Origin: Chloranthus sessilifolius
Taxonomy: Eukaryota; Streptophyta; Magnoliopsida; Chloranthales; Chloranthaceae
Length of the DNA: 64,000 nucleotides
Assembly (NCBI GenBank): GCA_021018995.1
Contig: CM037585.1
Location: 127,872,831-127,936,830 of the forward strand
Direction: 5' to 3'
The notes beneath the pieces are model-generated. The model worked only from the letters and a program-made list of their open reading frames with translations. It was not told where the DNA came from and ran no database searches. Position 1 is the first letter of the stretch, and each line of letters starts with the position of its first letter. Position numbers and translations under genes: made by a program. Shown piece after piece: positions 1 to 64,000 of the stretch.

Positions 1-524
1 TAAGCCTTTAATCTATCTTTTTAACTACATTTAACTAATTTTAACCATCAAGACTTATGCATTTAAATCTAATAAGGACTCACCTCAAATCAATCTCTAC
101 AAGGATGGATTGGTTGGTTAAGTAGCTAGGGTTCCAGCTTTTGCTCCCACGAATCCAATCACGTTGAATCCGACATTTATTACTCAATCTTTCCTTCAAT
201 TCAGCCACATTAATTCCTTTTCATTAACTCACCTTGGCTCTCTCTCTCTATCTCTCTTCTTAACTCACTTCACCAACCAAACAATGAAAACTAGGTTATT
301 AAACCCTTATATCCTCTCTCAAGTTTCGGTGTTAAGCATATACACCATAGATAGGTGTACGTGATCATTAACTCACACCATACACTACACTTATGTCAAA
401 TTTACATCACATTAGTTCATCACTTCATGAGTCTACTGTTTGACCATCACTTGGTCAAACCTACGACCAGTCGGGCACAGATCCCGAGGTCACTATTTAA
501 CGCTCAAAATTTTGAGATATTACA
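1..524 (-). repeat. Partial gypsy-type LTR, 5' (sense) end
   Basis: Read on the minus strand the block begins TGTAATATCTCAAAATTTTG, the style of start seen in other long LTRs of this window (near 12405 and at 63882). The far end lies outside the window. It contains CT-rich runs and no coding sequence. Assignment to a Tekay/Del-like Ty3-gypsy family rests on general LTR style only. Confidence 0.45.
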
Positions 525-539
525 AAAAAACCTGTGGAT

Positions 540-2833
540 ATATTGATTTTACACTTAAAATATTCTAGCACTTGTTTTGAAAATTTGCACTTACATTGGC
601 CAAAGGGTCTAGTTTGACCCATTAAATTAAGCGAACCACAGAAGTATGATTCGAGGCCCGTCGATTTAAATAAAGATTATTTGGCCTTCTGTTAAATCGA
701 TGGTCAAATTTTGATTATAATAAACAAACCTCGATCTTTGCACTACAACATAACCACAAAAATTTTTGGACTTTATGCTTATGACGCCTTAGTCTAAGGT
801 CTGATTTGGCCCTTTTAGATCTCAGGTTTTGGGTCGAATCATGTCAATGGTCAAAACCCACTTTTTCTATGACACCACATGGTTATCAAACCCGATGTCC
901 TATATCCAATTTTATTCAAATCTTTATAATGGACCTTAAATATCGTATAAGCCTTTATGAAAATTGAATCAGTCAAGACCCCTAAACATCATAAAGGTCC
1001 ATGGGCCTTGTGGACCCGTTTAGTCTATGAACCCTTAATGGGCTCGTATACTCAATATAGTTAAACGCGCGTTTTGTAAAATCACTGACTCAAACCTTTT
1101 GAATAAGCTCAACTTACCTTTTAAACTTAGGACAATTATTTAGGTACATCTTCTACCCACGCTATGAAGGTGTACGTACCCCTAAAATTATACGGCAAGG
1201 ATCCGACGGTTGAAACTTGTTTGAGTCATATAAGAGTCGATATTTAGCCAAATTTCACAAACGACCAGTCCGTTTTCATCAGATCGATAAAAGCGATCTT
1301 ATGAGACTAGTCTAGCATCACCTTGTGATACGTTTTTGGTAGTCACGTACCTCCCTTTTTTTAGGTCGCATTATTTTCTCTCTTAATGATGAATGAGGCA
1401 TTCCGAATTACGAGTATTATGATTAGATGTTTTCTTATTATATATTTTATTTTCTCTGTGTGACATTTATCACTTAAAAGTACGTTAGGGCATATGTATG
1501 TTAAGAAAAAAGAATAAGATACGACACACGACTTTTAAGCCTTCGTCACGGTAGGATTTCTTTCACGGTCACGTGGAACTTGGAATGTAGGCATCCATGT
1601 ACGGATACAACCCCTCTATGGTAGTATGGGATGCCACATGAAATACATCCAAGTTACTACGAAACCCATCCTTTGGAAAGCGTAGTTTGTGAGGCCTATC
1701 GCACAGTGGCCCATTCTAATTAAGTTTAAGAAAAGATAGAATATGAATATATTAATATACGAGATATTTAAAAAGTGGGGACTTAAGCCCACGCAAATAT
1801 GAAATCGAGGCGGAGACCTAAGCCCAGAACCGAATAATATTATGATATATTAAGATACGTTATGAAGGCCAGTTAAACATGAATTAAGTTTCTACATATG
1901 TCATGTCTTGCGTATCACCGTAACATTCAACGCCTGCAGCCAAGACGAGTCTTAAGGACACTATAATAGCTTTGTCTCGAACTAAGGGGACATTGTGATT
2001 ACTATGTGTGAACCTCATCGGGCTGGATGGTGATTTATGTTATGATATGGAGTTTAGGTGATTATCTACACGTGGACCTCACGTGATAGGCTCGAGCAGC
2101 AATTCTGGCACAGATAATTTAAATAAGATAAGTAAAATACGAAATACGTTGTGTAGGCGTATTGAGTAATAATAAGACTTTCGATATGACACGTAAGTTA
2201 AGTTGACACGACAAGTAAGAAAAGTAATAAGCATTAGAAGCATCATAATCATTGAAATATATTATATTCTTTCAATTTTATAGTTTTATAGTTATGAAAT
2301 GTTTATGAGAATGATTATTATGTTGTTTATATGAACTTATAAAGGATTCACTTTCACTCACAAGATTGCACCCACGATCACCTGGGTAGATTTTGGTGGA
2401 TCAATTGTGCAACCCACTGAGTTTACGTGACTGAGTAAACTCACCCCACTAAATACTAACAGCTGCAAGTGAAGATATGGACTATACTGTCCGATGGATT
2501 TGATATATTGGAAGATGATACAGATTATAAGGGTGACGACTTGGATGATCAGCTAGACGACGTCAGATATATATTAATTGTTTAGAAAGATCTTCCAGTA
2601 ATTAACTGAACCTCTATTTTTGGTCAGTTTGGTTATTGGACTCAAAATTCAATGTAAGCTTATTAAAGAGAATTTTTAATATAAGAAGAAAGTTTGATTC
2701 ACGATTTCTGGGAGCCCAATTTTATGCAAGATCTAGTAAGATATGTATGTCCGCTTATCGCCTTAACAAGCGTGCGGTGTCAAAATACGAAATTCTAGGC
2801 CCTTGAGATCGGCTAGGATTTTGGGTCGTGACA
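540..2833 (+). repeat. Gypsy-type solo LTR, copy A
   Basis: The right end GGTTCGTGACA-style (here GGGTCGTGACA at 2823-2833) and the preceding ~480 bases match, in reverse, the left end of the LTR at 25962. Shared landmarks are an 'acccactgagtttacgtga' block near 2410, a 'gtccgctta' block near 2750 and a 'ctaggccct' block near 2795. No coding sequence is present. The left border is uncertain: a TG at 544 preceded by TATAT would pair with GATAT after 2833 (4 of 5 bases) as a target duplication. Confidence 0.5.
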
Positions 2834-2835
2834 GA

Positions 2836-3053
2836 TATTTAGATTTGTTTAAATTTGGTATGGAATACTATTTAGTAAATGAGCATTTCCTTCTTAATGT
2901 ATATTTTAAGGACAGTGTTATATGGCAAGCAGGTTTTGTGCAGGCCGCTAACGAGGTGCGACGCAATTGGTTGCAAGTGCAGTAGGGCTAAGTAATGTAA
3001 GTTGAGGCAGCCAGTCACGTCCCGCCACATCAGCCATCAGCCATCTACACTTT
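2836..3053 (+). repeat. 218-bp dispersed duplication, unit 1
   Basis: Nearly the same sequence recurs at 4893-5103, in the same orientation about 2.06 kb downstream. It differs by scattered substitutions and an extra 'cagccat' step near its end. Its left edge coincides with the end of LTR copy A. The short frame inside (2803-2985) is not convincing as a gene. Confidence 0.75.
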
Positions 3054-3304
3054 ATTGAATATATATATATATATATATCGATTTTTCAGCTTAGGGTCGG
3101 TTTTCCATTTATTAGAAATTGATTTCTCTTGTTTGATAACATGGAAGTGTAATTACATAGGTGGAATAAAAATTATGTTATAAAATCAAAGTTTGACCAA
3201 ATATCAAATTTTGATCACAAATAAAAATTTCATTACCAAAATACAAAAAATACAGTAATAAGCATTATCTACCGTCAAGATACACTTATTAAATTTTGAC
3301 TAAA

Positions 3305-3864
3305 AGTCAAACTTTGTCCAATAAAAATGAGACAATGTGTTTTAAAGTTATAAATTAAACAATGATAGCTATTTTTAATTATAGTATTCCACTAATTACA
3401 ATTTATAACTTTTTATAGAAAATCGAACTTTAAAAAAGTCAAGCTTTGACTAAGGAAATATTGTACTAATATGATATAAATTTATGTAGTAGTAGACTCT
3501 ATCTATAAGCAGGTTTCGAATTTGACTAAAAATAAATTTTGTATAAAAGTCAAAGATTGACCAAAAGTCAAAGATTAACCTTTTAGTCAAACTTTGACCA
3601 ATAAAAATGAGGCAATATATTTTAAAGTTAAAAATTAAACAATGATAGATATTTTTAATTATAGTATTCCATTTATTAAAAAATATTAACTTTTTATAGA
3701 AAATCAAACTTTGATAAGAAGTCAAACTTTGGCCAAGGAAAAATTACACTGATACAGTATAAATTTATATAGTAATAGACTCTATCTATAAGTAGGTTTC
3801 GAGTTTGACTAAAATAAATTTTGTGAAAAAGTCAAAGTTTAACTAAAGGTCAAACTATTGACTA
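3305..3864 (+). repeat. 280-bp tandem duplication rich in TTTGAC motifs
   Basis: Two diverged units start with 'agtcaaactttg' at 3305 and 3585. Both units carry direct and inverted copies of AGTCAAACTTTGACC-like words, so the block can fold on itself at several places. A (TA)n run of about 22 bases lies just upstream at 3057-3078. No gene is seen from 3054 to 4892. Confidence 0.7.
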
Positions 3865-4129
3865 AATAAATTGAGATTCTAATATTACATTATAGATCAA
3901 CATGGATTTTTTAGCTATCAAATTGTAGGAGTCAGTTTAATAAAAAGTAAATTTTTAATTAAAATCAAAATTTGACCTTGAAGTCAACTTTTGACCCTTA
4001 GTTGGGATGCCTCATGCCCAACCCAACCAAATCGGTCAAGCTTAAAAATACTCGGTTCAGGCAGGTCGAGTATCAAGTCGATCCGTACCTATGATAGCAC
4101 TGGATAATAATTTTTTATTCACAAAACAT

Positions 4130-4360
4130 AGCCAATTATATGATGGTGTAAGATTTAAATTTTCAAATGACGCCTAGGAGGTGTTATTTACAAATCCACT
4201 TTTTTACATACAGACATGAATTTTTAAGTTCCAATGGATTTATCAAATCCAAATTTAAACACAAAAATATGGAACCAAACGATAGATTTGGATTTAGGAG
4301 ATCCAAATCCAAATCCCCAAATCCAAATCCACGTTCCCAAACATAGCCTTATGGGATTGT
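4130..4360. repeat. Possible degenerate MITE (low support)
   Basis: The stretch near 4250-4350 repeats 'ccaaatccaaat' words and ends with 'cccaaacatagcct', a wording common at the ends of plant MITEs. I could not define both ends or a target duplication. Confidence 0.2.
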
Positions 4361-4892
4361 TTTTGTACTTTATACTTGTTTATTGCCCCTTGGCCTCAAA
4401 GTTTGCCTATTAAAAAAATCAAAGCTAGAACAATGTTTTGAGATCATATGAAGCTCGACATGATGTTAAAGTACCCATCTAAGATACTCCGGTAAGTACC
4501 CTCATCGGACTCCAAAGTTCCCATGGAGCTCAAGTGGCATCCACACCAAAGTAATGTTGCTTAGATCATTTTGAAAAACAAAATAATTCAAAAACACTAC
4601 CACCAAATTTATTTTTTTAAGCTTAAAATATGGTTATTGATTTATAGTCTAAATTTGACTTTCAATTTTAAATTTGGTTTCAATTTTTTTCTTAAAATTG
4701 ATCAGCAGGGACTACCAATGCATGCCATAGAGTTTTGTGCAGCTCTTCTTTCCTTTTTGAAGAAAACGTTAATATATGCATCTTTAGGAGTAAATCATAT
4801 AATATTTCTATGGTGTTTGTAATTTTTGAATACTTTTTATTAGAAAGTTTTCAGTTTTATGCATTTTATAATATTGACTTTTTGAAGTTTGG

Positions 4893-5103
4893 TATTTAGA
4901 TTTGTTTAAATTTGGTATGGAATACTAATTAGTAAATGAGCCTTTCCTTCTTAATGTATACTTTAAGGACAGTGTTATATGGCAAGCAGGTTTTGTGCAG
5001 GCCGCTGACGAGGCATGATGTAATTGGCTGCAAGTGCAGTAGGGCTAAGCAATATAAGTTGAGGCAGCCAGTCACGTCACGCCACATCAGCCATCTACAC
5101 TTT
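4893..5103 (+). repeat. 218-bp dispersed duplication, unit 2
   Basis: This is the second copy of the segment at 2836-3053. The region from 5104 to 5647 shows no gene or repeat that I can name. Confidence 0.75.
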
Positions 5104-5647
5104 TCCTGTACAAAACCTGTCTGCCATTTGTAATTTTTTATATTTTAATGCTTAATTGAATCATTAACTAAATGGCTATGCATGAAAGTTTGCACATGAT
5201 AACATGTAATCTTATAGATGGCCTTAAAAACCATGATCAATGCTTTCAATTGATTTGACTATTTTAACGGATTATAATCTAATATCAAGATTGTTTGGGT
5301 CCACATTTTTATTTTTAAGGTTTTATTCTTTAGCAATTATTCTGACATGTAGGGCGATTTGGCTTGTGCATCTTGTAGACCATGTGATATATTGAATTGG
5401 GCCAACATACGCCAACAAAAAAAAATTACATCAAATTTGATGTAATCTAGCGCATTGTGGGGAATCCAATTTGATTCGTTTGACCAAACCACGTAGATTT
5501 TCTATACTTTGTTAATTTCCAAACTCTATCCTTCTTAGAAGGTTTTTGGGGATCATGATTTCCAAGAACTCAAAGGTGATGAAAAAGTTTAATCAGCTAA
5601 CTATTCCCTCAATAATCCAAGAACGGTTAAAAATCAATGAGTTTAAT

Positions 5648-5941
5648 CGGTTTAGTCTCACATTGGATATGGGAAAAATCTTAATTTTGGGCTATATGTG
5701 ATGGGGGGAGGGGGGTGGTTTTAGGCCCAAAATTAGACAATATTGTGGCATATGGATATGGGTTGTCATAGAATGGTATCAGAGTCGAAGACGGCTCTTT
5801 TATAAGATGAGAGATTGTAACAGTCCCATATTGGATAAGAGAAAAGTCCTGACCTGAGTTATATGTGATTGCGGATGCTACATGTAATGACGTGTTTTGA
5901 GTGGGAATAATTTAAGCCCAAAACCAAACAATATTGTGACA
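5648..5941 (+). mobile_element. TRIM (tiny LTR retrotransposon)
   Basis: Two imperfect direct repeats (about 5648-5750 and 5816-5941) both run from 'gtc(t/c)ca(c/t)attgga' to 'caatattgtg', with the shared words 'gctatatgtgat'/'gttatatgtgat' and 'ggcccaaaa'/'agcccaaaa'. The second begins TGTAACAG and ends GTGACA. Between them lie only about 65 bases with a primer-binding site TGGTATCAGAG at 5774, complementary to initiator-Met tRNA. Short LTRs, a PBS and no coding capacity define a TRIM. Confidence 0.7.
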
Positions 5942-6359
5942 TTTTCTTTGAGCCAAAGAAGATTTAAATTCCATGTAAATTTGTTTTTTCAAAATCTTCA
6001 GCTTTTGCCCAAATATGGATGCATGTTCTTCTAAATAAAATTTAAGACCCCAAAGAGACAATTTTTAAGCTTTGGTGAATGCATGGATGTCATCCGCAAC
6101 AAGCTGAAGATGGCTTGGGCTAGTGGAACCTGCGGAAACCAAAATTTTCATCTATAATTTTTAAAAGAATACCTAAAATGTACTTAATTCTAATTTCTTA
6201 AGTAAATATATAATAATAGAAGCGTTGACATAATTTCAACTCCTAATACTAAGAACAGGTTTATCCTCTACGTAATAATAATAATTGATAAATAAATAAA
6301 ATAACTTATTATATTTAAGATTTTTTTTTTTTTGATCGATATATATATATTTAAGATTT

Positions 6360-6610
6360 CACTTATGACATGCCCGAACTTGACTCATACCCGACTGGGA
6401 CTAATGGGTTGTTTATGGATCTTCCAAGACCCGGACCATGGACCCAAAACTTGAAAGGGTGCACATATTTACAGTAGGACCCAACCCAAATCCAAAATGG
6501 GCAAGGTGATCTGGGTTCAAATTCTTGACCGGATTCATTAATGGGATGAATACATGGAACCACGGACCCGAACTCGACTCGAACTAACTATACCCATGGA
6601 CACCCGTACG
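6360..6610. repeat. Degenerate transposon end rich in 'gacccgaac' words
   Basis: Repeated words such as gacccggacc and gaactcgactcgaac, and an end-like 'acccatggacaccc', recall the GC-rich subterminal zones of plant hAT elements. No target duplication was found, and no gene is seen. Confidence 0.25.
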
Positions 6611-6639
6611 AACTTTGCAAGCAGACTAATAAGACGGTA

Positions 6640-7014
6640 GAGCAGCTCCAAAGCAATTCTTCAAATCCAATGTTGCCCTTGGAACGGCTTCTTTTGGTCT
6701 TTGAAGAGCTTCTTGCCCCGTTTTAACCCACTCTTCAAACCCAACATGGATCAGATGACTGGTTTTTACTGTTCAAATTTGAAGAGCCAATATTCACTCT
6801 TCAAAATCAAATATAATCTTATTTTAATAAAAAATAGGACTATTAATTAGAGAAAGAAATTAAAAAAAAAACAAAAAATATATAATATTTTAGATTTAAA
6901 GAGAATGGTTGGAGAGACACCATCTCCGTCTCTTCAAATTCAAACCCACTCTTCAAATATGGGTCACATAGCTAGTCCAATGGCTAGTTTTGAAGAACTG
7001 CTTTGGAGATGCTC
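6640..7014. mobile_element. PIF/Harbinger-type MITE, copy 1
   Basis: Ends are inverted: GAGCAGCTCCAAAGCA at the left and CTTTGGAGATGCTC at the right, with TAA following the right end (left flank GTA, a changed TAA). The interior has repeated 'cttcaaat' words. A second copy is at 40403. The internal short frame is not a gene. Confidence 0.7.
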
Positions 7015-8382
7015 TAAAGCATCCCCATATGTTTATTTTACGTCAATGGGTCTAACCCCCTCAAACCTCCATATTATTTTCTTGCTACTTTGGTATTCTC
7101 ATTTGTGCCTATATACCCTCACTTTAAGCTAGTGTTCTAAGTCCAATTGATCCTTCAATTTGATGGTAGAAGTTTCTATTTTGGTGGCCAGCACTATGGT
7201 CAATCCATTGACCGGTGAATGGTATAAGATCAATATTGAAATGTGTAATTGCTAATTTGGTGAATTTGAAGAGAATAAGCAACTAATATTTAAGTTTTTT
7301 AGTTATGGCATGATTGTGATTTTTAATCACAATATAATTAATAATTTAAGTCTTTAATGGGAAATGACTCTTTGATTATAAATATAAGGGGTGTTTGGTC
7401 CCAACGATTGCTCGATATAATTCAATCCTCCCTATTAGCTAAAGCATCCCCATTGTGCTAAGAGATATTAAGAGCGAGGAGATCGTTGAAGATCGACAAC
7501 CCATTATTAATGACTTACACTCAAGGTGCGCACATATATTTTAATTTATGGGTTGTTGATTTATTATTTTTTGATTGATCATGCGCCTAAATTCTAGGGC
7601 ACACTTTGGATGGTCAGATCAATAGATCCATTCAGATCCATCAATTGGTATTAGAGCCTAGTTTTGACATATGATCGATTGAAATCTATGAAAGTTAGAG
7701 TTTTATATATTCGGCATGTAAAGATGATGCCTCCGAAGTTCCATTATTCGATATTCTTACATTTTTGTCGAATAAGTGGATGAGATTCATCCAATAACGC
7801 CTCGACCTTGGGAGATGCACGAATATTATGAGCACGCGACTAAGTATAAGTAAAATCTTGACTTCCCATGAATTTGATGCTCAAAATAATCATAAATAAC
7901 TGTGTACCTCCTTGAGGCTTGGCCTTTTGGCAAAAGCAGATTGGACCGGGCACCACCTCAAGTACCCAATATGAAACTCATATGTACTCAAATAAATATG
8001 TGTTAGGCCGGGTACATAGTGCACGGTGCACGACCCTACATTCATGCGCATGTTAGACTTGGGCACCTAATACCATCCTGTCTTGGCTTAATAAGCCTTA
8101 GATGATCAGAAGTTCTACCATAAGGCAATCTCTAAGCTTGACTTATCCACTTTGGAGCCCGCTATATGGGTTAAATTATAACTAATGCAATTTTTATGTT
8201 TACTCAGGATTCATTAAACTATATTTTTAGTTTAGAAGTCTATCTGCCAAGTGCCAGCTCATCGTCGGTCGGTTTGATGATGCGACATGGAAGAAGAGAC
8301 CTATTGGATTTTGTACGAAAGAAGAAGACCTCCTGAAAAGGAAACTTTTGGTTTTTTCTCATTAATTAATATTATTAATCAA
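7015..8382. other. No gene recognised
   Basis: Non-coding, AT-rich. The part at 7123-7165 is shared with 40738-40790, showing that both Harbinger MITE copies sit in the same older repeat. Nothing else could be named. Confidence 0.5.
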
Positions 8383-8397
8383 TTATACTCGTCTCCA

Positions 8398-8610
8398 AAC
8401 CTCAAGGGGTTAGGTGAGCTGGCCAGGTACTTGCTTCCAAAAGCAGGAGACCTGAGTTCGAATCTCTTCCCCACCTTGAGGCCATCCTAGGGATTTATAT
8501 ACTGTGTTGACCCGACATGTGCTGAATTTGGGGTGCGCATGTGTCCCTGGGATTAGGCGGGTGCTCTAAGAGGCCCGAATACCTAGGTTATAAAAAAAAA
8601 AAAAAAAAAA
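8398..8610 (+). mobile_element. tRNA-derived SINE
   Basis: The head has a tRNA-like A box (TAGGTGAGCTGG near 8409) and a clear B box (GAGTTCGAATCTC near 8453), the internal promoter of RNA polymerase III. The element ends in a run of 19 A. It is flanked by a 15-bp target duplication, 8383-8397 and 8611-8625, with one mismatch (ttatactCgtctcca / ttatactGgtctcca). These are the hallmarks of a SINE copied by LINE machinery, and the near-perfect duplication suggests a fairly recent insertion. Confidence 0.85.
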
Positions 8611-8649
8611 TTATACTGGTCTCCATTTATCCCATGTGTAATGGGGACA

Positions 8650-8860
8650 CCAAAGTTGGTGCTTCCCATATAAGCTTAAGACCCGACCAGGTTTGTGACC
8701 CAGCCCGATCGATAACGGACTCGGGTCATGACCCAGTCCAGCCCATGGTCCGATCCAGCCCATTCCTAGCCCATAATACATGACCCGATTCAGCCCGTTA
8801 AACACTACCCGTTTGTCCTTAAGGCCCAATTGTGACCCGTATTATTCCTTATTCTTTTCG
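8650..8860. repeat. Subterminal-repeat debris ('gacccag/agccca')
   Basis: Many copies of 'gacccgat' and 'cagccca' on the same strand resemble the subterminal part of a plant hAT element such as that at 26803. No ends were found. Confidence 0.25.
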
Positions 8861-9774
8861 GGTCAATTCTGGGCTATCTATAAGTCTGATTTTCAGACAT
8901 TATAAATGAATTTTAACTTTCTCGGACATTTTGAATCTATTTTTGAGGTCTATTTTTGATAATGAGCTCTTTGTTGTGACGTTTTCTTTCTTGATCTGAT
9001 ATATTTTTTTATAATTTTTCATCGGATAATTATTATATATTTGAGTGCCTTTAATTAAAGTTGGGTATTAGAGGTTGTGTTCTAGCCCATGGCTAGTATT
9101 TACATAATGTTACCTATGATTATTATTATTTTTGGGCACTTACTCACAACATGAGCTAGATTTAGCTACTTGCATTTCTTAAGTGGCTTATTTTTTTTAT
9201 CATTGTTTAACCATTTTTGTAATCATCTGAAATATTATCAAACCCAAATAGAAAATATGGCTTGGAAAGATTCTTCTGCCCAACGATGATGATCTTTCCT
9301 AGTGCCGTAATTTTTATAGTGAGGTTTATTTTTATCAAAGACCGTGTTACAAATTCAGTGAACGTGTATAGTAAACGTTGATATCACAACTTAAGGGATT
9401 ACTTCTGTCCAACGGTGATAAATCACTTAATGTTGTGTGATGGCTGTATTTTTACTATTCATTATTTTGTATACGGGTACTACTAGCGTGTTATGACTCA
9501 ACCCAACGAAGGATTATTACGACGCAATTAGTACCATAATCATTAATGTAGATGAAGGAAGCGGCTAGTGTATTATGACTCGACCCAACAAAGGATTATA
9601 ATGATATAAATTACTTTTTAATAAAACCACATTGGTTTTAATTTCTGTTATATTCTTTGACATATTCTAACTCTTGCGTCACATACTATAATTATAACCT
9701 TGTAGAATTGATAGTTACTATAACTGTATGTGGACATAATAAAGCCCTTAATTATTATGCAGCATTGAACTCGT

Positions 9775-10118
9775 CTTCTATTACTAATATGATTGTGGAA
9801 ATTGAACTTTTGAGTGGCTCGAATTATGGCAAATGAAAGGAACAAGTTGTAATTGTTCTAGGCTGCATGGATCTTGACTATGCTATACGATCTGATAAAC
9901 CTAAGCTGCTCACCGCGGATGCCTCAGCTGAGGATCTGACAGTGAATAATGCGGATTTAAAAAAATGGGATAGATCAAATCGTATGAGCCTCATGATCAT
10001 AAAGAGTTTCATTACTGATGCGATCCGGGGAGGTATTCCTGACTCACACAATGCAAATGAATAAATGCAAGTCATTCAAGAACAATTTTAGGGGACTTCT
10101 AAGGTAGTTGCCAGTAGT
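9775..10118 (+). pseudogene. copia gag, first part
   Basis: The translation contains LLSGSNYGK, then CMDLDYAIRSDKP and KKWDRSNRMSLMIIK, matching the amino half of plant copia Gag, which builds the virus-like particle. In-frame stops follow SNYGK, NANE and the EQF motif. Gag is interrupted at 10119 by the solo LTR and resumes at 12411. Confidence 0.75.
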
Positions 10119-10123
10119 CTTAT

Positions 10124-12405
10124 TGTAATAGCTCGGATTTTGGTACCCAAAAACACGTGCCATCAGCACGGCCCTTCAGGCCTGGCCCCTGAAGTCCATA
10201 CGGAACATTGGTATAACCAAGCAACAACTACTCAAAATAAGATAGACTAATCTAAAGCAAAAGCTCAAAAGACAGTTCTTCTTCCATGCCAACGCATGAA
10301 CAGAAGAACCGACCCGAACCATTGGTGATAAACAGATCACCCCAGATGGTTCGCTAAAAAGAATATATCATTTAATTATATTATTTCAAAAAATAAGGCT
10401 TGACATACCAAGCCATATAGAAATGCTCTCAAAATAACTCTCAAGTTCACACGGGTCCTCTAGAAGAAGTCCTCAAGATGAGGCTCCAACTCTTCCCCGG
10501 GCACGTAATCTGAATCCCCCGGATCTACGTCTCCCGAAGCCTCGGCCACAGCAAGCAATAGACCTGCGGCGTATAGTCTAAAGGGGTGAGCTACATCCTA
10601 GCTGAATAGGAAAACAATAAGTGAACATATAAATTAAGCTCTCATATATATTCTAAAACAGTTTAAAAGCATGATTAATCTGATGAAATTACTGAGAAAA
10701 CATTTTAAACCACTGAAATGATATACTTGATGCAACTGTTACTTTACTTGTGTTTGTTCATTCTCAACTTACTGGTATTGGACACTAATTCGGCATAATC
10801 ACTTAAATCTTAACTTAAACAATCCCTAACTTACTATAGAGTTGGGCGCCCGATGGAATACCCTCCATCATTTTCTAAATAGATAGTTGTCATATTTGTT
10901 TCTTTCTTGGATACTACTCAGGTCCCTTTCTCATAGGCGACGAGATTTTCTAGCCTCATACTCACATCCCTAGGATACCAAACTGGTGTACGGATTGGTC
11001 GTCGTACCAATCACGGATATCCTGCCGAGTCAGTCGTGGGTATCCTGCCATGTCGATGGGATATTCTGTTCAAACCTCAAATAATAAAGATATCAAATGT
11101 GTACTACATATAGTTGTTCACCGTATAATTATGCTAATTTTAGTATATTAGGCCTTATCAACTTTTCTTTTACTTCACCGATAGATTTCATATGTATCCC
11201 TGGGATGCCACTGGCTCAACGCATTACTTAGATGCACATTATCACAATTTCATGTTCCTTGCGGATCTTATGAGTTTATTTAGCATTCACACACACACCC
11301 ATACTCTTTGAAATCATATTTTGATGCATAAAGGTTCATATGAATCACTCTACATACATGCTTTCAAAATTAAAATATATGTTCAAGGTGTTCTCTACCT
11401 CAATGCGAAACCATCACTTGACGCATCACTATCCCCTGGGGAAATCAAGTGCCTCAAACTATGTCAAACCTACATTACATGTGACAAAATATTCTTAGAA
11501 AGTCCCCCCTAAAAATCTCAGAATCCAAAGCTTCCAAGAACACTAAAAATAAACTAAAATTGCATGTAGTACCTCGCGGGAGCGAACACTATTCATCGCG
11601 CGAGCGATTATAAGCGAGGTATCATCTTCGCTCGAGCGTTTCAAAACGAGGCATCTGTAGCTTACGCGAACCCTCGCTCGCACGAGCCTTCCCTTCACAA
11701 AGGCGTCTCGCTCGAGCGAGTCCAGAACATAGTTTATACTTATATTTTGTAATCCTCCTCACGCGAGCGAGCTATTTAAACCGCTCGAGCGATGAGCGAT
11801 AATAATTAATGCTCGATTAGTTCGAGAATTAATTTTCTACTTTATTTAATACCCTATTAATGTCAAAAATGATCCAACTAACAATTTATACTTTATTTAA
11901 AGCACATATAATCATTAAAACATACCTTAGATTAAGGAATCTCTTTTAGATTCGATCCAAGATCCACCATACCAATGAGGGTTTCAAAACCCTTCTTCCA
12001 ATCCTTTTTCTCTTAATCCTTAACTAGCTCACCACCTTTAGATCTTCTTCAATCCCAACCCTATCTCTTCATCATCTCAAGCATTAAAGATCTAAAAGAT
12101 GAATGTCCCTCTCATCCAAGGAATGTCTATGCATATATCTTCTCTTCACCAACCCTTCCTTCTTCTTTCTCTCTATCTCACTTTCTCTATTTGCCCTAGA
12201 ACAAAATGTGTGGGAGACCTTTTCCCCCCTTTCTCTACTTGCTTTGACTAGTGTGCTAACCACATACACTCTTATATGATTTTGCACCCACATAGCTCAC
12301 CTATTGAACATATACATTTAAAGTGTATATAGTAATTGTGGTTCCCTTGTGAACCACAAACACCCATGCGGACGTACACAGTTCCCCAAAACTTGGGTTA
12401 TTACA
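10124..12405 (-). repeat. Gypsy-type solo LTR with perfect 5-bp TSD
   Basis: It begins TGTAATAG and ends GGGTTATTACA, and is flanked by CTTAT on both sides (10119-10123 and 12406-12410). The target is the gag frame of the copia element. Orientation is taken from similarity in layout to LTR copies A and B, with the 'gggtgagct' block near the left end. No internal retrotransposon domains are present, so it is a solo LTR left by recombination. Short frames inside are not genes. Confidence 0.85.
11575..11800. repeat. Cluster of CGCTCGAGCG-like palindromes
   Basis: At least seven words of the type TCGCTCGAGCGA or TCGCGCGAGCGA are spaced 20-60 bases apart. Each is a near-perfect palindrome. The cluster is far richer in CG than its surroundings. 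A similar cluster lies in a copia LTR at 17985-18165. Confidence 0.7.
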
Positions 12406-12410
12406 CTTAT

Positions 12411-12870
12411 TGTTAAAATAGGAATTATAAAATATGATGGTCATAGTGGCGTGCGGGAGCACATTATGAGAATGAGTGACATGGTGACTCAATTGAAAGA
12501 AATGGACATGGGTTTTTCTGAGGGTTATCTTGTTCACTTTATTATGACTTTTCTTCCTGTATAATTTGGCCCGTTCAAGATTAATTATAATACGCAGAAA
12601 GAGAAATAAAAGTTGAACGAGCTAATCGCTCACTGTGTCCAAGAAAAAGAAAGACTTCAGGCTGAAAAACCTAAAAGTACCTATTACGTCGCTCTTTGAC
12701 CATCGAAAAGAAATTTCAAGAGAAATAAGGGATCATATAAAGGAACGAACGTGAAAGCTTCTCCACCGGAAACTAAATAAGGAGAAGCCAGCGGATCTAC
12801 TTCTGGCATCAAGTGTCACTTCTGTAAGAAGAAGAGACACATCAAAAAGAATTGTCAAAAATATAGAGAT
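12411..12870 (+). pseudogene. copia gag, second part with zinc knuckle
   Basis: It resumes Gag after the inserted LTR: YDGHSGVREHIMRMSDM, then LVHFIMTFLP and FGPFKINYNTQK. A CCHC zinc knuckle, C-HF-C-KKKR-H-IKKN-C, lies at 12814-12855 and would bind RNA. Stops after FLPV and elsewhere abolish the frame. Confidence 0.8.
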
Positions 12871-12939
12871 TGGCTAGTTAAGAAAGGTAATGACCTACTC
12901 TTAGTGTGTTTTGAATCACTTTATGTTAATGCTCCACGC

Positions 12940-14046
12940 AATACTTGGTGAATAGATTCTGGTGTAACTATTCATATAAGTAATTCAATGCAAAGATTTC
13001 GATCTAGCAGGAAGCTAAGTAAAGGCGAACGAACTATCAAACTTGAAAATTGAGTAGAAGCAGATGTGGAGGCTATTGGGACTCTTCGTCTTATTTTAGA
13101 TAGTGGTTTCATTTTGGATTTAATTAATACTATTTATGTTTTCAAGTATCACTAGAAACCTTATCTCAATTTCTAAATTGGATTCATTAGGTTTTGAATT
13201 TAAATTTTGACATAATATTTTTACTCTATTACTTGATTTCGATATTGTGGGTGGTAGCTCATTAGTGGGCAATCTTTATCAGTTGAACTTAGATTCATCT
13301 TATGCCCAATCTTTAGTTTCTATGCATGTGGATGATAAAGTTAGTAAGAAACGAAAACTAGCAATCGACAACTCTTCCATTTTATGGCATAAACGTTTAG
13401 GTCATATATCTAAAAATTGAATGGAGAGGTTAATTAAAGATAATATAATCGATGAGCTCGATTTCTCTGATTTTAATACTTATATTGATTGCATTAAAGG
13501 AAAACTCACAAAGACTAATAAGAAAGGAGCTATCAGGAGAACAAGTTTGCTGGAAATAGTCCATACTGATATTTGTGGACCGTTTCCAACTCCTGCTATT
13601 GGTAGTCAAAAGTATTTTATTATTTTCACTGATGATTATTCTCGTTTTGGTATATATTTCTCATTTATGAGAAATCTGAGACCCTAGATATGTTTAAAAT
13701 TTATAAAATCAAAGTTGAGTTACAATTCAATTCGAAGATTAAAATTATGAGATCTGATAGAGGCAGAGAGTACTATGGTAGATACTCTGAAACAGGTTGC
13801 AATCTAGGACCTTTCGCCCTGTATCTATAAAAGCATGGTATTGTTGCTCAATATACCATGCCAGGAACACCTGAACAGAACGGTATAGCTGAGCGACGAA
13901 ATTATACTCTTATGGATATGGTGAGAAACATATTGTGCAACTCTAAGTTACATATATTCTCGTGGGGAGAAGCCTTAAAAATAACGATACATATCATGAA
14001 TTGGGTTTCTAGTAAGGTTATTCCTAAAACTTCTTATGAGCTATAG
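12940..14046 (+). pseudogene. copia protease and integrase
   Basis: The aspartic protease site reads DSGVTIHIS near 12955. The pre-integrase motif LWHKRLGHIS is near 13381. The integrase core follows with HTDICGPFP and FTDDYSRFG (13561-13660), and GTPEQNGIAERRN near 13861, which holds the last acidic residue of the DDE triad. Frameshifts and stops separate the blocks, so no enzyme can be made. Confidence 0.8.
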
Positions 14047-14420
14047 GTGGAAAGAAAATTGGCTTTAGGATATCTATACATTTGGGGTTATTTAGCTGAA
14101 GCAAAGGTGTATAGCCTACAATTAGAAAAATTGGATCCTAAAACTATAAGTTATCATTTCATTGGTTACCCTGATAGGTCAAAAGGCTACAGATTTTAGT
14201 GTCCCATTCATAGTATTCGAATTGTTGAGACTAGATGTGCAAAATTCTTTGAGGATCGTGAAAACGGTGGGAGTGTTGAGCCTAGAAAATTCTCTTTTGA
14301 GGAGAATCAGGTTATAATTATTATCTCTTTTATTCAACAACACCTGTCATTCAAGATAGTGTTGATGTACTTGCGGCTATACCTATTGAAACACCCCACA
14401 TTGAGAAGGCTCTTATTTCC

Positions 14421-15250
14421 ATGGTGACCGCCAATGATCAACTATTGCGTAGATCAGAGAGAGCAAAGAAGTCAGTCATTTTTTATGACTATATTATCTA
14501 CGTCAATGAGAGTGAGTATGATTTTGGAAAGGAATCAGATCTTATTTCCTTTAACCAAGCTATGAAGAGCGATAAATCCATTCAATGGCTCGAAACTATG
14601 AAAGATGAGTTGGAATCAATAAAACATAATTCGGTCTGGGATCTTTGCGAGTTACCTAAAGGAGTTAAGCCTGTAGGCTATAAATGAGTATATAAAATTA
14701 AATAAGACTCCAAAAGTAATGTAGAAAGATACAAGGCAAGATTAGTCACTAAAAGGTTCACTCAAAAGGAGGGAATAGACTATAAAGAAATATTTTCCCC
14801 TGTCTCTAGAAAGGAATCCTTTCGGATAGTCATGACATTAGTAGTTCATTTTGACTTAAAATAATATCAAATGGATGTAAAAACTGCTTTTTTGAATGAC
14901 GACTTATAAGAAGATGCCTTTATGACACAACCTGAAGGTTTTCAGATTGAGGGGGAGAGCCATTTAGTTTGTAGACTCAAAAGGACTATATATTGTTTAA
15001 AGCGGGCATCTCGACAATAGTACTTAAAATTTTACGAAGTCATTTCAAACTTTAGATTTAAAGAAAATACTGTAGATCAATGCATATATCTTAAAATCAG
15101 TGGGAGCAAGTTTATCATCCTTGTTTTGTATGTTGATGATTTATTGTTTGCGAGTAGTAATTTGAACATGTTACATGAGACAAAGAACTTTTTACCAAAG
15201 AGTTTTAATATGAAAGATCTTGGTGAAGCTTCCTACGTGATAGGAATTAA
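14421..15250 (+). pseudogene. copia reverse transcriptase
   Basis: Recognisable motifs are ERYKARLVTK (near 14728), YQMDVKTAFLND (near 14867) and the catalytic YVDD at 15129-15140, followed by MKDLGEASYVIGIKIH. Several stops interrupt it, for example after HFDLK and after the AFLNDDL block. Confidence 0.85.
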
Positions 15251-15805
15251 GATTCATTGAGATAGAGCCCATGACATATTGGGATTGTCTCAAAGAACTT
15301 ATATTGATAAAGTTCTCCAAAGGTTGAACTTGCATAATTGTACCGCTATTGTTACCCCTATCATTAAGGGTGATAAATTTAGTCTACTTCAGAGTCTCAG
15401 GATCGATTTAGAGAGAAAGTAGATGGAGATAATTCCCTATGCATCGGTAGTTGAGAGTCTCATGTATGCACAAGTCTGTACTCGTCCAGACATAGTATAT
15501 ATAGTTGGCATGCTTGGTAGGTATCAATGTAATCCTAGACTAAAGACAAAAGGTCGAATAATCTTAAAGTTATTGGTTGTTCAGATGTCGATTATGTTGG
15601 ATGTCAAGACACCCGTAGGTCTATATCGGGTTATATTTTTGTGCTTGCAGGTGGACCTATATCTTGGAAGAGCGTTAAGCAAACGCAGACTATTTCGTCT
15701 ACTATGGAAGCAGAAGTTGTTGCATGTTTTGAGGCAACATGTGAGGCGATATGATTGAGAAATTTTATCTCAGGGCTTCGAGTTGTTGATAGTATTTCAA
15801 GGCCA
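15250..15805 (+). pseudogene. copia RNase H, truncated
   Basis: The motifs CTRPDI (near 15480), GYIFVLAGGPISWKSVKQ (15623-15680) and STMEAEVVACFEAT (near 15700) belong to the copia RNase H. The reading is frameshifted and part of the 'RWKATKKV' segment is deleted at about 15540. It stops after the LRNFISGLRVVDSIS block, at the fold-back point. Confidence 0.8.
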
Positions 15806-15827
15806 CTGAGATAAAATTTCTCAATCA
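15752..15827. repeat. 22-bp perfect inverted repeat at the copia fold-back
   Basis: The arms 15752-15773 and 15806-15827 are exact reverse complements, separated by 32 bases. Each arm encodes LRNFIS when read outward on its own strand. The hairpin is therefore the junction of an inverted copia duplication, not a regulatory site. Confidence 0.85.
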
Positions 15828-16010
15828 ACATGTCAACATTTAAATAGCGTTTAACACTTTTCAAGATATAGCTTTGATAATTATCTTACCAACATAGTCA
15901 GCATATGAATAATCAATAACTTCAAGGTTATTCGACCTTTTGTACGTAAGCATGTGCCCTTTAGTCTCTTGTAAATAGCAAAAAACCTTCTTTGTTGCTT
16001 TCCAACGATC
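15806..16010 (-). pseudogene. Inverted copia RNase H/RT fragment
   Basis: On the minus strand, 16010 to about 15880 reads CNPSLDRWKATKKVFCYL, then TKGHMLTYKRSNNLEVIDYS and YADYVGK. This is the connection between RT and RNase H, the same region present on the plus strand near 15530-15600 but here more complete. It must come from a related copy. Confidence 0.8.
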
Positions 16011-16024
16011 CAAACTAGGATTAC

Positions 16025-16045
16025 ATTGATGGTATCAGAGCAATT
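16025..16045 (+). other. Retrotransposon primer-binding-site-like motif
   Basis: TTGATGGTATCAGAGCAA matches the plant initiator-Met tRNA primer site (TGGTATCAGAGC). It directly abuts the inverted copia fragment instead of a normal 5' LTR, so it is probably debris. Confidence 0.5.
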
Positions 16046-16261
16046 ATATTTTATTTTTTTCTTTCTTCTATATTTTGCTACAACTCGAGGTAGCTTATTT
16101 TTAAATTTTTCTTTTGTTACTTCTCTATTTAGCTACTATTTGAGTGTAGCCTTAGGGACGGAGCCAGAAACTTTTATAGGAAGGGGCCAAAGTATGAACA
16201 TATTAGTATATATGCTGCTTTGATGAAGAGTATTTTGGAAACTCAAACTTACGTAAATACT

Positions 16262-16700
16262 GTCATAAAAGGGCTGCTAGCCGGTTTTGCAATTGCAACC
16301 AAAGATTCTTGCGACGCAACTTATAGTTCCCCGTTCACATCGCTAATTACCTTGAATCAGAGATGGAGGTCATTTTGGTCATATCTTTCACAAATAAGAT
16401 TTTCAGATCATGGCCCACATATCAGGTGATTAGATGTTGATTTCAATTGGCACACATCTGTTATCATGGTGCACCATGTTAGGCATGATCACAATCACTT
16501 TGGGGATGTGTGCCACATGTAAGCAACAACTGAACATCTAATATTTTGACCATGATTTCAAGATCTAATGTCTGAAATTTTGAGACGAGAGATGACCTCT
16601 ATCATTTGATTCAAGGCAGTCCGTGGTGTGAATGGTGAAACCATCAATTGCAAGAATCTTTGATTGCAAAACTTGCTACCCATAATTTAAGGGGTACTAA
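16262..16700. mobile_element. Long-TIR MITE
   Basis: The two halves are inverted relatives over about 200 bases. The left has 'gttttgcaattgcaacc' and 'aaagattcttgc' (16283-16312); the right carries their reverse complements (16640-16680). Inside, each half has 'gaatca(g/a)a(g/t)gat', '(g/c)acacatc' and 'gatcatg' blocks. Related sequences are at 34770-34900, 39230-39545, 47325-47470 and 47690-47830. A Mutator-like origin is possible; no clear TSD was found. Confidence 0.6.
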
Positions 16701-17149
16701 AGTGTCGTTAAATAGGATAGGAATCAACATCTACCCTCTGATCTGATAGTTGTTGCATGATCTCAAGATCTATTGTATAAAATATTGGAGCAAAAAATAA
16801 TATATGATCGTGTGTTTCAATGCAGTCAATCGATTATTCCTTTGTTTTAGAGAGGAGTGTAAAATAAATTGGAGTAATAGGAGCCTTTGTGAAATGGTTG
16901 AGAGTCGAGGCTTATCGGAGCATATTCAGAGATTTGAAGTGATGGGGCAACAATAAGGGTAGCTTTTGAAATAATTATAAATATCAAGTTTAGATTTATA
17001 AATCAAAATAATAGCATGGGATAGGAAGGATGTATAAAAGAAGTAAAAAATTTGAGTCGGGTTTCAAAAATTATACGTTTAAAGAAAAAACAAAAATTGT
17101 GGTGTGTAGCCTACTAGATGATCACTAAAAATAGAATATTATTATCTCT

Positions 17150-17640
17150 CTTTCTCTCTTTCGCTGATAAAAATATATCCAGCTCTCCTCGTTGGATATA
17201 GTTCAGATATAATTCTATTGAATTCATTAAGATGTTCGTTGAGAAAAGTATCTATATTCATTTGCAACTTGTATAGTTACTTCTTGAGATGTAGACGACT
17301 TGTCAGAGATTTTGTCATGTAGAGACTCCAATTTCGCCTACAGCGACGCCGCCAAATTCTCTCGCATTACATTTTACATAATCTCCTTCGCTAGACATAG
17401 TTGAATCATACTATACGTTTGAAGTTTAATTTTTTTTCAATCACCATTAGACATATCCACGGGCTTACCCGAAAGCCCTTTCAATGCCTTGTGCAGTTCT
17501 TGTTAAATCAAGATATCCCAAACTTGTACTTGCCACAAGCCAAAATTGATTAACCTCGAACTTCGAGTTCGAAACTTTTACGGACTTCGATGTCATCTCT
17601 GAACGTAAAACGAAAACCTAATAGCTCGGATATCAACGGA
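17150..17640 (-). pseudogene. copia gag fragment, second element
   Basis: On the minus strand, after a primer-site-like TTGATATCCGAGC (about 17621-17635), the translation gives SNSKFEVNQFW, then pieces matching GKPVDMS, SAAAIWNKLES-like, MTKSLT-like and LNEFNRIISE-like blocks of copia Gag in shifting frames. It is a decayed copia gag, distinct in sequence from the one at 9775. Confidence 0.65.
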
Positions 17641-17644
17641 AGAT

Positions 17645-18180
17645 CTCAAATTATCCAACGATCTCACGGTGAATGATCAAATAAGAATGCAAAAAGAAGA
17701 AAATCAACCACAAATATACAAGAGAAAATATTTGTGTGGTTCGGCAATATGCCTACGTCCACGGGCAACGATGATCTACTATATTGATGATTACACAAGA
17801 ATACAAGAACACTCAGGCCTCACCAAAATTCTCCTCAAAACCCTAGATGGGTTTTCAAAGCTTTACAATGATATCTCTATCTTACAATTCGTCCATGAGC
17901 TTTCATTTTATATAGAAGACCCGAATCCTACTTCTAACCCAAAAGAAATTGTCCAATTACGGAGTATAAACGCAACTCGGACGTCGCGGGTCGCTCGAGT
18001 GATATCCAAGCTCGCTCGTGCGACTTAGATCAAAGAGTTTGCTCTGTGCGAATGCACACTGATCGCTCAAACGACAATCAAACTCGCTCAAATGACTTTC
18101 ACCCGAAAGTTTGCCTTCGTCTAAGTTCTCACCTCGCTCGAGCGACAATCAAGCCCACTCGAGCAAGCCAACCAAATTAG
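17645..18180 (-). repeat. copia LTR (antisense)
   Basis: The words 'gtgtggttcggcaatatgcc' and 'tacgtccacggg' (about 17733-17765) are typical of plant copia LTRs read backwards. The LTR lies directly upstream, in minus-strand terms, of the primer site and gag at 17150-17640. Its distal part (17985-18165) carries CTCGCTCGAGCGAC-type words. The frame at 17669-18028 is not a gene. Confidence 0.6.
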
Positions 18181-18427
18181 AGCCAAACTATAACATGCTA
18201 CTATATATTGTGTCACTATTGTATCACCGACACATTCAATGTTTTAAACCTTTGATACTACTTGATTTGTATAAATTATATATTATAAAATTTATAATTA
18301 TATTATAAAAAGTTTGAGGAAATATAAAAACATTTATAATATGAACCAAAACTGTAAATTAGAAGAGAAGAAAAGCAAGTAGATGAGATTGACTCTTAAC
18401 ATCATTACCTTTAATATTTATCTCGCA

Positions 18428-18493
18428 AAGGATCTATGAAAGGGAAAGGTAGGAAAGGAAAAGGATCTATGAAAGGGAAAGGTAGGAAAGGAA
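18428..18493 (+). repeat. 33-bp perfect tandem duplication
   Basis: The unit beginning 'aaggatctatgaaagggaaa' occurs twice without change, at 18428 and 18461. The rest of 18181-18635 has no recognisable gene. Confidence 0.95.
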
Positions 18494-20149
18494 TGATTTG
18501 ACATTCTATTGAAAGAAAATCATTTCAATCCATCCACAAACCTCTTCAAATCCTTCAGTGTCGAAATTATTAAGTCGGAATGAAAACCTTGGGAAAAAAA
18601 TATTTTTCGTGTAAATTCACACATCTTAGACCATGTGTGAGGATCCGAACTGACTGATGATAGGATCCTGGCCTGAAAAATTGCTCGAGTTTAGACAAAG
18701 CCTAGGTGATGATGTGGAGATCATCATCAATAGTATAGATTTTGATGATCATCATAATGATGATCAATAAAATAAGTCAAACTTAGACCCATAAATCCAA
18801 GGGAGCCAAAAGAACAAACACCTTTGGTTAAATGTATGTTTCTTGCATGGGACAATAACATTTCACGTAAAGAGGGATAAAGCCCAAGGGCAATTGTAAA
18901 TAATGTTTCTAATTTAGAAAATAGAAATTTAGAATTTCACAATTCTCTAGCAAATCTTAACCCTTGATCCATTTGATCAAGTTGGACTCCATCTAAGACC
19001 ATAGATTTCACGTTGGGAAAATCTAAGATATAAGATTGGGTTAGAAGCATACGCCACACGATTTCTAGAAAAGTATAAATTCACAAGATTTGAGGAGACC
19101 TAAAAAGGCTAAAGTAAAGGAGGAAGGAGGGTGGAGAGTGGACCCAAAGTGGGTCCTACTCTTCCATGCGCAAGGAGGGAGGAGAGAGAGTATAGCTTGG
19201 GAAAACCAAGTTTTAAACATGTCACGGTTGTTCCCCACTCTCCCTTGCAAAAATCTAATTCCAGCCTCCCTCTCTTCATTCCATTCCATCTTCCTCCTCC
19301 ATCCATCTCCATTATTAGAGCTCCTACCTCCCAAGCTTTGTTCTCCACATCTAGTCATTAAAATCTTGATCCTCCACCACCATTGTATTCCCCTTCTCTT
19401 CTAGTTCAACATACCTCAAACTCAACTCCATCCCAGCCCTTTGCCCCACAAAATTCTGTGCAAATCAGCAAGATAGAAGAAGAAAAATAAGGTAGAGTTT
19501 TAGTTGTTGAAAGTTTTTGAATTCTACTATAGCATAGTGTAGGATTAGCTAAAGTTTTTTATGATTTTTCTTGAGTTCTTTGAAGATTTGATGTTTTCTT
19601 TGGGTGATTTTGGAGGGCTGAAATAGAAGTGAAATTAGGTGACCTTGCATGTGATCACCATGATCATGCATGGCCATTCAATGGTCCAAATAGGCAAGTC
19701 TTGGACTATGTCCAATGCTAGCTTAAGACTCTTCACAAATTAATTAGAAATTTGGATTTTTATGAGTTTTTCTATGTGATTTCGATTTTGGTTTTTTGTA
19801 AATGGATGTGTGGTGTGAGATGAAGTGTGGGTGATCATAATGATCCCACATCATCATCCTACCACCCACGATTTGATCGGATGGTCACAAATCAATGGTG
19901 TTGATCCTATAGGCTTAGAGTGAGTACATGTGCTATTTGATGGCTTAGCATGACTCTTGCCTAGAACACCCACAAGATGATCATATGATCATGGAACTTT
20001 TGAAAAATGGTCATCTTTTAGTTTAAGTCATGATCGAATTTGATGGTTTTAGATCGAATTCATTTGCTTTGGTCATTTTCATAGATTAAGTTTTTTAAAA
20101 TAAATGGCAACTGAAATTTGAAAAGTTTGGAATGGCTCTGGTTTATTGA

Positions 20150-20740
20150 TTTTCTTGATTTAGAATTCTAAAATGATGAATATTGATCACTGTTTTTGGT
20201 TATATAAATCAATGGTTTAGATTGCATATGTTTGATTGATTCTCATAGATGCACTATAGGCCATGCCATGATTAATAGAAATAGTTTGACAGCAAATAAT
20301 CATCTTGGATGAATGTGATTGATGATTCTTGATTCAAATTCCAGATTTTGAAATGTTTTGATCACTAATTTTCTTATAGAAAATCAACAGTATTTGATGC
20401 ATGAGTTAGATTTGATGAGCATATATAGAAGCACTACAGACCATACTATGTTCAATAGAAATAGTATGATAATAAATACTTATCTTGGATGGATTTGATT
20501 GACAATTTCTTGATTTGATTCCAGAATTTTATTGTGTTTGATCTCTGTTTTGATCATAGAAAATTGATGGTGTTATATGCATTATAGGAAAATGATAGCA
20601 TAGGGTAGTATTAACTATACTTTGCTTGATTGATATATTATTATAGGAAAATACTATTAGTAAATGGCTTGATCAATGGACTTTGATTAAGTTCCAGATT
20701 TTTTTGAAAACACATAATCACTGGTTTTGATCATGTGCGA
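20150..20740 (+). repeat. Degenerate tandem units, about 180 bp
   Basis: At least three diverged units each carry 'tgatcactg/tgatctctg', 'ttttggttat/tttgatcat', 'aatagaaatagt', 'atcttggatg' and 'gattccag' in the same order (starts near 20185, 20368 and 20537). Confidence 0.6.
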
Positions 20741-22010
20741 TCAACGGTGATCGATCTAATACTTGAAAATGCTTGAATTTGACGAACACTAGGTTCTAAG
20801 AAAAACTGAATATTTTGACATGTAGGATTGATAATCCCCTAGTTGTAATAAAAATGATTTTTAAAATTTGATTTCTGAAATAATAATCCTTGGAATAAAA
20901 TGAGTCAGAATTTTCGATTCGATCAGATGGCCACTAAAGGCTAGATCGATACTTTTTCGAAATAGGACAAAAATCTAGTATTTTGGCAATTAGGATAGTT
21001 GCGACGACAATTCGTGTTGATTGATTGATAGGACAGATCATAAAATGGGACTTCAGTTGATCTGTGATCAACCTGGAGCATCCCCAAATCAAGATCAGAA
21101 AATTATGTGGCATGTGATGGGCCACTAGGTGGACCCCACCAATGGCTAAGTTTAAGGGCCTTAAGACCCAAAACAGAACATTCACAGGACTGAGTACAAA
21201 ACAATAAGAAATAAACTGGAGAAAAATCCAGAAAAATTACGTTAAGTAAATGAATGGTTCCCAATATAACCCAGCCAAAAAATAGACTTTAGTTTCTGAT
21301 AATTTGACCTACACATAGTTCAAAGAAAAGGCAGCAAATTTTCCCTATTTGCACCAAAAAATCTGAGCCTCAGAAAAGTTTTGATTTTATGTGCAAGGAC
21401 TCCCCCAATAAATCTGTAAAAATTCTGGGTCAAGGATTGACCTTTTCTCCAGTCTTGTGTGAAATTTCATAAGAAATCTTCACCTACTTTGATGGCTAGA
21501 AAATTCGAAAAATCAGGACACAAACATGTGTCTAATGGCACACAGCCAGTGGCCAGAATTGACCTCTGATCGGATGGACCTGATTCCATCATAATCTGTA
21601 ATAATTAGCCTTAGAAATATATACAGAACGTATAGATGATCATTTCAGCTTTCCAACAAGTTATTATGTGTACGGTTTCAATATCGGCACCAAAAGATAC
21701 AGACTCGACATTAGAGACCATCGAATCTGGTCTGATGATCTGTTAAGAGAAACCAGATCTCTCTAATCTGGCGGCCCTGATCATATTTTTGAGTGTCACT
21801 CCCTGGGAAAGATGAGGTTGTCAATAATCTATCACCCCGTTTTGGAAGGACTCAGAAATTCAATCGTAGTCGAAAATGGTGACCCTTTTACCGCGAAGTG
21901 TCTGGTACACTTTGGAAAAATCTGTAATTTGGGGGATATGGTCAAAATCTTAACCTTCCCCATAAAACCGTAACAATCTAAGCAATGTCAGTTTACAGCC
22001 ACCACTATGG

Positions 22011-22200
22011 ATGCATTGTGAAGCCTTGATAAGTGTTAATTGGTCAACCAAGTCAATGACTGGACCTTTTGAAGGCCCAAGAGCGAATACTTGAAATAGC
22101 TAAGTATGCATTGTGAAGCCTTGATAAGGGTTAATTGGTCAACCAAGTCAATGACTGGACCTTTTGAAGGCCCAAAAGCGAATGCTTGAAATTGCTAAGT
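22011..22200 (+). repeat. 95-bp tandem duplication
   Basis: The unit starting 'atgcattgtgaagccttgat' is at 22011 and 22106 with only a few changes between copies. Confidence 0.95.
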
Positions 22201-23040
22201 AAAACTAAAAGACCTAATGCCCGGCCCATGGCTCGGTAAAATTTGAATCCGAAACCAAACATTAAAGTTATGGCCCAGCTCAAAACTCCTTTCGAAAAAC
22301 TGGTAACGGCACCTTTCGAAAGATGGTGTGTACCCGCTTGTACCCTTGGAAAGGTCCGTATATTTAGATTTGGACCTAGTGAAGGCCCTAGAGACCTAGG
22401 AAATTTACCCATGGACTTCTAAGCTTGCGAGTTTAGAATGGATTCATCCAATGACCAGACCCGAAATCTGGTATGGATAATGTTGCTGGCATCCTTATGC
22501 TTAGCCACAAAATTAAATAAGTGGGCCATAAGTGAAATTGTGACCCGTTGGGCCCAAAGCCCCAAGTAATAAAAACAAAGCCTTTAATTAATGGGAATAG
22601 ACCCGATGTCCTCTCCCCAATGGTTGAATAAATGTCACTTACGGTCCTCATGAATTTTGAGTTGCTCTGTGAGCACTTAACAGAAATCTTAGGAAAATAA
22701 CTTGATATTTGACCGATGACCTTGAAATTGAGCGAAATCGAAAATAAAGTAGTATAATCGTTAGGAGGGGATACACTGGATAAACGTCGAGGATCAACCT
22801 CCAATAACTGGAGTAAAAATGCTGATAAAAGTTATAGTCAAACAGTTGACTCGGCTCAGGTATTAGCTGAAATAGAGCAATAAGAAAACACTTAGGATAA
22901 CTGGAAATGGGCGCCCTGATGCCCTTAAAACTATTTAATCGTTTGTGCGAATAACAATAAACATAAGTCCAATACGGACTCTAAAATAAAGCGGCACTAG
23001 ATATAGAGCACGCTAAATTTATGCCAATCCTCCCTAAAGG

Positions 23041-23170
23041 TTGAGTTTGATTGAAGATTTTTGACATGGAAATGGATTAAATGATTGATTGATTGACTTA
23101 TATGGAAATTGATTAAATGAGTGATTGATTGACTTAGATGGCAATTGATTGATGCTTGATTGATTGACAA
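23041..23170 (+). repeat. Short imperfect tandem repeats ('gattgattgact')
   Basis: Units of about 40 bases with 'atggaaattgattaaatga' and 'tgattgattgactta' repeat two to three times. The flanking 23500-23640 is also patterned, with repeated 'gaatattga'. No gene. Confidence 0.6.
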
Positions 23171-25296
23171 ATATAGAAATTTGAATAATGGATTGATATG
23201 GATGAATGATAATTGATCATGGTAGAGAATATGAATGATAGGAGACATTTGATATGGGTATTGAACCTTGAAAAAAAAATACATCGAAAAATGATTGGCG
23301 AACTTAAAGAGATAAAGTCACCAAGTCAATATCAACTATGATATAAATTGATTATTGAAACTATGATAGGAAATATGAGATATTAGGAACCTACTTGAAT
23401 ATATTGAATCCAAATAAGAGACAAATTGAATTATATTGAATTGAAAAGGTAAGGAAATTGCCGGAAATTGATGGTTTAACATTTAAATAGAATATTGATT
23501 ACCGAATTCTCAATAAGAGAATTGGAATTGAAATCGAATTATTGAATATCGAATATTGATGTGCATATTGAATTTTGAATATCAAACATTGAATATTGAG
23601 TTAAAGATTGAATATGGACGACTGAACCTTGAAAATTGAACAATCGATAACGAACTTTGAAAAAATTTGAAAGTGCAAAGATGATATTGCATTGACTATT
23701 GAACCTCGTATAGTTAACCGTTGTTCTTACTAGCAGGCTCGTTATGAGCACCTTATATTCAGATGAGTTTTTAAAGTATCAGTTGAGGATTGAGTCTCAT
23801 TAGACCAATAGGGTCATTGATCCTTGTCTTGATTGATTAAATGACGAAGAGTGTCAGCCTTTGTTTGCACGACATTGGCAATCAAAGATTGATATCGGAC
23901 CATGGTTGGTGTTTTGTATCGCATCGAATTAATTAAAAGACATTTAATAATTCATTCTAATGATAAGGAAATAAGCCGATAAATAATTGAATGGAAAAGT
24001 ACTTAATGAACCAGTAAACTGTTAACTATTGAATCAGGAATTTAATTAATAAACCTTGTAAATCTGTTAATCCCAGAATCTTTGTTGAAAAAGAAAATTT
24101 TAGAGCATGTTGCTTTCTTGTCTTATAATAGTAATTGGATTTTTGTGTAGATAGCATCTTGTTTACTATAATTCGTATTCCATACTTATAATCTTCTTGC
24201 CTAATATTACTTGCAATTGTCTTTCTTATCTGTTGTTATCACAACTTGTTGTAAACCTCACTTTGCACATATCACAATGTATATCCTCTTATTTATGGAC
24301 TGTAAGTTTAGCTACATTACACTGTAGTAGAAATCATAACTTAAATTACTAAGATTTTATTAAGCTTCACCGCTTACGGCTGTTTCATGACCCAAAAATG
24401 TTAGAGTTAGGGGAGCAAGATGAGGAGAGATCCAGGAGCGACTACTGAGTTGACAGTTGAACTCGTTTTGCCTATAGTGCTACCAGCACCTGTACATAGA
24501 TGTGATATGTTCACATGTTTATTTGAATCTTTCTCCTTTCTTTTGAGTTTTTGTTAAGTCCAACACTTTTGAAATCACAGATGTATTTTTTGTAAATGGA
24601 CTTATTCTAAATATTTGTTTTTAAAAGTCGAATCTTTTGAACTACATTTCAATTGTCTTATAATTTCGCGATAAGTAGGATTTTTTTTCTAATATTTAAA
24701 ATTTGAAAACTGAAATCACCCGACCAGGTTAACGAAAATAAGAAAAGAAAAGTAAAGCTTCAGCAAAACGCTTCCACAATGATTGTAAATTATTTTAAAA
24801 AAGAAAAAAGAATGATTTAAAGGAATTTTGAAAATATCGATGGTGTGTGTCGCGCCAACCCGGCTCGTGGATCGAAATGTGCGGGGGGTGAGAGCCGCCC
24901 GACGTACAAGGCCAGGAGCTGGGGGCGTGACACCACCAACAAGCACGATCGAAGGTTTTTTCCTTAACCTTGAGTTTCCTACATCTTCTTGGTAACTATC
25001 CTGGTTTTCTCTGTACACTGGTTTTCAAATAGCAATGCTAGTGACGTCGTACATATATTTTTATCGGTCTTTCTGAGGCACATGTATAGCTTTTTTAACG
25101 AATACAAACAATTTAAAAAAAAAAAATTGGATTAATTGTTAAGATTAGGAAGTCTATTTAAAGACACATAAATATTAATAAAATAATATTAAGATTTCTC
25201 ACTATACAGTCTCTCTTCTCTTTCTAATCTTATTATTTCTTCTTTGTTTTTGATTTTCTACCATAGATGCCTTAGACCATTCAATCTATTATCTTT

Positions 25297-25376
25297 CTTT
25301 TGGAACATTGATATGGAAGAACAGCCTACATCTAATCTTTTGGAACATTGATATTGAAGAACAACCTACATCTAAT
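25297..25376 (+). repeat. 40-bp tandem duplication
   Basis: The unit 'cttttggaacattgatat' with 'gaagaacagcctacatctaat' occurs twice (25297 and 25337), with few differences. The surrounding 24933-25484 has no recognisable gene. Confidence 0.9.
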
Positions 25377-25484
25377 GGTTAGGAACGTGTCGTGTATTAT
25401 AATCTAGCTAATTTGTCTAAGTGAAAAACTTCACATGAATTAGGGTACTGGCAAGGTATCAATCTCGATATCAGTATCGGGTAT

Positions 25485-25866
25485 TGTAGAAATTATGGCA
25501 ATTAAAAAATACACACAACAAACAAAATGTAAATACAAGATTTACATGGTTTGGCAATTTTCTTACGTCCATTGGTGATGTTGAGTCCTTTTACTAATCT
25601 GCGAAAACTAGGATTACAAACCTCTTAGATCTCACCTTACTCAATACATAAATCGAGTTTCATTTAATATAACTCTAACTTATAATTAGAGTTTATATCT
25701 AATACAAAGTATAACCACCCAATATAGAATATGACGAAAATATCTTCAGTAACCTTAGAAAAATTCATCCAATATCTAATATAGCTCGACCCGCACAGCT
25801 ATGGCGGGTGTACAATCCAACCTGTTGATCAATATTGTCAATAGAATTCAAGGCACAATTTCAACA
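25485..25866 (-). repeat. Solo copia LTR (antisense)
   Basis: It begins TGTAGAAATT and ends TTCAACA. Inside, 'acatggtttggcaattttc' and 'ttacgtccattgg' are the antisense copia LTR words also seen at 17733. Flanking GGTAT and AGTAT agree at 4 of 5 bases. No internal domain is attached. Confidence 0.6.
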
Positions 25867-25961
25867 AGTATTGATCCATCTTGAGCTGATACATATTGGT
25901 AGATATATCATATAAGTGGTTTTTTTTAGAAAAAAAAAGTATCGGTATCGGCTGCAAAAAG

Positions 25962-28900
25962 TGTCACAACCCAAAATTCTACCCCATCCGAGGGCCTAGA
26001 ATCCCAAGTTATGACCCGCACGCATTCAGATACGCTAAGCGGACATACACATAATCAAAGTTCTTGTGCAAATCTGGTTCCAAGAAATCCGTGAAAGACA
26101 ACAAATAAAGGTGGAATATAAAAGCAATCATAAATACTCGAATAAATGCGATAAAATCCTGATAAACCACCAATAAAATGAAATAACAGTCAGTGACAAA
26201 TCTAATAAAATGAAATCATGGGGTCATCAACAAAAGTATCAAACGAAATACAATACCGAGTCTACAACAGTCAATAACCGGCACTTGGGTCAAAATTAGC
26301 ACCAAAATTCTCTTGATAACCAGCGGCGTTGCCCTCCCAAGGCTCCTGGTACTCAGCGCCCATAGGATCAATGAAATCAACGTCGGCAGGATCAGAATAG
26401 CCCGTGTCAACTCCGCCAATATAATCACCTGCAGCTGATAATTTTTCGTGGGATGAGTTTACTCTGTCACGTAAACTCAGTGGGATACACCACCAATCCA
26501 CCTCATACTACTCAGGTGCATTGTGGGTGCATTGCGTGAGTAATAAAAATAGTATCTCAAAACAACTGAAAAAATAATATAATAAAAACATATGCATAAT
26601 GTAAATTTTACATCATAACATAAATGCATAACCATGATTTAGACACTTATATCCTACCGTACCTCACCATATCTCGTAATATAACATATCTTATCATTCT
26701 CGCACATGCGTTGTACTTCGCATGAGCTTAACTAACATACTCATAAATCCTATATGACTTGTGCCAGAGTCGCTGCTCAATCTACCATGTGAGGGTCACC
26801 ATTAGGGCTGTCAACGGGCCGGGCTGGGTTCGGGTCGGGCCGGGGTCGGGTGTTTCTATAAGCCCTTTTTTTTAAAGATATAATGAGAGCCCGAATGTGG
26901 CCCGATAGCTAATCGGGTCGGTCCGAGCTCAGCCTGGATTTTAAATGTTGTAGCTCAAACCCGGCTCGATTAGTTATCCGGGTCGAGCCGGTTTGGGTTC
27001 GGGCTGAGTTTCTAATACTTTTAAGAGTTTTTTTTATAAGGGCCTCATTTTATCGGGCCGGGTTCGGGCTTACACTTTGCAGCCCGAACCTGAACCAGTT
27101 TCTTATCTGGGCTTAGCCCGGCCCGGCCCGTTTAATAAATGACTTAAAATATTAGGCCCGAACCCATTCCATTCAGGCCGGGCTCGAGCTGAAACTCAGC
27201 CCGTTGATAGCCCTAGTCACCATAATATCATACCACCATATCATAATGTTATCTAATCGCCCTCCCTATCCTACTCATACTCTCCACCCAGCCTAATGGG
27301 GAGACTATGCGCAAACGTAACTCATAGCATACTCATGCTCACACTGTCTCCCAGAGATCTGTCTTGGTTGTAAGATGTTATTGCCCTTATGGTGACTACG
27401 CAAGGAACAACACGTACAGACTGAAGTTCTTAATCTTTTGCTAGCCTACACAGCGGTGTCTTATTATCGCACTCATAACTTGTCTTATCTCATAGTTATA
27501 ACATACTCTTACAACTTAATTCTAAGACGAGTTATAGTGAGATAACCTCACTAAATCACGCTTTCCAAGGAAAGGGTTTCGTAGTAATTTGGATGCACTT
27601 CGTGTAATAGTAACGAGACCTCTCTATCATAGAAGTTCTGAACTATCATAGAGGGGTTACATCCGTACATGGACGCCTAAATTCCAAGTTTCACGTGACC
27701 ATAAAGAGATCTCATTACAACTAAGGCTCAAGGCCTGAATCCCATATCGTAACTCATATCTTATTCTCTCATATTAAAACTCGGGGTGATGGGTCACTGG
27801 ATATGTCACTTTATACAAGGTTACACTGAATTAATACTCACCCTACTCGTCATGATGTCTCATACTACCATGAGTTGTAAGGCATGTGAATACGATTTAT
27901 TTCTCACTTTAATACCATTGCGACGAATTACCACGCCCAAGCGTAGGCATGATCTCATACACTCGCGTATATATGACCTAACTTACTCATAACTCATATA
28001 TCATAATCAAGATGGAAGTACAAAACTATCATACACACAACATAGATTCACATTTAGATTTAGTTATGTTTATACATATATTTATTTACATTCACATCAA
28101 TACAAATATAGAATAGAGTAGTTATTAGTATGATTTCGAAAATGTGAAGGTCAGAGTTCGATTTTTACGACGGCATCGAATTTCTAACACTTCGTGTTAT
28201 CAAAGAGATAGCGTTTAAGCGATAAAAGTAATATATATAGACTACTATAATTAAATGCTTAAATTAAAAAATACAATAATTCTAAGTTAGGTAAATCATG
28301 GCCATCGATCGAAACTTACTTGTGATTAGCATGCATTAAAAGTTTTGGTCGTGATGAGATGAAATTATGAGGTAAATGATGAAATTTTGTTCGGATGAGA
28401 ATCGATCGTTCAGTTTTGGAATCGATCGATCGGAATTATAATTAAATATGACATTCAATTTAGTTCAGAATTGGTCGAAAGACCTTATTTAAGATATAAT
28501 ATACACAAGAATTTTTTGTTATAAAATTATAAAATAACATTAAATTTATGTAGCCCTGGATTATTCAAAACTGATCCCGACTTGTCGCTCTATTTTGACC
28601 TCTAAAACATCAGATTCATGAAATGATTATTTCACAAAAAGTTGTAAAGTTTGTTGTCTTCTTTCTAAGGTCGCAAGATTCATGTCAATCCGATGTCAAA
28701 ATAAAACGTTGTGGCTAAAATATCGAAACTAGTACATCGATGGTCGTGAGCTCGGGTTCTTAGCCGAGAGTTTAGGCTTGTGGCTACGAGTTCGGATCCG
28801 AAACTTCAAGACGATGCAGCTCTTAGTGTATATGTGATTAAGAACATGAAAGGTTATAGTTTGACCTTGTAATTTAAAAGTTTTCATGATATCATGGTGT

Positions 28901-29963
28901 TCGCTTCGAGGTGATAAAAATAAATATATAATATATTATAATCACATAGATATATAAAAAGATATGAATATTTAAAGTTTAGATCTTAGGGCTTAATAAA
29001 ATAAGAATATAGACTTGTAACAACAATATATCATTACAGTTTTAGTAGAAAGATAAATTACTAATTATATAGATATATCATATTTATAGTATTTTAGGGC
29101 TTAATAGAAAAGTAAAATATTAAATAATCAAACAAAGAGATCGGTTAAAAAGAGAAACAAAATATAAACCGACTTACAAATCATATAACTTTAAGGGAAA
29201 ATATAATATTAAATATGTAGGTTTATTAGAATTAAGAAATATTAAGGTTTAAATAAATAAAATATTAAATAGCCAAACAAAGAGGATTTTTTGAAAAGAA
29301 AAAAATTATATAAACCGACCTACAAAATATACACTTTTAAGGGAAAACATAATATTAAACATGCAAATCTATTCATTTATAAGATATTGAGGTTTAAGTA
29401 AGATTTTTAAACTCGTCGATGTGCTATCAAACGCATCCTACGCGACGAGATCTGAGAAGAATAAGATGGATTGATGGATGCCCTCCTCTTGAAGCGTGAA
29501 CGGTAGATCTAGGGCGATTCGGGTTGAAAAGGTCGATGCCCAAGGCGTCGGTTCGTCTAAGTCTTGGGAGAGAATAATTTCTAATTATAAAGAGTAGAGA
29601 GCTTTTAAAATTTTATATATAATGGTATAAAGTTTTAGATTAACTCTACTTAAGACTTTTCGTAAAAAATTTAATAAAATATGAGTTTTTCCATGAAATA
29701 AGAGTTCGCTTGAGAAAAGGTTTTGTTCTAGCGCTTTTGTGTAAGCACAAAAGTAATTGGTGTTTCTCTCTCGGAATTGTAGTTATATTATTTGACTTGT
29801 TTCATCTCTTAAAGGATGTAACTTTTTATATTATTGTCGGAAATCGATATTATATATCGTTAGAAGGGTCATTACAAAAAGATATAGAAAAAACTATTAT
29901 TGTCGGAAATTGTAGTTATATCATGAGTCTAATATTGATATAGAAAAAATCAGGGTCCTTACA
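25962..29963 (-). repeat. Gypsy-type solo LTR, copy B
   Basis: The plus-strand left end TGTCACAACCC is the reverse complement of the right end of copy A, and homology continues for several hundred bases (gtccgctta, gtaaactca and related blocks). The right end is CCTTACA at 29963, followed by AAAAG, which equals the AAAAG before 25962. An alternative right end, CATTACA at 29876, is also followed by AAAAG because this border is locally duplicated. A hAT MITE is nested inside. The short minus-strand frame at 26271-26501 lies in the LTR and is not taken as a gene. Confidence 0.7.
26803..27215. mobile_element. hAT MITE with perfect 8-bp TSD
   Basis: The ends TAGGGCTGTCAACGGGC and GCCCGTTGATAGCCCTA are inverted repeats with one or two differences. 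GTCACCAT flanks both sides (26795-26802 and 27216-27223). Subterminal parts repeat 'ggttcgggct' and 'gcccga'. The 413-bp size and lack of coding sequence make it a non-autonomous hAT element. Confidence 0.92.
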
Positions 29964-29970
29964 AAAAGAT
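29830..29970 (+). repeat. Local duplication at the LTR border
   Basis: 'attattgtcggaaat' and 'ttacaaaaagata' both occur twice (29831/29897 and 29872/29960). This makes the outer end of LTR copy B ambiguous. Confidence 0.7.
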
Positions 29971-30044
29971 ACCGATCTTAAGATAGTCGAAGGAAGAGAT
30001 TTGAGGACATTCATGGCCTGTGAATCGATCTCGTTGAAATCTCC

Positions 30045-30311
30045 ATGAGTAGTGGATTCCGTATGATCCGCATACCTTACAGGCATTTGAAACCGACAAA
30101 ACTCGACTTGGTTGGTTTGAAACAAGTTTCCCAAGAAATCGACCTTAATTCTAGGGTTTCGAGTGCGAAATCTAATGATTCAGGTCCTTATTCTACTCCT
30201 CCACGGTCAAATTCTTGCAGTATGAAGACTTTGATTCTTTCATGTATGGTTGCTGTCGGAGTTCAGTTCAGTTGGGCTTTGTAACTATCGCTTTTGACAC
30301 CATATAATCAG
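30045..30311 (+). pseudogene. SUC3: Sucrose transporter (SUC3/SUT2 type) exon 1, with stop
   Basis: SUC3/SUT2 proteins are proton-sucrose carriers with twelve membrane helices. Here only the first exon is present. It reads IPYRHLKPTKLDL early, a polar linker, then LSCMVAVGVQFSWAL, the first membrane helix. After WAL the next codon is TAA (30282-30284) where the family has Gln, and the frame then continues LSLLTPYNQ up to a good donor site, CAG|GTGATT at 30311. The family has LSLLTPYIQ there, so one more residue is changed. The ATG at 30045 may not be the original start. No later exon exists in the window. The fragment is dead and lies at the left of a run of other gene fragments. Confidence 0.85.
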
Positions 30312-31437
30312 GTGATTTGATCTAGATTCATTTATTTTTATGCAATGATCGGATGTACGGAGTGTGACAACCGTTTGATTATTTGGTTGTTGAAGTATAT
30401 GAAATTCAAATGAAAAAGAGATCGAAAATAGGAGTATAGTGATCCAGGGTTAGAATTTGCATAAAATTGATGTTTTCAAAACTAGAGTTTCGTCTTTTTT
30501 GTTAGTTTTTGTTGCGATCCCTGATAGAAATGTGCGTTTGATACCTAATTTTTTATTGTTTATTATTTTGCATGCCAACTGTTTAATGAATTTTCCCTAT
30601 GGGAGAGAAAGCAATAAAAGCAGCTGGTCCTCACTTTTTCTTTTTCTTTTTATTCAAAACAGTAATACTTTCTTGTTTTTCTTCTTTTTATTCAAATCCT
30701 CCCTTAATCTCTCAAGACTGTAAAACATTTGCAATCCAAAATGCACCATAATTAATTAATTAATGCACCATAAAGAATCCTCAGAACAACTGTGTCCGCA
30801 TTTTGATCAAAACAAGCCCAACCCCCACTTAGTCCTTGATTCATTCATGCTTATGCTCACAATTTTTCTATAAGACCTCTCAATGGCTTGGTATTTGTAC
30901 AAAATGATGTCTTCGTCTATAAGACCTCTCAATGGCTATAGTAAAACTCTTCAAACAATGTTTTCCTACTGTCTTAAACTATCCCTGATGCTTGTTGACT
31001 TCAGTTAACCTGGTTTGATCAAGTATTGAGCAGTTGGCCAAGGTTAAACTGCTTTTGTCATGCTTCACGTATTCATAATTTTGTATGGTCAAAAGGGGTC
31101 AATGTGCTTATGATGATTGATTAGCTAATTATGCATAACCCATTGGTAGAAAATAACTTGGTAACTGAATCCTGGAATAAACCTAAATTTTCTTTTCTAT
31201 TATGACCTGGCTACTCAGTTTGAAATTGTCAAAAGGGTCCTATGCTCCTTGCAGTTTTTGGAAACTAAGCAATCACTTCTACTGATCAATTTTTATTTTT
31301 TATTTTTTTCAGTATAAGATCTTTGTTTGACTCATTTTTTCTTAGTACTTATTGCTTAAAACAGTGTTGTTTGTGTTAATGGATCTCTATTCTCTATGCA
31401 TCTCCTTGTTTACAAAAAAAATTGAAACTAAATATAG

Positions 31438-31506
31438 GAAGAGAGTGCTTCAGCTATCACACTGGCAAACAAGATGGTAGAATTTTTGAAGTGGCAGCGT
31501 GTTCAG
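31438..31506 (+). pseudogene. VLN: Villin fragment, exon a
   Basis: Bounded by TATAG| and |GTAATT, the 23 codons read EESASAITLANKMVEFLKWQ plus RVQ. This matches the linker before a gelsolin repeat in plant villins (SLANKMVESLKF-like, PVQ). Villins bundle and sever actin filaments. The piece continues in frame into exon b. Without the ~20 other exons it cannot make a working protein. Confidence 0.8.
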
Positions 31507-31599
31507 GTAATTTATCTTTCTAACTAGTATGATATCAATCTCAAGTTGAGCTTCTTGGTATGCTAGATTTTTAATAGTTTCCTGATTATTTAATTTCAG

Positions 31600-31668
31600 G
31601 CTTGCATCTTCAAAGGAAAGGAACCTATTCAATTCTTTTCAATCTTACAAAGCTTTATCGTTTATAAG
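31600..31668 (+). pseudogene. VLN: Villin fragment, exon b
   Basis: Bounded by TTTCAG| and |GTTTGT, the 23 codons read ACIFKGKEPIQFFSILQSFI then VYK. The villin family has ARIYEGKEPIQFFSIFQSF at this point, so the identification is firm. Both introns are phase 0, and the small intron a-b (93 bases) is retained, so this was copied from genomic DNA and not from mRNA. Confidence 0.9.
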
Positions 31669-31797
31669 GTTTGTACACATATAAAATTTTGTTATTTGGA
31701 AAGGGACATGTACTTTTCAGTACAAAAAGCTTTCTTGAAGTTTTACTTATAAATTTTTGTAATGTAAGCTGAACAATGATCATTGTAAACGTTGCAG

Positions 31798-31934
31798 GGA
31801 GGTATCAGCTCTGGGTATAAGAATTACACAACAGAGAAAGGTGTAGCAGATGATACATACAGAGAAGATGGTCTTGCTTTGTTAGAGTTCAAGGTTCTGG
31901 ACCAGATAATATGCAAGCAATTCAAGTTGAACAA
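31798..31934 (+). pseudogene. VLN: Villin fragment, exon c with 1-base deletion
   Basis: After TTGCAG| it reads GGISSGYKNYTTEKGVADDT, the villin sequence that follows QSFIVFK, then YREDGLAL. At about 31881-31884 one base is missing: the proper frame resumes as RVQGSGPDNMQAIQVEQ and ends at a donor |GTAAAT. The exon is 137 bases, one short of 46 codons, and fits a phase-0 exon once the missing base is allowed for. The shift leads to a stop shortly afterwards. No further villin exon is visible downstream. Confidence 0.88.
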
Positions 31935-33614
31935 GTAAATCTGCTCAACTTATCTCGTAGCTGTAGTTTCTTGAATGCTAATTTGATCAATCATACGACA
32001 CAACTTTCAATCGTAGCTCTACTGGTTCCCAAACAATAGTTTCAGCCATTTGACTTGGGACCATATCGTGACTTATATTGTTTCTTATTTACCACGTTGG
32101 ACTCTTAGTCTGAAAAAAAAATAATAATAAAAATAATATATATATCGAAGTGCAGCGGTGAAGTTATCAATGAACCGAGTGAATAAAAAATTGAGACTTA
32201 GTGTTACTCTTGTGAAAGGGTAGAATTAAGTATTTTCCCATGTTATAGCAACTATAACTAGAAACATCTTCAACATTAGAAGGACCTAAACTACCTGCTG
32301 AAAGTTCAATATTTGAATCTACTTGTAAATATGTAACCTAGCTTGCAATGCGATAACCAAAAGAAAATGTTAGAGTAATTCCTGCTGGTGAAGTGGGGAG
32401 AGCAACATTCATGGGGATGCAAAGAGTCTGAAAGAGAAAGTGTTTCTTAACACTATGCCCCATCCTGATATGTTTCTTAGAAAGTTATTCCTGCATAATA
32501 CAGATAGAGGAAGAAAAAATAGCATCCAATCTAGATTTAGATAACTAGCTGAGAGATTAAATTCACAGAATTATGGGTCATGCAAGATGCGTATAAGAGA
32601 TAGCTGCGTTGAACTGTTGAAACTTATTTTCATAACAATCATGGGTGAGCCGTTGACAGTGTAAATAGTAAGACGAGAAAGGCAGAAAAACAATTTATCA
32701 AATGAGAGGCATCCAAGGTCATATGGCTGGAATCTCCAGAATAAAAAAAATCCTGTTGGTGAAGATATACTTTCGACAGAAGAAGGGATGGGCATTGTCT
32801 GAAGAACTACTGAAGTCGATCAACAACCAATGTCTCAAAGACTGGATGTGTTAGGAGCATGGGCAGTGTAGAGTGAAGCTTCATAAGATTTAATGGAGTA
32901 TGAGATTGTTTTTCTAATGATTGCAATTTATTCTTCTTGGGGTGTTGAGTCTTACGGAGTTTTGACATTAGGTATCCGAACAATTGGTTACCAGAACAGA
33001 ACCGATTCCAGTTTTCTGAGAAGAGTCCAAGAATCGTAGATGAGTTTCTTCAGCTATTAAGTTTAGATAAGGCAATATCAACAGTAAGAAGGTGAACAAT
33101 GCATCAATGACTCTCAGATCTGTTCAAATTTAAGCTTCACCTTGTATCCACTAAATTCTGTTGTTAGGCCTCTCCTTCTAAGCTCTGATGAAAGGGTCCT
33201 GCAGCTCTTTTTGAGCTTTGTTCAGCAGATTTCCCTCCCGTTAACTACCTCAGCTGGCATGATTTGGCTCTTTTCTTGCTTCTTTTGGTGTCTTTTAACA
33301 GGCCCCAAAAATGATTTCAACAACACCACCCTGTATAAGATACACTCCATCTGATCTGATCCCTGATGATGTTGAGAGCCTCCATAAGGGGTAGGAACAA
33401 AAGCTGAAAAAGAGGCCTCTTTGAAAGGACCCGATCACTGGCCATTTGATGGAAACCATCATATTGCCCCCATATATTAGTGGTCCATGGATTCATGCTG
33501 TGCGCAAACTATACCGATAGATACCTACGGGTTTGGTTTGCTGGTGATACTTTATTTTCAAAACCCAATGATGGACCAGTCCCCTTATTTTCATGTCTTC
33601 AGGTGCCACAGGGC
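31935..33614. other. Spacer between gene fragments, origin unclear
   Basis: No coding frame with family features is visible on either strand. The frames at 32571-32795 (minus) and 33142-33354 (plus) show none. The start may be villin intron. The end may be taxilin intron, because the next exon downstream of the hAT-like insertion is taxilin. Confidence 0.4.
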
Positions 33615-33864
33615 CAGTGGTGGAACCACGCATAGATGAGTGCGGGCACTCCAAAACTTTTTTTTTATTAATTATAAAACCTAGCTACCCAAAACCCACG
33701 CCCTCTCTCCCCCTTTTCTCTCTCTTTTCCCTCCCTCTTTTCCTCTCTCTAAACCCATCGCTCTCCCACCCAGCGCCCTCCCTCTTTTCTCTCTCTAAAA
33801 CCCTAAAGGGTAAAAGCCTAAAAGCCTAAAACCTCTCTAAACCAGCGCGGCAGCACCTCCCTCT

Positions 33865-33899
<35 letters not shown>

Positions 33900-35960
33900 C
33901 AAGTCGCCCGATGTCCTCTCTTCCTCTTCTTCTCGGCTCGTCCGCCTGAATCCGATGCTGGCGACAGTTTCGCTGCCCTCCTCGGCTCCTCGTGCCAGCC
34001 GCCACCCTCCGGTAAGCCTCTCTCTGGCTCTCTCTCACTCTCAGCCCCCTCTTCAGTCTCAGGCTCTCAGTCTCAGCTTCTTCTTCTTCTTCTTTGTCTC
34101 TCTCTCTCTAGATTTAGGATTTTATTCTTTTTTTTTTAATTGATTTATGGTTAGGGCCTTAGCCCTTCCCATTGCCAAATCCTTTCTTGAGCGAAGTTAA
34201 TGCCCATATGTCTGATTTTGGGCCTGTATTTGTTTGATTCTTTTTCTTTTTCTTTTTCTTTTTGGCTTCAATTAATGCTAATTTTTTTGTAGAAAAAAAA
34301 ATCTTGTTAGTTTGCTTTTGATGTTATGAAAAAATAGATTGCTTCAATAATTTTTCTAGAAAAATGTTGAACCTGCAAATTTTTTAGTCATTTATTGCAG
34401 TATTTGGGAGAAAATGCAAGACTTGTTCCTACAATTTTCTATAATTTGGGGCTATTTCTTCCTAAAGATGGTGATTATGTAACTAAAACCTTGATCTACA
34501 TAAAATCAGTTGGTTGAATTTTCATAGGGTAGATGGTTTGACCTGGCCCCTGGGGTGAATTTGGTAGCTACTATGGTTTTTAAAACCAAGTTCTTGCAAT
34601 TAGCCATGAGACAGACACCTCAATATGGATGCTGAAAAGTAGAGTCATTTCATGTCGTGGAGTCATGGCTAATTACAAGACGTATTGGCTAATTGCAGAG
34701 ACCAGTGGAATCCCTATAGAGTACCTCTATTCGCGCCAACAGAGGTTTACTGAAAGCGCCAATGTCCGAAACCCCTTGAAACCCATGGCCTGCTTGGAAT
34801 CAGATGATGGAGATCATTTTTTGCCGTCTCTTCCGCACAATGGATCTGAAAACCAAAAGCATACCATCAGACGGTCAATTTCTATTCGACAACGCCATGG
34901 GTTAATTGCAGAGAATAATGGAATCTCATATTGACCTCGCGTTATAGTGGAATGGCCATAAGCAAGGCATCATCAGACCTTTGTATATTTTTAACTTTTT
35001 TTTCCCATTTGTTGTCATAAGAAAATTTAATGGGTAAGTTCTCAGTTGGGCTATACGGGTATATATGTTCAACTCTGTATGGATCGAAGTCGTACATAGT
35101 TTTAACTCAGTCAGTCACTTCTAAGGGAGCAGATTAGAGTACCCCAGAAATGAACGGCTAGGACGGTAGCATGTAAATGCAATATTTGAATATTCTGTGG
35201 CTAAATCAATCCAGTACAGTACCAGGGTTTCATTTCACATTTTCACTAGATTTTCACTAGTATAGTACAGTACTAGGGTTTTATTTTTATTGAAATTTAG
35301 AATTTATTTGTTAAATATTAATTGTATTTTGAATTTTATTGTGTAGGTTTTCAACAAACCGGATTTGTCGGATCGCACAATCGGATTTGAGTTAAAATTT
35401 CTTCGGATCATACTAAATCGGAGGAAATTTTTCTTGTCTACATTTAACTTTTTGTAATTCTATTTTATTGGCTGATAATGATTCATTTATGTTTAGGAAA
35501 TGTGGATATGTTTAGGATAAATATGTGGATAAATTTGTATGTGATGTGTGTGACCTTGTGTTGTGTAGATCCCAAATCCCTAATTTCCCTTGAACCCTAA
35601 ATCCTTGAAAAGGCATAAATTCCTAATTTCTAAAGCCCTCTCACAGAGGTCCAATGTATTCTTTTCTAGACTAACCTTCCATTTCTTTGAGTTCTTCATG
35701 ATACGTAGATGACTTCAAAACAATTTATAATAATAATTCAATATCTCAGTTTAATGGATTTAAAATATATATAAAAAATGAGAAAAAGATAAAATATTAC
35801 AGGAAATTCAGAATACTTTCATGTCCCTAGTACTTCAATGCTGCCAAGTCATAAGCATGTGCAGCTGCTTCTTCATTGTTATAAGCTCTTGAGAATCCAT
35901 AAAAAAATAGTAATAATTCATCTTGCGCCCCGGTAGATGAGAGTCCTGGTTCCGCCATTG
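33615..35960. mobile_element. hAT-like element, 2.3 kb, decayed
   Basis: The left end CAGTGGTGGAACCAC and the right end GGTTCCGCCATTG are imperfect inverted repeats of the common plant CAGTGGCGGAACCAGG type. Near the left end lie CT-rich runs, including (CT)n at about 33867-33894, and an exon-like segment ending CTCCG|GTAAGC near 34012, which may be a leftover 5' exon. No transposase domain was recognised. A copy of the MITE family of 16262 appears near 34770-34900. A clear 8-bp TSD was not found. Confidence 0.55.
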
Positions 35961-36085
35961 GCACCCAATGCCTACATGAGTGGAGCCAATAGGCCAGTTT
36001 TCTGCTACAGTTTTTGCTCTATATTTATATTGTAGTTATCTGGTATGGTGTAGCCGATGACTTCTACTAGTGCCCATTTTTGCAG

Positions 36086-36163
36086 GATGAATGTATGAGA
36101 GTCTCCACAGAAGGACAAAACATGAGATTAGATATGTCTACAAAATTCCATGATGCAATTAAG
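36086..36163 (+). pseudogene. Taxilin-like exon
   Basis: Between TTTGCAG| and |GTTTGT, 26 codons read DECMRVSTEGQNMRLDMSTK then FHDAIK. This corresponds to the coiled-coil of plant taxilin-type proteins (DECKRVSTEGQNLRLDLS-like, KFQDAIK), which bind syntaxins in animals. The exon is open and both splice sites look usable, but no neighbouring taxilin exon is present. The identification is from memory of the family and is less certain than villin. Confidence 0.6.
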
Positions 36164-36236
36164 GTTTGTGTAATTTTCACTTCTATCCTTTTTGCTGGAA
36201 ATTGTTATCAATACTATGTTCTATTTTCAAATTTCA

Positions 36237-36294
36237 AAATCAATGAAGTCAGGATCAAATTGCCCAATTTGCAAAGTTCCATATCGATGGAGAG
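36237..36294 (+). pseudogene. BRCA1: BRCA1-type RING finger, second half
   Basis: KSMKSGSNCPICKVPYRWR matches the end of the RING domain of plant BRCA1, the ubiquitin ligase subunit of DNA repair. The last Cys pair (C-P-I-C) of the zinc site is present; the first part of the RING is not. It ends at a good donor, AGAG|GTATGT. The left border has no acceptor and lies only about 75 bases after the taxilin exon, so two unrelated genes are joined in what looks like an intron. Confidence 0.65.
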
Positions 36295-36796
36295 GTATGT
36301 ATGTGCTTTTTATTTTTATATTTGTATATGGGTCTCTCTTTTTTATGGTACATGGAATGCTAGAAAAGCTTGTAGTTCCTGTAATCGTTTTTTTTTTTTT
36401 TTTCGGTGAATAAGAAAACAGATGCATGTACATGGAAATGCACAAACAAGATTGTGACCTGTGATTTGTTAAATTCTCAAACTCCAATACCATTCAAAAT
36501 TCCAGCTTTCATATATTATAATATTTATTTGGCTAGGAATTCTTCCGAAACTTAGTAGTATCAGTCTCTGAATTAATTGTATGAAACATTTACAAAAATC
36601 ACTCTCTCCTCAAATTTTACCTTTACTTGAGAAGCATCACATGAATTGTTCTATGACGCTTGCTGCTGTTTAAAACAAGTCCTTTATTGTGAAGTCATTT
36701 TGTAACTACTTTGTTTCTTTATATTGGAGTCTAATCCCTTATTTGCTTCCTTTTATTACTTATTAATTTTTCTGTTTTTGGTAATGTAGTATTCCC

Positions 36797-36876
36797 AGAC
36801 AGCTGTTGTTCCCCGGGATTCTATTTTAGCATCTGAAGTAGAGTAGCTGAACTCCATTAAGGCCGATTTAGTGGTA
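36797..36876 (+). other. Exon-like segment, unidentified
   Basis: Between ATGTAG| (36789-36794 region) and |GTACTT, one frame reads SQTAVVPRDSILASEVE, a stop, then LNSIKADLV. The frame is protein-like on both sides of the stop, which suggests a decayed captured exon. I do not recognise the protein. Confidence 0.4.
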
Positions 36877-37197
36877 CTTTTATGCTTCTCTTGTTCTTCA
36901 TAATTGAATTCATTATTTATGGTGTTTCGCTGCCACTGGCAAATGCACTAGATTCATATCATCATCGCCTTGTCCCATCTACTTGGGGCTTGCAATCATT
37001 ATGCAGATGCACTAGATGATATATCAACATGTTCTTTGGATGCTGCTAATTTATTATTGTAAAATGTTTGATTCATGAAATAAGTCAAATAACTATTATG
37101 TTAACTGATTCATGAAATTATCTAATTATCTCTAGTATTAGGCTTATCAGAAATAAGACCTGGGATTTTAATCCTAGTTTATATCTCCCCTTTACAG

Positions 37198-37252
37198 ATA
37201 GCTGAAGATTATTCTCATTGCGAATTCCTACTCCGACTCGGATATTGCCCAA
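37198..37252 (+). other. Exon-like segment, unidentified
   Basis: Between TTACAG| and |GTATGC, one frame reads IAEDYSHCEFLLRLGYCP. The flanking splice signals are good. The protein family is not recognised. Confidence 0.3.
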
Positions 37253-37378
37253 GTATGCTTTCTAAATCACATGCCATGTATCCCTTTCTTAGGATTCACA
37301 TACACTTCATCATTCATGTATGTTGGTAGGTAACCAATTTTTTTCGTAGGTCCTAAAATCCCTGTGTTAATTTTTCAG

Positions 37379-37489
37379 TGCCGGCTTTTCGTGATGTTAT
37401 TGATGTACCTCTTGTAGTGAGAAGATTACACAAATCAAGAGTGGAGGTGTGGATCATGCATCTAGTTGAAAGCGCTTCCATGGATTGAA
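37379..37489 (+). other. Exon-like segment, unidentified
   Basis: After TTTTTCAG| one frame reads PAFRDVIDVPLVVRRLHKSR then VEVWIMHLVESASMD before a stop. It may be an exon of a captured gene; I do not recognise it. Confidence 0.3.
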
Positions 37490-37518
37490 ATGCTTTTTGT
37501 ATAAGTTTGTCATAATTA

Positions 37519-37672
37519 GGTGGGCGAGAGCAATCGGTCTGTGATGCTTTGGGCTATAGTCCGCTCAAGAGGTGACACAACAATTGGAGTCACTGATAAG
37601 CATTGGGAGGAAATGGAAGGAGATCATCGATGTCACTGATAAGCTTACATATAGCGTCCACGTAAGTAACTA
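37519..37672 (+). other. Exon-like segment, unidentified
   Basis: One frame reads SAQEVTQQLESLISIGRKWK then EIIDVTDKLTYSVH and ends at the strong donor CAC|GTAAGT. It looks like a real amphipathic coding exon, perhaps coiled coil. Stops precede it in the same frame (near 37550). The family is unknown to me. Confidence 0.4.
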
Positions 37673-38700
37673 ATATGTTTAATGCTGCCGAATCCTCTCT
37701 TCTTACCTGACACATTCTGTTTGCTATCACAGGACAATTAAAGAAGGGACAAATCAGTCGGGGTGATACCCCGTTTGAGCATTATTCACTTGAATTGTCA
37801 TTGTTTGGGTCTATAATCTATGAGAAACTGAGAATTGGGAAGTGTGGATTTTGGATATATATATTTTTGTCCTCCCTTATTTCTCTTTTCCTTTCGGGGT
37901 TTATTAAGGACCTATCAGCTTAGATTGTTTTTTTCTTCTTTAAACATAAACATGAATAATGCACTTCGAACATTATGCAACTGGGGTTGTATTTTATATA
38001 ATAAGTTGTGTGCTTTTACTTATTTAAGTGGTTTTTATTTTTTTAAATGTTAAACATGTTGTGTTCTTTCAGTTCAATGTACCTTAATTTTTTTTGCTTT
38101 CAATTCAATGTACCTCAACTAGTGAAGACTAGTTCATATGCAAGTCTTCCTCTCATGATTAGATCACTGTGGAAGACATATGCAGAGCAGTAGCACAGTC
38201 GAAGGGTGCAGTTGCCCTACTTTAGGGAAGCTGTTGCATCCAAGCTATCAACAGGTTGGATCACCATCCAATAATGCAGTATGTCTTTGGCACCATCTGT
38301 GGTACATAAGATGCATGAAATTTGATCCCAAGTTAGACCCTCCCCTTGATTACAGGTCATCCACTAGTTGTGGTGCATGTGTCATTAAATTCCAGCAGCA
38401 CATGGGAGCACCTAGTTTATCAATTGAGAGATCCAGGTGGCAGGCCAACATGTAGATGGGACTCGGCTCAAAATGCATGCTTGCAATCCTCAAATTGTCA
38501 AAATACTGTTTAGCTATCCATATGAAGGTTCTTGTGGGTGTTTGATCAGACGGTAGAAATCGTTTAGTGGCATAATCTTTGGGCCGAGTGTAACGTAAGC
38601 TATGACAATCTGTACCACAAGTTACAGAATTGTTGAAGTGTTCTAAATGTATAAAATTAAGAGATGTGCATTATGTGAATGAATGTATCATAACATGAAG
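37673..38700. other. No gene recognised
   Basis: T-rich, intron-like or UTR-like sequence. The open frame at 38180-38455 has no family feature that I know and no codon pattern that convinces me. Confidence 0.4.
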
Positions 38701-39013
38701 GTTGGCCAAATTATTATTTACTTTTGGACAGTAAAAAAATATTGTATTAAAAAATTGCATAAAAAAAAGCATTAAAAAAAATAGTATTTAAAAAAAAAAA
38801 ATTGCATAAAAAACGATAACCTAAATTAGTCGTTTTTCTATGGCTGTTAAGAGTTATCGTTGTTGAAGTTCATAAACGACTATCGTATATGGTAGTAAAA
38901 AAAATAACTGTTTTTTTTACAATTGTCTCCTCGACTATCAAAGACAATCGTTTATTTGGAGAAAAAAAACGATTGGTTAGGGTAGTCGTTTTTTTGGTTT
39001 TTTCATGCAGTGA
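38700..39013. mobile_element. CACTA (En/Spm) right terminus
   Basis: The sequence ends ...TTTTTTCATGCAGTG at 39013, whose reverse complement CACTGCATGAAAAAACC is a CACTA-type end. The preceding 250 bases carry repeated short words on both strands (tagtcgttttt, aacgactatcg, aacgattgg, gataacc), as CACTA subterminal regions do. No matching left end was found nearby. It lies about 1.3 kb to the right of the last exon-like fragment. Confidence 0.5.
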
Positions 39014-39042
39014 TATCAATACCATCCTGATACGTATATCGA

Positions 39043-39196
39043 GGTGGTATCAGTATCATTTCTTGGGAAAATTAATAAGTATCAGCAATACATATCAGAT
39101 TAGTTTTGATGCCATAATAGGTGGTATCAGTATCATTTCTTGGGAAAATTAATAAGTATCAGCAATACGTATCAGTTAAGTTTTGATGCCATAAGT
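39043..39196 (+). repeat. 77-bp tandem duplication
   Basis: Units start at 39043 and 39120 with 'ggtggtatcagtatcatttc' and differ at only a few positions. 'gtatcag' words are shared with the area around 25455 and 25935. Confidence 0.92.
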
Positions 39197-39229
39197 AATA
39201 TATTTATGATCAATTATTTGACATCCGCA

Positions 39230-39545
39230 ACTAGGATTTTCAACATGTGATAGTTGTTGACTGCCTTGAATCAGACGGTGGAGATCTTTTCTCATTTCAA
39301 TTAATCTTCCACACAATAGATTTGAGATAATGGCTTACCTATCAAAAGGTCAGACATTGATTTCACGTGGCACACATTTCAAAAAGTGACTGTCATCATG
39401 ATCGTACTATGAGAAGAGCTTGTAGGTTGCTTGTCGAAGATATGCTCGATGTGGAATCAACATTTGACCATTTGACCATTTGTTAGTTTCCACTGATCTC
39501 AAGATTAACTTTGTGGAAATTAAGATAAAAACTATCTCCAGTCAA
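39230..39545. mobile_element. Long-TIR MITE, related to 16262
   Basis: The left half has 'ttgactgccttgaatcagacgg', 'gatttgagat' and 'cacgtggcacac'; the right half has inverted equivalents ('gatctcaagatt', 'actatctccagtcaa'). The same wording occurs in the MITE at 16262-16700. Confidence 0.5.
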
Positions 39546-39548
39546 TGC

Positions 39549-39723
39549 ACCCTACAAAATATAAGACTATTAGTGGCAATTTTTGGCTAGAAACAACTGT
39601 CGCTATTAAACAAAAAACTATTAGCGGTTATTAAGACTATTAGCGATAAGGGTATTAACGGCAATTTTTTTGTTAATAATTGTAGTTTTTGGCTGCCGCT
39701 AATAATCTTATATTTTGTAGTGG
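39549..39723. mobile_element. Small CACTA-type MITE
   Basis: The left part CCTACAAAATATAAGACTAT and the right part AATCTTATATTTTGTAGTG are inverted repeats starting or ending in the CACTA style (left end has CACC instead of CACTA). The interior repeats 'ctattagcggt/actattagtggca'. Confidence 0.6.
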
Positions 39724-40402
39724 CAGTTAACGACTAATTGTAAAATCTTTAATTATAGGTAAAGAATAGTTGGTTGCAAATATCAATACCCTATAAACTA
39801 TAGTGTAAAAATGTGTGCTCTGAGAGGGGTTTAAAGTTTGAACCAATAGTTGGAGGGACACTTTTTTTTATTTATATCTAGCCAGTTGGAAGAGATTTGG
39901 AAAGAACCTACTGCTTTTGGAAGAGATTTGGAAAGATTTTATAGAAAATAAAAGTATGAGAGAATTTTTTAAAAATAATCCTTTGATCTCTTGGTCTCAC
40001 TCGACCCAAACTCTCCTTCGCCCGTAAAATAGTAGAGATATGCGTATAAATTATAAAGTGCTTTAATTCATTATGTTTTTTAAATGCTAAATCTATATTT
40101 TATAAGTAGGCATTAAGCAACGCTATATTGCTTGAGCTAAATGTTTCATCCATCGATTTTATTGAAAAGTGTCACTCTCAAAATAAAATTAGCAGAACAA
40201 AGATAAAATACATGAATTTAAAAGTTAGTAAACATAATGCCTACTCATAAGACCTAAGAGCATTTAGCCAAAATAGAAAAATCATTTAGCGTCACATTGC
40301 AATAAATTTTGTAACATAGGCATTACTTTACAATCAGATGACTGCACCCATAACAGGCCTTGCACCTAGTAAGAACTCTGCAATCAGACTTATAAGACCT
40401 AA

Positions 40403-40735
40403 GAGCATCTCCAAAGCAGCTCTTCAAATCCAATGTGGATGTGGCTCTTGGAACGGCTACTTTTGGTATTTGAAGAGCCTCGTACCCACTCCAACCCGCT
40501 CTTCAAATCTAATGTGGATTAGAAGATTTGGTTTCACTCTTCATATTTGAAGAGTCACTATTTATTCTTCAAATTTAAATATAATCTTATTTCAATAAAA
40601 AGTGGGACTATTGATTAGAGAAAGAAATAATAAAATTAGAAAATTATAAAATATATTAAATTTGAAGAGCGTGGTTGGAGTGACCCACCTTCCTCAGCTC
40701 TTCAAATTCAAACCCGCTCTTCAATTGTGTGTCAC
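40403..40735. mobile_element. PIF/Harbinger-type MITE, copy 2
   Basis: It starts GAGCATCTCCAAAGCAGC after TAA and is similar to copy 1 through most of its length. The right end is missing: a deletion joins it to flank that in copy 1 lies 108 bases beyond the element. Flanks on both sides match those of copy 1. Confidence 0.65.
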
Positions 40736-41950
40736 ATCACTTTAAGCTATTGTTCTAGGCCCAATTGATCCTTCAATTTGACACTCAAAATTCAAATCGA
40801 CATGGGAAAATTGTTGGATCAGACAGAGCCAACCAATGTCCAGCCCCTATATCGGATACCGGTTTTCATCAAGCACAGACTACTTGGAGGGGGGGAGGGG
40901 GAATTCTAGAATGATCTCTTATACGATTACTACCTTTTACAATTACTTTTCTACACTACTTTTATCTTCTAGAATTTTTTTGATGGATTATGACATTTGT
41001 CATTGATCTTCACATTAATACTTTTTCTTATGTTCTCATTGATGTTTGAGATTTGTCAAGCATCTAAAGTATCACCTCCTACACATTTTCTAATAAATAG
41101 AGCTCCACACCTTTTCTCATTAAATCTTTACCCAAGTCTTATTAGTGTATTTTAAATTTTGTGGTAAGAATTCTTATTTTTAAAATTTTCTTATGTTCCT
41201 TCTCTATTTATCTACTATTGAATGATAATCCCACGTTACCTATGTCCTGTAAGCGTTGGAACCTCACCTTACCACTCGGTTTTGTGAAATAGAGATTCTA
41301 CGATAAAATGTTAAATTGGTAACTAAACCCATCTCCAAGTGGGCAAGCATCGCTCGTCTCCTTCCTGATTTAAATATTTTATTTAAATGTGAAAATTTTT
41401 ATCTACAAATGAATTATATACGATAATTTGAATTTTTTAAGTTTTATTTTTTTTAATATCGTTTTATTAAAAATTTATTTGTTATATACATTGTTTAATT
41501 ACTTTATCTAATTTATTTTGTTTGAGAATGGAAATGCTCCCCACCTACTCCACGCTGCGCTAGACAGGAAATTGCATTCGGTATTGTAGGACATCATTCA
41601 GGGGAGTATGCGAGAGTGAACCTCTCCATTGGATCCAAGGTTGTTTGTATAAATCATTTGAAAGTAAATCAATGGATATAAATTAAATGATTATTTATGT
41701 GAGGGTATATTAGCATTAGATGATGCAATTTTCTCATTCATCTTCTTTATTGCTATATAAACGTTGTCACCTGGAAAAAAATCATAAATAATTCCATAAA
41801 ACATGTTTAGATGATCTAAAATAAGGAGCTAACAAGAGCACTTGAGATTTTTTAAGCAACCTTTGTTGATAAAGAAAATGGGACTAATGATCCCACAAGC
41901 TCGTGATCTTTCAACCGAAAATTGAAGCAAACTTCATTGAAAAATAAAAT
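40736..41950. other. No gene recognised
   Basis: AT-rich non-coding sequence. 41240-41345 ('ggaacctcaccttaccactc') resembles text found in degraded TRIM-like elements. Nothing firmer. Confidence 0.35.
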
Positions 41951-41954
41951 CAAG

Positions 41955-42375
41955 CTGTCAAAATTTTCATACACGTTGCCTTCCGCAGCTATTATTAATC
42001 TTAAAACCACAACATTTAAATAAGAGAAACAAAACAAATCATTCTAATAGAATTCCACACAAAATCGGCTTGTAAGATGAGGTTTGCCTAAGATATCAAC
42101 ACATCTCCCGCACGGTCACATGGACAAGAAATAGGTAACGTGGGGAGAAAGAACAATACTGATACCATGATAGAATTCCACGGGTCTAACTCAACCTAAC
42201 AAAACCAGCTTGTAAGGTGAGGTTTGCTAAAGATATCAATAGTTCTTAACCTTTTGATGAAACACCTATTTTAAAATTTCCATGCCTATTGCCTTCCACA
42301 GTTATTATTAATCTTAGAACGTAATCCATCACAAAACATTTTAAAAAGAGAAACAAAACAAATCATCATTCTTAA
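41955..42375 (-). mobile_element. Second TRIM-like element inside a local duplication (antisense)
   Basis: 'gaattccac...ggcttgtaagatgaggtttgc' (42048-42090) and 'gaattccac...agcttgtaaggtgaggtttgc' (42173-42228) are direct repeats. Between them lies 'ctgataccatg' (about 42160), the reverse complement of a tRNA-Met primer site. Outside, 'gccttcc(g/a)cag(c/t)tattattaatctta' also occurs twice (41978 and 42290). Short LTRs and an antisense PBS suggest a TRIM on the minus strand. Confidence 0.5.
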
Positions 42376-42859
42376 CCTTTTGATGAAAACACCTACTTTT
42401 TAAGGTCAATGAAGTCATATATAATGGACTATAGAAGGAGTGAGCTTTATTTTCCTTAAAACACAAACCGAAAATATGAAATTTTCGATTTCGGTTTCGT
42501 TTCGGCCCAGCCTGAAACCGATGCGTTTCGGCCAAAATCTTGAAATTTTGATCCATGCCTGATACTCACCTCACATTTTGAATCATTATGTGTGTCGTAG
42601 AGGGACAAAATAATGTAAAGATCTTGGGTCAAAAGACAATCTCCATTCAGAGCAAGATTATATATTCTTTTTTTAGAAGAGGTTTCTTATTTAATAGAAA
42701 AACAAAAGAATACAAATAATACGAAAAAAAATTAAATGAAATTGAGTAAGTTGTAAATGATCTCCACCTCGTTGGCAGCGGAGCGGAGAAAGGTCATATA
42801 AGTGCTTGAATAAGATGTTTTCTTCACTATGATCCAGATTAGTCAGTTTATCGATGAGG

Positions 42860-44080
42860 CTAAGGGATGATAAATGTCATATCAAAATTTGGAGTTAAAG
42901 TACGCTTAATAAAGATGAAGAAAAGAAAGGCATTAGGACCATATGGGATAATTATAAAAGTGAGTTGTGCTAAGAGAGAATGGACTAAACTAGTTGACTA
43001 AATTATTCAATAAGATATTAAAAATAAAAAATATATTTGAGGAATGAAGGAAGAGTATTGTAGTCTCTTCCTAAAAGAACAAAGGAGACATCCAAGATTG
43101 TGCCAACTATTAAGGCATTAAGTTAATGAGTCGGACTATGAAACTTTGGGAGAGAATAATTCAACAACGACTAGACAATAATCAAATGTATTAGAGAACT
43201 AGTTAGATTAGTGCTAGGAAAATCAACAACGGAAGTTATTTTCTTATTGAGGCAACTTATGGAGAAGTTTAGAGAGAGAAGAAAAAACCTACATATGACC
43301 TTTATTCATTTAGAAAAGACCTACGATAAAGTAACGAAACAAATAATATGGTGGACATTGAGGAAGAAATGTGTCCTAAATTTATATATTGAAAGACAGT
43401 AACTAGTGTAAGAATGACATACAGAGAGGTGAGTGAGTTTTCTGTCAGAGTTGGGTTGCATCAAGGGTGTTCCTTGAGCACTTGTTTATTTGCTTTGGTC
43501 ATGGATGCACTAAGCATAGATATATAAGAAGATATCTCATGGTGGTTGTTATTTGCAGATGACTTAGTATTACCTAAACAAGGAAAGAAATAAATGATAA
43601 GCTAAAATTATGTAGCTCAAGGGATTTGAAAATTAGCAAAACAAAGACAGAATGCATGGAGTGCAAATTTATTGAATAAGATAGTTTGGAGGAGGATTTA
43701 GTCGTAATAGAAAATATTCTAACGCCATGTTGTCATATATTTCACTACTTAGGCTCTACTTTATAAGCAGATGATGGATTTGAAGAGAACGTCTCAAATA
43801 AGATTAATGTAGGTTGGAAGAAATGAAGGCAAGCTAGCAGAGTATTTTGCAACTAAAGAGTTCTAGTTAGATTGAAGGGACGTTTTTATAAGACGGCTGT
43901 TAGTATCTGCCATATTATATGGTGAGGAATGTGGGGCTATAAAAAATCGATAAGAAGATAGAGTACATGTCACCAAGATGTGTATGTTGAGATGAATGTA
44001 TAGAGTAATAAGAAAGATAAAATACAAAATGAGTACATAACAAAAAATTTGAGAGTGACACCTATAAAAAAATAAATTAT
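42860..44080 (+). pseudogene. LINE reverse transcriptase, decayed
   Basis: In shifting frames the translation gives STTEVIFLLRQLMEKFRERR, FIHLEKTYDKV, VGLHQG, then FADDLV with the catalytic DD at 43552-43566, and further on a YRTAV block, MRLY/MRMYRV-like and KIQNEYI-like motifs. This is the RT and C-terminal region of a plant non-LTR retrotransposon. Many stops and frameshifts make it inactive. Confidence 0.8.
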
Positions 44081-44651
44081 AGATTTTGGTGCCTCTTTTG
44101 TTTCAAGACAAAGAAGTCCAATTTTCTGTTTCAAAACAAAGAGGTCAAAGTTTGAACAAAATAAATTTTCAAAAGCCAACCTCAAATAAATGAGAAAAGG
44201 TATGATGATGATGATGATTATCTTGAATTTGACGAGATAGTTTTCGTCCAATTTTTGACACAATAGATTTTGATTGCACGTGGCACATCCCAAAACGGAA
44301 CATGATCACATGCATACATAAAATGTGGAAATCAAAATTTGAAGTGCCTAAAAATGTCTTACAAACCTGGTGGCTTCACTCTCGCACCCCTCCTCATACC
44401 TCTTTTCACATGAACGTGCATTTACACTAGTTTTCTCTCTCATCTCACAACTCTCGTTGTACATGTACTTCCCGACTAATATATTGAAATTTTGAGCATA
44501 TTTTAACTCTTAACCTATAGTTCCAACTCAAAATTCAAATGGAACTCCTACCTTAGAAATATTTCATTATAATTTATTTATACTATTGTTGAAGAGTACT
44601 TACTTAAGTCTCTCTACCAGGATTTGAAGATAATATCAAGATACTTTGCAC

Positions 44652-45027
44652 AACTAGGATTCGAACTTGGGTGAAGTTTTGACCATCTATCAAAGAAAAA
44701 AGAACGAATTGATCTTGTAGGATTTGTAAGAAATACTTTGATTTCTTCTAGAAGCAGCTAACTATTCATTTGCTTCTCACGTTCAATGAATAGCCGAGAA
44801 ATTGAGGAATGTCCATAAAGGGATTTTGGGGATCGATCTGATTTTCTCTTTCTTCGTCTCTTTTGAAGAAAGGAAAGATCCCAAAGAATCGATCTTTCAC
44901 TTAATTGTTGAATCCATGTTTGATTGATCAATGTATGATATTCTAAATCCTCATTACTAATGGAATCAAAATGATCTTTGGATTGATCAGAAGATCCTTT
45001 CAATTGGCAAGAATTCGTTACTTGAAC
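44652..45027 (-). pseudogene. ycf2: Nuclear copy of plastid ycf2
   Basis: On the minus strand the translation contains [20 protein letters not shown], then [37 protein letters not shown] and, past a stop, [10 protein letters not shown]. These are consecutive stretches of plastid Ycf2, the large AAA-like protein of the chloroplast import motor. The frame has stops and is joined to MITE sequence at 45028, so this is plastid DNA inserted in the nucleus. Confidence 0.88.
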
Positions 45028-45037
45028 ATATATATAT

Positions 45038-45268
45038 GGGAGCCGGTTAGGTCCTCCAATGGAGGACTGTGATCGTCCTCCAAGATCCACGTGGAGCTCC
45101 ATGTGGCACTCAAAACACTTTTTGGATGCCACGTGGAGCACAGGTGGACAATTTAGATCAATATAAAAAAATATAATTGAAAATTAAATTTAAAACCCAA
45201 GGTCCACATGGCACCCAAAACGTATTTTGGGTGCCACGTGGAAGGTTGAAGGACAGAGACCTTTTCCT
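45038..45268 (+). mobile_element. (TA)n-associated MITE, copy A (shortened)
   Basis: It starts GGGAGCCGGTTAGGTCCTCC, has 'aatggaggac', 'ccacgtggagctcca' and 'gtggcac(t/c)caaaac', and ends near 'gaccttttcc'. It lies between TATATATA at 45029-45037 and a (TA)n run at 45269-45289. It lacks the middle of copies B and C. Confidence 0.75.
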
Positions 45269-45289
45269 ATATATATATATATATATATA

Positions 45290-45670
45290 GGGCGCCGGTT
45301 AGGTCCTCTAATGGAGGACGGTGACCGTCCTCCAAGATACACATGGAGCTCCATGTGGCACCTAAAACACTGTTTGGGTGCCACATGAAGCACAGGTGGA
45401 TGGTTTAGATCAATATTATAAAAAAAGAATAGTGAAAAAAACTTTTTAAACCACCAGTCAAAGTTTGTCGGGTTTCATTGGTCCACATTTCACGATTCAA
45501 AAAACACACAATGGAGATGAGTTTTCAATTATTATTTTTTTTCAAAGATGATTTAAGTAATGCACCTGAGCTCCACGTGACATCGAAACAATATTTTGGG
45601 TGCCACGTGGAGCTCCACGTGGAAGCTTGGAGGACGGTGACCATCCTCCCATGGAGGACGGACACCTTTT

Positions 45671-45672
<2 letters not shown>
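45290..45672 (+). mobile_element. (TA)n-associated MITE, copy B
   Basis: It starts GGCGCCGGTTAGGTCCTCTA and ends GGAGGACGGACACCTTTTCC, followed by a (TA)n run of about 57 bases (45674-45731). Ends are inverted relatives through 'gtcctcca.tggaggac' palindromes. Frames through it reading ...IYIYIY are the microsatellite. Confidence 0.8.
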
Positions 45673-45733
<61 letters not shown>

Positions 45734-46449
45734 GCTCCCAAGCAAATTATCTTGAGCCACCCTGGAAGGCCAGCCTTTTTTTATGCATGGCTTTACCCTG
45801 GAAGGAAAATGAGCATTGCCCTTTAAGCAAGGTGCTCCCGTGGTTCATGAGAAGGAAAAATGACTCATCTTTTGTTGCAATTGGCACGAGATGAAAAAGG
45901 AGAGCTTCGTCTATTGTTGAACAGCAGAGTCAATCCGTTGTTGGCATTGCTTTGTTTTTCTCTCATTTCTTATCAGCGAGTTCCGATCCTTTTGTCATAT
46001 TGGTCGTGGGTTGAGAACGGGAGTTGAACTCTATGAGATCTAATCTCATTTTTCTTTATTTTCTTTCATTTTGTCATAATAATGTATTAGTTTGCTGAAA
46101 TTTTCGTAGTGAGATGTAACTCAAGATCATTTGGAACGGAGGAAGCGAAAAATGTGTTATTTTTTAATGTTCAAATATAGAAGTGATTTCTAATTTTGAA
46201 ATAATTGCTTCACTAAGTCTACTTAAATATTATTAGTAAAAAAATCATGTTATCTTGTATACGAAGATAGCCATTTTATTAATTAAAGATGGTATTCGAC
46301 TGATTCAATAAATGATGAAGATAAATTCTAATCCAATTTTTTACACCAATAATCTTCCGATCATAGCTCACCTATCAAGCGGCTTACATGATGATTTCAT
46401 GTGGTACAAGGCCAAAACCATGATGCTTTTTTTATAATAAACTTATACT

Positions 46450-46985
46450 TTTGACAAACCCATTGGAGGCATTTTGAGAGACTCAAATGATGACTTTATC
46501 ACCTCTTTCCATGGTCCTACTAGATCTCATGACATCACCCATGCTGAACTTGTTGCTATTCTTTATGGGCTGAATGTGCCCAAAGATTCAACCATCTCAA
46601 TGCTCCAGGTGAAATTGGATTCTTTTGGTGCTATATCTAATATAAGTGGATCCAATCATATTCAGTGGAAACATCGCATAGTTATAGAGCAAATTCGAGA
46701 TATGAGTCAGAAGTTTCAAAGAATCAAGTTCTCTCACATATGGAGGAAAATCAATCAATCTACCGATCACCTCACCAAGCAAGAATTAAATGAATCAACT
46801 GTCGTCCAATGGAATAGTGCAAACAATGTTGGTTTGATTCCTTTACAATTGTTCTCTCACTTAGGGAAATATCTAATTAAAATTTTCTATCGATTGTAAT
46901 CTACTCTTTTCTTTTATTAGGGTGGGGACCCTCCAACCCCAATTACCCATCAAAAAAGAAAATAAAAATAAAAAATAGAAATACC
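46450..46985 (+). pseudogene. LINE RNase H domain and A-rich tail
   Basis: The open frame 46474-46899 reads GGILRDSNDDFITSFHG (start just upstream), THAELVAILYGLN, VKLDSFGAISNIS, FSHIWRKINQSTDHLTKQ. These are the DG..., E.LA...GL, D(S) and H..R..N..AD.LAK blocks of the plant-type RNase H found at the 3' end of LINEs. The second half of the catalytic set is altered (TDHLTK for ADxLAK). After a stop the sequence runs into 'atcaaaaaagaaaataaaaat', an A-rich LINE tail. It is the longest undamaged frame of retroelement origin here, but only a 5'-truncated fragment. Confidence 0.75.
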
Positions 46986-47324
46986 TCACTATTGAACTTT
47001 CGAACATACTGATTGAGTTCAATCACTTCAATCCTTATACTTAGTGGAATTGCATAGCCTCTGTACCTAATGCAAACTCCTTCATAAATAGTGAGACGTC
47101 CAAGAGCTGTGTCACAAATTCTTAGGATTAGTAAAAAAATTTGGCAAAATTCTTCGAATAGATGGTCTGCCAAACTTTTAGCCGAATATTCGTCCAATTC
47201 ATTGATTCTTTGGATCTTTCTCGAATTTTCTCAAATTTGACAATTTTTTCCAACTTTTCTATGATTGTTATACGTGCTTTAATTATAAGATACTTCTATT
47301 TGCATCCACCAAATCTCTAAGGAC

Positions 47325-47830
47325 ACTATAGCTAAAAAATTGTTGACTGCTTCAAATAAGATGATGGCGATCATTTTGGATCTTGAGATCACGGGTAGGT
47401 ATACTATCAGATGGTCAATTTTTATTCTACCTGGCACACATACCATAACCCCAAAACCACATGGCACACATCACACTAAACGTAATTTTCGAGTCACTTT
47501 TTGGGGCTTTTAGTAATCGATCAATATCCTATAGGGTTTAGGATTACTAAACCCTAAACCTTAATCCTTAATCACACCACGAGCAAGTTGTTTAGGAATG
47601 GATTTACAAATTGAAGTACCCTTAATTACACTGGGTACCTCTAATTGCTCCTATAGGATTATTGAAGGCGATTTTCGAATCTTTAAGGGCACTAGGGCTG
47701 AAACCCATTGACTGCATGGAATCAAACGATGGAGATGGTTTTCCCCCCAATCTTCCAGAAATTGGATCTTGAGACAATCATCTTACCATCATACGATCAA
47801 TTGTCGATTCCATGTGGCACAGGATCAATA
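47325..47830. repeat. Two pieces of the 16262-type MITE family
   Basis: 'attgttgactgcttcaaata' at 47338 and 'cccattgactgcatggaatc' at 47703, with 'tggatcttgaga' and 'atggtcaat' blocks after each, match the MITE at 16262. Ends are not resolved. Confidence 0.45.
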
Positions 47831-47837
47831 AAAAAAA

Positions 47838-48290
47838 AGGGCTTAACTCTCCTTACCATCATTTAAATATCAAGATGGTGTTTAAATGATCATACACCAT
47901 TAATGGTTTAATATGTGGGTAGTCCACACCATCAATGTGATAGATCATAAGTAGAAGGCAATGAGCCCAAAATCTTATTTTTTGAGAGGTTTGAACCATC
48001 TGATCTGTGGACACTAATACTAACGGTTGTTCTTAGTTTTATTTGTAGATATTAAAGTTCTTTAATTGAACGTTTTACATTCGCTTATGGGCATGATTCT
48101 CTGTCTAAAATATGTTCTAATGATGGATTGCCACTTGGACAATTTCGATTGAGCTCAAATGTGGGTTACATGGCATAATGAAAAACCACATCTCGATTAT
48201 GTAAAATGAAAAGATCAAATTTAATGGTATAAGATCATTTAAAAACAACTTTGGTGTTTAAACGTCGGCCAGGAGCCATTATCCCCAAAA
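47838..48290. mobile_element. Inverted-repeat MITE, copy 1
   Basis: The left half has 'atttaaatatcaagatggtgtttaaatgatca'-type wording (shortened here: ATATCAAGATGGTGTTTAAA) and the right half ends TTGGTGTTTAAACGTCGGCC AGGAGCC, its inverted counterpart. A second copy, in reverse, is at 48953-49393. Confidence 0.6.
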
Positions 48291-48492
48291 AGCCTTAAAA
48301 TCACATTTGAGTGTGATGTGTGCCATGTGATTTTAGGGCCATTTGTTTGGGATTTGTGCCACATAGAATAAAAAATTGATCATATGAGGGTACACTCATG
48401 GTCTCAAGATCCTTTGCGTGGAAGATTGGAGTGAAAAATGATCACCATCACCCAATTCCAAGGACTCAATGGGTTTTGGAGGTAGCCCCCCT

Positions 48493-48496
<4 letters not shown>

Positions 48497-48553
<57 letters not shown>
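48497..48553. repeat. (TA)n microsatellite
   Basis: About 57 bases of uninterrupted TA. It gives false Ile-Tyr frames on both strands and forms the left border of MITE copy C. Confidence 0.98.
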
Positions 48554-48555
<2 letters not shown>

Positions 48556-48889
48556 AGCCGGTTAGGTCCTCCAATGGAGGACGGTGACCATCCCCCAAGA
48601 TCCATGTGGAGCTCCACGTGGCACCCAAAACACTTTTTTGGTGCCACGTGGAGCACAGGTGGACAGTTTAGATCAATATTAAAAAAAAAAATTCGAAAAA
48701 TAAATTTTAAACCCATAAGTCAAAGTTTGACGATTTTGATTGGTCCACATTTCACGATTCAAAATATACACGGTGGAGGTGAGTTTTTAAATTATTTTTT
48801 TTCAAAAATGATCTAAGCAATGCACCCAAGGTCCACGTGAAAGGTTGGAGGACGGTGACCGTCCTCCCATGGAGGACGGAAGCCTTTTC
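48554..48889 (+). mobile_element. (TA)n-associated MITE, copy C
   Basis: It starts GGAGCCGGTTAGGTCCTCCA and ends GGAGGACGGAAGCCTTTTCA, with TA runs on both sides. It is similar to copy B throughout. Confidence 0.85.
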
Positions 48890-48952
48890 ATATATATATA
48901 TATATATGATGCAATCTACCTATTTTATCATTTAAACATATTATTTATATAT

Positions 48953-49393
48953 ATTTGAAAATGGCTCCCGACCGATATTTAAACATCAAAATAGTATTTA
49001 AATGATCTTACACAATTAAAATTACACTTTTTATCTCACACCATTGAAATGTGATTTATCATTAAGCAATGTGGCGTACATATGCTATTAATCTAATTTG
49101 TCCGAGTGGCAACCAATCATTGGAACATATCTTAGCTTAAAGAAATATGCCTATTAGTGGATGTGAACCATATGATTGATGAACTTTAAGATCAACCATT
49201 AATATTAAATACGACAGTTGATTATATAATCAACAAATTGAATGGTTTAAATCTCTCTAAAACACAATTATTAGACTTGTTGCACTTAAATATATGATCT
49301 ATCACTGTGATGGCATGGATCATCCACATCTTAAAACATTGTAAGATCATTTTGGTGTTTAAATGACTGTCATGCGAGTTGGCTCCTTTGTTA
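48953..49393. mobile_element. Inverted-repeat MITE, copy 2
   Basis: It starts GGCTCCCGACCGATATTTAA and ends TTTGGTGTTTAAATGACTGT...TTGGCTCC; the two ends are inverted relatives. It is reversed relative to copy 1 and lies on the other side of MITE copy C. Confidence 0.6.
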
Positions 49394-49912
49394 TAACAAT
49401 TTAGAGTCTGTGTTTGGGAGAACTCTCTGACAGAGCAGGGTTTACCTGCTTTAGCAGGTTCCCTTTCTCTTTGCTAAATTACTGTTACTTGCTATAGCAT
49501 GTCACATTTTTCCTTGCTAAACTCCTTCGAGAGCAAAATAATAGGCTCAAACAATTCTCCCCTACTCTATTCTCACTCCTTGCCAGAGCATTTTTATTTT
49601 GCTCTGTCAAGGAGTTAGCCGAGAGCGGGGAGGTAACTAGTAAGGCACGTAAACCCTGCTTTGCAAAGAGTTAATAAAGAGGAGGGAGCTGCTAAAGCAA
49701 GTATATCCAGCTTTGGCTCGGAGATGAGAAAGAGCTATGCCAAACTCAACCTATTTTCCGAATTAATCCGAATTAAACCGAATTGAAACCGATGTTACCA
49801 TGTCGAGAGGCAAATAGAATTGTCACCCGAACGACAGCTCATGCACGGGCCATGCACCTCGTACAAACTCCATAAGCAGGCAAGCCAAATCATGAAGACA
49901 AAAGCAGCCTCA
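49394..49912. promoter_or_regulatory. Upstream region of the importin gene
   Basis: This stretch holds no coding frame and should contain the promoter. I see no confident TATA box. 49440-49740 has repeated 'agcagggt/gctaaag' words that look like repeat debris, so the core promoter is probably short and close to the transcript start. Confidence 0.4.
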
Positions 49913-49950
49913 TTTCTCTCTCTCTCTCTCTCTCTCCCCCCCTCTCTCTG
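49913..49950 (+). promoter_or_regulatory. CT-rich 5' leader tract
   Basis: A pyrimidine run (CT)n with a C stretch lies 36 bases upstream of the importin start codon. Such Y-patches near the transcript start are common in plant genes and leaders. Confidence 0.5.
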
Positions 49951-49985
49951 CTTCATCCATCGCTTCTCGCATACAAATTCGGTCA

Positions 49986-50126
49986 ATGTCTCTCTCCGCT
50001 GCCGACCTCCCAACTGTTTTCTCGCTGCTCTCCAATTCGCTGAGCGGTGACCCATCCTTGCGCAAGCCCGCGGAAGCCGCTCTCTCTCAGTGCGATAGCA
50101 CCCCTGGATTTTGCTCTTGCCTCTTG
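49986..50126 (+). CDS. IPO11: Importin-11-like receptor, exon 1
   Basis: Importin-11 is a beta-type karyopherin that carries cargo through nuclear pores under Ran control. The first 47 codons begin MSLSAADLPTVFSLLSNSLS, followed by a RKPAEAALSQ block and PGFCSCLL. This is the first HEAT repeat, where the importin-beta N-terminal (Ran-binding) domain begins. The ATG at 49986 is chosen because plant family members start M-(A/S)-LSA.DLP and the region upstream is a CT leader. The exon ends on a whole codon at TTG|GTAAAC. No stop or frameshift is seen. The frames on the opposite strand here are shadows. Confidence 0.88.
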
Positions 50127-50419
50127 GTAAACCCCCCTCTCCACTCTTTCTAGGGTTTCTTCTTATTTTCATGTTCTGTTTATGATCGATCGTTGCTACA
50201 AATTCATGCAAGATCACTTGATTCTTGTATTGGTTGATTAAAGAAATATATGGTTCAGTTACTTTCCTTTTGATTTTCGTTCGTAATTAGGTCAGATTGG
50301 TATTCGATGATTATTTTTGTCTATTTATTTTGATTTTTTGCGATGGAGATTTGGAATTACAATTGCTTATTTGTTGTTAGTGTAAGGGGACCGATTTAAT
50401 TTTGAATGGTAAAATGCAG
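50127..50419 (+). other. Intron 1 of the importin gene
   Basis: It runs from GTAAAC to AATGCAG, 293 bases, T-rich, with no insertion recognised. Confidence 0.85.
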
Positions 50420-50529
50420 GAAATCATTGCCACGAAGGACTTAGCTTCTCGAGGGGACGTTCGTCTCTTGGCTTCTGTTTATTTTAAGAACAGTATTAAT
50501 CGATACTGGAGACGGCGGCGGGATTCCTT
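50420..50529 (+). CDS. IPO11: Importin-11-like receptor, exon 2
   Basis: It continues phase 0 from exon 1 with EIIATKDLASRGDVRLLASV, then YFKNSINRYWRRRRDS. The VRLLASVYFKNSI.R.W motif is the classic importin-beta N-terminal signature (usually '..ASV.LKN.I...W'). It ends after two bases of a codon at CCTT|GTAATC. Together with exon 3 the split codon becomes TTA (Leu), where relatives usually have Ser or Gly. The exon is intact. Confidence 0.9.
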
Positions 50530-52975
50530 GTAATCGTTACTATTTTGACCTATTTTATTAATTTATGCTGGATATGTAGAATTTAATATTGTTATTGACT
50601 CCACAATGCTGATTGCTGATTTGCCTGCATTGGTTTTATTCTTTCCTCTATGATAGCTTAGTATTTTTTTGAATCAGGTCAATGTGTTCTTTTGTTCTGT
50701 TTGTTACGTAAAACAAATCGTAGTCCTGATTTTCATAATTGCATAGCTATATCAATACCGAAATTCTGCCGAGTGTGATAAATATTTATAGTATCTCATT
50801 GGTATTGTTATTAGGGACAGCAATAATTAATAGTATCCTGATTTGGATTATTTTTGTTGAAATTGGATTATTGATGTATATCTACTTCGTCATATGGGGA
50901 GCACACACCCACCTGCAAATTATTTATTCCAACTACATAGTAGAAAATGAACTGCCAACATAACTATTGGAACCTTACTGATAAAAGATATCAGAAAACA
51001 AAACTAAAGAGGAGGCTGAGGGAAGCATTTAGATGCTGTTGATGGTGCCTACCTGCAATAAATGCTCCTACAATCTATGCGTGGAACTGCAAGTATTGAC
51101 AAACTGTGTGGTTATGTCATCATCTTTTCCAGAGCATTCATATTGAGGCATGCCTACTAGAATTTTGAAGTCACAAGATCATCCTTTTGTTCTTTGTTTG
51201 TGGTATGTGATTAATGCTCGGTGTCTCAAGTTGAAAGACTTAGGTTTGTGTGTTGGAGCTTGATTCGGTTAGAAGATTTTTTTAAAAAAGTCTATGGTTT
51301 GACATTGACGTGCAAGAATGCATGATCTAGGATGTTCAATAATGCGGGGACTGTCGGCCACAAGGTTGGCTCTTCCTTCTTCATAGTTGTAAGTATATGT
51401 GTAAAGTCTGGGCAACTATTGAATCAAATTGGAGCCCTATAATGAGAAGTTTGAGTTGAGGCTAGATATTTGAAGGACTTTATAATTCCTGTCCGTTGTA
51501 GGATTACCAATTTAGAATGATGTAATCTTGTATGGAAAACTTTACTGTATATTTCTATGTCATTATTTAAGATGTCGATATCGGTAGCTGAAAAGTGAGT
51601 TCATTAAGAATTTTCGTTGGAGCAGTGTGAACTGTGGGAAGAAAGTGAATATGTGGAATTCATAATGCGAAATTATTCTAGGGACTCGGGAATTAGAAGT
51701 TTGGCTGATTTCTATTTAATAGTGTAATGGTAATGGATATGGAATTGTTTTTTTTTTTTTGAGAAAATGGATATGGAATTGTTGATTGATGTATTCACCG
51801 CAAAGTGTAGAAGCTGGTACGTTGGTGTATGGATTTTGGGGGATCAACTCTTTAATGGGTTTTTGGCAAGTAAAAAAAAAGAGATTTTACCCAAAACGAG
51901 GATTTTTCGCTGTTTGGCGGTGTCTGGGACCCACCTCCTGTCGCAAAATGTCATTTTTTTACCTAAAAACTTTTCAATTGAGATTTTGAATGACGATTTT
52001 CCGCTGTTCGGCAGTGTGTGTGGGACACACCTCCCGTCACAAAATGTTTGCAATACTTTTCAGGAAACCAAATTCCATCCCCTGTAAATGGATCAAAAGG
52101 AAAGCAGCGTGGTCTTCAGAGATTCAGGCCGAAACATGTAGACAGAAGATTTTTTACCCAAAAATATTTCAATGAAAATAACCACTGAATTTTTTCCCAT
52201 GTTGTGGATAAAAATGAGACGGGTAACTGGGTTCGTGTGACCTACTAAAAGCCCTTGTCCGACTTCTGCACTCCTTTTTCATCTTCTTCGCCAGTTCCAA
52301 CATATCAAAGGCGTGGTAGAATGTTCTTCTTCAGTGCCAATATATGCAGCCTACTTGGAATTTGAGAGATTTGGCTTGTTTTTCATGGGTTGATTAAAGG
52401 AATTTGAGAGGAATTGACTGATTGTGAGATTGAAACATAGTATCTGTGAGAAATTCGTGTGGATAGGTTTGGATTTGAGAAGAAATTTGTGAGTTTTCTT
52501 CAGAAGGGAGAATTCATATCAGAAACCCTAGCGGCCAAATAGAAGTCACAAATGCAAATGAAGATAAAGAAATACCATTTCAAAGTAATAAATGGTTCCT
52601 TTTTAGAGTTAAAAGATGAACATTGACTATTTACCACTTGAGATTTGAGGAATGACTAACATTGCGCGCCCGAGGTTGCAGTAATCGCCGTTGTGAAGTG
52701 AGTGAAAGGGAAGAGACGATGTTTGGTGACGGTAGCCTGTAGGTTACGAGTAGACCCGTATTTTTCAGCTGGTATAAGATGCTTGGCCCCGTATTTGTCA
52801 CTCTTTGGCAATGTCATCATAATGTGCTGCAAAAAATTCAATGTTAAGTTTGGATTAGTCGGGCGTGCATATTGTATGGATTGAGGCATTGACAGCATTG
52901 TATATTTTTAGTGCAATTCACCTCTTAGCGGCCTTCAATACTATATTAAATAATTGGACGACTATTAGTAGCACG

Positions 52976-53185
52976 CATGGGTCAAAATTTCGGACGATAC
53001 CAGTACGTATCGTCCAATAAGTACCGGTATCGGTGGCCAGCTGTACACGATATTTATCATTTGTATCACTGGCCTGTACCATTTTTTTTATTTTTGATCA
53101 CTGTATCACCGATACATTGAGATACATTCAATGTATCGGCGATATCGTCTCGGTTTCGAGGGTGGACCCGAGATTTTGACCCATG
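52976..53185. mobile_element. hAT-type MITE with perfect 8-bp TSD
   Basis: Ends CATGGGTCAAAATTTCGG and CGAGATTTTGACCCATG are inverted repeats. GTAGCACG flanks both sides (52968-52975 and 53186-53193). The interior repeats 'gtatc(a/g)(g/c)cgata' words on both strands. At 210 bp and without coding capacity it depends on a transposase elsewhere. A decayed relative may end at 42557 ('gaaattttgatccatg'). Confidence 0.88.
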
Positions 53186-53749
53186 GTAGCACGTGCACGC
53201 AAGTTTGGGTACATATTTCTGTGTGGATTGTCTGCATAAAAACTATCATAACAGTTCAGTTTTTCTCAAGTTTGAAGTTCAGTCTTATACAGAAAAAGCA
53301 TCAGTAATTCTTGTCAAAGGATGTGTGATTCTAAAAATGCATCAAACCCATCAAACTTGTTTTTGGGCCATGGTGCGTTGAAAACACACCCCAGTCTAGA
53401 TCAAAGGGGTTGATGCAACTTGTTGTTGCTGGTCTAGAAAAGGGCATCATCATCCGATCAAACACTTGTTCTTGCACGTTAGATTTAGGTTACTTGTTGT
53501 ATAATTTTTCACCATCCTAATTATATGATCAGAAATATCCAAACAATTTGATTTTTGGACTGTTCTTACCCACAAGATGGCCAACTATATGGATGGTTTA
53601 GATCAGTAATCATATTGTCACATATACATCATTATCATCGCCTAGTTCCATCTGTTTGGGTTGGTACTTTGTGTCTTATTTCTCCTCATTTCCCTTTGAT
53701 GAGGTAGTTGGATCATAAATTCATATTTTGTCCCCCATAGATGAATATC

Positions 53750-54690
53750 CTGGGTCTGCCACTGATTGTATAATTGTATATTACTATTTAAAATAATATA
53801 ATAATATACTAATTGTAATGGAATGGCTGGTGGTGGTGATGTTAGTGGTGGAGGTTAGGGCAGTAGTTGTAGAAGTGGTTGCGGTGGTGAAAGTAGTGGT
53901 TAGTGTGGTGGGGGTGGTCGTGGCGATTATGAGAGAGAGGGAGAGTACCTTGCATGGTAAGTCTCTCACCCGACTTCACTGCACGAAAAGAATTGTTTCC
54001 AAAAACAAGTAGGACCCATGTTTATGTTGGATAGGGTTTAAGAGGTTTTCTAATTATTTCTAAAGCACAGTCTGAAAATATCATGGAGGTCCAAACAAGC
54101 CCTAAAAATTTTTACTCTAAAAAAATGTGTTCTTTCTGAAATACATTTTGGTTGACATTCAAACAATCTCTAATATTTACATACAAATCTATGACAGCTA
54201 CTGCAGTACTCTATGTCTTTATCTTTAATATTGTTATAATAATAGTAATTATTTAGTCAGTAATAATGAGAATGATTGATATTTGTTCTTTTGAATGTAA
54301 ATAATAATAATAGTAATTTATTTGACGATCCCTATTTATATTCCTAAAAGGGGAACACGATCTATATATAAGAAAGGAAACATGTATGAAGGAGAATGGA
54401 AATGAGTTAAAAACAAATTTATGATGGGAGAGTGGTGGTGGTAGAGGTGATAGCAGCGGTGGAGGCTGAGGCGGTGTGGAGGTGATAGAGGTAGTTATCC
54501 CAGTGGCAGCAGAGGTGGTGATGGGCATGGTGGGTGCGGTGTGTGAGAGAGAGTTTTTCTTTTTAGGGACATACTATGAAAGGCTTTGTGGGTCTAAAAT
54601 CTAAATATCTCTTTTTGAAACACCGTTTTTTTAAGTTAGCAGGGTCACGTGCCCCTGCTGGGCCTTATGTGGATCCGCCCTTGTATACAA
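53750..54690. repeat. Debris of CAGTGGCGGA-type hAT elements
   Basis: Two right-end-like words, GGGTCTGCCACTG at about 53753 and GGATCCGCCCTTG at about 54671, lie in the same orientation and are each followed by 'gtata.aatt'. They resemble the right end of the element at 33615-35960. No left ends or TSD were found. Between them lie G/T-rich triplet runs and AT-rich sequence; their open frames are low complexity. Confidence 0.35.
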
Positions 54691-54999
54691 TTATAAATAG
54701 TATTATAAAATTAGACTAAAATAGTATAATAATTAATTTAATAATAAAATATGCTCACGTCCCAGCTTACCTATCCAAAAAAAAATTGATACTAACAAAT
54801 TAGTAGTAAAATAATTATCTTATATAAAAGTAATATTATATAGAAAACATACTTTACTACTTTACGATGTAATGTCTAAAAATACTTCTTTCTAGGACTG
54901 ATCATAATTTTGTAGAAACTAAATAATGGATACAGACCTGAGAGCTTGGTCCGAACCCAGCTGTGGTAAGTTGAGCTGGATCTATGGACCAGCCTGCTG

Positions 55000-56990
55000 C
55001 CCATTTCCACCCCTAGGTTCGGCCGAGTCTGGGTAGGCATGAAGCCTGCCAGTATTACCCACTGCTATCAGTCATTGAGGCTGCTTTGTTGTAATTTCAA
55101 TCTGTGTTCGGAAACACGAAAAACTCGACTTGACTCAAAAGTCAGCCTGGTTGAGTTAACTCGAAGTCAAAAAAAAAAAAAAAACTCGACTCAGTCTGAC
55201 TTGATGCTATATATGTTATAATTAAGAAACGAACTCCTACTATATCAGGCTATCATTTGAATTAAATTCAGGCCAAAGTTAACAACTATTGGAGGAATCC
55301 ATGGATCTAAAGTGCTACGATTGGATGGTCCGTAATCTAAACCCATGGTAATGATTTTCGGGCAGACTTAAGCTGAATGGAGGGTTTACCAGTTGGACCA
55401 CATGAATTGGCCCAATGTATATGCCACATGGCTTAAAAAAATGATATGCATCCACTAAAATGCACTTGTAAATGTCCACTCATGTTTCTATGATGCAGAT
55501 CCCTCAGCTATCTAGTCCAAGAGAAATATTCTTTGGTAAGCTGGAAAACCAGTATTATGATAGGGACCGGCTCTCCTTACTGAGATCATAGGATATTATC
55601 AAGTTTATGAAGTGTTTTAGCCACTAAATCTTATCAAAAGTTGAGCCAAAAATTTGATATCTTGGCTGACGTTCTCAGATGTACAAAGACAGCTCATCTT
55701 ATACTATGGAAAACAAGCTATACTCTCTTGAGGGCAGTGATAAAGAAAAAGATAGCATCCAAATCTTTAGATGTTCTTCTACGGTGTAAGATGTACTAAG
55801 AAAGCTGGCTCATCATTTAAAAGACCGACTCTCTCTCTCTAGCGAAGCAGCGTTCCATTCTTTTTGGCGGCATCCTTCCGCATTGGCGGTGAGTGGAGTG
55901 CCACAATCCCACTCATCATTTTTGATCCACATAAGCCAAAGCCCATAGCATTGGCGACGTCTCAAGCATAAATTCAAGGAGGATGTATAGCTGATATAGG
56001 ATCTTGTGGAACAGGATTGTAACTGTCAGAACCAAAGTTACTTAGTTCGCCATTTCCCTTTGTTCGTATTTGGATTTGAAATTCACAATTTGCTACTATC
56101 AAGCAAACCCGATTCACTTGGGGTAGGATGAGTTTTAAATTTTGTAATAATTTTATAATATAAATTTACATTTTTAATAAAAGAAACAGAAATGATCATT
56201 TTATAATTATAAAACTGAAAAGTCATAAGTTCTTAGGTTAAAATTTTCTCTCTATGTTGTTAAAATTTTGTTTTTAAACAAAATAGTTAGCAATTTAGCA
56301 TTAACTAGTAATTCACTTCCCCTACCGAATCGAACCGTATTGAACTGCGAATGTGTTCACTGTACCTAATTCACGATTCACTAGGTGAATGAGTGAATTA
56401 AGTAACATAGGTCAGAACCACAACAAAAGAGTAGCTGCGAAACTTTTTGATGTATCTGCGGGTTTTGTGAGGAGACACGCAACGAGGTAGAGCCGGTTCT
56501 TGCCGGAGTTCATCCTCTTCACAATGATTGCAGCCGTCAACTGTTTGGTTTTGTTTGCAGGGCTCCCAATTCAATCCCAACCACATCGCCTCCAAAAATG
56601 CCCAGGAGCAGAAGGAAGAGATTGCTAAAAGATTTGTGTTCATGGGTTTCTGATTTCATGGCTGCTTCCTGCTAGCGTCTCTAAAAAAGTTGCCTTCTAA
56701 TTATGCAAATGAGTGCGGAAATTTCCTTTATAGCTGTAAATTGTTAAATGGGCAATTTTGCCCTTTTAACAAATCCCAAAATACCTGCAACTCCTCAAGT
56801 TTCAGCCATTAGCTTAGTCATTTCTTTTACGAATGCGAGCTTATCGAGTTAACTCGGTCAAGTCAACTCCGAACTCGACCGAGTTCATTGATAAACCCAA
56901 TATTTCGAGTCTTATACCGGGTTTACTCGAAATCCAGCCGATTCAAGTCAACTAGGCCGAGTTTCGAGCAACTCTGTCGAGTTTTAGAAC
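55000..56990. other. Intronic sequence, two 'gactcgac' repeat patches
   Basis: Patches at 55110-55200 and 56830-56985 share 'actcgac', 'gagttaactcg' and 'agtcaact' words and may be ends of the same unknown element. The rest shows nothing that I can name. Confidence 0.3.
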
Positions 56991-57236
56991 CATGTCGTGT
57001 ACCACATATTCTTAGATGTATGGTTGGCTAATATGGGAGATAAACTGGAAGGTCTGTATGGATAACTACAATCCGAAGAATGTGATTTTATATACCTATA
57101 AGATGGAAAATTGAGTAATATATCATACTTTTAGCTCTCTAGCATATCGTTGTAAGTCTCATTGTGTCTTTGAACTGCTAACTGCATGAATTCCTCTGTT
57201 TGACTTTACTTAGTAATTACTGAAGTTTTCTCGCAG

Positions 57237-57309
57237 AGGAATTAGCAATGAGGAGAAGATACACTTGCGAAAGAAACTTCTGTTACACTTAAAAGAAGAG
57301 AATTATCAG
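57237..57309 (+). CDS. IPO11: Importin-11-like receptor, exon 3
   Basis: After one base completing the split codon it reads GISNEEKIHLRKKLLLHLKE then ENYQ, matching the SNEEK..LR.KLL.HL.EEN.Q block of plant importin-11-like proteins. It ends on a whole codon at CAG|GTGATA. No damage is seen. Conservation of phase and sequence 6.7 kb from exon 2 supports an active gene. Confidence 0.9.
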
Positions 57310-57622
57310 GTGATACTTTAAAGTTTAAATTCTATTTGTGGTAGATTTTTTACTACCCATTTGTTTTAATTAAGATGGACTGATTGAACTATGACACTGC
57401 TATCGGGTCTCATATTCTCATCTTATGAAATCATCCTTTACCCAAATCTGGAACCATTGATGTCTGAGATAACAAATTAGGAGTCTATTGATCTTGGATT
57501 CAGTCAAGTGATCGCCACCTAGATTTATTCTTCATTTTATTTATGAGCACTGGGACTTATGTTACTATTGTTCAGTTTGTTGTGTTAACCCTGTGTTTGG
57601 TGCATTTGTTTTTTCGTCACAG
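57310..57622 (+). other. Intron 3 of the importin gene
   Basis: It runs from GTGATA to GTCACAG, 313 bases, with no recognised insertion. Confidence 0.85.
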
Positions 57623-57684
57623 GTCGCACTTCAGTTGGCTGTCATCATCTCAAAAATTGCTCGCATCGATTATCCAAAAGAATG
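57623..57684 (+). CDS. IPO11: Importin-11-like receptor, exon 4
   Basis: It reads VALQLAVIISKIARIDYPKE and the first two bases of Trp, ending AATG|GTACAC. Family members have LAVLISKIAR.DYP.EWP here, the third HEAT repeat. The next exon should start by completing Trp and continue with Pro-Glu/Asp-Leu-Phe. I could not find it in the remaining 6.3 kb, so either intron 4 runs past the window or the gene is cut here. Confidence 0.88.
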
Positions 57685-57741
57685 GTACACTTCTCCTGAT
57701 TTTCTGGCATTATATATATATATATATCTGTGTGTGTGTGT

Positions 57742-58110
57742 GGAAAAAGGTAAGATGCTCCAATGGACCACCTTAACCGTGCTCCAACCTCTCTAAAAAA
57801 GGTTGCATGTGGTACCCAAAATCCTGTATTGGTGCCACATGGACTACGGGGACAGTGTTTATGTAAATGATAAAAAAAAGAAGGAAAATCTAATCCTAAC
57901 CTTGTGATTAATACGCTTGAAAATTGGACCGTTTATTGTAGTTAGTTTTTGACTTTTCATGGAGATAAGTTTTATTTTTTTATTTTTTAAATGATCTATG
58001 CCATGCCCTCTTGATCCACGTTGCTCCCGAAACATGTTTTAGGTGCCACGTCAGCTCCATTTGGACCTTGGGGTATGCTCACTGTGCTCCAATGGAGCAC
58101 CTAACCGGGA
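57742..58110 (-). mobile_element. (TA)n-associated MITE, copy D (diverged)
   Basis: Its right end on the minus strand reads CCCGGTTAGGTGCTCCATTG, like the start of copies A to C, and its left end has GGAAAAAGG...GCTCCAATGGA, like their right end. (TA)n or (TG)n tracts flank both sides (57711-57741 and 58111-58135). It lies in intron 4 of the importin gene, just 58 bases after exon 4. Confidence 0.75.
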
Positions 58111-58339
58111 TGTGTGTATATATATATATATATTATATGTACATATATAATACATATGTATATATGTTTAGATTGTGAATTTTTTATAGAAAATCCCGCA
58201 GATGGGTTTGATCCAATATTTACGTCAGTACGGTCATCATAATGCCATCTGGTTGTGCAAAAGAAGAATATATAACAAATCATGAAGTTTCTTCTTCTAT
58301 GAACTAATAAAGTATTATATCTGCTGACAACTTGTAATC

Positions 58340-58560
58340 AAACATTGTTTTTTTTTTTATTAGTAAAAGGATTATATAAATAAACCAGCAAGACGCTGAA
58401 GCCGTATACAATCATAAAGATCGAAAATAAAACAAAAAAAGCGCACACCGACAACATAAACAGCGTGGTCAGCGAGGTGCACTCAAAAAGTCCGGAGAAG
58501 TCCCCCCATGGAACCGTCGTTACCCCGGGTCCCACCAGATATTAATTCTGCACAGATATT
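58340..58560 (-). mobile_element. LINE-type 3' tail (antisense)
   Basis: A poly-T run at 58348-58358, followed by 'attagtaaaaggattatata', is the reverse complement of a typical LINE 3' end (...TTTTACTAATAAAAAA). The adjoining 180 bases are GC-richer than the surroundings. No coding motif is present. Confidence 0.5.
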
Positions 58561-59263
58561 GATTCTGGTCCTGTGAATGAGACATGCCTAGTAAAGCTTT
58601 CAAATTCTTTCTAAACTAAGTGAGATTTTACTATTGCATGTTCTGTTTACATGGAATTTTATGTAATGTTTAACACACTTGATAAATAGAGCAACATAGG
58701 AGCAATGGCACCCAGATTATGTTAGAAAACAAGTCAATTCTATCTCCTTACAGATAATTTAGCGGCATGATAGGAAACCTAGACATCTCAAAAAATAAAA
58801 AATTGATAGACAACGTAGTCAACTTTGAGAAAACAGATGCAATTTTGCTTCTCAAAGATTATTAAAAGAGTGGTACAATGACTAGGCAGAAGTCTAGTAA
58901 AAAGATGGTGATCTTGTTAGGTGGATAATGTGGAAGTATAGGATGTTAAGAGGATTACGTCCTAGCTTAGCTATAGCCTCTGTGATGTGTCACAGAAACA
59001 ACAGGGAATCATGAGACCAATTTTCTAGTGTGACAATTGGTTACTGATTAAAATCCTAGCCTGTAAAGCAGTCCAGACAAAACACCCGGCTTTAGATGAG
59101 AGTCCCAAACCTCAGAACATACTCCACATAGCTGAGCACGAATTAGAAAAAACGATATGCATAGAGATCTGGCCTAAAAATGCCCCAGATGGATGGATCG
59201 ACCATATTACCCTATCCGTTGAATGAGTTGAATTAACAACATGACCCTTGAGCTCTCCTAATA

Positions 59264-59315
59264 TGGGTGGCAACGGACCGGGCTCGGGATGGAGAATCCT
59301 CTTATAATTAGGCTG
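59264..59315. repeat. hAT-like end fragment
   Basis: TGGGTGGCAACGGACCGGGC resembles one end of the hAT MITE at 26803. No partner end was found. Confidence 0.3.
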
Positions 59316-59322
59316 TTGACAC

Positions 59323-59410
59323 GAATGTTGTCAAATCGCTTGAGCCATGCTAAGCCATTTGACTGCATTTCGCTTAATCGCATAAGCCATGACATACTTT
59401 TTCTTTTTTT

Positions 59411-59488
<78 letters not shown>

Positions 59489-59952
59489 GTCTCTAGAACT
59501 AAAGTAACACTAACAAAAAATTAGAACTGAGTAAATCAATGAAAAGTAAGGGAAAAATAGAGATTCTTGCATTTAAAACGAAGTTTTACATACTAAAATT
59601 CAAAATTATAACTTTAGAATGGAGATTCGAGAGGAAGTTTAAGCCAAAATAGTAGTGTGACGAGTAGAGGACCCAACCCACCCTTTTATAGAGGCAATGA
59701 GAACATAAAAAAGGAAAGAAATATTTAAGTACTCCAACAGTCATAAATATATGACTGTTGGAGCATTATGCCATCACATATTGAGTAGGCGATCGCATAA
59801 GCCATAAAACATGGCTTGTGCCATCACATACTTTTAGTATGCCATGGCATAATGTCAAAATCGCATAAGCCAGGATGACTTATGCGATTTTATGGCTTAA
59901 GATGGCATAAGCGATCGCTTATTCGATTAAGCGACTGCTTATGACAACACTG
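59323..59952. mobile_element. hAT element, 630 bp, perfect 8-bp TSD
   Basis: GTTGACAC flanks both sides (59315-59322 and 59953-59960). The ends GAATGTTGTCAAATCGCTT and TTATGACAACACTG are imperfect inverted repeats. Subterminal zones carry many 'atcgcataagcc' and 'gccatg' words on both strands, typical binding sites for a hAT transposase. A 74-base (AT)n run lies inside at 59413-59484. Confidence 0.88.
59413..59484. repeat. (AT)n microsatellite inside the hAT element
   Basis: About 72 bases of pure AT. It accounts for the Ile-Tyr frames on both strands. Confidence 0.98.
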
Positions 59953-60479
59953 GTTGACACCCTTTATCTTCAAGAAGGAGCAATAATTTTTTGTAGCAGA
60001 TCCAACCATCTTCCCATTGGCGGACGAGAGAGAGAGAGAGTCCTCCACCAAAGCCCCTTTTTTTTTTATTACTGCTCTGTATCGGTGGGGTGACACGGGA
60101 CAACTACCCTAAATTGCGACTGATAATGATATGAAGTTGTGCTGAAGTTAAACTAATTGATTAAGCAAAAATCTCAAAATACTTGCGATACCTTAGAGTT
60201 TCGTATTTTCTCGAGTGATTACGTTAGATTCGGCTAGGGTCCAATCTGATGCGCTAGATCCGTTAGCTTCGCAGAAGGAGCGATCCTGGAGATGGAACTC
60301 TAGCATCTTCCAGATTAGGGCGCTTGCTCTTAGATGTAAGGTGGAATCACTGGTTCTTTCCACAGTTTGTTGCATCAGGTCAATCCAACGGTTCAGTTGC
60401 AAGCTAGGGTTTTGGAATTCGGGAGGTTCAACTTGATATGGTCCATAGCCAATGTATATAGTGTCGACTTCCCCATCAT

Positions 60480-60700
60480 GGGGGTATCTAGATTTAAAGG
60501 TAGTCCTCCCAGATTCACACTAGAGGTCCGTCCTGTTCTTCTTCCATCCGTCAGCCGTGACAAGCTTTCACCAAAGGCAGTTATGGGTATTATCCTGTGA
60601 TACCCATCTGGGCAAAAAGGGTATCGCTGTTATGATCCCTGTTCTCGCAAGATGTATGTGTCAATCACGTTACTTTCTTTGAGGACCAGGGCAGAAAGAT
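60480..60700 (+). pseudogene. copia pol fragment
   Basis: The translation gives SRDKLSPKAVMGIIL, a stop, then YPSGQKGYRCYDPCSRKMYV and, one frame over, VTFFEDQ. This is the segment between integrase and RT in copia polyproteins. It is short and without the rest of the element. The sequence at 60190-60480 also looks derived from a retroelement, but I cannot name it. Confidence 0.7.
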
Positions 60701-60959
60701 CTAGCTCCTACAGAAATAAGGAAAGAAGGAATCTGTAGTATTGAACCACTCCGTCTGTGTATAAAATGGGATGTCATTTTATATGTATCAAACTGTAGGC
60801 CAAAAAGGGAAGGACCTTTCCTTTACCTCTTGGGGTAGGAATATCATGATCAGGTTCACGACGCAAAGCTATGGAACTTGGGTCTTTTGCCGAAATGGAA
60901 TGGCCTTAGAAAAGAGATGTAGCTCCAGTTCCTTCGGAAATGGTAAGATCTTTGGCACA

Positions 60960-61265
60960 AGAAGATGATCGACTCATTCCATACTAGAAATAATTGCAGG
61001 AAATCGTTTGATAACACCGATTCCTATTTCTCAATGATGTCCCACGGTCGAGACAGTTGGCTGAACCTCATGAAACCATTTCATTGAAGTTCAACCATTC
61101 AGGAACATTACAACAAACATGATTAAGACATTTATTGCTCCCGCGTAAATAAAGAGCTGTTGAGAGAGGTGTTTCATGGATCTGAAAGGGAATACTTGGG
61201 TTCTCCCAATAATTAAAAAGTGTATCATGCCTGAATCTACCCAAAAGTCCAGTATAGAGGAGTTG
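60960..61265 (+). pseudogene. ycf2: Rearranged nuclear copies of plastid ycf2
   Basis: 60962-61090 reads [20 protein letters not shown] then [20 protein letters not shown], and 61173-61250 reads [17 protein letters not shown]. Both are Ycf2 segments, but in the plastid protein the second lies well before the first, so the DNA was rearranged. Stops follow each. The sequence before 60960 may also be plastid-derived. Confidence 0.8.
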
Positions 61266-61462
61266 AGGGATAGGAAGAGACAGTCAGATACAATTCAAAT
61301 ATAATGTGATCCCTTTTCATTTCTGAAATTTGTAGTTACAGCCCATTCTATATATATGATTCAGCATGCCAACTATTAAGCAACTTATTAGAACAAGACA
61401 ACCAATCAGAAATGTCACGAAATCCCCCTCCACGTGGCATTGTTCCATCAGGCTTTCGCCCA

Positions 61463-61515
61463 GAATCACTGTTATCAAACTATTTCCTGCGTTTATTTCT
61501 AATATGGAATGAGTC
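61463..61515 (-). pseudogene. ycf2: Inverted copy of the ycf2 segment
   Basis: The reverse complement matches 60971-61023 at about 47 of 53 positions by hand count. It is a second, inverted copy of the same ycf2 piece 0.5 kb away. The frame at 61317-61631 crosses it and is not a gene. Confidence 0.75.
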
Positions 61516-61819
61516 GGGTGATTGCTGGGCCCTCTCCTCGTTCTGCCCACTGGCCTATTGGGATAGAAACCTCTCAGCCTCTTCGACATGCAACTGCTAA
61601 GCTGCTCTTCGCCCTGGATGCTCTGCTCCATGTTCGATTGGCCCTCTACTATGGATTGTTGGTTCGCAGACCCTCCCTATAGAACCAACATTAAATTTTG
61701 AAACATCAGCTACTCAATAGTATCCCGTGGCATTGGAAATTCTGTTCTATTTTGTTTCCTTATTGCTTATGTTGTCAAATCCCCGATTATACCCCTACAT
61801 ATTGAGCGAAATGTGGCAA

Positions 61820-62160
61820 AAGGAAGGAAAATCTATGGACCGACCCCATCGTCTCCACCCTGTAGGAACTACGAGATCACCCCAAGGCTTCGGCATCCAG
61901 ATACATATAGAATTCTGTGGAAAGGTGTATTCGGTGAAAGTCGTATGTATGGCTTGGAGGGAGATCTTTCATATCTTTCGAGTTCCACCCTACAATATAG
62001 GGTTGAAAATCTAAATTAATGAGATCCAATGTAGATCCAACTTTCTATTCACTCGTGGGATCCGGGCAGTCTTGGATTCTCAGCAATGGATACCGTGTGA
62101 TCCAGTAATTATCGTTCGTTCCCCTAATTGCAATTAAACTTGGCCCAATTTTTATTAAAA
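61820..62160 (+). pseudogene. Other plastid-like DNA (intron and intergenic)
   Basis: 'gtaggaactacgagatcacc' with 'cttcggcatccag' (61863-61900) is wording I know from plastid inverted-repeat tRNA introns. 'attcggtgaaagtcgtatgt' followed by 'ggagggagatctttcatatc' (61929-61980) resembles a plastid group II intron end. 'cggcccaa'-like text with 'aaaaggattgagccgaata' (62140-62175) also looks plastid. Internal deletions are present. I cannot name the exact loci. Confidence 0.5.
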
Positions 62161-62342
62161 GGATTGAGCCGAATAAACCCTAATCCCTCCCTTCATCCGC
62201 ACATGCTCGGAAAGCAAGCTTTATCAGACCTTTGCTCCTTTCAGACGTCGAACTTACGTGTGTATAGGAGCCAATAATGATAAGTTCAAGTCTTCATATT
62301 TGTTCAGAACAATATCATCCTATAGATTAGGATGTAGATCCT

Positions 62343-62432
62343 GGGGTTGAACCTGTTGCTTAACAGGAAAGTTGACATTGCAAACTTACAGGTCACAAGT
62401 ACGATCCCCACTTACCTATCAAAGAAAAAGAA
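62343..62432 (+). mobile_element. Possible tRNA-related SINE
   Basis: A B-box-like 'ggtcacaagtacgatcccc' and the end 'acttacctatcaaagaaaaa' followed by A-rich sequence recall plant SINEs ending in a similar way; 54770 has a comparable 'cttacctatccaaaaaaaaa'. The A box and TSD are unclear. Confidence 0.35.
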
Positions 62433-62899
62433 AAAAAATGACAGGCTGAGGACCCAGTCTGCTAGGGCTATCATCCACCACCATTTACCAAGGAGAGCTT
62501 GGTTAAATGAGGCCAGGGACTTAGTTCCTTGATGATCTGCAGGTCAGTGGACAAATTTTCCTTAGTATGGAATCTACTCTAAAGGAATCTGCTTTGTATT
62601 TTCACAATCGGTCTTAATCACAGTGACTATCAGAGAGAGGATGGATATGAAATAGGTAGGGTTAAAGGGAGATTTGCAGAAGTTGCTCTCCCAATATTTA
62701 CCTTTTCAATAGTCCAGTCTAGATTGAATTCTCATTATCAGTGGACCCAGTCTGAGAGTCGAAGGTTGCCTCTACACAACAGAAGGGCCACATAATTAAT
62801 TCGGGAGACTCTCATGATTACAACGTAATATTTCTACATATTCCTGCACACTGGCCTCTTGAACTTGGCTCAACACACTTCAGCTTTAATTCTATTAAA

Positions 62900-63720
62900 C
62901 TTCATCCTAGCTATCCTGATGATGTTTTAGATGAAGTCAATGATCATTCTTGCTTAGTTTCTTCCAAATTAGATGATTAAGTCATCAACATAGTAGGATG
63001 CCACACAGTCTAGCGATAGGGGATGGGGCTAAGACACCACATGAATGATTGTATCTACAGCATTCCTAGTAATTAACTCTATTGCTTTCCCTCTGGAGGA
63101 TATCCGCTTTGACTGCCATTTAGTAGGACATAGAAACTTGTGGTAGATATGCATCAACTTGTTCATCTAGTCCATTGTATCGGGAAGTTCATCCTCTCCA
63201 TGATTTCCATTAGTAGAGACCACTTAACATGGTTATATGCTTTTGGAAAATCCATTTTGTGGGCTATCCTTGGAAACTAACTTCTATATAGAATTAATCA
63301 TCTCATTGGCCACACCATACCATCAAGTCTTTGTCTGGTTCCGACGCGACTACATTGAAAGGAGACATAGACACCAATGTTCGCATCAGCACTTAGCGTA
63401 TTTTCTGAAGTTTTTGCTATTGTTTTATAGACATCCCTTACTAAGTTTATGGGACAGAAAGCCTCAAATGTTTGTTGTTTTGTTTTTGGGATTACGGGTA
63501 TTAGAGCAATAAAGGTAGCGTTAAAAGCCTTTGCTGATTTGTGACATAAGTAAAATTCTTCCGACACCTTAGTAAGATCAGGATCTACTATTGGAAGCCA
63601 TTCAGCCCATGGGATTTTTTCTCTTTCAAAGGAGAAAACAACCACTCTTATCCTAGTGTTATGAAAGGTTTCAACTTCAGCTCTCTCCCGCAAAGATAAG
63701 ACAGGGTAGAGTGCCCGTCA
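62900..63720 (-). pseudogene. LINE reverse transcriptase, decayed
   Basis: On the minus strand from 63690 the frame reads KAFNATFIALIP, FEAFCPINLV and YKTIAKTSENTL, the start of a plant LINE RT (NATFIALIPK, DFRPISL, YKIIAK). Further on are AYNHVKWSLLMEIMERMNF-like and YVDDLII, with the catalytic DD at 62981-62992. Stops and frameshifts abound. The plus-strand frame at 63237-63512 is a shadow. Confidence 0.8.
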
Positions 63721-63881
63721 CTTCAGCCTTGCCCTCCAATCCGATTTATTCAAGTTTTCAAAGCAGCCCATGATGGCTTCTTCCATCCCAATTTCAGATC
63801 GCTCCTCCAAAGATAGACAAGTTTCGACCTTGTCCTTCCAATTCAGTTTGTACAAGTTCTTAAATAACCCCGTGATGATTT

Positions 63882-64000
63882 TGTAACACCCCCAAAATCC
63901 CTTCATGAATTTCTGGGTGTTACACCAAAAGACCTAACAACAACAATTAGTTACACATGACGATGAAGTAAAAATTGTGATTCAAGTAAAACAAACCTAG
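63882..64000 (+). repeat. Start of a gypsy-type LTR (runs off the window)
   Basis: TGTAACACCCCCAAAATCCC is a common start of plant gypsy LTRs. The first ten bases, TGTAACACCC, are repeated in reverse complement at 63915-63924, making a stem with a 23-base loop. The rest of the element lies beyond the window. Confidence 0.55.

Follow-up and report, generated by a model that had tools for sequence, protein, structure and literature searches.

Host gene fragments in Chloranthus sessilifolius that very probably form a left-truncated relic of a gene-capturing CACTA transposon

Gene fragments and their source loci

Fragments of unrelated host genes lie next to each other between approximately 29.94 and 39.01 kb of the 64,000-nucleotide stretch analyzed here (the window). 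The initial annotation had placed this mosaic at 30045-37672; its fragments proved real, but the mosaic is larger and is interrupted at 33615-35960 by a nested hAT-like element. A parent-gene search in the same 2.17-Gb genome, as that annotation proposed, recovered separate loci on C2, C3, and C6. The SUC3, villin, taxilin, and RING pieces share the + orientation, as had been claimed for all fragments. Gene identities are based on parent exons (for taxilin, on the neighboring gene).

The SUC3-type sucrose transporter fragment (30008-30514, + strand) comprises the previously annotated exon 1 (30045-30311), with an in-frame stop and a donor site at 30312, and part of intron 1. It matches C3:26557433-26557.9k(-) at 88%. 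In this parent, exon 1 is open and more sucrose-transporter-like exons are present, which match TIGR01301 when joined by eye (E 1.1e-40). On the left of the fragment is a CACTA left subterminal remnant (29943-30007, + strand, its start approximate and set by eye), which includes one arm (matched at 29991-30007) of an 86-bp palindrome known from sister elements and does not align to the C3 parent gene. On the right are two overlapping pieces of ~75 bp that are repeated in the genome (30522-30595 and 30561-30635, both +), the first of which is found within other CACTA elements and is contiguous with the SUC3 piece in a copy at C4:5595711. Short + strand pieces matching the C8:141068104 region follow at 30634-30760 (82%) and 30841-30869 (97%).

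The villin gene fragment (30878-33137, + strand) contains three exons (31438-31506, 31600-31668, and 31798-31934, the third with a 1-nt deletion) plus introns, which confirms the earlier reading of 31438-31934. Its source is C6:66899452-66906129(+), matched in two + strand segments, C6:66899452-66900765 (93%) and C6:66905192-66906129 (95%). The parent exons are open and match gelsolin structures (best E 2.8e-8), and we take the gene to be villin as opposed to another gelsolin relative. No Pfam family was matched by the parent exons, and a structure search with the window exons gave no match. The piece is uninterrupted in the window and the parent has an extra 4.4 kb at this point with a 6-bp overlap; the genomic DNA was probably copied prior to an insertion in the parent. 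Three small pieces follow, at 33133-33304 (+; C6:21553864, 93%, with further copies on C4, C9, and C1), 33314-33387 (+; 74 bp, C7:135206587, 95%), and 33416-33458 (43 bp, C2:188077165, 95%).

The element at 33615-35960, which we take to be hAT-like from its end motif, has ends CAGTGGTGGAACCA and CAATGGCGGAACCA that are alike at 12 of 14 positions, and its best relative is C2:150596881-150602247 (87-90%). It separates the half containing the SUC3 and villin pieces from the half that runs from taxilin to the right end, and no clear 8-bp duplication was found around it.

The taxilin gene fragment (35971-36237, + strand) consists of a single exon (36086-36163), its two splice sites kept, plus intron sequence on either side, and 35976-36237 matches C2:144805934(-), 17 Mb away, at 94%. 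The exon itself matched no Pfam family. PF09728 has only two matches in the genome, the better of which is 13 kb from the source on the same strand, and this supports the proposed taxilin identity. The adjoining BARD1/BRCA1-like RING gene fragment (36231-36514, + strand) begins inside an exon, so that its acceptor is lost, and keeps its donor at 36295. Its source, C6:10118726-10120270(-), was matched in two parts. The parent exons match several RING families in Pfam (zf-RING_6 'BARD1-type' only below its cut-off) and RING structures, the best being TRIM, with BRCA1 and BARD1 also matched, consistent with the half RING of BRCA1 type reported at 36237-36294. Next are a fragment of C6:63250402-63252483(-) (36594-37492, + strand), whose parent has 1.2 kb extra between the halves and no Pfam match, and a short piece matching C4:1334405 (37493-37591, + strand, 94%). 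Pfam searches with three short window pieces gave no match.

Exon-like pieces had been proposed up to 37672, but 37595-37672 is multi-copy CACTA subterminal DNA and contains no host exon. The claim that introns and splice sites were kept holds for the introns and for most sites, but not for the RING acceptor. Reading frames are damaged, by the stop in SUC3 exon 1 and the frameshift in villin, and no stop-to-stop frame of at least 120 aa was found within 29943-39012. The window element is most likely immobile and most likely encodes no intact product.

A CACTA right end and an intact sister element

The right terminal part of a CACTA element (37595-39012) is multi-copy, at 79-86%. It closes with CACTGCATGAAAAAACCAAAAAAACGACT, the - strand reading of 38984-39012, within which the end CACTGCATGAAAAAACC is located at 38996-39012, and the triplet following 39012 is ATA. 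In three further copies (L010, L011, and L012) homology extends to the identical end (CACTACTTG.../CACTACGTG...). The 29-bp end has 368 genomic matches with up to 3 mismatches, compared to 0 forward and 0 reverse for the reversed-pattern control, so that the right end is a repeat-family terminal sequence of the type beginning CACTA/CACTG. In the last 300 bp, ACGACT and ACGATA each occur twice and ACGATT, AGTCGT, AATCGT, and TATCGT once each, as plain counts without a statistical control.

An intact sister of 5,066 bp at C2:112789431-112794496 has both CACTA ends, with TTT on either side and a left end type that begins CACTACGTCAAAATG.... It carries the same SUC3 piece in the same orientation, starting at base 401, and therefore is a case of a host gene piece enclosed by two CACTA ends. 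Its right end matches window 38833-39012 at 69% (E 1e-18), and no mosaic piece other than SUC3 was found in it. Four of the five SUC3-piece loci examined (L004, L005, L007, and L008) lie inside a CACTA end and the fifth (L006/L037) has a degenerate end; window 29978/29991-30141 aligns to all of L004 to L008. The initial annotation had named CACTA among the candidate capture-type transposons, and the right end and the two-ended sister bear this out.

Collections of gene fragments are also carried by Helitrons and Pack-MULEs (PMC1947982), and one of these might have built the mosaic with the CACTA end adjacent by accident. This seems very improbable, because no more than 4 bp separate the end of the last captured piece from the start of the CACTA subterminal region (37591/37595), the SUC3 piece sits within the complete CACTA sister, and the join at 37492/37493 recurs inside another CACTA right end. 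The latter element (L019, C2:115497941) contains window 37265-37591 across this join, in a segment ~1.2 kb inside its right end. To the left of it, C2:115490500-115496400 (L062) showed neither a left end nor any homology to window sequence.

A left CACTA end was found neither in pattern scans of the whole window nor among the CACT sites at 17.0-30.7 kb inspected by eye. The place where it is expected is occupied by a high-copy repeat (27216-29865) with 138 matches listed, 17 of which stop at window 29861-29865, and 26500-26802 matches the same family. A whole-window repeat scan gave 84 inverted pairs, and among the 25 longest there is none that flanks the mosaic. Since the second inverted end is missing in the window copy, it is described as a relic of a CACTA element and not as an intact member. 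A second end type, CACTACRTGAAAATG..., has 675 copies (343 forward and 332 reverse; control 0 and 0). It was dropped as the left end of the window family after a comparison by eye of the C1 and C2 matches listed, which cover approximately the first 100 entries for each type (out of 368 and 675), showed one correctly oriented pair within 50 kb. The end types belong to two lineages, two of the three types being opposite ends of one family. Since CACTA elements with at least two types of end (window/sister and CACTACRTGAAAATG) share pieces of this mosaic, a pool of captured fragments might pass between CACTA lineages, with elements acquiring fragments both from one another and directly from genes, although we regard this as a tentative and rather doubtful proposal. 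Two right-end relatives (L039 and L040) were rejected as transposase carriers, as by eye their frames resemble a Ty3-type retrotransposon.

Stepwise capture and its alternatives

Intron-bearing host gene DNA adjoins a CACTA end and its sources are elsewhere in the genome, as in Pack-CACTA elements, and the region is very probably a left-truncated relic of a non-autonomous gene-capturing CACTA (En/Spm-type) transposon (Pack-CACTA, or transduplicating CACTA). This supports a capture-type transposon copying genomic DNA as the source of the mosaic. That the mosaic consists of genes broken in the ordinary way or of tandem pseudogenes, or results from an assembly error, is exceedingly improbable: no point in favor was found, the parent loci are distributed over C2, C3, and C6, where the SUC3 and villin exons are open, and the pieces join mid-intron or mid-exon. 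The outcome that the initial annotation held would refute it, one gene broken by assembly, was thus not seen, and neither was its other one, separate arrivals with their own borders, as scans for CACTA ends found none between pieces.

Distances to the parents differ between pieces. The JC distance is 0.114 ± 0.016 for SUC3, 0.139 ± 0.031 and 0.070 ± 0.027 for RING, 0.043 ± 0.006 and 0.053 ± 0.008 for villin, and 0.033-0.038 for the C6:63.25-Mb piece. The SUC3 distance is 2-3x that of villin, taxilin, or the C6:63.25-Mb piece, and the unequal SUC3 and RING versus villin distances are evidence against one capture event, which suggests that the pieces were captured stepwise. The proposal that a single transposon built the mosaic is upheld as far as a capture carrier is concerned, but has to accommodate these divergences, the hAT-like interruption, and the missing left end.

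The same observations could be read as two or more gene-capturing elements side by side, one with SUC3 and villin and the other with taxilin, RING, and the right end, the hAT-like element marking or hiding the border between them. The position of that element, its lack of a clear 8-bp duplication, the missing left end, and the distinct SUC3 divergence are all compatible with this arrangement. We consider it unlikely, as no CACTA ends were found between the halves in pattern scans, the villin, taxilin, and C6:63-Mb pieces on either side are similarly divergent, and the 5,066-bp sister unites the SUC3 piece with the same kind of right end. From the sister, both halves presumably belonged to one carrier. 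Among the best-scored candidates of the genome searches, none reproduced the entire mosaic, which leaves its movement as one unit hypothetical; partial sharing besides the window includes the one join in L019 and the C4:5595711 copy, which covers 30161-30595.

Several joins show short overlaps, of 2 bp at 30634-30635, 5 bp at 33133-33137 (of which the villin parent shares only the 4-bp GCTT), and 7 bp at 36231-36237, where L020 and the RING parent agree exactly and the taxilin parent (L018) differs at one base. Among 20,000 random draws, overlaps of at least 5 bp had a frequency of 0.007 and of at least 7 bp 0.0003. At the other joins, overlap is absent or the pieces are up to 79 bp apart; since the alignment borders are also imprecise, the overlaps are only suggestive. 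An excess of C-to-T changes as a sign of methylation was not convincing (75 C>T/G>A versus 59 T>C/A>G in six alignments, with the parent-to-window direction assumed).

We infer that host exons and introns from at least four gene-assigned loci and several others would have been copied one at a time into the space between the ends of the element and linked in series, with a single direction for all four gene pieces that were identified. Most likely, DNA adjoining or between nearby CACTA copies was enclosed by two usable ends, and internal gaps were filled and rejoined in repair following excision. Later, the hAT-like element would have inserted and the left end would have been lost, with the high-copy repeat now in its place.

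Comparable elements and significance

Tgm-Express1 of the soybean wp allele is a 5.7-kb CACTA element with five fragments, and chimeric transcripts were detected by RT-PCR (PMC1947982). As there, a CACTA element in the window carries exonic and intronic DNA from several unrelated host genes, with splice sites kept; in contrast, it lacks a left end, contains a nested hAT-like element, and has more and shorter pieces, and a chimeric spliced transcript, as suggested in the initial annotation, would be hypothetical here. Identification of the Tpn1 elements of Ipomoea nil, a known mutagen, relied on two TIRs and on duplications (PMC5105172). By description, they are likewise non-autonomous CACTA elements with conserved terminal regions and an internal part replaced by captured host genes, whereas the window element has one end missing. 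Pack-CACTA and other Pack-TYPE elements in Arabidopsis, rice, and maize, annotated by TIRs and TSDs, similarly contain, enclosed by CACTA ends, coding DNA that was captured from several loci, and a proposed capture route in which neighboring insertions are re-mobilized as one would fit the window element (PMC8903248, reviewed in PMC13317346). Unlike these, the window copy is without a left TIR, which its sister has.

Exon shuffling by CACTA transposons is already established in principle. The region described here is a traceable case, in which the main pieces are assigned to source loci, several joins are located to within a few bases, and differing divergences suggest repeated capture. Taken together with the sister elements, it would allow one to reconstruct how and in which order the pieces were captured.

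The CACTA carrier and its surroundings

The window occupies C2:127872831-127936830 of a genome of 2.17 Gb in 32 contigs, whose genes mark it as that of a plant. Pieces of the window (20000-26600, 26500-30045, 30045-30311, 30142-33620, 33400-35990 and 35950-38600) were queried separately against this genome; since these searches score best candidates only, copy numbers are lower bounds. The segment 37595-39012 is repeated at least twice on C10, on C14, on C4 and in part on C11, at 79-86% identity. In three relatives (L010, L011 and L012) the homology extends as far as a terminus of CACTA type, CACTACTTGAAAAAACC or CACTACGTGAAAAAGCC, whose window counterpart is CACTGCATGAAAAAACC at 38996-39012; in a fourth (L013/L040) it stops at 38735. 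The 29-bp end had 180 forward and 188 reverse genome matches at up to 3 mismatches, against 0 forward and 0 reverse for a reversed-pattern control. A complete sister element (C2:112789431-112794496; 5,066 bp, both ends, TTT on both sides) holds the SUC3 piece from its base 401, and its right end is related to window 38833-39012 (69%, E 1e-18); no window piece beyond these two was found in it. The repeated right end and the sister bear out the capture-type transposon that the initial annotation had proposed as carrier.

Judged by the layout of the sister, the left end would be expected near 29578. A high-copy repeat (27216-29865) covers that position, and among its 138 listed matches 17 end at window 29861-29865. 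Pattern scans of the window and inspection of CACT sites by eye found no left CACTA end. A nested repeated element with hAT-like ends occupies 33615-35960.

Other repeats were observed nearby. A 77-bp unit is tandemly duplicated just outside the right end (39042-39194), and many of the listed copies of a high-copy repeat at 20000-24933 share one end point (window 24932-24933). Inspection by eye found open frames resembling copia-type reverse transcriptase, i.e. retrotransposon remains, at 14301-15758 (+), and a 152-aa open frame like a plant RNase H-like retroelement domain at 46441-46899 (+). Related repeats cluster, direct and inverted, around (AT)n tracts at 45028-48889. Elsewhere, L011 (C10) and L012 (C14) each contain a pair of CACTA right ends oriented towards one another at a distance of about 600 bp; the flanks printed are identical, and the arrangement represents either a composite unit or a duplication.

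Presumed parents of the captured pieces

Presumed parents were found for the fragments named in the initial annotation (exon 1 of a SUC3-type sucrose transporter, villin exons, a taxilin-like exon and half a BRCA1 RING), and these identifications were supported. The 30008-30514 piece matched C3:26557433-26557.9k (minus strand) at 88%, where the exon is open and followed by further sucrose-transporter-like exons. The parent exons, joined by eye, matched TIGR01301 at E 1.1e-40, and the window exon, which carries an in-frame stop, at E 7.9e-7.

The villin piece matched C6 on the plus strand in two parts, 30878-32205 to C6:66899452-66900765 (93%) and 32200-33137 to C6:66905192-66906129 (95%). In the window these parts are contiguous, whereas about 4.4 kb of additional sequence separates them in the parent; six bases at the border are common to both parts, and similar repeat sequence lies at either side of this stretch in the parent. 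On the simplest reading of these sequences, the 4.4 kb would have been inserted in the parent after the window copy was made. The parent exons matched gelsolin structures, and a Pfam search returned no family for them; the third villin exon of the window has a 1-nt deletion. At the piece's left edge is a 22-bp direct repeat (30867-30888 and 30916-30937), possibly filler DNA from repair.

The 35976-36237 piece matched C2:144805934-144806196 at 94%. PF09728 had two matches in the genome, and the better (C2:144792455, one stop in the scored frame) lies 13 kb downstream on the same strand, so the taxilin gene there was taken as the parent. The RING piece matched C6:10118726-10120270 in two parts (36231-36395 and 36410-36514). 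The parent exons scored above cut-off for general RING families and below it for zf-RING_6 ("BARD1-type"), and matched RING structures, best those of TRIM proteins, also BRCA1 and BARD1; we take the gene to be BARD1/BRCA1-like. The 36594-37492 piece matched C6:63250402-63252483 at 94%, where a Pfam search returned no family. Smaller pieces matched C8, C6, C7, C2 and C4, and piecewise searches scoring best candidates found no source locus for 30515-30521, 33459-33614 or 36515-36593.

Timing and sharing of pieces

Jukes-Cantor distances to the presumed parents were 0.114 +- 0.016 for the SUC3 piece, 0.043 +- 0.006 and 0.053 +- 0.008 for villin, 0.055 +- 0.015 for taxilin, 0.033 +- 0.008 and 0.038 +- 0.010 for the C6:63-Mb piece, and 0.139 +- 0.031 and 0.070 +- 0.027 for RING, the last over 165 and 105 bases only. 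With the parents' own rates uncontrolled, the SUC3 piece looks older than the villin piece, from which we infer that the mosaic may have grown stepwise.

Several pieces recur elsewhere. The SUC3 exon (30045-30311) had at least 36 genome matches, 33 of them limited to part of its first 97 bases. Flanks were inspected for five of these 33: in four (L004, L005, L007 and L008) a CACTA end lies about 400-445 bp outside the piece, with the same orientation, and in the fifth (L006/L037) the end is degenerate. One of these loci is the complete sister element described above. In all five fetched loci of a 30522-30595 unit (L052, L053, L054, L057 and L058), a different type of CACTA end, with 675 genome occurrences, lies about 1.2 kb outside the unit; the overlapping 30561-30635 unit was so placed in none of its four fetched loci (L055, L056, L059 and L061). 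Locus L019 (C2:115497941) holds 37265-37591, across the 37492/37493 join, with a CACTA right end at a distance of about 1.2 kb. A CACTA end at C2:36395375 lies 3.3 kb from a 115-bp part of the C6:63-Mb piece that is 97% identical to the window and to the parent alike; the second end of that element was not seen. Either certain genes were captured repeatedly or pieces pass between CACTA elements.

The taxilin piece occurs in at least eight further loci (L020-L027), multiplied by a repeat family, and no CACTA end was found in their fetched flanks. Six exon bases present in the window and the parent (L018) are absent from the five copies aligned (L020-L024), yet at several other positions the window agrees with these copies against the parent. 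Because the shared bases conflict, either the parent or a copy like L020-L024 could be the direct source.

Splicing and coding capacity

Splice sites had been described as kept, which holds for the donors of SUC3, villin, taxilin and RING and for the acceptors of villin and taxilin, but the RING acceptor is lost. A chimeric transcript of the mosaic would be possible; no intact protein is expected because of the stop, the frameshift and the truncated exon. In a report on Tgm-Express1, captured exons were spliced into many chimeric transcripts (PMC1947982). Gene-capturing CACTA elements are already known (PMC13317346, PMC5105172, PMC8903248), and the window element is a damaged, newly found example of this kind.
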